This document shows, piece by piece, positions 1-64,000 of a DNA stretch of 64,000 nucleotides. The notes below the pieces were generated by a model. It did not search any database. It was given only the letters and a program-made list of their open reading frames with translations, and was not told the origin of the DNA. Position numbers and translations under genes: made by a program. The stretch is from Periplaneta americana (Eukaryota; Arthropoda; Insecta; Blattodea; Blattidae): the NCBI RefSeq assembly GCF_040183065.1, contig NC_091120.1, positions 1,914,501 through 1,978,500 on the forward strand. Direction: 5' to 3'. The stretch's first letter is position 1, and each line of letters begins with the position of its first letter.

Positions 1-1062
1 ATACATTTTAATTTCATGTGATTATGTCGTGCTTTTCTATAAATATTTCAGATGTCCAGGAAGCTAGTTTTAGTTTGAACCTGGCCAGTCATCATAACAA
101 TACTGTTATCCTAAATTATTTGTTGTAAACTTTTTAAAATATAATTCTAAATAAATATAACTACAGAAAACAAGCTAAGAATGTAAATTATGCAAATAGG
201 CCTAAAATAAAATGTAAACAGAAGAAACTATTGACATACCTATTATAATAAAAGTATGAGGATGTAAATACAGTTGCGCCAAGTAAAAAAAAAATCTATG
301 AAAAAATGAAAAAACATACCTTCAACATAATACGTAACAAAACGCAATATTATCTTTAAGTACATATATGTGCCAATTAGCGTAAACTCAGTGAACTTTA
401 AATCCTGTAAATACCAAGTGAAAAGAAACATGTTTATACCTAATTTATTACAAAATAAATAATATTAATAAACAAACCTTGAAAACCAACAAAGTGATTA
501 TATGCATCTACCAATTATAGGCAGTTCTGACGTATAGCAGGCATTCCAAATCTTCAACAAAACTGCAACATTTATGGAATCAAAAACAGCTGTTTACAAT
601 GAATTTGAAAATCAACGGCGTAACTTTATTGATATAGCAGGCGAGACCCAACAATTTTTGCTAGAATTCTGATACACACAAACCACAAATAAGAATGTAA
701 AAATGTGGTTATACAATATTTAATATTTAGTAGAATAGTCAATTAGGCTACTTTGTCATCAAAACCGTAAAAATTTCCAAAGACTGCAACCATTTTATTT
801 TCATTTATTGTCTTGCTTTTCATGACCAACAAGCATTTAGTTTATAATACATCAACAATTAATGTTTGGTACGACCGCGAACATAATTCCATCGACACAC
901 ACTTATATTGTAACATTAATTTACATTGAAAATCGGCATTAGCACAAACACGTGTACTGTATGGTCGGCCTCCGGGTGACAGTTAATTACAGTGTTGCCG
1001 ACGTATGGCTGCGGCTTGTAACTAAAGAAGGCTCTGCCATGGGTCATTCGGATTCTGGTAGA
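1..1062. other. AT-rich intergenic DNA
   Basis: No coding region or structured repeat is recognised. The only open frame (62 codons near 243-431, minus) is low-complexity hydrophobic and matches nothing known to me. Confidence 0.5.
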
Positions 1063-1138
1063 GTTCCTGGGTAGCTCAGTCGGTAGAGCGTTAGCATGCT
1101 CAGCTAAAGGTTTCGGGTTCGATTCCCGGTCCTGGAAC
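1063..1138 (+). repeat. tRNA-like SINE head (type E), copy 1
   Basis: A full cloverleaf can be drawn: acceptor TCCTGGG pairs with TCCTGGA apart from one U-U mismatch and one G-U; the D arm is GCTC/GAGC; the anticodon stem TTAGC/GCTAA encloses loop ATGCTCA; the T arm CGGG..CCCG encloses TTCGATT. Box A (TAGCTCAGTCGG) and box B (GGTTCGATTCC) are present. The nominal anticodon GCT would read serine, but the long variable arm of tRNA-Ser is missing. The bases that follow (tttttcccttgaaat) recur after a similar structure at 62799-62873, so this is more likely a tRNA-derived SINE head than a working tRNA gene. Confidence 0.65.
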
Positions 1139-1439
1139 AGTTTTTCCCTTGAAATAATTCAGATACGTTTCTATTTATCGTACCAAGATTCGAATAGCAG
1201 TGCTGGGCAGAGGGACTAGATGTTTCGTTTCATAGCCACATTTATATTAATCAGGCTCTGGCATGTTTAATTTTTTACATGAACTATTTCTGTTATAACA
1301 TTTTAATTATTCCAGTTTTCTCTGCACTTTTAAATCCGTAATTATTCACAACCAGTGGACGTAAAAGACATTTGCTTCCCATGTGGAAGTTTTAATATAA
1401 ATATTTACATTAAATAACTTGATATGCGAAAATGAAATA

Positions 1440-1660
1440 TCGGTCCGCATTATGTAATCATAATACGGGGACCGCACAAAGCATAGACAATCGCCCGCGC
1501 GCCAGTGAACGCTTTGTGCAGAGCGCGGCTAGTCCTGTTTAATTTATAATCTGACGCCGAAAACAAACGTTTCACTTTCGGATAACAGTCGTGGCAGGTT
1601 TAGTCTTTCATAGTTCTTGTGCTGTACTGAGGTGTGACGAATATCTCTAAGGTAATTAGC
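1440..1660 (+). promoter_or_regulatory. CpG-rich patch, possible promoter and non-coding first exon
   Basis: CpG density rises sharply (cgcccgcgcgccag, gagcgcggct) in otherwise AT-rich DNA, followed near 1650 by a donor-like CTAAG|GTAATT. No open reading frame is associated. It could be a promoter with an untranslated first exon of a gene lying to the right, or an old GC-rich repeat. No TATA box or initiator could be assigned with confidence. Confidence 0.2.
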
Positions 1661-1828
1661 ATGGATCGGATTTTAATGGCATTCTGTTTTAATTGATGCG
1701 TCATAGACATCTCTAATTTATAAGTTATACAGGGTGGAAGTGAAATAATCCTGCAGATTGAAAGGAGCGTCAGGGTACACTTAAATGATTATAAAACATC
1801 TACAGTCAAACTTCCCAATAGTATTTAG

Positions 1829-2715
1829 TATTTATTTAGTATTTATTTATTTAACCTGGTAGAGATAAGGCCGTCAGGTCTTCTCTGTCTCTCTACCAGG
1901 GGATTACAACTATAACATGAACAATAAGATTACAATTAACATTAAATTTACAATTACAATAAAAATTAAAGTACGACAAGAATACCTGATTAATGAAAGC
2001 TAGACATTTTATCATAGAAGTTACGAACAAGGAATATTTTTGTATTTACTAAATTACAAATTAAACCTACAATAACAAAATTCTATAGTGATGAAATTAC
2101 CGGACATTGAAATATTTTGTGATAGATTAAGAGAACTATTTACAAGAAACCATGTCTGAAAGAGTCTCAATTACTGATCAAGTGCCTAGTAAGTTTGCGT
2201 TTGAATTGAATTTTATTTCGACAGTCCCTGATGCTAGCAGGTAGCGAATTCCAGAGTCTTGGCAGGGCTATTGTGAAAGAGGATGAGTATGAGGAGGTGC
2301 GATGGGATGATATTGTTAGTATTGTTTCATGACGAGAGCGTGTGTTCAGATTATGGTGGGAAGAAAGGTAAGTGAAGCGAGACGACAGGTACGAAGGAAT
2401 AGAAGAGTTCAAGATTTCGAAGAGAAGGAGAAATGAATGTAAATTTCTTTTCTTATCTAGTTTAAGCCAACCTATTGCTTCCAGGGATGGGGTAATGTGA
2501 TCATATTTACGAACATTGCTTACAAAACGTACACACAAGTTATGAGCACGTTGAAGTTTCGTTTTGTTGTCGCTGGAGAGGTCAGTCAGTAAAATGTCAG
2601 CATAGTCAAAATAGGGAAATACAAGCGTCTGCACAAGGGACTTTTTTAAGCAAGAGGGAAGATGAACATTTATCCTTTTTAGCACATGGATAATAGAATA
2701 TAGAATAGCGGACAC
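1829..2715 (-). mobile_element. LINE C copy, 5'-truncated, with RT C-terminal frame
   Basis: Read on the minus strand, this is the 3' end of a CR1/Jockey-like non-LTR retrotransposon. An open frame of 182 codons (2715 down to 2167) covers the thumb and C-terminal region after the RT core: aromatic PYFDYAD motif, RAHNLCVRFV, and near the end LWNSLPASIRDC, a motif usual in these C-termini. The catalytic YADD core, endonuclease and ORF1 are absent, so the copy is dead. About 330 bases of AT-rich 3' UTR follow, ending in the hairpin that recurs in other copies (about 1850-1895) and an AAATA-type tail. The listed start is a truncation point, not a true initiator. Confidence 0.8.
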
Positions 2716-4262
2716 GGCTGGGGAAAAATTAAATGTCCGTTATTGAGAAGTGTCCGCTATTTAGAAAATCGTTAGTATGTATAGAATACATTAAAATTTC
2801 TCATACATATTCAACACTATATTTTGTGCGAGATCGTGCGTATTTGCTTGCTTTCCGCACAAAACCAATACGCGGTAAGTGTGAAATACCACATTCAGTA
2901 TTCCCAACCTAACACACATAACAATTTCCCTCTTCTTATCGCTTAAGCGCCATATTCATTTTACTGCTTTAGGCTTTTAACATATTATTTTTAGAGACGT
3001 TTAACATAGTAATAATTATAAATTGGAAACTTACCACTGCAATTTCACCTAAATTTCACTGTTAATTATTGTTTTTAAATATTTGCAAACATTAAGTAAA
3101 CTCTACAACACCACAAAAGTTACTGCATTTGTAATGCAAGTAACATTAAGGAAGCCGTGAAAAAATCAACAAGATTCCAGATGCCGATGTTATTACTGCA
3201 ATATGTTATATAAATAATATTGTTAAAATATTAAAATGAAAAATAAATCATTACATAACCTTACCGTTTGTTTTAAGTTCGCATTTATAGACTGGGGGGA
3301 AAAAAAAGACAGACGTATATCACGGCCTGCTGGAATATAGTAAACACAGCAAACATTTTATAGCAACAATGTGAAGATAGATATTTTCGTTTTTAAAAGT
3401 TGCCGTCATTGAACAGAAACCAAGATGGAGATTTCATTGCAACTAATTAGAAATTCGTCTTTCAGGTATGTAATAAACGATTTTCGCACAAAATAATGTA
3501 CGATACACGAGCGGTATGTTTGTTTTCATTTTCGAGGAAAAGATTGAAAAAGCGAAACGTAGTTGAGCTCTTGTAACGCATATTACTATTACAGTACAGT
3601 AGACAGTGAGCTTGTGAGATTGTTTATAATATTCATCCAGAGAGAAATCGTACCAGTAAATGTTTTGAAAATGAAATAAACATCAGTCACTGTACCACTT
3701 CACCTTACACAAAGAAATCTAGAATTGCATTCTCAGTGTATGATTTTAAAATAACATCCTTGTTTTTCAAAATTTCACTAACCTGAGTTTTTCCACATTA
3801 AACTTTGTGGCTAGCTCACGAATACTTAATTTCTCCTTCTCACTATGCTTTACAATATCCACTTTCTCTTTTAGTGACAAACGTTTACGTTTTTGTGACA
3901 TTTTAACGTGACTGTACTTCCGAACACTCAAACTAAGAAAGTACAGACTGCTCACGTACAGTATCACAACTAACAACTGAGCTGCTTACCTTCAATAAAG
4001 TACAAGAACGTTCAAATGCACGATAATGATTGTTGCAAAGAATTCCGTTTAATTTACAACCGTCTTTTTCTTTTTCATCTTTCACGCTGTCCGTTATTTG
4101 GAAGTTTTAATTGTTGTTGGGAGATACATTTCAGTGTCCGCGTCCGTTATTGAGGATGTCCGCTATTTGGAAGAATTTTTATCATAAGGGCCAATGTTAT
4201 TTTGCAGGGGAATTTTAAAATGTCCGCTATTGGGAAGTGTCCGTTAAGGGAAGTTTCACTGT
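2716..4262 (-). mobile_element. pogo/Tigger-like DNA transposon remnant
   Basis: This stretch holds a pogo-family DNA-binding fragment on the minus strand (separate entry) and many copies of the motif TGTCCG(C/T)TATT, at about 2733-2762, 4088, 4145-4175 and 4221-4250. The right end, read inward, begins CAGTGAAACTTCCC, as expected of a Tigger terminal repeat. The left end does not show the mirror image; its TGTCCG motifs lie mainly in the same orientation as the right ones, so the left terminus is rearranged or lost. The catalytic DDE domain was not found. Boundaries are approximate. Confidence 0.5.
3703..3901 (-). pseudogene. Tigger/pogo transposase N-terminal HTH fragment (frameshifted)
   Basis: From an ATG at 3901 the first 38 codons read as a CENP-B/pogo N-terminal helix-turn-helix: basic start MSQKRKRLSLKEKVDIV, then LSIRELATKFNV. 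At about 3790 the frame breaks inside a run of A; the +1 frame continues the family pattern with TQVSEIL and about 25 more residues to a stop near 3703. The domain binds transposon ends in this family. The N-terminus looks complete, while everything after the first HTH, including the catalytic core, is missing, so no active transposase can be made. Confidence 0.65.
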
Positions 4263-4406
4263 GTTACGTTTTGTGATTAAATGCACGGTTAATTAGAAAA
4301 TTAAATTGGAAGTTTCAACAGTTTGGCAACATCGCCGCTAACACACTGGTCTTTCTTCTCATAATACAGATGTAAGAGGTCAACGAACTCAGGTCTGTCT
4401 ACCTAG

Positions 4407-4715
4407 GTGAACTACTTTCCATCTCCCTCTCTGGCTATAATGTTGCAATCTGGTCGGGATATTCAGTGGCTTGAAATTAGTGGTTTTAAAATTAAATTTA
4501 CACGAAAACCGTCCAAGCGATTGAAATGCGCCAGAGGGATAAATGATTCTTTATTAGATTTTGTAGTGATGTGCACAAACCATAGCAGTAGTTACCGAAC
4601 AAGAGGGTGTTAAATCACTGGGAGGAAAAAATTCTGAGGAAAGCACGTTTGTGTTGGCAATGATAATGAAAAGAATCCTGATACATTGAAAGTTTGTACT
4701 TGCAGAATTTTCTTC
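4407..4715. other. spacer, no gene recognised
   Basis: Short open frames on both strands here (60-70 codons) show no family motif. The DNA leads into the left arm of the inverted repeat at 4716. Confidence 0.4.
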
Positions 4716-4947
4716 TGGTGATGGAGTGGAGTGGACTTGTTCCATTGCTAGTGTTAAAATATAGTGTCACGACGTTTCGATGATTGGTTCTATCTTCGTC
4801 ATCAGTCATACAGACAGCTGTATTTAACGAGACCTACATGTAGATTTCCTCTCGCCTGATGACGAAGATAGAACTATTTTAGAAACATCTTGAAACTATA
4901 TGTTAACACTAGCAATGGGAAAATCCACTTCACTCCATCAGCAAATA
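4716..4947. repeat. foldback element with hammerhead-like core motifs in its arms
   Basis: Two arms of about 90 bp (4716-4807 and 4854-4947) are imperfect inverted copies around a spacer of about 45 bp. Each arm, read toward the outside, carries CTGATGA (minus strand 4799-4805; plus strand 4856-4862) followed about 20 bases later by GAAAC. On the minus strand the bases between form a possible 7-bp stem with one A-A mismatch (CGAAGAT with ATCATCG). CTGATGA-stem-GAAA is the hammerhead ribozyme core known from Penelope-like elements and retrozymes. The right-arm copy is more degenerate. Stem III and the cleavage site could not be assigned. Confidence 0.5.
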
Positions 4948-5097
4948 TTAATCCACTATTGCTCATCCCGTCACCCAGATCTAGAATTTTCTTTATTAAA
5001 ATTAGCGCAACATCGTTTATATAGGACTCCTAAAATGATGGAGGAAAAATAAAGAAGGTGTAAGTGCGAAAGTCGACAGCTGTAGGCCTAAGCAGAC

Positions 5098-5515
5098 AAC
5101 ATCTGCTGTCTGGAAGTCAAATGAAGATAGCAATAGCAAAGGAAGCTTCCAATAGTAACATGACCTCTGGAAAAATGACTAAGGAAGAGACTAGTGAAGT
5201 GCTTCGTGTGATGTGTGGCATTTTATGAGGCAGAAACATAGACATTACCACGAAATAAAGAGCAGTGACTAGAATCATGTGATATGTGGATATGAAGAAG
5301 AATGGAGCGTGTGAAATGGACAGAGAATAAGACATGAAACTGCTATAAAGAGTGGGTGAAGGATGAATAATGCTGAAACCATCAGGAAGAAAAAAATTAA
5401 TTGGCTTGGATACTGGCTGAGAAGAAACTGCCTAGTGAAGGATGCACTGGATGGAATGGTGAACGGGAGGAAAGTTTGGGGCAGAAGGAGATATCAGATG
5501 ATGGATGACAATAAG
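5098..5515 (+). mobile_element. LINE B fragment (RTE-like RT C-terminus)
   Basis: This is a decayed piece of the same LINE found at 13946, 47310 and 58950. Recognisable protein pieces are KINWLGYWLRRNCLVKDAL and GRRRYQMMDD in one open frame (5363 onward), the C-terminal part of an endonuclease-reverse transcriptase. The upstream part (5110-5340) aligns by eye at DNA level with 47470-47690 but has shifts and stops. It loses similarity near 5515, before the TTAA-flanked element at 5572, so its 3' tail is missing. Confidence 0.75.
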
Positions 5516-5571
5516 ATCGTATTCGGTCTTTTCGACCGTACTACGTCCTTTACAAAACAGGTCTCACTTAA

Positions 5572-6783
5572 GGGGAGAGGATGGTACATTTCGGTGAAAA
5601 ATGAGTAAATTTTCAAAAAAAAAAATCTTTAAAATACCCTGTGATATGTGTGGAATGCATAGCGTAACATTTTGTGGGTATTTGTGCCCTTATCGAACGT
5701 TGAGTCGCCATTTTCAAACTTCCTGCGTTATGGAATTTTAAATAACTCGCCCACTTTTATTGTTGTTTCCGGTAAATTAAATAAAAAAATTTTTTTCTTT
5801 AAATACCCTTTGATATGTGTGGAATGCATTGTATAACATTTTGTGGGTATTTGTGCCCTTATCGGATGTTGAGTCACCATTTTTATACTTCCTGCGTTAT
5901 GGATTTTTAAATCACACGCCCACTTTTATTGTTGTTTCCGGTAAATTAAATAAAAAAAAATTTCTTTAAAATACCCTTTGATATGTGTGGAATGCATTGC
6001 TTAACATTTTGTGGGTATTTGTGCCCTTATCGGATGTTGAGTCACCATTTTTATACTTCCTGCGTTATGGATTTTTAAATCACACGCCCACTTTTATTGT
6101 TGTTTCCGGTAAATTAAATAAAAAAATATTTCTTTAAAATATCCTTAGATATGTGTGGAATGCATTTCTTAACATTTTGTGGGTATTTGTGCCCTTATCG
6201 GATGTTGAGACGTCATTTTTAAACTTCCTGCGCTATGGACTTTTAAATCACACGCCCGCTTTTATCGGTTTCCAGTAACTTAAATTTTTTGCTACATTGC
6301 CAGACAAAAATGGATATAATTTCTGAACTATTAAAGATACATGCATGAAATTTAGAACACACATTCTTTAGACTATTAGGAAACTTTTCCCTGTAACAGA
6401 ATTTTGTTAATTGATTACTTTTAAAAGTACGTCCGTTTGTTTGCAAGAAAGGAAATCAGAAAATTGTTATTAAATTTTAATTGTTTATTTTACAAACGTA
6501 GGGACTAATATCAAAATTCTGTTACAGACAGTTTGTAGAACACGCTTTTGCAAATACATTGCAAAAAACGTTTTGAATCTATCTTTAAAAACGGTTTAGA
6601 TATATCGGTTTTAGTACAATCCTGCATTGGGTATATTTTTTTCAAATTTGGGACCACAAATAATTTTTTTTTCGAAATATTTTTATTTGGTTGAGTTGCC
6701 ACAGCTATGAGCTCCCTACATACAAAAAATTAATATTTTACACCAAATAGGAAAAAAGTAAAAAAAAATACCATCCTCTGCCC
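5572..6783. mobile_element. TTAA-flanked non-autonomous DNA transposon
   Basis: TTAA (5568-5571 and 6784-6787) brackets 15-bp terminal inverted repeats: GGGGAGAGGATGGTA at the left and the complement of GGGCAGAGGATGGTA at the right (14 of 15 match). TTAA duplication is characteristic of piggyBac and also of Sola3 elements; the terminal sequence alone does not decide between them. No transposase is encoded; two minus-strand open frames of about 65 codons (6243-6446, 6511-6702) match no family I know. The left half is a tandem array, listed separately. Confidence 0.75.
5610..6290 (+). repeat. four-copy 168-bp tandem array inside the TTAA element
   Basis: The phrase gatatgtgtggaatgcat recurs at 5643, 5812, 5980 and 6148, giving periods of 169, 168 and 168 bp. 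Each unit also contains ttgtgggtatttgtgccctt and ends in an A/T-rich run. Units 2 and 3 are nearly identical; units 1 and 4 are more diverged, the pattern expected of unequal exchange. Confidence 0.9.
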
Positions 6784-6787
6784 TTAA

Positions 6788-7398
6788 AGAAGTCCGATGA
6801 TACGAACCTTCTCTCATCCGTAAAGCCCGCGACAGACATTGTAATCCATCATTTTCACACGACGTTCCCATTACCATTGCTTTTTATTACCTCGTTTACA
6901 ATGAGTACTTCAACAGTTTAGTATTTCTGGATGTATTTTTAACAAGTCTGATTAGCATGTTTTAATTACAATAGGAAGATTGCAAAGACTCTTGTACCGA
7001 GTACAGCAACTCCCAGGCTGCGGCTTGCAGACCATCTTGCCCTGCTCTCAGAGTACAGTAAGCGCCTCTCTTGAGGTCAGTTAGGCCGCGCGTTGCATAA
7101 GGTTCGGGCAGGGCCGTTATATGTGTGAGGAGCACTCAGGGCGCTGGCATTGGTCACACAACACACACTCATTATTTTGTGGTCGCTTAACTACTTTTGT
7201 GTGTCCAAACGCCCGCTCCTATGCTGACCTATTTTCCAACATGTGTAGTATTATTCGCCTCTTCTTCACCAGCAGTATTTCGCACTATCTTCAAGCAAGT
7301 ACGGCAATGAGACATACTGATGTAGTCATTCCTTGTAGTGCGTGTACTTATAAAATATATGCGTACAAGTTATGGCTCGTGTGTGTGTTGTATGTATA
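6788..7398. other. spacer, no gene recognised
   Basis: Mixed-composition DNA. An open frame of 96 codons (7121-7411, plus) is rich in Cys, His and Ser but shows no domain and runs into the transposon terminus at 7401, so it is not called. Confidence 0.4.
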
Positions 7399-7400
7399 TA

Positions 7401-8509
7401 CAGGGACATAATTTTATTTTTTCTTCAATTTTTATTGTACCTGAGTTTTTGAATGTACTTCACTCCCACCCCTTCTACTAATGAAGTTCAACCGTCCTCC
7501 ACACAGATCCAAGACCGCATATACAGTCATAGTAGCCTTAAGGTCATAGTAAACAGTACGTTCCAAAAATATGTTCGCGTTTTCCAGTGACGAAAGAGCT
7601 TTCAATATTGCATCATTTTCCATTTGCCTACGTCGCATCCCGGTTTCCCCCACCTGCTTCTCTTCGCCTCTCTGTAAATGGTAGTGGCTGGGCTGTCTTA
7701 GCTCTTTTCTTGGTACATTAATTTCTATTAGGAGTTGGACGTCTACGTAATACTATGCAACTGTTTAAAATAATTTAAATAAAATGGCCTCGTTAAGTAA
7801 TTAACTTTCACGTGATTTCCTCCCTTTCTACGGCGCTGCGACGTAACCACTTGGACGGACATTACATAGCATGTCTAAGCAATTTTATCTTTTCGGATCG
7901 AGCAGAAGTGACGATTTAATTTACAGTACGTAAGGTACTTTTTTATAGAGTAGGTACAGAATTATTTCAACATGAGTTACTGATACGAAGTACGAACCTG
8001 GTAATTGGGATTGCGTACAATAATCTATAGTGCGATAATATGCACATTAGAGCTGAAGCATGTATCGAAATGAACGGCCACCATTTTCAAAAATGTGTTT
8101 AAGTATCCATATTATGATTATTTTTCAATATAACTTCATTCTCTATATTGCACGCTAATGTGCTGTAGACAGTATAATATACACTGCATAATGAATGCGT
8201 CCACATGGACAGCTCAGTTCGTGAGTAAAAACACTCATTGTTAATACAGTACTGCATTTTGATTAAACAAAAACCTAATGAAAATTATCAAACTCAAAAT
8301 CGCAATATTTCCTAGTTTACGTAAATGGATGAACTAATTTTCTTCCCTCCTATACCTAGTAAAGTGATTTGTTTGTATATTACTCCAGTATCATCGAACT
8401 CCAGTCGTGGAAGGGGGTAGCAAACGGTGTTTCCGGTTCTTAATCGTTGATCGAAAGGTATAGCCAGGTTAATATTAAAAATGTTAGTAAAAATAAAATG
8501 ATGTCCCTG
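7401..8509. mobile_element. TA-flanked non-autonomous DNA transposon
   Basis: TA dinucleotides (7399-7400, 8510-8511) bracket inverted ends: CAGGGACATAATTTTATTTT at the left and, on the opposite strand, CAGGGACATCATTTTATTTT at the right. Weaker inverted similarity continues about 50 bp inward. TA duplication suggests a Tc1/mariner-type element. No transposase reading frame was found in the 1.1 kb interior. Confidence 0.7.
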
Positions 8510-8523
8510 TATAAATGTGTATA

Positions 8524-9098
8524 CAGGGTGAACCGAAAGTAATGTCATTAATTTCAGGAGTTTATTCTTTGAGATATTTCAAATATAAAAGTTTAAGAAT
8601 TTTGCTCGATTTTGCTTCCTTTCCGAGATAAAAATTGTTTTATATGGAAGAGTTCATAGCGTCTTTTGGGAAAGCCATCGATTTAATTCCAATATACTCC
8701 GTCTATTTAAGAGATCAGCGTATTATGATAACAAATGATAGAAATAATTTTAGTTCTGTCCTTTAAATATTCATAAATTTTATCCAAACAAATTTAACAT
8801 TTTAAAATTCTTTTGCATTACGAAAAGTTACATTTGTTCTAATCAAATTTCTGCATATTTAAAGGACAAAACGAAAATTCTTTCAATAATTTATTATCAT
8901 AATACAATGCTCTCTTAAATTGACTGAGCATATTGGGAATTCATTGAACGCCTTTTCCAAAAAACGCTGTGAATTATCTCATAATTATAAAATAATTCTT
9001 TTGAAAAGGAAGCAAAAACTAGCAAAAGCTTTTTTGATTTAAATATCTCAAAAACTAACCGCTTGAAATTAATGACATTACTTACGATTCACACTATG
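8524..9098. mobile_element. foldback MITE, TA-flanked
   Basis: Inverted ends CAGGGTGAACCGAAAGTAAT and, on the other strand, CATAGTGTGAATCGTAAGTA are each followed by atgtcattaatttca. Inverted similarity can be followed through most of both halves (tttaaatattc near 8765 against gcatatttaaagg near 8855), so the 575-bp element can fold into one long hairpin. TA lies on each side (8522-8523, 9099-9100). It has no coding capacity. Confidence 0.75.
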
Positions 9099-9139
9099 TA
9101 TATGTATGTGTGCGTGCGTGCGTGCATAAAAGGATATTA

Positions 9140-9184
9140 CTTACTTACGGCTTTTAAGGAACCCGGAAGTTAATTGCCGCCCTT
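9140..9184 (-). mobile_element. 45-bp LINE A insertion with target-site duplication
   Basis: The insert is the extreme 3' end of LINE A on the minus strand: the (TAAG)n tail plus the conserved ggcttttaaggaacccgg block seen at 26848, 34561 and 52736. It is flanked by a perfect 12-bp duplication, aaaaggatatta (9128-9139 and 9185-9196). Confidence 0.85.
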
Positions 9185-9301
9185 AAAAGGATATTATGTA
9201 AAAATATATATATTTTTTTAATTTAGAAATCTTGGCCTTATCTTGTAAGCACATTTTAAAAACCAAGATACATTTAGTACTAATGAAGACATCCATAATT
9301 T

Positions 9302-9510
9302 TAATACAAGACACAAATCAGATCTTCATCTCCCTCTGTTAGTCTAAGCTGTTATAAAAAAGAAGTTCACTATTCATGTATTGCAGTCTTCAACGCACTG
9401 CGTAATTATCTTAAAGCTTTCAAGGATCATGACAAGAGGTTTAGAACAGAATTAACCAAATTTCTACATACTTCTACCTTCTACACAACTGATGAATTGT
9501 TTATGCTTTA
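9302..9510 (+). pseudogene. LINE RT C-terminal remnant
   Basis: Conceptual translation gives NTRHKSDLHLP in one frame, then after a stop and shift VHYSCIAVFNALRNYLKAF and KFLHTSTFYTTDELF to a stop near 9510. The order (HxSDLHLP, Y-S-x-I-x-V-FN-L, K-x-FL) is that of the C-terminal tail of Jockey-like non-LTR RTs. No catalytic part is present. Confidence 0.5.
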
Positions 9511-9703
9511 AAATTGAATTAATGTACTTGATATTGTAACTGTTATCCAACAATAATGTGACTTTTATTTCTAACTTTAATCACACACGTCAACAATGGG
9601 TATTCCACTTAACACAGCAACACAGTAGTCGTCATTACACTTCACAGACGACAATGACAATTCACGTGTATTATTGAGAAGAACAACAATGTACTCCTAT
9701 TAC

Positions 9704-10112
9704 CGCGACGCTGTTATTCCCGGCGTGACTCCTCCTCTTTGCTTACGTCTTAGGAAGTCAAGGCTCTATAAAGTCTAGATAGGTAGTATCGTTCGCCATT
9801 TTTGTTCTGTCGTTGCCGAGCTACCATACGAGGAATCTATTTGCCACACCGTTAAACATTATCATGTCGTAGCTCCTATGATAATAAATCAAACGCACTG
9901 TAATTCAGCAAATAATTGAGCGGCAAATAACGTCCTCGTGTGCTTTCTGCGAACGCCAACGAAAGAGCCGAAATGGCGGGCGATTATATTAAGTATTTAT
10001 CCAGCCTTAGGAAATGCTTAACATCTTCATCAGCGAATCACAAGACGCACACGTTTAAATGTAGCCGACCTGCAACGTGATTGGCTGCCGGAAATTAGGC
10101 GATGGGACTATA
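9704..10112 (+). repeat. 410-bp interspersed repeat, copy 1
   Basis: It starts at cgcgacgctgttattcccgg and ends at gggactata. A second copy with the same orientation and high identity lies at 11689-12098. There is no coding frame, no terminal TG..CA and no clear inverted ends, so the class is unknown. Confidence 0.8.
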
Positions 10113-10620
10113 GTTTCAACTAATATTCACAAAACACTATGTACAAAACGAATGTGGAAATGAACAGGTTCCCGTCACTGCACTCATGTGAACGCTGTGT
10201 ACTGTGCCTTCTGGTGAGGAGCCGGTGGCGAAGTTCTCTTAGTGATGTTCAATTATTTCGTGTAGTACTACACATGGTATACTGCTAGCGGTCTCGTAGA
10301 CCGCACATCTGTGTAAATGAACTGTTTTTTTTTTTTTGCCGTTCTCTCAATAGATTCTACACAATGTCCTTCGCAAAAGTTTAGTGTTTGTGATGAAAAA
10401 TTTGACGAGACAGTGTTTGTGTGGACGGAGGGTTGACTCTGCAAGAGAACGAGATTTCGTGCTTTAGAGTGACCCCATTGAAAGTGTACCACATTATCAC
10501 CACATTGAGCATTTATAATTATATAAATAAAATATTGCAGTATAATAAATCTTTGTTTTTAAATTAAGCGAAGGGATGTAGAAGAACACTACCCAAGTCA
10601 TTTCACATACATTGCTTCAT
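10113..10620. other. spacer, no gene recognised
   Basis: No family match; one short open frame (10268-10492, minus) contains a poly-K run encoded by a T homopolymer and is not credible. Confidence 0.4.
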
Positions 10621-10629
10621 TTAAAAAAT

Positions 10630-10634
10630 AAATA

Positions 10635-10685
<51 letters not shown>

Positions 10686-10805
10686 GTATTTATACTGGCA
10701 GAGTTAAGGCCATAGGGCCTTCTCTTACACTCTACCAGGTCACAAAATATACAAGCAGTTAAAATTTAACAACAAGTTAAAGAACAGAATACTAACACAT
10801 TATAA

Positions 10806-10848
<43 letters not shown>

Positions 10849-10971
10849 TATTTATACTGGCAGAGTTAAGGCCATAGGGCTTTCTCTTACACTCACTCTA
10901 CTAGGTCACAAAGTATACAAGCAGTTAAAATTTAACAAAAACTTAAAGAAGAGAATACTAACATATTATAA

Positions 10972-11002
<31 letters not shown>

Positions 11003-11450
11003 GCATAACAGAATCGACACTAACCAACATGAAAATTATACAATAATAGAAAAAAGAAAGTAGAATATAGTAAAAGGAACTCATTTACTACAAAATATGG
11101 TTAATATGGAAAACGTGAGGTAGAATATAACAAAATGGAATGTAATAAAATAATAATAAAAAAGAAAATAAATACGAATATTAAATAAAATTCACAATAA
11201 AAAGACTATGATAATAAATTCATCGGCTGATAAAGAGAACAAAAAGGGGAAAGGAAGGAAAGAAATATATAGCCTATATTTTTACAAAACTATCGCAGAG
11301 AAAAGGGTTTATAACTGAAAGGAATCTGAATTGAAAAAGTGCAATTTTAATTTATTTTTGAAACTAGACAATGTCCGACAGTCTCTGACATGTTGTGGTA
11401 GAGAGTTCCAGAGATGAGCTGCAGAGACCGTGAAAGATGAAGAGTAGAAG
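10630..11450 (-). mobile_element. LINE C 3' ends (two tandem pieces) with AAT microsatellites
   Basis: Two minus-strand LINE C 3' termini follow one another, at about 10684-10800 and 10845-11450, each preceded by an AAT run (10637-10682, 10806-10846; a third at 10973-11001). Both carry the terminal hairpin (aaggccatagggcctt at 10706-10721; the second has one change). The second piece reaches into coding sequence: around 11390-11440 the minus strand encodes a decayed version of the LWNSLPxxVRDC motif. The near-identical first 110 bp of both pieces suggests local duplication mediated by the AAT runs. Confidence 0.75.
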
Positions 11451-11688
11451 GATATTCTTGTACCGACAACAATTCTAATACAATAGCGGTATCAGCGAAA
11501 CCGCAGAGCGTCTGTGTTGATCGTTCACTTCACGCAGTCTGCTGTTCAGAGTTTAATTGATCATTTACTTAGAAATCTGTTGCCTGAACGTCAGATGGGA
11601 CTTGACGCAAAATACTTTCAAGTCTATGAGTGCACCGATTTATGGAAAAGTCCAGTCTGAACGCATTCGCCGTATCTATAGCTTTAGT

Positions 11689-12098
11689 CGCGACGCTGTT
11701 ATTCCCGGCGTGACTCCTCCTCTTTGCTTACATCTTAGGAAGTGAAGGCTCTATAAAGTCTAGGTAGGTAGTATCGTTCGCCATTTTTGTTCTTTCGTTG
11801 CCGAGCTACCATACGAGGAATCTATTTGCCACACCGTTAAACATTATCTTGTCGTAGCTCCTATGATAATAAATCAAACGCACTGTAATTCAGCAAATAA
11901 TTGAGCAGCAAATAACATCTTCGTGTGCTTTGTACGAACGCCAACGAAAGAGCCAAAATGGCGGGCGATTATATTAAGTATTTATCGAGTCTTAAGAAGT
12001 GAATAACGTTTTCATAAGCGAAACACAAGACGCACACGTTTAAATGTAGCCGACCTGCAGCGCGATTGGCTGCCGGAAATTAGAGCGACGGGACTATA
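11689..12098 (+). repeat. 410-bp interspersed repeat, copy 2
   Basis: Direct-orientation partner of 9704-10112, differing by scattered substitutions and small indels. Flanks differ from those of copy 1, so the similarity ends at the repeat. Confidence 0.8.
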
Positions 12099-12567
12099 CC
12101 ATATAAATTATAGTTAATCAGTAAGTTAAATATTGGCGAAGTGTATGACACACTAGATTGACTATTTTCGTGACATTTTGACGTGTAGCCTGTTATTTTA
12201 TCAACACGAACTAGGTTGAAACAGGCAATTTATTTAATAGAATGTAACAATAGAGTCATATACACGACCATATATTAAAAACTAAATTGCTGTCATCATT
12301 CTTCACCACTAATTCAGCGAACTAGCAGCTCCATGAATGGGTGAGTAGCGAACAGTTGTGGCAACTTAGGGACAGCGATCACATGCAAACCTGCTTTTGT
12401 ATTCATTAAACTGCAACTACGTGTATTAACCATCGGCGACGAAGTCATTGCTAGACTTACTGCATAAAATCAAATTGCTATGTTGATAAAATAGTGCTTG
12501 CAGTTAATTGATTGAATAGTCACTTGAGTAAGTGACTATTAATGAACATCTGGCGAGTAGCTGATAC
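12099..12567. other. spacer, no gene recognised
   Basis: AT-rich DNA between the 410-bp repeat and the mariner element; nothing recognised. Confidence 0.4.
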
Positions 12568-12569
12568 TA

Positions 12570-13854
12570 GGGCTGGATAAAAAGTAATGTCAACAGTTCG
12601 ATATTTCTGACATGGCTTTATTTTTCAGGGGCACAACATTTACGTACCTTCTATATAGTCACCCTCCTTATTTATCACTTTTACCAAATGTTTGGAAGGC
12701 GTCGTACACCATCAGAGCGTCCATCTTTGTTGATGTTCCGTATTGACCGCCCTATAGGACGGATAAGTTCATCTCTGATCTCTGTACCGGGTCCCTCGCA
12801 GTGGTTCTTTCAATTTGGTGGAAAGATCATAATCGCATGGACTCATATCGGGTGAGTACGGAGGATGTTCCAGAATCTCCCATTGCCAGCGGCGCAAGAT
12901 GTCCTTGATAGCTGCAGCGGTGTGACTCCTTGCATTATCATGAAGAATGATGGGGTTCTGTACCAACAAGTGTCGTCGTTTTCTGCTGAGGGCTGGACGA
13001 AGGTGGTGCTGCGTTTGCCGTCTGCCTTGGAGGTACAGCGTGGTGCAGTATTACCCCATCAATGTCATACGCCACAATGAACATCACCTTCACAGCGCTT
13101 TGTGTAGGGCGCACTTTCTTCGGACGAGAAGAACCTGGATGCTTTCATTCATTTGATTGGCGTTTCAAGTTTGGTTGGTTCGTATAAGCGAGCCCAGGTT
13201 TCGTCCGTAGCGACGATTCGTCCAAGAAAGTCGTCATCTTTGCTTTGGTACCGGTCCAACAAGGCCTGTGCGACTGCATAGCGGTGCCATTGTTAAACCT
13301 CGGACATTTCATGGGGTATCCAACGCCTTGTAATTTTTCGGTAACACAGAATGTCTTGCAGAATGTGGAGCACAGTTTTGTGACATACTCCGACTTCCGC
13401 TGCTAACTCACGCGCAGTCCATCGGCGATCAGCATCCAACAGGGAAGCAAGGAGTTGAACTGTGTTGTCCTCCACGCGGGGTCGTCCTGTACAGAGGTTG
13501 TCCTGAACGGCATCCCTGCCTTCACGGAACGCTTAAACCCATCGTGCCACTGTGCGATATGGCAACGCTGCATCGCCATATGCTTCACGCAGTCCTTGAA
13601 AACATTCTTGTGCACTACGACCTCGTGTCACTTCAATTTTGATGCAGGAACGTTGCTCTAGTTTTGTAAACTAGAGGGCTCGCACTATCCGTATGAAAGT
13701 CAACGTTCTACACACTGCAGTAGATTGACAGAGTACTGTCGCCGCCGGCTGTACTAACTCATCTAACAGTCCTTGTTCATGTCCACACAGCTGGCAGGTC
13801 TCGAACGCAGCATCGTCACGTGACAGCAGTGTTGCCATAACTTTTTATCCAACC
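12570..13854 (-). mobile_element. mariner element, inactive
   Basis: Flanking TA (12568-12569, 13855-13856) and inverted ends (GGCTGGATAAAAAGTAATG at the left; GGTTGGATAAAAAGTTATGG read inward from the right) with a length of 1285 bp are typical of mariner. The transposase lies on the minus strand in broken frames: an N-terminal HTH region (about 13690 to 13403), WTARELAAEVGV (13293-13475), the first catalytic Asp in ATDETWA near 13200, and HDNARSHTA followed by HPPYSPDMSPCDYD (12769-12969). Exactly 34 residues separate the Asp of HDNAR from that of PCD, the D34D spacing of mariner. Several frameshifts and stops make it inactive. Confidence 0.9.
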
Positions 13855-14493
13855 TATGTAGATAATACTCTTGTTTTTTATACAGGAGGAAACTTCTGGC
13901 CATAGACATTAAATATTAGGGTGAATCCTATGCCCGTTTGACAGGATGTTTATAGCAAAAGAAATAAAGCAGGTTAACGCGCGGATTCGAAATGACTCAG
14001 TGGAACAAGTGGACAGCTTCAAATACTTGGGGTATACTATAAGCAGTAACATGAGCTGCTGCCAGGAAGTCAAAAGAAGGATAGCAATGGCAAAGGAAAC
14101 TTATAATAGAAAAAGGAATATCTTCTGCGGACCTCTGGAAAAAGAACTAAGGAAGAGACTAGTGAAGTTTTTGTGTAGACTGTGGCATTGTATGAGCAAA
14201 ATATGGACATTGCGACGAAGTGAAGAGAAACGACTAGAAGCATTTTAAATGTGGATATGGAGAAGAATGGAACATGTATAGTGTACAGACTGAATATGAA
14301 GTGAAGCTGTTCTAGAAAGAATTGCTGAAGAAATAATAACGCTGAAATTGATCAGGAAGAGAAAAATAATTTGTGTAGGCCGTTGACTGATGACAAACTA
14401 CCTATTGGAGGATGCACTGGAAGGAATGGTGAACGGAAGAAAAGTTCGAGGCAGAAAAATATATCGAATGATAGACGACATTAAGATACATGG

Positions 14494-14744
14494 TCCACAC
14501 CTGTGGAGTAACGGTCACCGCGTCTGGCCGCAAAACGAGGTGGCCCGGGTTCGAATCCCGGTCGGGGCAAGTTACCTGGTTGAGGTTTTTTCCTGGGTTT
14601 TCCCTCAACCCAATACGAGCAAATGCTGGGTAACTTTCGGTGCTGGACCCTGGACTCATTTCACCGGCATTATCACCTTCATATCATTCAGACGCTAAAT
14701 AACCAAAGATGTTGATAAAGCGTCGTAAAATAACCTACTAAAAA
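14494..14744 (+). mobile_element. SINE type A (tRNA-derived)
   Basis: The 5' part is tRNA-like, with box A near tggagtaacggtc and a strong box B GGTTCGAATCCC (about 14546-14562). The body contains ttttcctgggttttccctca, and the 3' end is aaagcgtcgtaaaataacc followed by a short A-rich tail. It is flanked by the 11-bp duplication aagatacatgg (14483-14493 and 14745-14755). Confidence 0.85.
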
Positions 14745-14755
14745 AAGATACATGG

Positions 14756-14968
14756 AAAATGTTATGTTTTATTTAACGACGCTCGCAACTGCAGAGGTTA
14801 TGTCAGCGTCGCCGGATGTGCCGGAATTTTGTCCCGCAGGAGTTCTTTTACATGCCACTAAATCTACTGACATGATCCTGTCACATTTAAGCACACTTAA
14901 ATGCCATCGATCTGGCCCGGGATCGAACCCGCAACCTTGGGCATAGAAGGCCAGCGCTATACCAACTC
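14756..14968 (-). mobile_element. SINE type B (tRNA-derived), minus strand
   Basis: Read on the minus strand it begins gagttggtatagcgctggcc, has box B GGTTCGATCCC (complement of about 14920-14932) and ends gcgtcgttaaataaaacat. It is flanked by aagatacatgg (14745-14755 and 14969-14979), the same 11-mer that flanks SINE A on the left. Confidence 0.85.
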
Positions 14969-15088
14969 AAGATACATGGATCATATGCGCAGACTAAGAG
15001 GAAGGCAGAAAGTAGGAAAGATTGAAGAATGCTGGGTTTGCAGTGAAATACCTACCCTTGGACAGAACATTATGCATGAATGAATGGT

Positions 15089-15092
<4 letters not shown>

Positions 15093-15142
<50 letters not shown>

Positions 15143-15290
15143 TTAATAATGATTTATTTAACCTGGCAGAGTTAAGGACATACGGCCTTCTCTAACACTC
15201 AACCAGGAGTAAAACTGCGTTACAAAAAACACTACAAATTTACAAAGTACACTACAATTTTACACACAAAACTGAATAAGATAATAAAGA
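15093..15290 (-). mobile_element. AAT microsatellite plus LINE C 3' end
   Basis: About 15 AAT units (15093-15140) abut a short minus-strand LINE C 3' terminus with the hairpin region (about 15157-15210, inner stem imperfect: aaggacatacggcctt). Confidence 0.7.
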
Positions 15291-16000
15291 ATAAAGGAAG
15301 CTGGTACATCCTTCGCAATATGGTGGACGAAATGCATAACGAGAAGCGTGCGTTTTTTTTTTTCGGACAAATACTTTTGTCGTATTATTTGTTTCATAAA
15401 TGTAATTAAAATCTTTAATACTGGATTTAAAAAACTGACGGAGTTGCTCTTTGATCGTTGATACGCAATGCCGGGCAGGCCAGCGTGGAACACACATCGT
15501 TCTCTGTGACGTCCGAAATAAATAAATCAGATCGCACACAAGCCTTGTCGCGTGTTGACGAATGTAGGATCATATTTCAGGCTAGAGTCTGTTATGTACG
15601 CTCACGGCTGGGCTTTCCTTCCGGAGTGCTCGGGGATTTACCGAACTTGATTTCACTTTTTGGTGTTTTGTTCACTTCTGGAAATTCTCGCAAACTGCCA
15701 GTGTGTCAGTTTTTATAATCATAATTCGGTTTCCGGCCGCGCAAGGAATTTATGTTGGAAATAAAGTGCAAAGAATTTCGGGATTTATAAAGTTTGGATT
15801 TGTAAGAATCAACGAAATGAAATAGAAACTATATTTATATTAAGGTTACAGATATACATCGACGTTGTAAATACAGAGCAATTTGCTCACTGAGGATGTC
15901 AAAACTATCCGAAAAGTACATATTTTTATTTAGGAACTAAATATATATCTTTCAGAGATATCTTCGACTTTGAAAATATGACTTTCCTTACCTCTTATTG
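15291..16000. other. spacer, no gene recognised
   Basis: Open frames of 77-95 codons on the minus strand (15252-15539) and 86 on the plus strand (15458-15718) overlap one another and show no domain; nothing is called. Confidence 0.4.
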
Positions 16001-16008
16001 ATTTAGAC

Positions 16009-16978
16009 CAGTGGCCGGCAGATGCTGCAGTTGTGACGTAAGAGCCAGTCAGATCGCAAGAGCTTGGGAGAGCGAGCAGTTGAGTCGTATTAATGTTAGC
16101 ACACACCAGCGCAGTGGCGTCAGTGCAGCAGTAGAACGGGACTGTTGAAAACAAAAGGATCTATCTACATTTTATAGAAGATTTCCCCAGGCAAGATTCC
16201 CTCGATTGCATAGATTTGCTGCTAGGATGTTGAGCATATTCGGATCTACGTATGTATGTGAACAGTTCTTTTCTTGTATGAAGATCTGCAAACCACAACA
16301 TAGAAACCACCTGTCTGATCTGAACTTGAAACATATTCTTCGCTTGTGTGTTAGCCAGGCTATGACTCCTAATATTGCAAAATTAGTACGCGAGAAAAGA
16401 GGAGAAAAATCTCGACAAAGCGTTTAGCTTGGGCACGGTAGTGACACAAAGTGATGGTGTGTTTCAAAAGTTGAAATATACTTTGCATACTACTCACCAA
16501 GATAGGGCCTATGTAGTTTAATCTGTATATTATGTAGAAAAATGTGTGTTAAAAACACTGTTTTTAAATTTCCGAGTAGATAAAGTGTTGCAGTACTGCT
16601 TAAAGTATTTATTTATATGTTTGTATGATTATAGCAGTTTCGGAATTTCATTTATATATGCAAACGCTTCTGCAAGTGGCTGTATTATGAGTTTTATATT
16701 ATTGTAAGTACATTAAATTTGATTACAAACCAAGATATTTTGTTACATTGATTTAGCATGGTTGTACAGTTTTGTTTTCGTACAAATGTATTGTAATTGT
16801 GCTGTTCCCATACTATCTCAGAAGAATGGATCGCGCTCTGTCAGTGCATAGACGCCGCACCACCACTGTTCAGATGAACCTTCTCTCCACGCTGTGCTCA
16901 GTATGCAGAGATTGCCGAGCAAAGAGCAGGGCGGCTACGTCGTATGACGTCACAGAGCACGGAACATGCCGGTCACTG
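16009..16978 (+). mobile_element. internally deleted hAT transposon
   Basis: A perfect 8-bp duplication, atttagac (16001-16008 and 16979-16986), brackets 12-bp inverted ends CAGTGGCCGGCA and CAGTGACCGGCA (11 of 12). An 8-bp duplication with CAGTG-type ends is diagnostic of the hAT superfamily. At 970 bp it is far shorter than an autonomous copy and keeps only the C-terminal transposase exon (separate entry). Confidence 0.9.
16149..16427 (+). pseudogene. hAT transposase C-terminal (dimerisation) domain
   Basis: An open frame after an in-frame TGA at 16146 gives about 92 codons. The pattern FGSTYVCEQFFSCMK followed by HLSDLNLKHILRLC is the hAT C-terminal dimerisation domain, closest in style to the GTF2IRD2/SCAND3-like hAT group. 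The RNase-H-like catalytic part and the BED zinc finger are absent. There is no ATG before the first family residues; the in-frame ATGs (16227, 16278) lie within the domain. It is most simply a deletion derivative; a spliced or domesticated product is possible but unsupported. Confidence 0.8.
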
Positions 16979-16986
16979 ATTTAGAC

Positions 16987-18681
16987 CCTTCCTGCAACGA
17001 ACCTCAGTGTAGTCAGCCGGTGTTGGTTTGGGAATGCTCCTAGCTTAATTAGCAAAATAGATCTTGAAAAGTCGCAGTGCTGATTGTAGAACTTCCTTCC
17101 GGAAATTCCATTCTTTTATAATGTCAAGCAACATGGCAATCCCAAGAATAGAAGCGTGGCGACATATCGACTTGATCTGCAGTAGCTTACATAGTAATGT
17201 TATGTTTCACTCATGTTTACATGTACATTTCTTAAGACTTGGTCAAAATGGAAGTGAAACATAAACACAGAAGTTTGCGGTCAGGTTATTTAATGGGGTC
17301 ATTCACAGTTATTTACATAAACATTACCGCTTGGCTGTAACATGAAAGTTCCCAAACTCCAAGCTTTCATGTTTTTGCTTACGTTATTTTAAAACAACAC
17401 AAATTATTGTATAGTGCTGAAGTGTACAACAGAATGCATTATGAAATGACGTCGTTGTTATGTTTCCATGGATACCGAATATGTTTGTAGTTATGTTTCT
17501 GTTCCTATCATGAATGTGTCACGATTCTTTATAATTTTGACGGTAGAGTTCGCATTATTAAGTTAATGCTTACATTGTGATTGTGAATGAGTGATTACTG
17601 TTGACTAAACTAATTAATTTTAAATACTGCACCGATTCGCACACTTTCTTCGTGAAATATTAAAACGAAGTCGTTGGAAAAGGCAGACATAGCGAATATC
17701 TATGTTAGCAAACAGGCAATGTACACGTAGAAAGGCCGCAGTCAATTTCTGGTGATGAATAAAAAGAGGGAGGATGATTCTGAGGAAAGTAAGGCTGCAG
17801 ACGAATGAAATAGGCAGAATAGCCAGAGACGAGGATGGTACCATAAACGATGCGCACGAAAACAATGCTAAGAGTGGGACTACAAGAGGGGAGGAGGGGA
17901 ATAAGACGTGGGGATCGGAGTTGTGTGTCTGGCAGGTCTGTAGAGAGTTTAGGGAATATGCAATACAATATTAAGCGGCTAGACCGCGGGACATGAATTT
18001 TACAAGTGGATGGAGATATGTATGTCTTTGAGCTGGAGTTGATAACAAGCACAACTAGATTAGTATGCTTAGCTTAGGCAAGTTGGGCGCCCGCACTCAT
18101 CAATTAGTTATTGAATGCTAAAGCAGCATATGCATCCCCAACGAGCTGCCGGGGTTGGTTAGCCTTGCAGATAAAGTAATGCCCGCTAACGATATTCACT
18201 GTTCGCGAATGTGTTGACTCAGGGCACGCGGAATTCCTGTCCCATGTCTCATGAATGATTCTTGCGAGAAACAATTGAGGCGCGTTCCAACTTCTAACAG
18301 AATTATGGGGAAGGACCTACAGGAAATCTCTTTTCTCATATTATTTTAAGTAGAGGCTCTATTTCCCTAACATAGTTTCATATCAATATATGAAGCCTTT
18401 TAAGTACAACATTTTAACTTTTGCCCTTTATGGTACAGTCACAGACAAAAAAAAAATGCATAAACTGCAATATTATAAAGAAAATGTTACATTTGCCCTC
18501 AAAGAATAACCCCCTGAAATTAAGGACAATGCTTACTGTTCATCCTGTAGGATATATTTCAATATTAACTCATTTTTAATTGTGAATATTCAATTTTCAA
18601 TAAATTATCATACTATAGTATTTACTTCTAAACTCATTTCGCTCTGATATTTCTATAATATAATGCAGAATCGTATGTATT
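16987..18681. other. spacer with a solo MITE end
   Basis: No gene recognised. At 18517-18550 the phrase gaaattaaggacaatgctta and the following bases resemble the right end of the foldback MITE at 8524-9098, a probable solo end. The 115-codon minus-strand frame at 17705-18052 is Pro/Ser/Leu-rich without a domain and is not called. Confidence 0.4.
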
Positions 18682-18790
18682 TAGGATTAACCTTGCTTGG
18701 CTAGTTTCGAAGTCTTGTCTTCATTGTCTCCACTAAGTTTTGGACAATGAAGCACAAGACTTCGAAACTAGTCAAGCAAAGTGAATCCTA
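18682..18790. repeat. short foldback (about 47-bp arms)
   Basis: taggatt..cttggctagtttcgaagtctt and its inverse aagacttcgaaactagtcaag..aatccta form near-perfect arms around a loop of about 15 bases. It is either a minimal MITE or a hairpin from a larger repeat; no duplication was found at the edges. Confidence 0.7.
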
Positions 18791-18982
18791 AATATTAACA
18801 CGGCAAAGAAGTTGGAAATTCAATCAATCTGGTTTTAATTAAAATGTCTCCGTTATTTTTTTGTAGTCTTAGAAACACAACATAAAACATTTGACGATCC
18901 GTAGTTAAGGAAACAGAGCGGAAGCCATTCAACTGTCAGCTATTAGTGCTAATATTTTATTGTAATCGTTACTTTTATTTAA

Positions 18983-19942
18983 CCTCTTGGGCTAGTGGTC
19001 AGAGCTTCTGATTACAGTTCATGAGTTCAATTCCCGATTAGAACACATGAATTTTTCCTTAAGGGGGAATGTTCCTGTGTTCGTCCATGGTCTGGAAATT
19101 AGATTAGGCTTAGGTTTAAGACCTCTTCTGGCACTTCATAATCATCCTATCATAATATCATCGGGGCTGCATAACTCCTCCTTCCAGGCGCCCAACCTCA
19201 GAAGTAGAGTTGGGTCGATTCGTAAACGAATCGTTCATTCGAACGACTAATAATAAAGAATCGTAAGAATCGATTCGTGGTATCAACGAATCGTCGTTCA
19301 AAAGAATCGTAACGAATCGTCATTCAAAAGAATATGAAGGAATCGGCATGGTATCGTAACCCACGATTCTATTCGTTGTTTGATGTAACCTGTCAACGGA
19401 CATTTCCGAACCGTGTCGAATGCTCCCGAGCGAGAGTGAAATCAAAATATGTACTGCATTTGTTAAGTATGGAAAATAATGAACACAAACCTGAAATTTG
19501 CATAGTTAAATAGAGATGTAATGCAAAAAATGTACTTCATAATAAGGTTCAGTTGATAAATTATAATTTAGAGACATTATCTTGGGTAATTTTGTAGACT
19601 AATGGAGTTCATACTGAATGGTTCCAGCCAATGAGAAAGAGACAATCCAATGTCTCGCCTCTTATGCCATCTATGAGAGAGATGTAGAACGTTTTTGTTC
19701 TACGCGTGGTTTGCAAAGGAAAGTGTCTTGCGACGATTCAAAAGAATAGTTGGAATCGCAGACTGAGAAGAATCGTGAACGAATCGTTAGAATCGATTCG
19801 TAATGTGTGATTGAATCGTTGGAATCGACTTCTGAAAAAGAATCGTGTTGCCCAACTCTACTCAGAAGTGAGTTACAAATAAGCCATTGCCAGGAGAGAC
19901 CAGAAATGTCGAATAACAACCTGACGGCATTGGGGAAAAAAT
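18983..19942 (+). mobile_element. SINE type D, split by a hAT MITE
   Basis: A tRNA-like head (box A gggctagtggtcag, box B agttcaattccc, 18988-19040) is followed by a conserved-looking body (tgttcctgtgttcgtccatg) up to 19204. The body resumes at 19869 with tgagttacaaataagccatt and ends near ggggaaaaaatg at about 19942. The interruption at 19205-19860 is a separate element with its own duplication. Confidence 0.6.
19205..19860. mobile_element. hAT MITE with clustered GAATCG motifs
   Basis: A perfect 8-bp duplication, ctcagaag (19197-19204, 19861-19868), and perfect 10-bp inverted ends TAGAGTTGGG identify a hAT-type MITE of 656 bp. Both flanks, 19215-19330 and 19735-19850, are packed with GAATCG/CGATTC in both orientations. 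hAT transposases bind short subterminal motifs, so these may be binding sites. The interior has no coding frame. Confidence 0.85.
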
Positions 19943-20109
19943 GTTTATCTAAATTCTATATGAAGGTGTTGTAAAAATCATGTATACAACTAAAGGCTAA
20001 ACTCGTTCTTATGACATAAATGAACATCTCGTCACATAAATGCTAAACTTTAGCAACTGGTTGTATAAATAAGTATCAGTTTATTGAAGACAGGCAACTT
20101 ATCTCTCTA

Positions 20110-21394
20110 CAGACGTGGACAAATTATTAGCAAAATTGAAAATTTTTATTATATATTTTTACAAAATATGATTCTTCAATTTAGACTACAGTTGACATTT
20201 TTGCATATTTCCAAATTATTAGCAAAATTGAAGATTTGTATTGTATATTTTATAAAATTTAACTCTTCAATTTGGACTACATTTGATATTTTTGCATATT
20301 TACAAATTATTAGCAAAACTGAAGGTTTTTATTAGGCCTATATATTTTTACAAAATTCGATTCTTCAATTTGGAATACAGTTGACATTTGGAATATTTCC
20401 AAATTATTAGCAAAACTGAAGGTTTTTATTAGGCCTATATATTTTTACAAAATTCGATTCTTCAATTTGGAATACAGTTGACATTTGGAATATTTCCAAA
20501 TTATTAGCAAAACTGAAGGTTTTTATTAGGCCTATATATTTTTACAAAATTCGATTCTTCAATTTGGAATACAGTTGACATTTGGAATATTTCCAAATTA
20601 TTAGCAAAACTGAAGGTTTTTATTACGCCTATATATTTTTACAAAATTCGATTCTTCAATTTGGAATACAGTTGACATTTGGAATATTTCCAAATTATTA
20701 GCAAAACTGAAGGTTTTTATTAGGCCTATATATTTTTACAAAATTCGATTCTTCAATTTGGAATACAGTTGACATTTGGAATATTTCCAAATTATTAGCA
20801 AAACTGAAGGTTTTTATTAGGCCTTTATATTTTTACAAAATTCGATTCTTCAATTTGGAATACAGTTGACATTTGGAATATTTCCAAATTATTAGCAAAA
20901 CTGAAGGTTTTTATTAGGCCTATATATTTTTACAAAATTCGATTCTTCAATTTGGAATACAGTTGACATTTGGAATATTTCCAAATTATTAGCAAAACTG
21001 AAGGTTTTTGTTAGGCCTATATATTTTTACAAAATTCGATTCTTCAATTTAGAATACAGTTGACATTTGGAATATTTCCAAATTATTAGCAAAACTGAAG
21101 GTTTTTATTAGGCCTATATATTTTTACAAAATTCGATTCTTCAATTTGGAATACAGTTGACATTTGGAATATTTCCAAATTATTAGCAAAACTCAAGGTT
21201 TTTATTAGGCCTATATATTTTTACAAAATTTAACTCTTCAATTTAAACTACAGTTGACATTTTTGCATATTTCTGTCTACTGTAATGATAGAAATATGCA
21301 AAATTCTCAACTGTAGTCTAAATTGAAATATCAAATTTTGTAAACAGAATTATCATAAAAATCGTCAATTTTGTCAATAATTTGTCCACGTCTG
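20110..21394. mobile_element. TA-flanked MITE with one arm expanded into a tandem array
   Basis: TA (20108-20109, 21395-21396) brackets inverted ends CAGACGTGGACAAATTATT at the left and the same sequence inverted at the right (21376-21394). Beyond the array on the right, 21240-21325 is a near-perfect hairpin: the last array unit runs into its own inverted copy around gtctactgtaatgat. The ancestral element was probably a simple hairpin MITE of two arms of about 100 bp. Confidence 0.85.
20121..21275 (+). repeat. 12-copy minisatellite, mostly 97 bp
   Basis: The phrase aaattattagcaaaa starts units at 20121, 20213, 20304, 20401, 20498, 20595, 20692, 20789, 20886, 20983, 21080 and 21177. Spacings are 92, 91 and 97, then exactly 97 eight times. 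The 97-bp units carry the insertion TTAGGCC and are almost identical, while the two outermost left units and the last unit are the diverged forms. It was expanded from the left arm of the MITE that contains it. Confidence 0.95.
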
Positions 21395-21396
21395 TA

Positions 21397-22124
21397 TATA
21401 GTTTTCAAAGCAGGAATTTTGAATTTCGTCGCGTACAGTACTGTGAAGTATGTAACCCTGCCATTACTTACCTAACGAATGCAAGCCTTCCTATGCACGA
21501 CACGCAGAAAGAACTGAGAAATGTAGGCAGCCCGCTCGGTCTCGCGTATTTAATGACCTCGTAAGGCCCATCATCTCTCGCAGCCATCAAAGAAGGCTCA
21601 GAAATGGGAGCGCCTCTTCCTTACAGCGAGAAGTAGATTTAACACGGAGGAATAAAAGCACTTTTCCTTCTGCCACCCTATTTGATTCTGATATTGCGCC
21701 GCCTCGCGCAATCGACCGTGAGGGATTCGATTTTCCTGGCAACCCCGACTTTTAAAGGGAAGAAAGCTTTTCATTGTATGTACCATATAAACATGTAAAT
21801 GCACAGCGATGTCACGCTTTGCCCACGATTAGCGTGCTGTTTCGAAACGACAGACAAACAAAGAGAGAAAGAAAGCGAGAAGGAACGGGAAGAGTAAAAT
21901 AAAGTAAGGGAAGGAGAAACAAAGAGTTAAACAGGAACGCGGAAAAATAAAAGAAACAAAAGCAGAATGATATAAAAGGAGAAGGCGTAAGTACTGTGGG
22001 TGTTTGGTCAGATTATAACTCCAAAATGGCCTCCTTTTAGCTCAAAGAACAACCCTATATAAAAACAGTTCTCTATCGTTTAGTATAGCGGTGATATCTC
22101 CATCTAATCTTATGTTACTTTCAT
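21397..22124. other. spacer, no gene recognised
   Basis: Includes a purine-rich stretch (21845-21990, agagagaaag-type) on the plus strand. Short frames only. Confidence 0.4.
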
Positions 22125-22871
22125 TTCTTCTGAAGTTAAGTATGTAGGCATAATTTTCGATAATCATTTAAAATGGAACCAACACATTAATTACCTTTGT
22201 AATAAATTACGTAAAATTGTATATTATTTTGTTTTATTGAGGAATTACTTGTCAATATGTATGGAATTATAGGATGGGGTAGCTCATTTAAATCCAATTT
22301 TAATACACTATTTATTACAGAAGAAAATAATTAAAATATGTCTTCATAAATGTATTGATTTTCCATCTCAAAATTTGTTTGTAGACTTTAATGTACTTAA
22401 CGTAAGACAAATTTATTATATTGTATTAATAAATTTCATACATAAAAATCGAAATAATTTTGAATTGTATTCTCATAGTTATGAAACAAAAGGTATATGA
22501 ATTCTTTAAGATTGTTTGAACAAAAATGCAACACTGTTACAATATTTAATCATAATAGTAATTTAGGCCCAAGAATATATATCAAATTTGTATTTAAATA
22601 TCCTAATCTTGCCAATTCTAATAGTTCTATTATTACATTTAAAAAGTTATGTATGGATTTTATAAAAATTGAAAAATTGTAAATTTAAATTTGTATGCTA
22701 TAATTGCATAGTAGACATAAGACATATTGTATTGCATTAATTTCAATTCAGGAATCCGCCCCTGAGCACGAGTTCTCCTCTTTCAGGGGCGAGCTAAAGT
22801 TTTTTCTATATATAATATATGTTATGTTATAATTATTAGCAAAATAATAAATAAATAAATAAATAAATAAA
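22125..22871 (+). mobile_element. LINE D copy 1, truncated and deleted
   Basis: This copy parallels 43080-43860 closely. The 46 bases that follow ttgtcaat in the better copy are absent at about 22254, removing part of the thumb and shifting the frame. Only the last 61 codons (22497-22682) remain open, ending with FIKIEKL as in the other copy. The 3' UTR has cctgagcacgagttct..ttcaggggcgagct and ends in a (TAAA)n run. Confidence 0.85.
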
Positions 22872-23153
22872 TTTATATTGTGAATTAGAATTAAGATTTG
22901 TATAGTAAAAGTGAAAATAAAAATGATTGTATCTCAAAACAGGCTTTTTGGAGTTATGTTTTACCCAAAACACCACATAATAATACTGAGAAAAAATATA
23001 GGAGAATGAAGGAATATAAATTAAACATAAATTAACATAATGATAGGAGAGAATGAATTAAAAAGAAATAAAAGACGCAAGAGGATCGGTTAAGAGGTAA
23101 AATCAAATAAATTCAATTCCATCAAACACCTCCAAACTAAAATGATGACGATG

Positions 23154-23198
<45 letters not shown>

Positions 23199-23959
23199 GT
23201 TCAAATACATTAAATAGGAGTGAATCTCGGAAGAGCATTGTTCGTGTTCGGGAATCAATTCAATGGTTAGATGCAAACATTTACGAAGGCTACAATTACA
23301 AATATCAACGAATCTCTCTTAAAAAATAACGAATATAAAATGCAGGACACAGAGTGGGCCTAATTATTAATTATAACTAGTAAAGAATAAAAAAACAAAA
23401 TGCAGAAGCGTTTAGTGATCATTGAGCATTTATTAGTAACGAATAAAAATGAGACTGAATTAGAAAACTATTACATTAAAATATCTAGTATTTCTTTCTT
23501 AACTTGTATACATTCAGTTTACAAAATATGAAGGGATCTTTGTAAGTAATTCCGTATTCTGTTTAAGTTTATAAACAAATATTATTATAATTTTTATTTG
23601 TCCTATATAAAAAGTTACAAAACTGAACGAAAGTGAATATTAAAGTACTAGTCATTTGTCATTCTACTAGGTTACCATAGTAACCAGCGTTGTTCTTTTG
23701 TATTGTTACATTGGAAAGAATTAAATTAATATACGTTTTTGATCAGACTTCGAGATGTCTTCCCTACCTGTTACACCGTACTGAATTAGAAAATAGTTCC
23801 AAAGGCAAATAAACAGAACGTACAACTGTCATTGGTAAATACATAGTATGCACGAATTGCATGAAGTGTAGAAAAACTACCCGCTTTAGTTAATCTTGGT
23901 ATGTGAAATATACCTTGAAATAAATTGGTAACATGTAGTAGATAGTATTAAATGTTGTC
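22872..23959. other. spacer with AAT microsatellite
   Basis: An AAT run lies at about 23155-23200. No coding frame or other repeat is recognised. Confidence 0.5.
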
Positions 23960-25170
23960 GTTGTTTTCTAATGCCAGGCGTTTGACAATAAAGTCATTTG
24001 ACCTCTTGCACTCCAATATTTTTCAAAGATATTATCATGGCCTGCCACTGAAGCACAGATTTTGAGGTGTTCCGAATCCATTTCTTGGTTTGAATTGCAC
24101 AATGGACAGTTAGGGGACTGATATATTCCAATTCTATGCAGATGTTTGGCCAAACAATCATGGCCTGTTGCCAATCTAAATGCAGCTACAGACGATTTTC
24201 GTGGTAAATCGGGAATTAACTGTGGATTTTGATGCAGAGAGTTCCATTTTTTCCCTTGAGATTGTGTTATCAAATTTTGTTTGTTGAAGTCTAAGTATGT
24301 AGATTTAATAAATCTCTGCTAAAGCATCCGCATTCTCGTTTCCTAGGATTCCACAATGGGATGGTATCCATTGGAATACAATTCTTTTATTGAGTGATAT
24401 TAATTGAGAGAGCATTTTAGTTATTTCTGCTGTTTGAGATGAAGGTGTGTGTTTAGAGACTATTGATAGAATAGCTGCTTTGGAGTCTGACAATATAACT
24501 GCATTCTTAAATTTATTGATGTGGCATAGAAGATTCCTGAGACTTTCAATTATTGCAACGATTTCTCCATCAAAACTTGTTGTTCCATATCCAAGAGATC
24601 TACAAAGTGAGAAGAGACAGCACGTAACACCTGCACCGGCACCTTGTTCTCTGGAGATCAAGGATCCGTCGGTGTATAAATGAAGCCAGTTTTGTGAGGG
24701 TACCTAATATTAATTGTCTCTAAAGACAATTGTTTCATTATTTCAGTGTTTACTTCTGATTTCAGTATTTCTTCTGTTAAATTTAGATTATATTCTATAT
24801 TTAATAGAGTTAAAGGGTTTGGTTTAATTTGTAAGTTTTCTTTTAAATTCGGGATATTGATTTTCTGTTTTAATTCTTGAACAATGGATATGAAACTTTT
24901 TTTGAGTTTTCAATCTACAGAGAGGACTGTATGAATGCCAATTGTTTCCTGGTAATCTGATAAGTTTTTCATATTGAATCAGTGATTTTTCTTCTATTGT
25001 CATTTTGATGCTGTTAATATTAGTGAGGAATCTCATAGAATCTATTGGAGTTGTTTTGATTCCACCAGGAATGAGTCTGATAGCTTGGTTTTGAACATAT
25101 TCTATTTCGTTTATGAGAGGTGAAGTAATTAAATGTTCAATCTTACTTTGACTACAAAGGACCGGCTTAG
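23960..25170 (-). mobile_element. LINE E with RNase H domain, decayed
   Basis: Three minus-strand blocks in order make up the 3' half of a Jockey/I/R1-type LINE. The thumb (about 25170-24824) has QNQAIRLIPGG and TIEEKSLIQYEKLIRLPG. The RNase H block (24661-24305) shows SFDGEIVAI, LSDSKAAILS and IPSHCGILGNENADAL, containing catalytic acidic residues and the final Asp. The tail (about 24301-23968) has RLATGHDCLAKHL and a CPLC..HLKIC zinc-knuckle-like motif. Stops and shifts near 24300 and 24690-24820 separate the blocks. RNase H degrades the RNA of the RNA-DNA hybrid in this family. It is inactive as it stands. Confidence 0.85.
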
Positions 25171-26095
25171 GTATAGAGATAAATTTAATCTCATAAATTC
25201 GTGGTCAGTTCCAAGTTACGTAGAAACAGTTGAGGTCCTCAGTCAAAGAGTTGATCATCGTATAGCGTAGGATTCCCTTGCAGCTGACAGGCCTAGTAAA
25301 TACGCTACTTCTCTCCCCTCTATAGTTATATTTTTTAAACTATATTTACCTGTCTAATCGGAGTGTCATCCCTTTCGTTAACCCTACCTATGTTAAAATG
25401 ATCTGAAATGTATTAGATGATGCCGCTATTAAATAATTTCATGCTGTTTTTGTTAATATAGAATCAATTTTAATTTACGTTAATTATAGTTTTTTGTTTT
25501 ACAGCAGCACATACGGACACGTGTGCATAATACCCATGTAATGCTATAATGAAATGTACTTCTGTTTTAGTAAATACAGGTAAACACTGAAAACAAAATA
25601 TATTTTAACGATACCGTATGCATTCTAGTTTTATTTACTATTTCAAAACCGAATCAATTAATTGAAATTAGTTGTAGAAATAGCACAACAAAGTAACGGA
25701 TATTTCATATGAAAAACTTGACAAGTTCAGAATTATCGATTTTCTAGATATCGTGTAATAGCTCAGGTAGTGGAAATTAATAACCTCATTAGTCCAAAGA
25801 AATTTGAAGAATGATAACCCGAAGACAAAAGATATAATGCGTCTCGGACGTCGCATGCGTCGGTTCAGAAAAAGCAAAGATTCAGGCTTTAGGCAACCAC
25901 ATAAGAGATATGAAAGAATGTGAATCATACTTATTTTTCTATTAACTAGTACACTTAACTGTTTGATCGATCCACATGCATTTCCTCACCCCTAAAATAA
26001 GATTGAAAATAATTGTGACTGAAAGAAAGTTACAGGCTTTGGAAGATGAAGCGTCTATTTGCAAAGCAAACCAAAGTGTTAGGGCAACACTTATG
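25171..26095. other. spacer, no gene recognised
   Basis: AT-rich; frames of 86-89 codons show no domain. Confidence 0.4.
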
Positions 26096-26098
26096 TAT

Positions 26099-26145
<47 letters not shown>

Positions 26146-26833
26146 TTCTGGCGTAGTTAAGGCCATCAGGCCTTCTCTTCCACAACATCAGGAATACAAA
26201 TACAATAATAGAAATAAACAAAAAAATACACTATATACAAAGTAAAGCTACACAAGAAATAAAGAGAACGGGAGAAAAAAAACACTATATACAAAGTAAA
26301 GCCACACAAAAATATACACATGTTGCAGTCACACAAACTTTAAATTAGTGATTAAGTATCATAATTAATTGTATCCTAACTAATTAACTAACATAAACAA
26401 GAAACTTGCTATTTTAATTTTGATTAAGACAGAAAAAGAAAAAAAAAAAACACAAATCAATATTTCTAGCAATATCTAAAAACATTGACTAAGACAAAAT
26501 TTTCCAATTTAATTTTCAATTGTGATAAAGTCCGGCAGTCCCTGACGTCATTAGGTAACGAATTCCAGAAGCGAGGTATTTCTACAGTATAGGAAGATGA
26601 GTATAAAGACGTTCTATGATGAGGGATAGAAAGAAGTGCTTGATGTCGGTTTCGAAGAGTTGTAAGGAATTGAAAGCGCGATAACAGGTAATTCGGAGTA
26701 GAAGTATGCATGATTCTAAACACAAGAGACAGTGAATGTATTGTTCTTCGTTCCTTCAGACGCACCCATGAAAGTAACTGGAGGGAAGGTGTTATATGGT
26801 CAAATTTACGAGTATTGCAGATGGTGAACATTA
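26096..26833 (-). mobile_element. LINE C copy (3' part), with TTTA run
   Basis: A (TTTA)n run of about 13 units (26096-26148) is the tail. It is followed on the minus strand by the LINE C terminal hairpin (aaggccatcaggcctt, 26159-26174) and a frame from about 26833 to 26466 with RKFDHITPSLQLLSW and RFWNSLPNDVRDC. The upstream part is cut by the LINE A insertion at 26834; no convincing LINE C sequence resumes beyond 27998. Confidence 0.8.
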
Positions 26834-27984
26834 CTTCCTTACTGGCTTTTAAGGAACCCGGAGGTTCATTGCCGTCCTCACATAAGCCCACCATTGGTCC
26901 CTATCCTGAGCAAGATTAATCCAGTCTCTATCATCATATCTCACCTCCCTCAAATCCATTTTAATATTATCTTCCCATCTACGTCTCGGCCTCCCTAAAG
27001 GTATTTTTTCCTCCGGCCTCCCAACTAACACTCTATATGCATTTCTGCATTCGCCCATACGTGCTACATGCCCTGCCCATCTCAAACGTCTGGATTTAAT
27101 GTTCCTAATTATGTCAGGTGAAGAATACAATGCGTGCAGTTCTGTGTTGTGTAACTTTCTCCATTCTCCTGTAACTTCATCCCTCTTAGCCCCAAATATT
27201 TTCCTAAGCACCTTATTCTCAAACAACCTTAACCTATGTTCGTCTCTCAAAGTGAGAGTCCAAGTTTCACAACCATAAAGAACAACCGGTAATATAACTG
27301 TTTTATAAATTCTAACTTTCAGATTTTTTAACAGCAGACTGGATGATAATAGTTTCTCAACCGAATAATAACAGACATTTCCCATATTTATTCTGTGTTT
27401 AATTTCCTCCCGAGTGTCATTTATATTTGTTACTGTTGCTCCAAGATATTTGAATTTTTCCACCTCTTCCAAAGATAAATCTCCAATTTTTATTTTTCCA
27501 TTTCGTACAATATTCTGGCCACGAGACATAATCATATACTTTGTCTTTTCGGGATTTACTTCCAAACCTATCGCTTTACTTGCTTCAAGTAAAATTTCCG
27601 TGTTTTCCCTAATCGTTTGTGGATTTTCTCCTAACATATTCACGTCATCCGCATAGACAAGCAGCTGATGTAACCCGTTCAATTCCAAAGACTCTCTGTT
27701 ATCCTGGACTTTCCTAATGGCATACTCTAGAGCAAAGTTAAAAAGTAAAGGTGATAGTGCATCTCCTTGCTTCAGCCCACAGTGAATTGAAACGCATCTG
27801 ACAGAAACTGACCTATACGAACTCTGCTGTACGTTTCACTGGGACACATTTGAATTAATCGAACTAGTTTCTTGGGAATACCAAATTCCATAAGAATATC
27901 ATATAAAACTTCTCTCTTAACCTAGTCATATGCCTTTTTGAAATCTATGTATAACTGGTGCACTGTACCCTTATACTCCCATTT
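26834..27984 (-). mobile_element. LINE A copy, longest in the window
   Basis: This RTE-like non-LTR element is bounded by a perfect 14-bp duplication, gatggtgaacatta (26820-26833 and 27985-27998). A 280-codon frame (27688 to 26849) holds the RT palm YADD ([11 protein letters not shown]), the thumb ([19 protein letters not shown]) and the C-terminal domain [23 protein letters not shown], ending AMNLRVP. Upstream, 27700-27960 encodes decayed palm and finger pieces with stops and a shift. ORF1 and the endonuclease are missing (5' truncation). The 3' end is a short TAAG tail. Identity to the 34550 and 52715 copies is high, suggesting fairly recent activity of the family. Confidence 0.9.
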
Positions 27985-27998
27985 GATGGTGAACATTA

Positions 27999-28500
27999 GA
28001 AGAGCTAAAAAGTGAGAATACCACAAGATTGCCCCTGCTGCTATGGATGTGGTCAGTGTTCGAAAAGGACCGGAAGAAGCAAAAAAAGGAAACAGGAAGC
28101 TAGACTATAGATTCTGACAGAGCGCTTCAATAGGATAGCTGTCGATCGGATAATTCAGAAGGCGACATCAAGTACAGTTTTGTAATTCAGTTTGACACGT
28201 GAATTGAAAAAAAAAAAATGTACTTTGGAAATCAATACCTGACAACGCACCAAGCCAAAGGCTGTTTTTAATACTTTTAGAAGCTATAGGAAACAGTAAC
28301 ATTAAATTGATTTGGAAATACTTGGAAAGACAAATGTATTCAATTGCGAAGAATGGAGCAGTTCTAATCATTTGCGTACACTTTATAGGTTATTGACTTT
28401 TCTGTGACTTTCATTAGGAAAGTGCACTAAAAGGTAAATATCGAGTGTTTTGAGACACATTAGGCCTATATGCAAGGAACTTTTTTTTAAGAATTATGGG
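27999..28500. other. spacer, no gene recognised
   Basis: Nothing recognised; one minus-strand frame with a poly-F run reflects a poly-A tract at 28204. Confidence 0.4.
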
Positions 28501-28514
28501 AGTTCCTAATATAA

Positions 28515-28640
28515 CTTATGTAATAATGACAATGATAATAATAATTATTATTTTTATTATTAATTTTTTTATCATTATTATTATTATTAATTTTATTATC
28601 ACTATTATTAATTTTATTATCATCATTATTATTATTAATA
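28515..28640. repeat. degenerate ATT repeat
   Basis: Imperfect AAT/ATT and ATTATC units; any open frame here (Ile/Phe-only) is an artefact of the repeat. Confidence 0.8.
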
Positions 28641-29117
28641 CGAATTCTAAATCTCTGTCTCCGGTCTGCAGATGTATTAAATATGCTAATTTGCGTGGAT
28701 TGAACTTGGATCCATTTAATGTGTAGTATATACTTTTTGAGTTATCTCAGTTTTATTAACTTATGTTATTTTTCATATGTTTATCATAATATTCTCATTG
28801 CGTATCTTTGTAATACTACTTATATGATTCCTGTCTTCATTTATATGATTTCATTAATTCATTTGTAATTCATTTTAATTGCCATTATTTTAATTATCTC
28901 ATTGTACTAATTTTAATACATATTGGTATGTATTATTTGTATTTTGTTATCTATTCATTTTGTCATTATTGTTTAATTGCATAGGTCTGCAATTTTAATA
29001 ATTATTTGTATGCACTGTTTGCTTATTCCTTGTACGCTGTAAATCTTGTGCTAACTTTTATCTTGTGCTGAACTGTTATTGGCCCCAGGCTGTCGTACAG
29101 CATATTAAATATTAGTA
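28641..29117 (+). repeat. possible LINE 3' end, unassigned
   Basis: The end of a frame with RCIKYANLRGLNLDPFN, about 350 bases of AT-rich sequence and a terminal (AAAT)n run at 29112-29135 resemble the layout of LINE 3' ends, with ccccaggctgtcgtacagc just before the tail. No second copy in the window supports it. Confidence 0.3.
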
Positions 29118-29814
29118 AATAAATAAATAAATAAGCAAGCAAGCAAGCAAGCAAGCAAACAAACAAACAAATTAATTTTATTATCATTATTATTATTAAT
29201 TTTATTATCATTTTTATTACTAATTTTATTATCATTTTTATTATTAATTTTATTATCATTTCTATTATTGATTTTATTATCACTTTATTATTAATTGTAT
29301 TATCATTATTATTATTAAATTATTATTATTATTATTGATATTATTATTTTTATTAATTTTATTATCTTTATTATTATTAATTTTATTATCATTTTATTAT
29401 TAATTTTATTATCACTTTTGTTACTGATTTTATTATCATTTTATTATTAATTTTATTATCATTATTATTATTAATTTTATTATCATTTTTATTATTAATT
29501 TTATTATCATTTTTATCATTAATTTTATTATCACTTTTGTTATTGATTTTATTATCGTTTTATTATTAATTTTATTATTATTTTTGTTATTAATTTTGTT
29601 ATAATTTTTATCATTAATTTTATTATCATTTTTATTATTAATTTTATTATCATTATTATTATTAATTTTATTATAGATTTTATCATTAATTACATTATCA
29701 TTTATAATATTAATTATATTATAATTTTTATTATTAATTTTATTATCATTATTATTTTTAATTTTATTATCATTATTATTTTTAATTTTATTATCATTGT
29801 TATTATTAATTTTA

Positions 29815-29855
<41 letters not shown>

Positions 29856-29866
29856 TTTATTATTAT
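29118..29866. repeat. compound simple repeats and ATT/ATC minisatellite
   Basis: (AAAT)n, (AAGC)n and (AAAC)n runs (29112-29170) lead into about 690 bp of imperfect units close to ttaattttattatcatt with 20-26 bp spacing, ending in a pure ATT run at 29816-29852. It is non-coding; the poly-Leu or poly-Ile frames across it are artefacts. Confidence 0.9.
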
Positions 29867-29989
29867 TACATTATCATCATTCTTATTGTTTTCTCCAGGT
29901 GGTGTGTCTGCAGTCTGTCGATCTTGTTAGTCCAGTCTGGTCTAAGGTAAGAACACATTATGTATATAATCATTTGTTGTAATTATTTT

Positions 29990-30821
29990 TGCCACTTAAA
30001 TGAGAACTCGGCATATTTCAGGTACTAGCGTATCATTAACGACGACTAGCTGCTTACAGACAGCAATGCCACGAAAACTATGAATGAGAAAAACAATATG
30101 AATATCAACAATGGGCGTCTATCTTGCCAGGGCTACGAGTATAAATTATCCCAGAGTCACAGAGATCGTGATATTCAATTTATAGTAACCCCCAAAGAGA
30201 AATTATAGCGTATTAAAATGGTGAAGATTTATATGGATCGCCCTGTATTTCAACCTTCACGTCTTTAAAGATCTTCCTCGGTAGCGCTACATAGCAGCTG
30301 TCCATGACTGACGTTAATGTTCGTTTTGAAAGCAGAACTAATTCAACGTGACCTCCATGAATTCCAATTTCAGACATTTATAGGTTTTATAATTGTCACC
30401 TGCAATAATAGCGGTTTCCTACATATCGCTATTTCAATAATTATCGATGTTAAACTTACATTTTTAACAATACGTTGCCTAACCCGAGTAAATAAGCTCT
30501 GGCTATTGTATGAACAAGCACTTTCGTTGCGTTTAATTGTTATAGCAGGCTGTTTCTGGTAACACATCAATTCACGATTTTGGTGTATAGTTACCCCACT
30601 CATTTATTCTGACATTTGTTTTTTTTGTTTCAATTCTCGCGTTTTACAGCACGCCACACGTCTATCACTTTCATTCAGGATATCTGAATTCATCAGTCAC
30701 GTTTCCTTGTTCAAACATTTGTCTAGCTTTCTTCTTTCTACCGAGACTTATCTTAGTTATCAACTTATCACTATAGAAACGTCACACAAGATAGCAAGAG
30801 TGCGACTAAACGTGGTAAGAC
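29990..30821. other. spacer, no gene recognised
   Basis: Frames of about 80 codons on both strands (30317-30603) overlap each other and lack domains. Confidence 0.4.
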
Positions 30822-30824
30822 TTA

Positions 30825-31440
30825 AGCCTGGTCCACAACAAACCGGGAACGGAAACGACAACGAGAACGAAAAAATCGTTAAAATACATGTATTTAATTG
30901 TGAGCATTCACAAATGAGAAGTTTGCCTGAGCCCGGGGAAGGAAACGTGAAGATTAGTGAACTTTTAACTTTGCCGTTCTCGTTTCCGATCACAGCCCAC
31001 TAGATTAATTCTGTTGTCATCAAAAATATATTTGGTCGTGGTATATTTTGTAGCAAAAAGGCCATGACATAATTTATTCTTCATCCATTGCTCGTAACTA
31101 ACCTATTCGGTAGAATCGCTTTCAATACAGCCTATGCTACGTGCCCCCTGTATGTGACCACATTACCACATGAGTTTAATTCTTAAATATTCCATGTCCT
31201 AAATTTTGAAGTTAGTTAACCTGTGTTCATGTTGGCTGGCTCATACTCATGAGAGAACGCCATTGGTCAATTATATACACAGATACTAGCAGAAAGTTTA
31301 TTATCGACTTCACATATTGTTATTGACATGTTTATCGATAATTATAGCATTTTCCGTTTTCGGTTTATTGTGAATAAAAAATCTTCACATTCACGTTTTC
31401 CGCTTCCCGTTTTCGTTCCGGGTATATTATGGACCATCCT
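30825..31440. mobile_element. PIF/Harbinger-type MITE
   Basis: TTA (30822-30824 and 31441-31443) brackets inverted ends AGCCTGGTCCACAACAAACC and, from the right, AGGATGGTCCATAATATACC. Further inside, both ends carry runs of GGAACG/AAAACG (30843-30870; 31393-31425 inverted). A TTA duplication with such ends fits PIF/Harbinger. The 616-bp interior is non-coding. Confidence 0.7.
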
Positions 31441-31468
31441 TTAGACTCCGCGGCGAACATAAGTGATA

Positions 31469-31628
31469 TCATCTTCATCTGCAGAAAAGTGTCATAGTAT
31501 AGCTTATATTGATGGGATAGTGGGGAAAGAGGAAGACGAAATTATGGTGAATTTCTTGCGTAAGAGAAGCACTGCCAAAGGAACATATTTTGTACACCCC
31601 TCTGTACCTATGGGAACAACGTAGTTTC
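31469..31628 (+). pseudogene. coding-like fragment of unknown family
   Basis: Starting just beyond the Harbinger MITE, one frame reads SAEKCHSIAYIDGIVGKEED, then VNFLRKRSTAKGTYFVHPSV to a TAG at about 31626. The pattern (hydrophobic strand, G-x-V, acidic turn, V-x-FL-x-K, YFVHP) resembles small beta-rich C-terminal modules seen in some insect repeat-encoded proteins, but I cannot name the family. Confidence 0.25.
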
Positions 31629-31639
31629 TAAACTGACAT

Positions 31640-32460
31640 GAGGAGGGGAAGATTTCAAATAACATCTGATATAAACCTAAGCAATGTTGAATTGCATTTT
31701 AGATTATAATTGAAGGGTGGTATTTCAATGTAAATTTTGAATTCTTAAATCTTTGTTTGTTGGTATGTAAAGTATTAAAATGTGTTTTTAAGTTTTTTAA
31801 GTTGGCACTCATAGTCACGTTTGTACAGTGGAGATCTATAGGCCTAATTGTATGGAATAGTATGATCATAGTAACAAAAGATACACTATATAATGCTATA
31901 GGCATATATTGAAGATTATTATTGTTTTTTACACCCCTTATAACAAATAAAATATATGTAATACACTTAATTTGTTTTTTAAAAACATAAACAGTGATCG
32001 ACTTTACTCCGCAATATTTTAAAATCGATCTTAAACTAAAAATTCAATGGTGATCGACTTTACCCTATTTAAGCAGGCAACTTCGATCACAAGTCAAATA
32101 AAACAAATCAGTTTTTTTTATAGATTGTAATTCAATTCTTGTAACGTGTATTCATCAGTGAAGGATATGACGACAAAATGCTATTTTCTGAGGAACTTCG
32201 CTCCATTGCATAACCTCAATATCATAAAAAAAATTGCAAAATTTTGATCGACTTTACCCTCTTCTACGGAATATCGATATTTTGGTCATCCAATCACCAC
32301 AATTTGAATAAGCACATTTATAGAATACAAATTTAATATTCTCAAAATACTCGTATATAGCTTATCCCTTTTCGGGAAGGGGAGGGGGAAGGTGAAAATT
32401 GTTTAATATAAGAAAATAAAAAATTGCAATATTTTTAATCTCTTACCTCAAGCATGTCAG
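31640..32460. other. spacer with a recurrent short phrase
   Basis: The phrase gatcgactttac occurs at about 31997, 32052 and 32247 at irregular spacing. No gene is recognised. Confidence 0.4.
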
Positions 32461-32469
32461 AAGGCCTGA

Positions 32470-33939
32470 ATTAAGTGCTCATAATACAAGCTCTCTTTCA
32501 CAATACCCTGCTAAGACTCTGGAATTCGCTACCTGCTAGCATCAGGGACTGTCGAAATAAAACTGAATTCAAACGCAAACTTACTAGGCACTTGGTCAGT
32601 AATTGAGACTCGTTCAGACATGGTTTCTTGTAAATAGTTCTCTTAATCTATCACAAAATATTTCAATATGTGGTAATTTCATTACTATAGATTTTTGTTA
32701 TTGTTGGTTTAATTTGTAATTCAGTAAATACAAACATATTCTTTGTTCTTAACTTCTATGATAAAATGTCTAGCTTTCATTAATCAGGTAATCTTGTCGT
32801 ACTTTAATTTTTATTGTAATTGTAATTGTAAATTTAATGTTAATTGTAATTTTATTGTTCATACTAGCCGTACCCGTGCGCTCCGCTGCACCTGTTAGAA
32901 ATAAATATCAAGTAATTACATAATTAAAATAGGACGTGTGATCCAGGGAAAATTCATGTTTGATGGAAGGATAAATCGTTTAATATGTTACTTAATTTAA
33001 ATTGTATTTGAATAATTAAAATGAGGTCATTTTGGTCCAGAGAGTAATCATTTGGTGCAATGACAATTCCTTTAACATGTTTCTTAATTGTTGTTACATG
33101 CAACCATAGTTTAATGAAGATTGACATATCTTTTAGTTTTAATGTGTATACTTTATATTACTTGCTATATGTTTCAGAAGTTACTGTAATAACATTGTAG
33201 AATTATGTCCATGTAGAGAAACTACACTTTCCAATGGTGAAATAATAATTAAACAATTAATTATCTTCCGATATTACTTCATACAAACACAGAAACATTC
33301 TCTTAGGCTATGTTTAATAGCTTTCGATTGTTGTTGTCCAAGGCCCCTTATAGACGAAGTCATTTGTTTTTATTTCAGTACACCGCCTTACATGGCGTTA
33401 TTATAATTTTATTGTAATTTTAAAACTCATTTATCTCATTAAATATCAGTCCTATCAAAATTTTGTATAGGATAAAACTTATCGGAAATTAGGTTTAAAG
33501 AAACTTTTGTTATGTAATATTTTTCATGAAAATCAATAATAAGCGACATATTTCGATTTATTTAATTCAGGCCCCCTTATAACCCCCCTTTTAAATAAAG
33601 TATTTTGAATGTCATATAGCCTAAAATCTAAGTTACAATGAACTTAATTTATATTCCAATTTTCATATAAATCGGTTCAGCCATTATCGCGTGAAAAGGT
33701 AACAAACATACATACAGACAGACAGACATACAAACAAAAATTCCAAAAAAGCGATTTTCGGTTTCAGGATGGTTAATTATACGTGTTAACACCAATTATT
33801 TTTGGAAAATCGAAAATTACCAGAAAATTTTTGACTACAGATTTATTATTAGTATAGATTATAGTTGTAATCCCCTGGTGGAGGGGCAGAGAAGGCCTGA
33901 TGGCCTTATCTCTACCAGGTTAAATAAATAAATACTACT
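32470..33939 (+). mobile_element. LINE C copy, interrupted
   Basis: Plus-strand LINE C 3' part: decayed coding for the LWNSLP..RDC motif (ctggaattcgctacctgcta, about 32518), the 3' UTR to 32866, an unrelated insertion (32867-33855), then the hairpin (33870-33920) and the taaataaataaa tail at 33939. The uninterrupted paralogue at 1850-2100 shows the pre-insertion arrangement, gttcatgttatagttg on the coding strand. Confidence 0.85.
32867..33855 (+). mobile_element. unclassified 1-kb interspersed element inside LINE C
   Basis: It begins actagccgtacccgtgcgct and ends ttattattagtatagatt. Near its 3' end it has atcggttcagccattatcgc and an acagacagacagacatac run. The first bases (ACTAG), the GTTCAGCC motif and a TATAGAT end are shared in layout with the repeat at 49346-50265. 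There is no clear target duplication and no coding frame. A SINE, Helitron-like or LINE-3'-end origin cannot be separated by eye. Confidence 0.6.
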
Positions 33940-34497
33940 ACTACTACTACTACTACAAGCAATACGAATTCAACAAGGTTAAATTATTAATTATTAGTAA
34001 CGCTCTTAAGGAAATGTTGTGCGGGTCCTTCAGACACGTGCAGTCGCTTTGGCAGCCCTGTGCTACCGCTCAAGTGGGAGGGGAGCAGATTGCACTAAGC
34101 GTGTATGTCTGTATTACTAACTACGAATTGGCACATGTCAGGTGGCACTATCATTTAATCCAATGCAAAAGACATTCACATAAATTTTAGAACAGTAAGA
34201 ATATTACCATAGTCTGGTATATACAGTTACGAAACTCGAGGAGATGAAAGTACTAGGAACAATATACTGTGCCGGTACTATTTCGCAGTGTCTGTGTTTC
34301 AGTAGTAGCGATCCTAGTGATCAGCAGCTATCTATGGATGCATATTCCCTACGTGTTGAGCTTCGTGATTATATATGTAGGTACTAGAACTAGACTGTGA
34401 TGTTACTGTAAGAAGAATTAGGACACAAGGTACAATGATAATAATATAATCAGAATAATAATAACAATAGTAATAATAGACCTAACAGTTAAATGAT
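33940..34497. other. spacer, no gene recognised
   Basis: A short CTA run (33934-33955) then mixed DNA without a recognised element. Confidence 0.4.
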
Positions 34498-34499
34498 GC

Positions 34500-34549
<50 letters not shown>
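34498..34549. repeat. AAT microsatellite (left of LINE A)
   Basis: About 17 AAT units ending exactly at the LINE A tail. Confidence 0.9.
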
Positions 34550-34553
<4 letters not shown>

Positions 34554-35179
34554 CTTACTGACTTTTAAGGAACCCGGAGGTTCATTGCCGCCCTCACATA
34601 AGCCCGCCATTGGTCCCTATCCTGAGCAAGATTAATCCAGTCTCTACCATCATATCCCACCTCCCTCAAATCCATTTTAATATTATCTTCCCATCTACGT
34701 CTCGGCCTCCCCAAAGGTCTCTTTCCCTCCGGTCTCCCAACTAACACTCTATATGCATTTCTGGATTCGTCCATACATGCTACATGCCCTGCCCATCTCA
34801 AACGTCTGGATTTAATGTTCCTAATTATGTCAGGTGAAGAATACAATGCGTGCAGTTCTGCGTTATGTAACTTTCTCCATTCTCCTGTAACTTCATCCCT
34901 TTTAGCCCCAAATATTTTCCTAAGCACCTTATTTTCAAACACCCTTAACCTATGTTCCTTTCTCAAAATGAGAGTCCAAGTTTCAGAACCATAAAGAACA
35001 ACCGGTAATATAACTGTTTTAGAAATTCTTTCAGAATTTTTGACAGCAGACTAGAAGACCAAAGCTTCTCAACCGAATAATAACAGACATTTCCCATATT
35101 TATTCTGCGTTTAATTTCCTCCCGAGTGTCATTTATATTTGTTACTGTTGCTCCAAGATATTTGAACTTCTCCACCTCT
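34550..35179 (-). mobile_element. LINE A copy, 5'-truncated, inside an AAT tract
   Basis: Minus strand. The last 134 codons (34966 to 34565) are open and read [30 protein letters not shown]; 34963-35175 holds the preceding [12 protein letters not shown] part with a small deletion that shifts frame near 35025. It is truncated before the YADD motif. AAT runs flank both sides. Confidence 0.9.
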
Positions 35180-35182
35180 TCA

Positions 35183-35230
<48 letters not shown>

Positions 35231-35322
35231 TCATAGAGTTGTGCCTAAGGGCAGGTTTTTCACTGCAAACGCAGCATTCTCAGTCTTTCCTGTTTTCTGT
35301 CTTCCTCTTAGTCTCCGCAGGT

Positions 35323-35375
<53 letters not shown>

Positions 35376-35376
35376 C
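35180..35376. repeat. AAT microsatellites
   Basis: AAT runs at 35183-35231 and 35325-35374 are separated by about 90 bp of unique sequence. Confidence 0.9.
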
Positions 35377-35559
35377 CCTTGCGAATTTAATTTCACCTAC
35401 ATCAGTCTGCTCTTACGTCACATGGTTCGAAATTGACTTTGTTCGGAATGGACCGATTCCGGTAAATTAGGTCTCAATCGATAATGCGTGACGTCCCGAG
35501 TGTTTTAAGCCCGCATATGCACTTGGGCTCGATATTATTTCATTTTAAGTACATTTTAG

Positions 35560-36060
35560 GCTGTTATTTAATACCTGGACAGCAAGACTGCGTGCCGTCA
35601 AGCACGAGACCCGCTGCGTCCGTCGGGCGGCCGTTTGAAAGCTCCGGCATTAAGCATTCAAGCAGTGATCGGCAGAGGGTGCGGGCTGGCAGCATCTCGG
35701 TCCAGGCGCATGCGCCGGGCGCCACGGTGGAGCGAGGCCCGCCGCCGCCGCACAAGTGCGCTCGCAGCGAAGGCAGAGGGTCGGACGTCGACAGGTGAAG
35801 ACGATCAGTTGTAAACAACTCCACCCCTCCGTCGGCCATCCCCCACCCCTCGAAAAACACCACAATCACCCGGGGGCCACGGCTGTTACGTGAAGAACTC
35901 GGCCGGGAGACGAGCGGGGGCCGCGCGCCGGGCTGTGTTAGTGTCGTTAGTGCCCCTACCGCGATGCGACCTGCGACGTTCAGTGAACACGTTGTCAGTA
36001 GGTAGTCTGTGCTTCTGTAACAAATATCTGGACTCGCTCTCTATGACTCACTAGTACCAA
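35560..36060 (+). promoter_or_regulatory. CpG-rich block, candidate promoter/5' leader of the receptor gene
   Basis: The most GC- and CpG-rich part of the window (35580-35960: ccgtcgggcggccg, gcgccgggcgcc, gcccgccgccgccgc) lies about 4 kb upstream of, and on the same strand as, the receptor start codon. Donor-like sites follow: cgacag|gtgaag at 35793 and tcag|taggta near 35998. The open frames across it on both strands (101-104 codons) are compositional, with no domain. The natural reading is a CpG-rich promoter with an untranslated first exon spliced to the coding exon; no transcript evidence is available from sequence alone. Confidence 0.4.
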
Positions 36061-39000
36061 CGATACCTGTGATACGAATCATCGGAAACGAGCTGAATAT
36101 GAAGATCTTAGAGAAAACAGTTGCAACTTGAGAGTGCGATAGCTAGTCTGGTCTCCTCCTCGGCAGTGATAGCGTGACATTCTCGTAGTTCGCATGGCCT
36201 ACTAGTAGTCGTGTGTGTATGTGTGTCTGTGAGTGAGTGGGGATTTAATTTATAGTCGTCACATACAGTAGAATTCCTAGAATGTACTTCTAACAGCAAC
36301 ACAAGTCACGTTTCGGTAGGCGAATAAAAAGATGTGAGGACATCTATCAATTTTGCGGTCTTAGACGTTGCAAGAAGCTCGCAGTTAGGTTGACAGCACT
36401 GTTCGGCGGTTGCCAGACTCACAATTAGGTCAAGTTCACACTGACTGACTGTGTAAAAATTTTAGTTTGGTTATCATTTAGTTCTTCCTGTCAATAGAAA
36501 TTGTACTTTCTGTTTAACGATAGAAATCGAAGGCAAGTGGCAAGTGGCAATACCCTACCGCAGTCAGAAAAAAAACTTTGTTTACTGTTGACGCTGACGG
36601 ATGCACTGAGAGGCAGCCTGATGGCTTGTCTGCGTGTGTTCACGTGGCGCTGTGCACACGACAGGTGGAGTGAGATACACACGCCGTCTTACGCCACACC
36701 CAAGACAAGCTGTGGTCAGTTATACCGCGTTGATGCCCCTTGGCAAGGGATACATTTCGTCCCGGTGTAACGGATGTTCTGAAACGCCCGTCACTTACCT
36801 AACGAAGATAGTTTGCAATAAGCTACATGTCTGCTTTGATTAAATACCGCGAACCTTACGGGGACAGCAGAAATCAGATATTCGATGTGAAAATAAAATA
36901 CAAAATACTTTATAGTAATACGACATAGTTGTCACATGTCATAATATCTTGGACCACAGTGATGTTGGAATATTACAGACTCACAGATTTTCGGTGCAGT
37001 AAGTTCAGTGCGTGAAGCGACATTTGCTTGTATTTTACTTTTTATTAATTTAGTTAAGTAACTTGGAAATATTTTCCATACACAAAGAGATTTTGTTTTC
37101 ACTCCAATTTTTTTTTTTTTTTGTAGGTAAAATTTCACGCAGACTGGCATCGTAAGCGAGCTCGTTCGATAAATCATTAGTCGGCTGTAATTGATTCCAG
37201 CGCGCTCGCAGTTCACCTCATACAGCTAGCCAACAAACCACTTGCGGTCCGATAATAAGCAATCCGGTCTGTTTGCAATAACCGTGTGCGATCTTCCGCC
37301 CTTGTGGCGGGGCATTGCAAAATTCAAATTAAAGTGAAAACAAAAACAATTTTGTAATGAACATTTTTTGGTAAAGTCGGTCAGCGATGAGTTGAATTCC
37401 GGCGAATACCGAGACAGACAGACAGACAGACTAACACTGTCGAGCGCAATCTGCGGGATCGTAATATAAACACCAATTTAAATTTTAAAGAGAACGCTTA
37501 GACGAAGGATGCAATGCCGATACTGTGATTCTCTTCTGACGAGATGAGGGAGGCTGTGGAAGGCGGGCAGATGAGATTAATCGCATATTCCTTGTACATA
37601 GTAAACTGCAATGTCTGTAAATTTGATACGTGGGGTATGTCACACCATTTTATAATATAATTCAATTTTTTAAGCCAGACTGAGAGATTAGTCAAATATT
37701 AATACTACAATTTACGCGTTTCCTGTAGACTATTTTTCTAACTTAAAAAAATGTACAGAAAAAAAAAGCTGTTTTGTGTCATGCATTAAAGTATACATAA
37801 GTGAGTGTTAATGTATATTTTCATAAAGTGAACTTAACCGATTCGTAATACTTAAATATCAATGAAATATATTAACTAAGAGTTACAAAACCCATATTAA
37901 TCTACATGTAATCATTATAAAGAATGAAACATTTGATTTGATTTTTGATTTTAGTTTGTGATTGAGTTTGACAATTCTCGTGGTCTCTGATAACGAAATC
38001 GAGTTCCCTCGGGCAAAACGGGTATAAGATATTAGTTGTCCTGGAATCCTGGGTTCGCGCCACGTACGATAACGTGCTCTGCGCAGCAGGAATTCTTTGA
38101 TTAAAGCGCGCCTACCCTCCCCTGACACAAACCCCCAACCCTGCTCATCTTCTCAGCCAGCTGGCCTTAGCTATCGTGTTCTGTTCTTACTTCAGCCGGG
38201 AATTTTATTGTTTCTTAACTACTGCCTTCCGTGCCCCCTCCCCAAGTATGGGACTCAACCTCAAGCTATTTAGATCTATTCAAAGGTCGCTACGTCAGTT
38301 GACTCGTTAGGAATCACTTGTGTAGATATTTAATTTCATTTTTCCTTAAGACATCCTGCCCTCGACACTAGTTCCAGAATAATTTTGTCGTAATATACGT
38401 CTACTATATACTAGAAGAATTATATATAATAGAAGCTTCATCATAATCCTTTTACTTTGGACCGCGGAGAAGACGGTATCTCTTGGCACACTAAGAGGTA
38501 CAAGAACTTTCCTCTGCTACACTTCGTACCTCCTAAGTACATGCTACTAATACATTTTTTTTTTCGACATTGGTATAAAATTGTTCCTAGTACTAGTAAC
38601 ATAAAACTTTTTGAATTTGAATCACAAATTTAAGAGTATACACATCGTCACGCTAGAGAATTGTGTCATTCAATCCCCTTTGTGTAGTGTACGAATTCAT
38701 CTTCGGGTCACAACTGTGCTGCTAAGGTGATAAACTAGTCGGGTATTTTCAGAGACACAGCAACTCCATTATATTCTAATGATGTGAATTCCCTTGATAA
38801 ATTTCAGCACTAACATTCCCCGCCTCCATATACGACTTTTGAGTACAAATTGCTGTTCCGGCGATGGTCTTTCTCCTCCTATGACGAGTTTCACTTTATC
38901 CACAAGTAGCAAATTTATTTAGTAAAACAATATAGCACTTGTCCTGAACTGTTAAACTTGTTCCTAAGTGTCCTTACCAATCCTGAAGTGTTCCTTGGCA

Positions 39001-39963
39001 GTTACAACGGTACTTCCTGAACATCTCTTTCCTCTCGAGCGGTGCCTCCCTTTCGTGTATATTTTAACCGGAGGTCTGGTAAGATTCGGAAAGGAACCCC
39101 CTCTCTTTCACTCCGCCGTGTAACAAGTTAGGTTGCAAGCCGCTTCAGTAGCTCCCAACACAATATCGAAAAGCAGTTTTATATTTTTATGTTGATAACA
39201 CGTGAATTTTGATGTCTAAATTAACTTTGTAGATTTGAATGAACTATTCTAAGTGTATAAATAAAATGAAATGTAATTTTATAGCTCTTGTCAGTTAGCT
39301 ATCGAAAACGGGTCTGCAAATGCACTGGGCTCACGCTGCACTTGGTCCTTGCATCGAGTCTAAATTGCAATAAACACTTGATTGGTTCGCACGTACCCCC
39401 AGCGTCACTATTCTCGTCTTCCCCCTCGCTCTTTGACATGTAGCAGGCAGGCTGTCCTTGAGGACTTGACCCCGAAACTTGCCCGTTGCCTTCGAAGGGG
39501 AGAACAATTTCATTATTTGTGTCGTAAGTGTTGAACTAGAACGACTGCGTACGATGTACAATGGCGAAGTAGAAGGAGACCAATAGTGAAATAAATGTTT
39601 TCCTTTAAACGACGTAATGTGTAATAGAATGTAAGCAAATCAACGAAAAACAATATACTATAGGAAAATTAAGGTTTTTGTATTTATACTTAGGGACCAA
39701 CCTATCTTGCTGTCTCTCTTATGAGAAAACTGATGACAAACCGGTGCGGACTTTATGTAGGTCTCGGGTGCTTAGAAAGCCATTCACTCATCATTCTTCC
39801 AATTTAACCTGTGCCTCAATTGATTGAAAAGTATTAGGAATTGCGAGGGAAACAATTTAGAGTAGGAGGAGGAGGAGGAGGTGGATCCACGCCGCCACGT
39901 TAGTGACTGAGCACAACACGGAAAAGGAACGGAGCGAATAGAAGCACAAGAAAAAAGAAAAGA
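36061..39963 (+). other. presumed 5' intron/leader of the receptor gene
   Basis: No transposon copy or simple-repeat array was recognised here, in contrast to the rest of the window, apart from short TG-rich DNA (36211-36240) and a T run (37107). A possible splice acceptor is tttgtatttatacttag|gg at about 39692. In-frame stops at 39901-39906 show that translation cannot enter the receptor from upstream. Confidence 0.35.
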
Positions 39964-40632
39964 ATGGAGATATATCCGTTCGAAGCAGATGAAAGGAGCA
40001 ACGAAACTTCTCTGGATCGCTTCAACATCAACTACCTCCTGTTCTACGACAATGACGGCGACAACAGCAGCTTCGCCGGCGGGAACAACACCAACAGCTC
40101 GTACGACCTCAACAACACGATCATCATCCTGCGAGGCGACTCGCTCTACCCCAGCGGCTACTCCATGCCCCACATCATCATCGCCTCCATAGTGGTAACT
40201 CTGCTGATGATCGTGGTCGTGGTGGGTAACATGTTGGTAATCATCGCCATAGCAACGGAGAAGGCCCTCAAGAACATCCAGAACTGGTTCATCGCGTCGC
40301 TGGCCGTCGCGGACTTCTTTCTGGGGCTCGTGATCATGCCCTTCTCCCTAGCGAATGAGATCATGGGTTACTGGATATTTGGCAACTGGTGGTGCGACAT
40401 CCACAGCGCCATGGACGTGCTGCTGTGCACCGCGTCCATCATGAATCTGTGCCTCATCTCGCTGGACCGCTACTGGTCCATCACGCAGGCCGTGGACTAC
40501 CTGAAGAAGCGGACGCCCGTGAGAGCGGCGGTCATGATCACGCTGGTCTGGATCCTCAGCGGACTGATCTGCATCCCGCCCCTGCTGGGCTGGAAGGTGG
40601 ACAGGCCGGCCGAGGAGTTCCCCAAATGCCAG
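39964..40632 (+). CDS. Octα2R: alpha2-adrenergic-like octopamine receptor, first coding exon (TM1-TM4)
   Basis: A class A GPCR of the plasma membrane; the insect alpha2-like group responds to octopamine and usually couples to Gi. The exon encodes 223 residues and ends in phase 0 at cag|gtaggc. The ATG has A at -3 and G at +4, with in-frame stops 60 bases upstream. The extracellular N-tail has sequons at N13, N34, N41, N44 and N50. TM1 is about 70-95 (GN at 88-89), TM2 about 105-130 (LAVAD, D117), and TM3 has disulphide C144, amine-binding D151 and DRY at 168-170; TM4 has W196. MPFSLANEIMGYWIFG and DRYWSITQAVDY match the alpha2-adrenergic pattern. TM5-TM7 must lie on exons beyond the window. 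Codons are GC-rich, unlike the surroundings. A tyramine or 5-HT receptor is less likely. The exon end is tandemly duplicated (separate entry). Confidence 0.85.
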
Positions 40633-41204
40633 GTAGGCACACACTTCTTGGAACTACACAGATTGTTGGAGCACACGGCTCCCCGTGCACATCAAATATA
40701 AACGTCATGTCGAGGAGTTCCCCAAATGCCAGATAGGCGCACACTTCTTGGCACTACGCAGATTGTTGGAGCACACGGCTCCCCGTGCACATCAAATATA
40801 AACGTCATCTCGAGCAGTTCCCCAAATGCCAGGTAGGCGCACACTTCTTGGCACTAAGCAGATTGCTGGAGCACACGGCTCCCCGTGCACATCAAATATA
40901 AACGTCATCTCGAGCAGTTCCCCAAATGCCAGGTAGGCGCACACTTCTTGGCACTAAGCAGATTGCTGGAGCACACGGCTCCCCGTGCACATCAAATATA
41001 AACGTCATGTCGAGAAGTTCCCCAAATGCCAGGTAGGCGCACACTTCTTGGCACTAAGCAGATTGCTGGAGCACACGGCTCCCCGTGCACATCAAATATA
41101 AACGTCATGTCGAGAAGTTCCCCAAATGCCAGCTAGGCACACACCTCTTGGCACTAAGCAGATTGTTGGAGCACACGGCTCCCCGTGCACATCAAATGTA
41201 AACC
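40611..41204 (+). repeat. six 100-bp units duplicating the exon end and splice donor
   Basis: Units begin at 40611, 40711, 40811, 40911, 41011 and 41111, exactly 100 bp apart; the last is slightly short and diverged. Each holds 22 bases equal or close to the coding end cgaggagttccccaaatgcc+ag, a donor position, and 78 intron bases. Donor bases are GT in units 1, 3, 4 and 5 (40633, 40833, 40933, 41033), AT in unit 2 and CT in unit 6. Use of any later donor would retain an in-frame TAA at 40699-40701, ending the protein 22 residues after the normal junction, within a four-TM product. Confidence 0.95.
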
Positions 41205-41619
41205 ATCAGTTTTTGAGCTTCTTTGTCACGTGCGCTGGATTACTAGTGACATAGTTCGTAATAGACGCTCAGTTGTGGCACACGTACTGTCAAGTTGTAA
41301 TGCGCGATATATCTCGCTTGTATTCTTAGCACCTGGTGGACATAAGCGTTTAGTTAACTCTTTTAATTACGGCAATCTTTCAGTTGACACACTAGTCCCC
41401 TACTCATCTGTCGTAAAAGATCTTGGTTTCTTCTTCGTTAAAATCTAAATTGGATTTTTCAAGTGAAAGAAGCAATAAAAAAAAATGTTCCTCCATTCAC
41501 TGTTTGAGTAGCTAAAGAAACTTCTTGCCCCAGCAATTGAAACTTACCCTAGGACAAACCCTAGCACTTCGATAATTCTGACATTCTGTTGATACGTCAG
41601 ACACGTGTGCAACATCAGA
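41205..41619 (+). other. receptor intron sequence, no element recognised
   Basis: Follows the 100-bp array; an 87-codon frame starting in the last unit (41185-41448) has no domain. Confidence 0.4.
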
Positions 41620-42003
41620 CGATATGTTCACATATCACCGTCCTTCGCAAGTCTTTCGTAGTTCCGACTCAGAGAAAGCAGAACTTTACATTATTTGTCT
41701 TTACTCTTTCGAATTCCGGTACACCTCAACACCAAATTACCTTTCGTCTCGTTTCTCTTATCTATACTCTAACCACGACGTAAATACCAGATCACTTATC
41801 TGTGGCACGCTAAATATACCTCTACATAGAACACCTCGTTATTCCTCATCTATTACATCTTTTACAGTCTCCATCTCGCGACAATGGAATTCCTTGTCAC
41901 AAAGTGTTAGGGGCTGCAAGACAATAAACACTTTTAAAAATAGCTTAAAAGATAACCTTCTTATAGCAATTCACTTTAATTATACTGACTTTAACGGTCA
42001 CTG
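41620..42003 (+). pseudogene. LINE C-like RT C-terminal fragment
   Basis: A plus-strand frame of about 126 codons contains STPNYLSSRFSYLYSNHDVN and SRQWNSLSQSVRGCKTINTF, the same C-terminal pattern as the 2167 and 26466 copies but clearly diverged, so a related subfamily. It is truncated at both ends and has no 3' hairpin. Confidence 0.7.
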
Positions 42004-42726
42004 AATACATGATAACTTCTTTCTTTAGACAAGCTTCCTGATAGCGCTGTATTTCCACAATAATAATTGTCTCATAAAAATCTCTTTCTATTATCTAATG
42101 TAATCTTAAATATATTAACAATCTATATATTTTATACAGAGTGTTAAAAAAAAAAAGGTAAAATTGATCCGGATGAAGAAAGCTGTTGAAGCAGTTATGG
42201 CTCCTCCAGGAATTAAAATCTCAGTCAGAGAAGTCTGCAAATGATGGCAAATATATTTTTTTTAATTATTGTGAGTTTTCACAGCTATATTTCCACCTAT
42301 TTCTCTGTGTTACAAGATACAAGAGAATATGATCCAAGGTACACGAACCTGTTGTACCATGGAACACTTTACACGTCCTTTCATTTTATTTTTTTCATCC
42401 TTCATAGATCTTTGGAACAGGAAAACATCTATAGGAACTTGTAAAGGAATCTTCAATAATTATGTCAAATATTTTTTCATTTAAAAATTTCATTTTACAA
42501 AATTAAAAAAAAATCAATACAATGTGAAAAGTGATTCAAGTTGCTACTCATCCCGCGCTCCTTGCAAATATTGGATGTTTGTAAATGATCGCCGATCGAG
42601 TGGAAGACTTCAGCGAAAAGCCTGGGAGTTATGCTAGGCACAAGATGTGACTTCAACAATAACTTACGATAAACCATGTTAATGCTGAGCAATTGCATCC
42701 TGTCTTAAATAGAAGCACTGATCTAA
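42004..42726. other. spacer, no gene recognised
   Basis: Starts with AT-rich DNA; tatacagagtg and an A run near 42138 resemble a MITE end but no partner was found. Confidence 0.4.
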
Positions 42727-43680
42727 GGCCCTATTCTATTTTTACTAGGCCCTATTCTATTTTTAATATATATTAATGAGTTATTAAAAATTGACTTACA
42801 ACAATACAATGGTGTTCACTATTCTTATGCAGATGACACAGTTTTACTTTTTGGTGGAAAAACCTGGCATGATGCATATAATAATTCAAATAATGGACTT
42901 AAATTAATAAAAAAATGGTTTCACATAAATTATCTTTCTATCAATGAAAATAAAACCATCATTATTCCATTCTCATTATCTGAAAAATGTAACAAACCTC
43001 CTACATCTATATTAAGTATTAAATTACATAATTCTGATTGTTGTCTTATACAGTGTAAATGTCCGATTATTAAAGAGTCCTCTGAAGTTAAGTATTTATG
43101 CATAATTTTCGATAATCATTTAAAATGGAACCAACATATTAATTACCTTTGTAATAAATTGCGTAAAATAGTATATTATTTTGTTTTATTGAGGAATTAC
43201 TTGTCAATAAGTTTATTACGTAAAATATATTTAACTTTATTTCAATCGGTAATTATGTATGGAATTATAGGATGGGGTAACTCATTTAAATCCAATTTTA
43301 ATCCACTTTATTTATTACAGAAGAAAATAATTAAAATACGTCTTCATAAACCTATTGATTTTCCATCTCAAAATTTGTTTATAGACTTTAATGTACTTAA
43401 CATAAGACAAATTTATTATATTGTATTAATGAAATTCATACATAAAAATCGAAATAATTTTGAATTGTATTGTAATAGTTATGAAACAAAAGGTATGAAT
43501 TCTTTAAAATTGTTTGAACCAAAATGCAACACTGTTACAGTATTTAATCATAGTAGTAATTTAATCCCAAGAATATATAACAAATTTATATTTAAATATC
43601 CTAATCTTGTCAATTCTAATAGTTCTAGTATTAAATTTAAAAAGTTATGTATGGATTTTATAAAAATTGAAAAATTGTAA
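42727..43680 (+). CDS. LINE D reverse transcriptase, C-terminal 317 codons, uninterrupted frame
   Basis: Jockey/CR1-like RT that would copy its own RNA at a nicked target. The frame is open from 42727, just after a TAA, to the TAA at 43678. It starts inside the palm at GPILFL, repeats that motif once by an in-frame 21-base duplication (GPILFLLGPILFLIYINELL), and has YADD at 42826-42837 (HYSYADDTVLLF), then VKYLCIIFDNHLKWNQHI, YGIIGWGNSF in the thumb, and a tail ending FIKIEKL. No ATG precedes YADD, and the fingers, endonuclease and ORF1 are missing, so it is a 5'-truncated copy without its own start. The absence of stops over 950 bases argues for recent insertion. Codon use is extremely AT-rich. 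Confidence 0.85.
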   Translation, partial: GPILFLLGPILFLIYINELLKIDLQQYNGVHYSYADDTVLLFGGKTWHDAYNNSNNGLKLIKKWFHINYLSINENKTIIIPFSLSEKCNKPPTSILSIKLHNSDCCLIQCKCPIIKESSEVKYLCIIFDNHLKWNQHINYLCNKLRKIVYYFVLLRNYLSISLLRKIYLTLFQSVIMYGIIGWGNSFKSNFNPLYLLQKKIIKIRLHKPIDFPSQNLFIDFNVLNIRQIYYIVLMKFIHKNRNNFELYCNSYETKGMNSLKLFEPKCNTVTVFNHSSNLIPRIYNKFIFKYPNLVNSNSSSIKFKKLCMDFIKIEKL

Positions 43681-43868
43681 ATTTAAATTTATATACTATA
43701 ATTGCATAGTAGACATAAGACAAATTGTATTGTATAATTATTAATTTCAATTCAGGAATCCGTCCCTGAGCACGAGTTCTACTCTTTCAGGGGCGAGCTA
43801 AAATTTCTCTGCATATTTTATAATTTATGTTACATATTAGTAAAATAATAAATAAATAAATATATTTC
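43681..43868 (+). mobile_element. LINE D 3' UTR and tail
   Basis: It contains cctgagcacgagttct and ttcaggggcgagct (a potential hairpin: CCTGA..TCAGG) and ends in (TAAA)n at about 43862. The same layout is present at 22690-22871. Confidence 0.85.
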
Positions 43869-45893
43869 ATCTAAAAAAAAATATGTATATATACACACAC
43901 AGGCGTAAGAATGTATGAAAGTTTAATTAGGGGGATTTCCACATACCTGTTCCAATTTGAGATACGCTCCATAGAAATAGGCCTACTTGTCAAGAATTCA
44001 AGTTTTCCGGAATACGTTTTTACGAGTAATATCATGGCTACTTTACGTCACTTTATGGCTGTATGGTATAGTTTAAAAAAACAAGATCATGGATGGGTAA
44101 CTCGTGCTCACAAAGTGCTAAAAAAAAACCTTGAAAGAGAGAAAGACAGACGGAGCCAGCCGCAGCAGTTACAAGTTGTTTGTAGTTTCGCTGCAAAAGC
44201 AGTTCACTGCCACGGTGCGCTCTGGCGGCTCATGCAGGTGGTCGTGATATCTACTCCATGATTTGAATTTCGGAATGACGCATGGCACAATCATTATAGT
44301 ATTTTTAGACAGACTGTACCTAAGCACACATAACAAAATTATTTTAATTCCTAACTTTGTAAATTAGTTTGGTACTGGAAACACAAACTGCACACAACCT
44401 TTTCAAGATTCAACAAACGTAACTGCAATACTGATTTATTATTACACTATCTGTTAACATTTCTTATTATAAGTCTTATTTGAAATATACAACGCGAGAG
44501 TTTTCAAGTCTTTATACATTAAAGAGTATTCCTCTGTTCTCAGAAAGGTAATAGTTGTATTCGCAAACAATCACAAATTCAAGGAAGTATTTTTACATGT
44601 TACGGCAGATGAAATAAACTTACTTCTAAGCTCTTTCTGTACATTGAGAGCTTTTACACTTCTTTCTTGTATTAAACTCTGACTCAAGGATATACAGTAT
44701 ATTTGGAACCAAGGAGTATATTTGGAAATTCTGACTTAGGCAGCATTACGAACAGTTCGATCTTTACTAAAACCTTCACTGTGTTTATTTGTAACATAAA
44801 ATCTGCAGTGTCAGTTTTCACAAATCTTTTTTATTAATTTATTTACAACTTACGGAACATCTGCTCGCTTGGAAAAAGAGACATAAGTATTTCTCCCATT
44901 ACAATAATTCATACAGAAGAAAATCAAATCGACATAAACCAATGTGAAACAGTTTTTTTCCTTCTCCTGTAAAATTAACATTTTTGACTTGTGCCACTTT
45001 TCCCGAACACTACAGAAATTTCATGCGTAAGAAAGTGTAATACAACATAATACAAGCTTTACCTCCCTTCTTAATAAAAAAATCTCTCTCTTTCGACTCA
45101 TCAGTAAGGGAAATGATCTGGGGATTATATTCTTTTTCAATTAAAACGAGCCGCCACTTACTGTAGACGCGAGCAAACTTGTATACAGACACTACAGTAC
45201 AGAGTCCGTTCTACCTGCACTGAGGTTGTGTTCACACTTCGAGAGCACGAGTTGCCCACCCATGAACGAGATGCAATAAAAATGTAAGGAAAAAGTTTTT
45301 CATGTCACAGTATTTCTACTTGTGTTCTTTTGATTTCTATTTAAAAAAAAGTACAATGTTATGTTCTGTGTTAATGTATTCGAGTGGGGATCCCGGTGGT
45401 GTTAATTTGTTCTAGATTAAATACAGTCATTGTATAATCCCTTCAGAGCTTTGCGATGATTCCACTCCACTTTCTTACTCGATATCTCCTGCAGCGAGTG
45501 ATGTTAAAAGCCTTCGTCACAGTGTTGGTGGACTGTAGCTTCGGCCAACGTTGAAAACTGCGTGTCGCACATCTTCATTATCGACCTGCTGGCCATTGAT
45601 CCAACGTCCGCGGCTCTAATCCATGCCGAGCTCGATCAATTCCAAGAGCATGGCGCTGCTTGGGTAGGAGGCATGAAGTTGGACGTCCTTGTAGTGGATT
45701 TACGCCACTTAAATAAACGAGAAGGTTCCAGAAAAAGAGAAAATTAATGGCTCTTTCTCACCTATGTCGAAGGCACCTCCGTCTGTAAGCCTCTCAACTG
45801 TGGAAATGAGGTGTGGCGAGGAAAGGCCTGGAGCCCTGTACCAAGCATAGGGCTGTTGGCACAGGCAGCGTTCAGGCCGTGTTAAGAATAATA
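43869..45893. other. spacer, no gene recognised
   Basis: An open frame of 116 codons (43911-44261) and one of 60-61 codons at 45562-45747 have no recognisable domain. A CpG-richer patch lies at 45480-45660. Confidence 0.4.
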
Positions 45894-45901
45894 GTCATGA
45901 A

Positions 45902-46888
45902 TAGGGCTAGGATTTTGATGAAACTGCATCTTTTTTGTAGTAAGACAGAAACATAGCTGCTTTAGTATTTATATGTTATGTGATAAACTGAGTGTTTTGA
46001 GACATATTTGTAAGGACATTTTTTTGCACTTTTTGCCTGTTTCAACTCATGAGAGCATCTTTTGTGTTATTCGGACATGTTTTAGGCATTTTTTCAATTT
46101 AATTTTGGCCGCAATTCCCCATAATTAATACAAATAATGTTTATGTCCTTTGATATTTTGTATACATATTTTGTCCATTAATACCCTTTATTTTTTACTT
46201 GGTTATTTAACGACGCTGTACCAACTACGAGGTCATTTATCGTCGATGGAGTTGGCGATAGTGATATGATATTTGGCGAGATGAGGCCGAGGATTCGCCA
46301 TAGATTACCTGACATTTGCCTTACGGTTGGGGAAAACCTCGGAAAAAACTCAATCTGATAATCAGCCCAAGCGAGAATCGAACCCGCGCCCGAGCGCAAC
46401 TCCGGATCGGCAGGCAAGCGCCTTAACCGACCAAGCTACGCCGGTGGCTAATGCCCATTATTTTGTATAATATTTTAATCGTTTCTCTACACAAATATTG
46501 CCCTTTTAACGTAGTACACCCCACGTAACGGATCAGTCCAACCACCCCTTCAATATAGACTCCTCTATACTTGCTAATTCCGTATAAGAGTGGCCTTGTG
46601 ATGGGTTACATGGAAACTACATCAGGTAAAATAATTAATTAAAGTGTACCACTTAGAAAAAATTGTGTAAAATTAAATAAACTTAAATGTTGGTACTAGA
46701 ATTTAATTTAATTACTAGTCCAAATATTAAGTAGCACAAAACTCCTTTTCCTACTAAGCCAATTTGAGAATGTAAGATAAACTTTTAGGGCATTTTTAAG
46801 GGCATTTTTTTTAAGATTTTTGGGTCATAAATGCATTGTTTTTAGGACATTTTTTTATGATTTATAGGTCATCAAAATCCTAGCCCTA
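45902..46888. mobile_element. hAT MITE with nested SINE
   Basis: An 8-bp duplication, gtcatgaa (45894-45901, 46889-46896), brackets inverted ends TAGGGCTAGGATTTTGATGA (near-perfect over 20 bp). Length is 987 bp including a 258-bp SINE, so the original was about 720 bp. The interior is non-coding; the phrase gcattttt repeats on both halves. Confidence 0.85.
46191..46448 (-). mobile_element. SINE type C, copy 1 (minus strand)
   Basis: On the minus strand the head has box A TAGCTTGGTCGG and box B GGTTCGATTCTC (about 46370-46385); the end is agcgtcgttaaataacc plus an A-rich tail. It is flanked by imperfect 12-bp duplications taatacccttta (46179-46190) and taatgcccatta (46449-46460). Confidence 0.8.
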
Positions 46889-46896
46889 GTCATGAA

Positions 46897-47309
46897 CAAG
46901 AACTCACTGCTCTATCAATATGACCTCCTCTTCATTTTTATAATTACAGTTACGAATGAAATTGTTATTTTTAGGCCAGAGCAAGAAGTCAACTTTAAAA
47001 TAAATCCTTTCTATGTTTTATTTTGAGACAACAATCTTTTTATGCGGGGCGTAAGGTCCCCTAAATGTGGCCCTCTTTACAGGCAAATTGTTTTCTTACT
47101 TATTTTTTTAGATTTCCAGTATTTATAATTTACCGTTAACTTGATTATTGTGATGTTTCTATTTTCTGTCTTTCATTCAGAGCAGAAGCGTACAACAATT
47201 TTTTATTACCTCAATTTTTCACAATTGTATTTTCTTCTATTTTTTTAATATCTCTCTGGCCCAATAACTCAGTGATTAAAAATGCATATTTGATATTACA
47301 CACATTTAT
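46897..47309. other. spacer, no gene recognised
   Basis: AT-rich DNA without a recognised element. Confidence 0.4.
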
Positions 47310-47998
47310 GGAATGAAGATAAATGCCAACAAGACAAAGACCATGGTCATAGGAAGAAAAAGTAAAGAACGTAAACTTGCTAATTCTAAATGAGTCAGTA
47401 GAGCAAGTGGACAGCTTCAAATACTTGGGATGTACTATAAGCAGTAACATCAGCTGCTGCCAGGAAGTCAAAAGGAGGATAGCAATGGCAAAGGAAGCTT
47501 TTATATAGAAAAAGGAGCATCTTCTGCGGACCTCTGGAGAAAGAACTAAGGAAGAAACTAGTGAAGTGCTTTGTATGGACTGTAGCATTGTATGGGGCAG
47601 AAACATGGACATTACGACGAAGTGAAGAGAAGCGAATAGAAGCATTTGATACGTGGATATGGAGAAGAATGGAGCGTGTGAAATGGACAGAGTAAGAAAC
47701 GAAGCTGTGTTGGAAAGAGTGGATGAAGAAAGAATGATGCTAAAACTGATCAGGAAGAGGAAAAGGAATTGGTTGGGTCACTGGCTGAGAAGAAACTGCC
47801 TACTGAAGAATGAACTGGAAGGAATGGTGGACGGGAGAAGAGTTCGGGGCAGAAGAAGATATCAGATGATAGACGACATTAAGATATATGGATCATATGA
47901 GGAGTCTAAGAGAAGGCAATAAATAGGAAAGACTGGAAAATGCCGGGTTTGCAGTGAAAGACCTGCCCTTGGGCAGAACACTATGAATGAATGAATGA
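47310..47998 (+). mobile_element. LINE B copy, 3' 690 bp
   Basis: It starts in the RT palm (MKINANKTKTMVIGRKSKE, about 47314-47370), then SFKYLG-type coding, a shifted middle, and an 89-codon open frame (47653-47922) with KRKRNWLGHWLRRNCLLKN and GRRVRGRRRYQMIDDIKIYG. The 3' end is ttgggcagaacactatgaat followed by a (GAAT)n tail. YADD lies upstream of the truncation. At least two frameshifts are present. Confidence 0.85.
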
Positions 47999-49345
47999 AT
48001 CTCATTATTCATAAAGTTTCTTGAACAGAACCATCCCATTTATTAGTTACTTATTTTCACTGGACATTTAACGAGTACGTCATTAATACGATTAATATTC
48101 ACCAGGAAAAATGCATTGCCTTGGAGAATAGATGTCGTGAGTTTTGGCAAGCACGCGACAATGACCAGCACGTGGGCGAGGGGGAATTTTACTCTTCACC
48201 ACAACATGTCAACCATCCCCACCAACGGCGATTAGGTTGGAAATTGCACAGACCACGTGCCATCTCCTGGCAAGACTACTGATCCACCCATTTATACGTG
48301 AAGTCATGAAATCAGTAATCCAAATTTGGACAGAGGATGGTAAGATAGTAACAACCTAGTGAAGAGGACAGAGTCAACCATAGTCAGTAGTCGAAGTTGC
48401 AGCCTTTTAGTTTGTCGAGAGGAAAGAAAAATCTTTACAAATCAATTGACCCTCCAAGCTAGGAACTGGGGTGTGGGTTGGTTGACACGTAAAGCAAGTA
48501 TTGTATGATTTATTATATTTTTGCAAAGGGCCGTGGACTTGACTGATTCGAAAAAGTATCTATTGCATGTGAACTCACCATTAATTATGTTAAGTAATTT
48601 CAATTCATTATGTCAAGAAGTTCATTTGTTAATGTTACAGAAAAAAATTCAGCAACCAAATGTATAAAAAGATATCCATGTTGTTTATGTCATATTCAGC
48701 TTTTTACTGGAATATGAGTAGGCCTAATTCAACTTTATCTTGTTTTGAAACTGCTGAAAATTAAGGTCTCCTAAAATTTATTGTCAGTTTATTAAATTTC
48801 TGATTTTTTTCGGTACAAATTCGTTACAAAACACATCTCTTTTTAAGTTTTTATTTCCCTTGCTAATGAGTTGCATATTACTACTTGAGGCACTAATTTT
48901 TAAAATGACTTTTGTTCACCTGATAACGAAAGTGAGCTTCCTGTTGGCTTCAGAACGGTCTTTGAACTACAAAATTCTTGCATTAAAAGTGGCTATTGGA
49001 ATCAAACTGACTCTTGTTCACAGCAGAATTAGCAACAAAATATTAGTTCCAGCTTTTGAGTCTAACAATCTGATGCTTCCATCTGAATCTAAATGCACCC
49101 AACCTCTTTGGTTTCAAAATGACTCTTGCCTATCTGGTAAGAAATTTTAGACCTGAAAAGTTGTTCGTGATTTCCCACAAAGTTATGGAAATGGACAAGA
49201 GTCGTTTTGAAAATAAGCTGGTCACTTCATAACTGCTGCTCATGTCATCATCAATAACTATAAATTAAATTGTTCGTTAATACAGTATTTATGCTTTGAT
49301 GGACATCTAGCCTGTGCGTTTTCCTATAAGTTATATAAAATAAAT
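47999..49345. other. spacer, no gene recognised
   Basis: A frame of 96 codons (48860-49150) lacks any domain; no repeats recognised. Confidence 0.4.
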
Positions 49346-50265
49346 ACTAGTGGCTTGTCCAGCAAATGCTGCAAACTAAGTTCATTGGACGTTCAAATAA
49401 ACATTTTTCAGATTTATTTTCAACGAAGAATACCAGACATTCTGAAAGTTATTTGCTCCCATAATAATGAAAGATTCTCTCGAGCCAATACTGAAGAGAA
49501 CCACGCATATAAATATCTACACCACACCGCCATTAAATATATGAAAAAGACCCAATCCCACTTGATTAATAACTATAAAAATATTTGATTTTTAATAATA
49601 TTATTATCTTATGTAAGTTTTATAGCTTTCAGTAACATAATATACTATATATACTATACAGCCGCCACTCAGTAAAATATAGAAATCAAAATCTAATTTA
49701 AATTATTCTCTACATCTACTTACATAACCCCAAAAGTTTCACTTTCATATCATCAATATAGCATTAATATGTATAATTAATGAAAAATAGTCGCATCATG
49801 GCATTAACTACAATAATATTTCATTTCTAATAGTAATAATGTCATCAAACCACCTCAAGTTTTGCAGTTTTTAATATCCAATACACAGCTGTACCCAGAA
49901 AATTACACACCACAGAATCGAACCTGTACATTATTTTTAGTAAGTTAAGTTTTTAATAACCAATTTAATTTGAGCTCTAAATATGTCAGCATTCTTGCAG
50001 ATCATGGCCTTCGTGTAATATTGTTTACTGTAGTGTGTGTATTGTTTTATTCTGAAATGCAATTAGCTAGTTCTCAAAACTGACGACATATGGATTTTGG
50101 AAAATAGGAAAATTATGTTGAAAAATTGACATTTCACTGAAAACTACTATTTTTCTGAAACACTTTGAGTTCCAAGCTTCAAAATGAGGGGCCATTTATT
50201 AAAATCCGTTCAGCCGTTTTCCCCTAATTTCCATTAACAGTTCAAATTATATATATATATAGATG
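49346..50265 (+). mobile_element. unclassified 0.9-kb repeat X, copy 1
   Basis: It starts actagtggcttgtccagcaa and ends with a short TA run and tagatg. Near the 3' end it contains aaaatccgttcagccgtttt. A copy of the whole repeat lies inverted at 61003-62012. The 77-codon frame at 49355-49588 is not preserved in the other copy, so coding is doubtful. It shares an ACTAG start and GTTCAGCC motif with 32867-33855. Confidence 0.8.
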
Positions 50266-52707
50266 CTACAAGTAAATAAATAGATTTAAGATTCATCCTG
50301 TGTGTGGTATCCTACGACATAAATACACCTTCATATTGGGGAAGAGTAATATTTTTGTGAAAGACATGGAAAGCTGGACAAATTATCTTCAATCTGGAAC
50401 TGAATAAACAGGCGTCATATGGCGATCAATTCAGCATTTGCAGTAAGTTGTGAGAATGTCACCTGCCGACTGAACATCTTCCTTTGAATCTGAACACTGA
50501 AACGGTGTGTTTATGTTGACAGGGCTGTATTGTCATATGGCTGACGATTTAAAATTAATACTGCATTATAATTTAAAACTAGCAATATGCGTTTTAATAA
50601 GTTCCTAATGCTTGATGTTAATTTTTAATTAGCACTGTACCTGGTTTAATTCCCGAAATGAGTAGATCACATTTTGTATTCCATTGAAGCGAAAGCAAAT
50701 TAGCATCACGCGCAACATTTTAATTAAACATGTAGGCCTGCATATCACCAGGCGCATCTGGGGAAGATATGCATTGTTGCGAAATGGGTTTGATAGGAAT
50801 TCTCACGTCTGTTATGTTAGGAGATCCCTCTGCACTTAGACAAGTTGATCCCTTACGTATAAAACTCACAGGAAGCAGGAATGAAGTGGATAGATTTCGA
50901 GTCCGGGGTGGCTAAAGTTTTGCTAACGATATTACAGGTCATCTGGGCGTCCTTCAGTTGGCATGTTGACAGATCTTCGTATCCTTATGCATGTCCTTAA
51001 CGAGTCTTCCGTGGACTAGCCCTAGCAGACTACGTACGTCACCATTAGACGTGTTCTTCCATCCTGGCTATTCCTCGCATACTAAAGTGTCTCTCATCTC
51101 CATACGGGCTATTACATATGAAATCGACCGAAATACAGAGAAAATTGACCTTACAATTTTTAAATACAACGAAACTTTTTCTGTCCGTTGACAACTGTGA
51201 TACAATGCTTTGTGCAAAGTTCGAGGCATCAGAACTTCATAGTGTTTAAATTAAAAATATTTACATTTATCGTATGTTCATAAAATTAGCAACTTTAAAC
51301 TGTTGTGGCTCCGAAACCCTTCCACCCAATGATCAAAATCATGGTTTATTTTGATGCTGAAAAGTTAAAGTTTATATGACATGTAAACAGTTTCTTACTT
51401 TTTATGGAAATGGAGAAATTTAGATCTTTCTTCATTAAGACGCCTTTGTCCACGAAAAAAATATTTTTAAAATATATGGTTAGATTCTGCATTGAAAGTA
51501 CAAATAAACACGTATTTTTTACTGGTGCACCGTTGATAAAAAAATATTGAAAATATCAAATAAAGAAAATAAATAGTACGCGCGTGAAGTAACCAGCTGA
51601 CTGTAGGTAATCGAGACAAGCAAGGCCAGGAGACAAACACGTGATGTTTCGTCTAGTAGCGCATACCTGGGCTAGCTTTATCACAAGTTTTCATAAACAC
51701 GGGATTAAAATGACGCCCAACGCTCGCTTATCTTCAGCTCTCGGCCAGTGCTTTCTGTACTGGGCCGTTCAAGTCCAGGCGTGTGAAAATAATTTATTTA
51801 ATACCCCCGAAACTTATTGCCGTGACACTAAGCAAACAATGCCGAATCCCTCTTAATAATGCAAGTTTTTTTCTCAATTTTTTTTTCACATTTTTAAAAA
51901 TAGGCAAAAAGCCTAAAAGTAAGTAAAATCAGATTATCTGTCTCTTTGTATATAATACAAATAAGTATTACTTCTTAACATAACCTACCAAATGTCAGCT
52001 TCAAAATGAGCTCCCGTTCAATGTTCTGCAGTAAATGGTTCCAGAATTCTGAGCGCTGAAAGAGGCTTGTTTTTATAAATAAGCTAAATTTGTCGCTCAA
52101 TAGTACGAAAACCGTTTGACTTTCTACAGTATATTTTTGAAAATGCACTGAGTTCAGCACCTTGTATAAATAGGGAAAAAATGAGAATATTAAAAAATGC
52201 GAGGTTTTTTACTGATCGATTTCATGTGGAATAGCCCGTACGTCTTCAGTCTGTCAACTAACCTCAGGGGCAGGGTAAAGAATTTAGGTAGGAGCAACAT
52301 CGTTTTCAATACCGTCCACGTCCGACACACACATTCCATTAAGATAGGGTTGAATATTTTGTGTGGTAGAAAGGAAAATGTTATTTGACTCCTTTGGTCG
52401 AAAACATGTGAGACACTATTACTGGGAAGGGGATGTACATTAAGTATAAATTATTCTCATCATTGACAGTATCAGCGGTTTCCCACTACATCTAGTCTTT
52501 TTTTTTTTCACAATCATTAGAGGGGGATGAAATTTTTAATTTTATAATGCGGTATATTTATGTCTTATTGGCGACATTGTCTGTTTTCTTCGCCATCTAT
52601 TCATAGAAGTAATAACTAAAGAAGCTACACTTACATGAACAAATTATGGATCACTATCGATTAGTAGGGTGTAAAATTCGACCGATGTCAGGTATACAGT
52701 ATCATCA
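50266..52707. other. spacer, no gene recognised
   Basis: 2.4 kb without a recognised gene or transposon; frames up to 71 codons show no domain. Confidence 0.4.
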
Positions 52708-52714
52708 GACACAC

Positions 52715-53677
52715 TTACTTACTTACTTACTGGATTTTAAGGAACCCGGAGGTTCATTGCCGCCCTCACATAAGCCCGCCATTGGTCCCTATCCTGAGCA
52801 AGATTAATCCATTCTCTATCATCATATCCCACCTCCCTCAAATCCATTTTAATATTATTTTCCCATTTACGTCTCGGCCTCCCCAAAGGTCTTTTTCCCT
52901 CCGGCCTCCCAACTAACACTCTATATGTATTTCTGGATTCGCCCATACGTGCTACATTCCCTACCCATCTCAAACGTCTCGATTTAATGTTCCTAATTAT
53001 GTCAGGTGAAGAATACAATGCATGCAGTTCTGTGTTGTGTAACTTTCTCCATTCTCCTGTAACTTCATCCCTCTTAGCCCGAAATATTTTCCTAAACACC
53101 TTATTCTCAAACACCCTTAACCTATGTTCCTCTCTCAAAGTGAGAGTTCAAGTTTCACAACCATAAAGAACAACCGGTAATATAACTGTTTTATAAATTC
53201 TAACTTTCAGATTTTTTGACAGCAGACTGGATGATAAAAGCTTCTCAACCGAATAATAACACACATTTCCCATATTTATTCTCTGTTTAATTTCCTCCCG
53301 AGTATAATTTATATTTGTTACTGTTGCTCCAAGATATTTGAACTTCTCCACCTCTTCAAAAGATAAACTTCCAATTTTTATATTTCCATTTCGTACAATG
53401 TTCTGGTCACGAGACATAATCATATACTTTGTCTTTTCGGGATTTACTTCCAAACCTATCTCTTTACTTGCTTCCAGTAAAATTCCCGTGTTTTCCCTAA
53501 TCGTTTGTGAATTTTCTCCTAACATATTCACGTCATCCGCATAGACAAGCAGTTGATGTAACCCGTTCAATTCCAAACCCTCTCTGTTATCCTGGACTTT
53601 CCTAATGGCATACTCTAGAGCGAAGTTAAAAAGTAAAGGTGATAGTGCATCTCCTTGCTTTAGCCGGCAGTGAATTG
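52715..53677 (-). mobile_element. LINE A copy, nearly open RT C-terminal half
   Basis: Minus strand, flanked by gacacac (52708-52714 and 53678-53684). One frame runs from the [16 protein letters not shown] palm motif (about 53660) through [11 protein letters not shown] and [12 protein letters not shown] to LYGCET, where one stop replaces the Trp codon of the family (TGA near 53147), then continues open to AMNLRVP at 52737. Apart from that stop no lesion was seen in about 940 bases. It is 5'-truncated just before the palm; the tail is (TAAG)n. Confidence 0.9.
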
Positions 53678-53689
53678 GACACACACAAC

Positions 53690-55030
53690 TGAAAATCTAT
53701 TAGTCCCCCTTTACGGGAGGGCACGGAACTGGAAGTCGCTTATATGCAAAATAAATACTTCCCAATATTTTGAAAACTAAAAATTGCGACGGCTTTAAGG
53801 TGAAATTTGATGTGTGGACCAGCGAACCATGTGAAGTCAAACACCAGAATTTATACCGATAGGGATCGCACTTGTGAGCGAGTTCGATGTCAAAATAAAT
53901 TAGAGGCGTGCAATCACAGGTTAAATGTTCATTAGAGCGTCGTTGGGATTGAAATATATTAAAATGTAATAAACCTGCAGGCATAATTACCCCACATAAA
54001 GGGCAGTTTGTGGATAAAAAACACTTTGTCAACATGAAATATTTACGTACATTTTAGAGGCAAATATTGGTTTGTTTGAAAATATCTCAAACCAGTATTG
54101 CTCAAGGTGACTAATTAATAGTGCAATAACAATTTAAATTAAACCGCAAATTAAAACAGCGTTTTCTCAACATTTAAAGAAAAGTGCTTGCGGCCACCAT
54201 TTGCTGCGACCATGGCATGTATGGCGGTCTGCTTGCACAGAGTTAGACTGAAGGGAATATTGTTCAGCTTATAAAGGATGAGTTTGTAAAGTGCTAGGTG
54301 GCCCTAGATACGGCGTTTTTGAACAGGAGATAAAAGTAAATCTTTTTTTAAATACAGCATCGTTTCATAGATAGAACATTTATTTATTTATCTATATCTA
54401 GTGGCTGGTACGATGATATGAGATCATTACACACAAAACTTCAATCAAATATGGTAAATAAATAACGAATCCAGAAATGATGCTTGGATTAAAACTGAGT
54501 GCTGCATTGGAGTTAAATCGCTCGCTTGATCTCGGTCGAGTGTCGCACCCTCGAGTGACATACGATCGGTCGTGATACGCTCGTAATAAATAGAAGCACA
54601 GTACAAGGTTATCTCACCGACATGTCTTATCTTGTATGGAAGGCGACAGATAAGATACACATATGTTTTGCTCACACGGTAAAAATAAGGCTTTATTTTC
54701 TGCGTTTATGACAAACGTTTAATGGAACGTACCAAAACAGGAACATGAAGTTATAAATAAAATAGTATGAAAAACTTCGATATAAATTTTTATTCCTAAT
54801 TAATAATTATTCAATATTTGATTTACCACATATATAATATTATAGGTCTATACATAGTGTTCCGCCTATATACTGCGAAAATGTAGAAACGTTTTACAAA
54901 ATATTATTGATATAGCAGTAGATTAATAACAATATTAGTACAGAGATAACGTCACAGAAAATATAATAAAACGAATAATCATGCTGCACAACTGTTACAG
55001 ACGCAAAGATTGATACACTAATTATTAGAG
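53690..55030. other. spacer, no gene recognised
   Basis: Frames of 111 (53700-54035) and 76 codons on the minus strand have no domain. Confidence 0.4.
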
Positions 55031-55169
<139 letters not shown>

Positions 55170-55766
55170 GAAAACTTGATACAGTTCTGCATTATCGTGA
55201 TTGTGTTCTCCGTTTATATTAATTAAATTTACATCCAATAACATCTTTCAGATGTGGCAAAAACAAAATCACTCCTGTGGGGGGGGGGGGAAACATTTAC
55301 CTACAACATTTATATTACATTTTATAGCAAGTTTTGTAGTTGTATGGAGAGGTTAGTTAAACATTGCAAAGTTTTGAAATGATAAACATCTATGATGTTA
55401 CTACACATTTCATCACTGTAACAAGAACGAATGTCTAACGCTCGGCTTATACCGTTCGAGGATTTATCGCTTGTGACAATTTTACCCATCATGCATGTGC
55501 GCTACCTATCGGATTATGCTATGAACTACTTGGCGCTCGAGCGAAAACGTCCGATGCAGACGTCTGGATTAATATCCCACCTTGATTGAAGATGCCTGAG
55601 CTAAACAACACTTTTCCGTCGGCAGGCTTAACCAGGAGGAGATGGATCTATCTTAGATAGAATATTTAGAAGTGTAATTTGAAAGACATTGATATTATGA
55701 TGTAATTCTTATTATATAGGAGTGAGAAAATACCCATTCTTACCAGCAGTATCATACTGTGGAGCC
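55170..55766. other. spacer, no gene recognised
   Basis: Contains a G homopolymer of about 12 bases (55279-55290). No element recognised. Confidence 0.4.
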
Positions 55767-55778
55767 ATACCTTTGTTT

Positions 55779-56006
55779 TTTTCCTTGGCTATTCAACTAC
55801 GCTCTGTCAACTACTGGGTTATTTAGCGCCGATGGATTTGGTGATAGTGAGATGGTATTTGGTGAGCTGGACTAAGGATTCTTCATAGATATCCTCTCAT
55901 TCGCCTTACGGCTTGGGAGAACCTCGGAAAAATTAAACCAGATAATCAACCCGAGCGGGAATCGAACCCAAACCCGAGCGCAACTCCGGATTAGCAGGAA
56001 AATGCG
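55779..56006 (-). mobile_element. SINE type C, copy 2 (minus strand)
   Basis: Similar to 46191-46448 over most of its length but missing part of the tRNA-like head after box B. It is flanked by atacctttgttt (55767-55778) and atacctttcttt (56007-56018), one mismatch in 12. Confidence 0.8.
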
Positions 56007-56329
56007 ATACCTTTCTTTACAAGATCTTTGCGAAATGGTCTTCATACGTAGCGACACGGAAATTGTTCATGCAATTGAGTCCTTTCGTATGTTTCTATGG
56101 CGTCTCGGATATTTTGCAGTATAAATTAATTAAATAATAATAAGAGAATTAAATCTACCGTTCAGAAGAGCTACTTACATTCTTAAGGTTAGTGACCTAA
56201 CTTGTACATTCGATCATCAAAGGGAGGCATTTGCTTACAAACCATAACCTTTCCAGATCATGAAGTATGGACAGGCAAAGAAAAGATGCTGTAGACCTTT
56301 ATGATAATTTACTTGGTGTGTTAGAATAT

Positions 56330-57360
56330 TTGGACTGTAATTATTTCAGTTACTATTCCAAATAATGGATTTGTTTATTTACGTTCTTCATACGGAACTA
56401 CATGTTGGGATCCCTATAGAATACATCAGGTAAATTCGTTAGAAAGAATCCAGCATAAGGCAGCGAAATTTGTTAAAGGTAAAAGAGAAGATGGAAACGA
56501 TACGATAAAATAACTTATATGGGAAACTTTGGAAAACGGACGTAGTAAAACTAGAATAACATCATTGTATAGAGCACATCTAGGTCAGAAAGCATGGGTA
56601 GACATAACGGCTCGATTAGAAAAGCCAACGTACTATGGTAGGAACGATCATGATTTTAAAATCAAATGTAGGAAACAGAAAACGGATGTAGGTAAATTCT
56701 CATTTTAAAATAGAACTATAAATGATTGGAATGACCTACCTGCAGCGGTCTTTGAGGGCTGTCCTTCCTTAAGGAGATTCAAGAATAACTTAAAAAGTTG
56801 TGTATAAAGTGCAAATTAAAATTAAGGTGACATGTATTTATTTAGCCTGACGAGTTACTCCCTCGGTTTGAATTGTAAATTATTTAAAAAATAGCGTGTA
56901 AGAGGGCCTTAGACTAGAAATGTTTGGCTTAAATGTAGTTCTGTTTATAAGTATGCATAAAGGTGTAATTATTTGTCTTTTTGAACTGTTGTATCAGTGA
57001 AGCGAGATGAGTTAGTGAAGTTATGGTTTTACAGTGCAGTGAATAGTTCCGATCAGTGATAATTGATAGCGTTAATGAAATGTGTCCTAAAGTGCCAGTG
57101 AAATGCGTCATAGTGCCACTACAGTGAGTGAGATGAGAGTAAAGTGAAAGACTATTGAAACTTATGTAGGGCCTATATATATGTAGGCTGTATTGTGAAA
57201 TTAGGTTATTTTATGTTTTATTACTAATTGTAATTATTGTGTTAAATTGTATTGTGTATTCTTATTGTATTGTGTATTGTAATTTTATTGTGTATTGTTT
57301 ATATTGCGTATACCACTGCCACCGGATGCTTGCCCACTTGCAGTGTAAATAAATACATAC
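56330..57360 (+). mobile_element. LINE F copy 1
   Basis: The coding part (56340-56810) reads SSYGTTCWDPYRIHQVN, LERIQHKAAKFVKGKRED, then FKIKCRKQKTDVGKFSF and NRTINDWNDLPAAVFEG with two in-frame stops. This is the C-terminal tail of a Jockey/CR1-like RT. The long AT-rich 3' UTR ends ccgg-rich (ccaccggatgcttgcccact) with a taaataaataca tail at 57360. Confidence 0.75.
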
Positions 57361-57845
57361 AATTCCAAATAACGTTATCTGGCATTTTGTAAAACCTCTT
57401 GAATCGCTCAGTATAGTGATGCTAATGAACACTGAGTTTCGCTGAATATGTGGTTGGCAATCCATAGGATCCATGTTTGAGATAATTAAGAGAAGGAAAG
57501 TAGGTTATTCCTTCGCTCTGACCAAATGGTGCAGATTCGATCCACAAGTCCTGCAGATACATGGATATGGATATCATTTCCCTTCACACGTTCAGAGTGT
57601 GTCATTACTTGTGGATAAATGACTATCGTTTTCTCGTCGGACATGACAGGCCATCTGGCATACCTCGTTGGAAGCAATTACATATTCAACGCAGTGTGAA
57701 CAGTTCTGCCGTGACAAATCACTGTGACTGTGTCATTTTTGGAATGCGATGTAATTTTCCGTAGCTATACAAGCTTTTTTCCGAACTAGTTGCGGTTGTA
57801 ACTAATATAAAGGGCCAACATATCGAAATTACATATTGCGTGTAT
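57361..57845. other. spacer between convergent LINE F copies
   Basis: No gene recognised; short overlapping frames only. Confidence 0.4.
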
Positions 57846-57849
57846 ATGT

Positions 57850-57979
57850 ATGTATGCATTTATTCACACTGCAATGGGTATATACCCGGTGGCAGTGATA
57901 ACTAATTACACTCAATAATGACAATAATAAACACAATTAATAAAAAATACAATTAATAATAATACTAATAATTAATACG

Positions 57980-58023
<44 letters not shown>

Positions 58024-58690
58024 GGGAACATCCTAAATTAAATGAAGTACGATCACTTAAAATAACATTTAAAGTAAATCTAATTTGTATCTCAAACCTA
58101 AGTTCGAACTAAAACCCACAAGTATGATATGTTCATATCTGCACAAGTACCTTTCAACATTACACTCATTTCGCTGTCAACTCACTCACTGCACTGGAAC
58201 TACGACACATTTCACTGATTCTATCCTGATTTCACTAACACTTCAAAAACATTTCACTGTTCAAATACTTTGCACTGCCACTATAAACTATAAAGCTTCA
58301 CTGACAGGAACACGTTTCACTTACACAACACACTTCACTGACACAACATAATTCTTCACTGATACAACACTTCAATAACAAAATATCATTTACACCCTTT
58401 AAATACTGTGTATAATTACCGTCTATTAGTAAAGTCCTTAATCCTATTTTTAAATACGTTTTTGGTTGTTGGTAAAGTCTTTAGTAAGTCTGCAGGTAAA
58501 GCATTCCAGTCCCTGATAGTACGATTGAGAAAAGAAAACTTTCCAGTGTCCGAGTTATATGTACCGAGTGTTTGAGGAGGAATAGTAAACATTTTAGGAT
58601 GGACTGCTCTGAGTAAAAATTTCGTGCAAATATGTGTCCAATTTTGAATGGGTGTGGGGATAGATTTGTTTGAATGTAGCATAACGCGTG
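57850..58690 (-). mobile_element. LINE F copy 2 (minus strand)
   Basis: The tail region (57855-57900, with ggtatatacccggtggcagt) mirrors the 3' end of copy 1. The last 88 codons (58682 to 58416) read TGKFSFLNRTIRDWNALPAD and FKNRIKDF. An AAT run lies at about 57990-58020 and a CACTT/TTCACTG-rich stretch at 58180-58360. 5'-truncated. Confidence 0.75.
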
Positions 58691-58949
58691 TTAAAAATAA
58701 TGGCGATACGGAAAGACAATTGACTTAACAATTACATTGCTATCTTATTACTTGCATTGCAACAGTGGTTCAAAAATTCCACACCGGCTTCATTGCACTT
58801 TTTCGTTCTTTTGACAACGGTAAGTCTTGTGAGAGGCAGCACAATTCATAATGCAAGAGTATTATTCCTTCGGCTATTCAACTGTTCGAAGACAGCTTAG
58901 AACCTCATAAGTGACAACAATAAGGCATCACTTTTTCTGTAGTTAATAG

Positions 58950-59470
58950 TACGTAGGATAGCAATGGCAAAGAAAGCTTAAAATATAAAAAGGAGCATCT
59001 TCTGCGGACCTCCGAAGAAAGAGACTAGTAAAGTGCTTTGTGTGGAGTGTAGCATTGTATGGGACAGAAACATGGATATTACGACGAAGTGAAGAAAAGC
59101 GAATAGAAGCATTTGGAATGTGGATATGGAGAAGAATGGAGCGTGTGAAATGAACAGACAGAATAAGAAATGAAGCTGTGTTGGAAAGAGTGGGTGAAGA
59201 AAGAATGATGCTGAAACTGATCAGAAAGAGAAAAAGGAATTGGTTGGGTCACTGGCTGAGGTCAAACTGCCTACTGAAGGATGCACTGGAAGGAATGGTG
59301 AACGGGAGAAGAGTTCGGGGTAGAAGAAGATATCAAATATGGTAGACGATATTAAGATGTAATATGGATCATATTCGGAGACTAAGAGGAAGGCAGAAAA
59401 TAGGAAAGATTGGAGAATGCTAGGTTCGCAGTGAAAGACTTGCCCTTGGGCAGAATACTTATATATGCAT
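58950..59470 (+). mobile_element. LINE B copy, 5'-truncated
   Basis: It matches 47480-47990 at DNA level: aggatagcaatggcaaagaa, gaatgtggatatggagaaga, and coding for KRNWLGHWLRSNCLLKDALE, ending ttgggcagaatactta and a degenerate atgcatgtatg tail. Frameshifts near 58985 and 59340. Confidence 0.85.
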
Positions 59471-59742
59471 GTATGTAGGTATGTACGTATATAGCCTTAC
59501 TCAAATTCATAAGAGTTCTCATTGTGTCGATAAGTCATTAGATGAAAGTAGGCCTACCACTTCAAAATAAAAGGTTATAAGTACATAAAATATTTGTGTA
59601 ATTTTGCTGTGTCACTAATTGTAATTTCTACAGCTGCTGTCAAATGTTTACCAATGAATTTCATATTACAGGAGGCCAAGACCATACCGATGAGCGAATT
59701 ATGTATTGTTAGGAAATTAAATATTTTAATAGTAATATTATA

Positions 59743-59786
<44 letters not shown>

Positions 59787-60286
59787 CATTATTATTATTC
59801 GAGAAATAGTCTTACACAATAGTCTTAGCAAGTTCCTATCTCTCTGAATGTTTTAATCGCGTTATGCGCTCGCAAATTATCGACTAGATGAAAACTCTTT
59901 TGATTATTGCCTATGATAATCCGAAGGCTGTCTTGTTTCTGTGAACAGCATTGTTGTCTGACAAAATTCATCAACTGGTGACTGACATGTTCGCCCTTTA
60001 TTCACCACGCCCGATCCAAGATTGGCTTCGAGTGACATCTGTATTAAACTCGTTGAATGAGTAATCTAGATTAATTTGGCGCTACAAGCGGAAACCTTTG
60101 ATACTATCTAAATCCCGACCGCATTATGTAGAAGACGAAAACCGTTTTCTATTATTAAGCAGTCTCTTTGAATCACAAATGAAATACAAAGGTTACGCTT
60201 AACACGCAACTCCATTATGTTCATTGTACTTTGTCACATTGTTTTAATATAGCGTGTATTGTCATTATAAATAATATTATTTACGA
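59471..60286. other. spacer with ATT microsatellite
   Basis: ATT run at about 59740-59800; otherwise nothing recognised. Confidence 0.5.
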
Positions 60287-60612
60287 CATAGGTCCAGTTC
60301 CACCAACATGTTAAAACAGTTATATTTATTTAACAAAGAATTTAACCAAATACTGTTTCATGAATAGGTTGTTAAGTCCAACAATTTGTTTAACCGTTTG
60401 CTATGATAACATCAGAATTTCCCCTGTTAAAACCTCAATTATGGCTGGTGTAAATTACACTTTAGGAACAGTACGCTATTTATAGCCCACTTTTTAAATG
60501 TATGTCGTCTGGAAATAGGTGTAAGGATTAATAATTTCTAAAATCTATGTCAGAACGAATTTTTACTGAGACTGACTCCCCAGAACAGAAATATGCCTCT
60601 CTCTCTCTGTAG

Positions 60613-60780
60613 GCATTAATTACACTAAAATTTTACGCCACTGATTCTTTTGAGTCACTAATAGAGGACAATTTTGACATCTCCAAAGCAAACGTGAATA
60701 AAACCGTTCAAAAAGTTTATAATACTGCAGCCAGAATGAGACAAAGATATGTAGCGTTTTCATCAGTAAATGAAGAACGA
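60613..60780 (+). pseudogene. PIF/Harbinger (HARBI1-like) transposase fragment
   Basis: A 56-codon frame without a start codon reads LKFYATDSFESLIED, then FDISKANVNKTVQKVY and MRQRYVAF. The sequence L-x-FYAT-x-SF then (F/H)xIS-x-x-x-V-x-x-x-V is the N-terminal region of HARBI1-type transposases. Immediately before it is cctctctctctctgtag|gc, which looks like a splice acceptor and also supplies an in-frame TAG. The catalytic DDE region was not found downstream. gttccaccaacatgttaaa at about 60298 may be the terminus of the parent element. Too short to be functional. Confidence 0.6.
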
Positions 60781-61000
60781 CAGCAAAATATTTCGTTGCT
60801 TGAAGTTCTTCTGGTAACCTCCACCTGGCAATTCAATTGTTAGCAATTCGCACCCACGAGTTTTTATTTTCATACCGCCTGTTTTCTTCCATTCCAATAT
60901 ATATTTATATTTGGTTACAAATTCCAATATGAAAAGCTTTTCTGTGTTAGTGCGTAGAATTGAATCCTCCTGTGTTTTTCGTTGTTCACTCCCACAGAAA

Positions 61001-61002
<2 letters not shown>

Positions 61003-61066
<64 letters not shown>

Positions 61067-62012
61067 GAAGTGGTAATGAAAATTACGGGAAAACGGCTGA
61101 ACGGATTTTAATAAATGACCCCTCATTTTGAAGCTTGGAACTCAAAGTTTTTCAGAAAAATAGTAGTTTTCAGTGAAATGTCAATTTTTCAACATAATTT
61201 TCCTATTTTCCAAAGTCCATCTGTCGTCAGTTTTGAAAACTAGCTAATTGCATTCACGGCCGACTTGATGCTTGATGCGAAGCGAGCATCAAGTCGGCCG
61301 TGTTGCATTTCAGAATAAAACAAAACACACACTACAGTAAACAATATTACACGAAGGCCATGATCTGCAAGAATGCTGACATATTTAGAGCTCAAATTAA
61401 ATTGGTTATTAAAAACTTAAATTACGAAAAGTAATTTACAGGTTCGATTCTGCGTTGTGTAATTTTCTGGGTACAGCTGTGTATTGGATGTTGAAAACTA
61501 CAAAAGTAGAGGTGGTTTGATGACATTATTACCATTAGAAATGAAATATTATTGTAGTTAATGCCATGATGTGACTATTTTCCATTAATTATACGTATTA
61601 ATGCTATATTGATGATATGAAAGTGAAAAGTTTTGGGGTTATATAAGTAGATGTAGAGAATAACTTAAATTAGATTTCGATTTCTATATTTTACTGAGTG
61701 GCAGCTATATAGTATATGTTACTGAAAGCTATAAAACTTACGTAAGATAATAATATTATTAAAAATCAAATATTTTTATAGTTATTAATCAAGTGGGGTT
61801 GGGTCTTTTTCGTATATTTAATGGCGGTATGGTGTAGATATTTATATGCGTGGTTCTCTTCAGTATTGGCTCGAGAGAGAGTATCTCTCATTATTACGGA
61901 AGCAAATAACTTACAGAGTGTCTGGTATTCTTCATTGAAAATAAATCTGAAAAATGTTTATTTGAACGTCTAATGAACTTAGTTTCCAGCATTTGCTACA
62001 CAAGCCACTAGT
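61003..62012 (-). mobile_element. unclassified 0.9-kb repeat X, copy 2 (inverted)
   Basis: Minus-strand counterpart of 49346-50265. Its TA tail is expanded to about 60 bases (61003-61062). The similarity runs from the GTTCAGCC motif (61080-61100, inverted) to actagtggcttgtgtagcaa ending at 62012. It carries one extra 55-bp block at 61248-61309 that copy 1 lacks. Confidence 0.85.
61255..61302. repeat. 48-nt perfect-arm hairpin insertion
   Basis: Arms cacggccgacttgatgct and agcatcaagtcggccgtg are perfect 18-bp inverted copies around 12 bases. It is flanked by ttgcatt (61248-61254 and 61303-61309). Copy 1 of the host repeat has the uninterrupted site at 50054-50070. Confidence 0.9.
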
Positions 62013-62770
62013 AGTAATATATTTATATTTGGGTATTTTTTTCTCCATAATCATTTCCTTTTCTCTAATGTTTCACTGTCAGAGTAACAAAATCTACATC
62101 GACATAAGGCATAGTCCTACTATAATCCCTGTGCTTGGTGTTGCGGCACATTCGAATTATAACAATGCTATCTTTATTATAGAGAGACCTACCGCCTAGT
62201 ACCGGCCTTGTAATAAAATGAAACCGACACATTATGGAATTTAACTTGTTGTGAAACATACTGAAAATGTTTTTTTGATTATTTTGACAGTTGTACATGT
62301 CAGATATTGTTAAATATTATGGATTGTTGATTTTAATTTCATTTTAAGAGCAGTATTCACCCGTTGGTTGGTATGAGTTCTGACTTCATTGTAAAACGTC
62401 CATTTAATGTTTTGTGCATTTGACAGTTCATATTTTTAATATCAACTTCACATTTGATCCGGTTTCTCTGATATCCCTCAGCGATAGCAAAACTCAAATA
62501 ATTTTTTAGCAAAATGTCGCGTCGTGATTCTCGCGAGATTAGTGAAAATTTCACGACGTCTCTTCTCAGCCGCAGCGTGACTATGTTGTCGGGTACATTC
62601 TTTTCCGAACTAGATTCATTTTCCACAAATTAAGCTTTCAAGAATAACTCCCTGTAAAGTTAATTTGAATAATTTCGAGGGAAAAATTGTGTAGTCACAC
62701 AGAGTTTGTGTGCACTCAAATGTTGGTTGCTTGACTGTTGTCAGCCCACTTTGAGGTCTGTGGATATAGA
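62013..62770. other. spacer, no gene recognised
   Basis: Minus-strand frames of 77 and 89 codons (62065-62298, 62357-62626) have no recognisable domain. Confidence 0.4.
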
Positions 62771-62798
62771 GGGAAAAATTGGATCGGTGTCGGGTAGA

Positions 62799-62873
62799 GT
62801 TCCCGGGTAGCTCAGTGGGAGAGCGTTGGTACGTTTAACCAAAGGTCCCGGGTTCGATACCCGGCCCCGGAAC
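62799..62873 (+). repeat. tRNA-like SINE head (type E), copy 2
   Basis: Cloverleaf: acceptor TCCCGGG/CCCCGGA with one mismatch, D arm GCTC/GAGC, anticodon stem TTGGT/ACCAA with loop ACGTTTA, T arm CCGGG/CCCGG with TTCGATA. Nominal anticodon GTT, but position 33 is C instead of the near-invariant U, which argues against function. It is followed by aatttttccctcgaaat as in copy 1. An 11-bp inverted repeat (gggaaaaattg 62771-62781, caatttttccc 62873-62883) encloses it. Confidence 0.65.
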
Positions 62874-62926
62874 AATTTTTCCCTCGAAATTATTTAGATT
62901 CATTTTCCTCTGTAACAATTCAGCCG

Positions 62927-62929
<3 letters not shown>

Positions 62930-62994
<65 letters not shown>
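62930..62994. repeat. AAT microsatellite
   Basis: About 20 AAT units with one interruption near 62960. Confidence 0.95.
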
Positions 62995-62995
<1 letters not shown>

Positions 62996-63039
62996 GCAAA
63001 ATAACGGCATACTAGCTATCGTATTCATCATCATACACA

Positions 63040-63392
63040 ATCTCGCTCTCGCACTTGTGGAATACCCTACCCAGTGACATCAGAGACTGTCGGAATTTAG
63101 TAGCGTTCAAAAGCAAAATTATTAAGCATTTTCTTACTGCGTAGAGTAGGTTTAATTGTTACTTAATCAATAAAAGAAAAGCTTCTCTCTTCTTAACTTT
63201 TACAATAAACTGTCTAGCTTTTATTAATCAGTTAATCTTTCAGTACTTTGATTTTTATTGTATTTGTAAATTTAATACTAATTGTAAGTTTAATTGTAAT
63301 TGTGTTCCTAATATTGTAGTTGTAATCCCCTGGTAGAGGGGAAGAGAAGGCCTGATGGCCTTATCTTTACCAGGTTAAATAAATAACTAATA
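63040..63392 (+). mobile_element. LINE C copy, 3' 350 bp
   Basis: The coding end reads LWNTLPSDIRDCRNLVAFKS to a stop near 63145, then the 3' UTR, the terminal hairpin (63328-63376) and a taaataaataa tail. 5'-truncated. Confidence 0.85.
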
Positions 63393-63804
63393 ATAGGCTA
63401 ATAATAATAATACACAAAACTACAAAATAATGTAAATTGTAAAGAATTTTAATAATACTCCTCCCTTAAAAAAAATCCTGCGTACGCCACTGGTCGTATG
63501 TGTTTAAATACATTCACTTTTAGTTGTACGAAATCCGAGTAAATTCTAAGTGACATCTAGACAACTCGTATTTTCACCCATCATGTTAAAGTGGAAAACG
63601 GCTGAACTTATACACTAGGGACAAGTATCATGGTCGTCGCAGCAATTTCACGTCCCAAACGGTAATTAACTGATTATTGGTTTTATTTTTCACATAATTT
63701 GCATATGTCTTATTATTGTTATTTTTATCAGAGAGATCATTTTAAATCAGATAATAAATCGGGCAAAACAAGGAAAGATGTTAAAATATGCATTTAAATA
63801 TGGG

Positions 63805-63858
<54 letters not shown>

Positions 63859-63943
63859 CAGGGAAAACTCTCGAAATATGCATTTATGCAAAATATAGTT
63901 TGCTTCATTCGAACGTAAGACTCGTGATACGCAAAGATCTACT
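63393..63943. other. spacer with (AT)n run
   Basis: A run of about 24 AT dinucleotides at 63808-63858; nothing else recognised. Confidence 0.6.
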
Positions 63944-64000
63944 TTTACTTACTTACTTACTTACTCACTTACTTAGCCTACTTACTTACTTACTGGCTTT
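63944..64000 (-). mobile_element. LINE A tail at the window edge
   Basis: (ACTT)n followed by actggcttt at the edge matches the first bases of the minus-strand LINE A copies at 52715 and 26834; the body lies beyond the window. Confidence 0.7.

Follow-up and report, generated by a model that had tools for sequence, protein, structure and literature searches.

The receptor exon and its surroundings

The 64,000-base stretch of Periplaneta americana DNA analysed here (the window) contains, on its plus strand, an open reading frame beginning with a putative start codon (ATG) at 39964, whose first 223 codons, as far as 40632, translate into a fragment of a rhodopsin-family receptor. At the end of this fragment lies a tandem array in which the exon end and its splice donor recur, and the coordinates of these features are collected in Table 1. 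The fragment matches the Pfam family 7tm_1 (E = 2.9e-40) over model positions 1-130 of 260, and its top matches in the PDB are the alpha-2C (E = 8e-47) and alpha-2A (E = 2.1e-46) adrenergic receptors. These matches place it among the rhodopsin-family amine receptors closest to the alpha2-adrenergic receptors, and support its assignment as an alpha2-adrenergic-like amine receptor. The original prediction had called it an octopamine receptor; the amine receptor part of this name stands, and octopamine is a plausible ligand, a label that draws on similarity and background knowledge rather than on a tree.

Table 1. Features of the receptor exon, the tandem array and the sequence that follows. The slash marks the exon-intron boundary of a donor or donor copy.
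Feature	Coordinates	Strand	Basis
Coding exon of an alpha2-adrenergic-like amine receptor: putative start codon, N-terminus, predicted TM1-TM4, start of extracellular loop 2	39964..40632	+	Translation, Pfam, PDB match
Unit 1: the final 22 coding bases of the exon and the 78 intron bases after them, with the presumed native donor CAG/GTAGGC at their junction (exon end at 40632)	40611..40710	+	Unit comparison, donor scan
TAA stop codon that the reading frame meets when the 40632 donor goes unused	40699..40701	+	Translation
Unit 2: donor broken, CAG/ATAGGC after 40732	40711..40810	+	Unit comparison, donor scan
Unit 3: donor intact, last exon-like base 40832	40811..40910	+	Unit comparison, donor scan
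Unit 4: donor intact, last exon-like base 40932; same as unit 3 except column 99	40911..41010	+	Unit comparison
Unit 5: donor intact, last exon-like base 41032	41011..41110	+	Unit comparison, donor scan
Unit 6, matching over 93 columns, with a broken donor, CAG/CTAGGC after 41132; continues into single-copy sequence	41111..41203	+	Unit comparison
Downstream sequence, presumed intron	41204..64000	+	No TM5-TM7 exon recognised

The exon ends in phase 0, after CAG. We infer that 40632 is its true end from the reading frame, from the alpha-2C alignment, which reaches residue 222 of the 223 in the query (which we take to be the conserved Cys of extracellular loop 2), and from the GT found there, which is the highest-scoring donor in the exon, the best of the others scoring 8.5, at 40221. 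When the 64-kb window was searched by tblastn with TM5 and TM6-7 probes no convincing match to an exon encoding TM5-TM7 was found, in a search that a divergent or short exon could escape; the best match (E = 0.004) lies inside a TA repeat on the minus strand, and the remaining ones are short or weak, some of them with stops. Because no TM5-TM7 exon was recognised inside the window, the intron probably continues for at least 22.8 kb past the array and beyond the window, the alternative being that the next exon was missed.

The window also holds reverse transcriptase fragments, probably from non-LTR elements, at 42727-43680 (plus strand, Pfam RVT_1, E = 5.5e-07) and 53148-53696 (minus strand, E = 1.1e-15), together with further pieces that look similar by eye. 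Just past the array, an open frame at 41582-42001 (plus strand) resembles by eye the tail of a LINE reverse transcriptase and gave no match to Pfam. Two tRNA genes are predicted on the plus strand, at 1065-1138 (Ser GCT) and 62801-62873 (Asn GTT), and may be real tRNAs or SINE heads.

An array of exon ends and splice donors

Tandem Repeats Finder reports the array at 40611-41203 with a period of 100, 5.9 copies, 96% matches and 0% indels, and a repeat search places the unit starts of Table 1 at a spacing of exactly 100 bases, five times in succession. Each unit consists of the last 22 coding bases, or a copy of them, followed by 78 intron bases that open with the donor (71 intron bases in unit 6). 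Unit-by-unit comparison finds 15 of the 100 columns variable, nine of them within the first 93; the other six are columns 94-99 and reflect the degeneration of unit 6, column 99 being variable among units 1-5 as well. The sixth unit matches over the first 93 columns only, so that the prediction of six units of exactly 100 bp from 40611 to 41204 holds for their number and spacing, but not for the length of the last unit nor for the end of the array, which is at 41203. No second location of the unit was found by blastn within the window, and a chance origin of the repeat is excluded. Because its left side runs into the coding exon and its right side into single-copy sequence, the left side of unit 1 and the right side of unit 6 represent the original flanks. 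Units 2-5 have a GC content of 52.5%, near the 56.8% of the exon and well above the 34.5% of what follows the array; a stretch of the array kept in the mRNA, or an exon extended into it, would therefore look natural and exon-like.

Long-period arrays (period 97 to 168) number four in the window and occupy 2741 of its 64000 bases (4.3%), a base rate taken from one window. The others include a larger array at 20150-21262 (period 97, 11.5 copies, 95% matches), which shows no similarity to the receptor array by blastn, and two more at 5615-6285 (period 168) and 10639-11002 (period 166).

The donor sequences can be read directly, and they bear out the original prediction that four keep GT and two are mutated, the +1 G being replaced by A in unit 2 and by C in unit 6. 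The four intact donors, after 40632, 40832, 40932 and 41032, had been described as near-identical and are in fact identical over the nine positions from -3 to +6. Scored with a donor matrix that is not trained on the cockroach species analysed, they are among only 7 of the 3524 plus-strand GT sites in the window that score equal or higher, with six such sites on the minus strand; from 41032 to 42700 the strongest other GT reaches 6.0, compared with 10.49 for the array donors. The rarity of such high-scoring sites argues that the ladder of donors is not everyday pseudo-donor scatter. The computed U1 duplex energies of the four are equal, at -10.7 kcal/mol, and unit 1 alone among them carries A, the base complementary to U1, at +7.

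Should splicing pass over the donor at 40632, translation would add 22 residues to the 223 and then reach the TAA at 40699-40701, giving a product of 245 amino acids; this confirms that all later donors retain an in-frame stop. The product would lack everything after extracellular loop 2, in keeping with a 7tm_1 match that covers the first 130 of the 260 model positions. The prediction of a four-TM truncated receptor agrees with this truncation; that TM4 would be its last helix is suggested by the alignments rather than by a helix predictor. From the stop to the junction at 40832 there are 131 bases, and to the later junctions more. By the usual rules, which are well established and from which those of insects differ in part, transcripts from the later donors would be expected to undergo nonsense-mediated decay.

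Variation among the units and signals beyond the donors

A parsimony tree on the first 93 columns requires 12 changes and is the single best of the 105 trees; it groups units 3, 4 and 5 closely and sets units 1, 2 and 6 apart, so that units 3-5 look like a recent expansion. Of the 12 inferred changes, the 22 exon columns among the 93 account for two, against 2.8 expected, and no constraint on the copied exon bases is seen among these few events. Two of the changes are independent losses of the +1 G. The chance of two or more hits in that one column is 0.007, but the column was picked post hoc; the figure rises to 0.026 for either GT base and to 0.09 for the four donor positions. The chance that some column is hit twice is 0.52, and three columns (5, 23 and 29) actually were. 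Three non-native lineages can be counted (unit 2, units 3-5 taken together, and unit 6), and two of them have a dead donor. There is thus a weak, post hoc hint that the extra donors may be selected against, and that the array may not be strictly neutral.

Folding of the six units is ordinary relative to shuffled sequence (z from -1.14 to +0.46; three further stretches folded alongside span -0.87 to +0.97), while in all six units, at each of three settings, the donor 9-mers have a predicted local accessibility under the median of the region. A hairpin that hides the donors was rejected as a selected feature, since the units fold no better than shuffled sequence, although the low accessibility itself stands. 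Protection by U1 against early polyadenylation was also set aside: AATAAA occurs past the array at 41474 and 41923, but the motif is common (119 copies on the plus strand of the window, or 1.86 per kb) and nothing about these copies is specific.

As acceptors, the CAG/GT composites of units 1, 3, 4 and 5 rank within the best 2.7-4.9% of 3456 AG sites, and another AG, at 40761 in unit 2, within the best 3.8%, both by a crude matrix. The pyrimidine tract of the composites is short, TTCCCC with AAATG after it, and there is no match to the branch-point consensus YTNAY on the plus strand between 40611 and 41210.

Precedents, rival readings and meaning

The repeat units of the minisatellite in human IFI6 (6-16) are short (12 bases) and in frame, and they add few residues. 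Two downstream units of that minisatellite serve as donors, yielding three mRNA species (PMC4526556), and it is a direct precedent for a donor-bearing array. In both cases a minisatellite sits at the donor of an exon and its repeat units offer alternative donors, whose use is known in IFI6; the receptor array likewise overlaps a presumed exon end with donor-bearing units, four intact and two broken. It differs in that its unit is 100 bases, which is not a multiple of three, and in that a stop lies between the first donor and all later ones. The receptor array is new in the length of its unit, which is out of frame, in the stop that parts its first donor from the rest, in having two dead donors and in the presumed long intron. 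A literature search gave no mention of the array in titles or abstract openings among the matches listed, which is no proof of absence.

Two other systems share the copying of splice signals. In the potato RdRp gene, a tandem duplication across an intron-exon boundary led to the gain of a spliced intron, verified by reads (PMC4974935); it resembles the receptor array in crossing a splice boundary and copying real splicing signals, but the acceptor side was copied once in potato, whereas the receptor array has the donor side in six copies. The same paper describes new introns arising from tandem duplication of AGGT-containing segments, with the Rogers model, ATP2A1 and 24-bp repeats in fission yeast as examples (PMC4974935). 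AG/GT recurs in every intact unit here, and the donor of one unit might pair with the AG of a later one to delimit an intron 100 bases long or some multiple of that; however, the copied GT and AG are accompanied by a poor pyrimidine tract and no YTNAY, and the copied segment is mostly intron already.

The explanation that we prefer, and that we place just on the probable side, is that the array is mainly a neutral minisatellite seeded at the exon end, with the first donor dominant and the later donors leaking into unproductive RNA. A tandem duplication would have happened to span the exon-intron boundary, and slippage or unequal exchange would have expanded it into a six-unit minisatellite with a donor copy in each unit. 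The donor at 40632, the sole one able to give a whole receptor, would do most of the work, and the other three intact donors would compete with it for U1 snRNP, so that a share of the transcripts would use the junctions after 40832, 40932 or 41032 instead. Such transcripts would carry the stop and be degraded, or would encode a receptor cut after TM4, and more donor copies could lower receptor output. Long-period arrays are common enough in the window that selection is not needed to account for one on a splice site, and the three mRNA species of IFI6 support leakage through downstream repeat donors. The ordinary folding, the lack of visible constraint on the copied exon bases and the exon-like GC content of the array also speak for this explanation. 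Against it, competing identical donors are reportedly subject to a preference for the intron-proximal site (Eperon and colleagues); such a preference would shift use towards 41032 and leave the gene mostly unproductive. The two losses of the +1 G count against strict neutrality. The honeybee orthologue also counts against leakage, though no such array is stated there: it is described as having three exons and an intron 1 position that Drosophila shares, with alternative splicing not in evidence (PMC7762591).

The array could instead be wholly inert, the first donor being used exclusively, since the true exon and its enhancers adjoin it and it is transcribed first, and the others being ignored. 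Pseudo-donors commonly are ignored, the +7 A distinguishes unit 1 despite the equal duplex energies, and the copied exon bases give no sign of constraint; but four donors that are identical over nine positions and make up four of the seven top sites among 3524, in an array of exon-like GC content, fit poorly with inertness, and we regard this reading as unlikely while taking it seriously. The original prediction suggested that a supposedly length-variable minisatellite could tune receptor level. The corresponding reading, a selected control on receptor level in which the proportion of stop-ending transcripts depends on copy number or on a splicing factor, strikes us as improbable. The geometry of identical donors with a stop after the first would permit it, and alternative splicing, in whatever part of the transcript, is cited for the orthologous receptors of Chilo and Drosophila (PMC7762591), but the folding is ordinary, the copied exon bases show no constraint and no other selected feature was found in the array, two of the five extra donors are broken, and the honeybee orthologue is described with one product. 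In a related version, to which we give similarly little credence, the length of the array is an inherited dial, more intact units giving a larger unproductive share, with the losses of the +1 G as selected compensations.

Two further readings concern the array itself. An assembler could have expanded one or two real units, and given that units 3 and 4 agree at each of the first 93 columns and that unit 5 departs from them there at just one, the number of units could be wrong; yet units 1, 2, 6 and the group 3-5 are mutually different, by 12 steps on the tree, a result not to be had from one unit by simple mis-assembly, and an artefact is quite doubtful. Alternatively each CAG/GT could act as an acceptor and a regenerated donor, the array being removed stepwise by recursive splicing with no trace in the mRNA. 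Long introns of Drosophila use such ratchet points (PMC8605326), and the receptor array resembles them in having AG/GT composites within a presumed long intron. The donor half of the composites is strong, and their acceptor ranks given above speak for this reading. The array differs in its doubtful acceptor half, with the short pyrimidine stretch and the lack of YTNAY noted above, in its location at an exon edge and in its origin by duplication, and the composite follows automatically from the copying of a CAG/GT exon end, so that recursive splicing appears very improbable.

The locus bears on donor choice among identical sites, which is mostly known from built constructs. Here a native gene offers four donors, identical over nine positions and placed at 0, 200, 300 and 400 bases, before a seemingly long intron, and the stop separates productive from unproductive choice of donor. 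Alleles of differing copy number, if there are any, would provide a ready natural test of donor competition, and of repeats eroding or tuning genes. Use of the first donor alone would still show clearly that position or exon context can outweigh sequence identity. Should the array length prove to be a dial, this natural series of identical donors, spaced 100 bases apart in one gene, would give an in vivo measure of spliceosome choice between equal sites.
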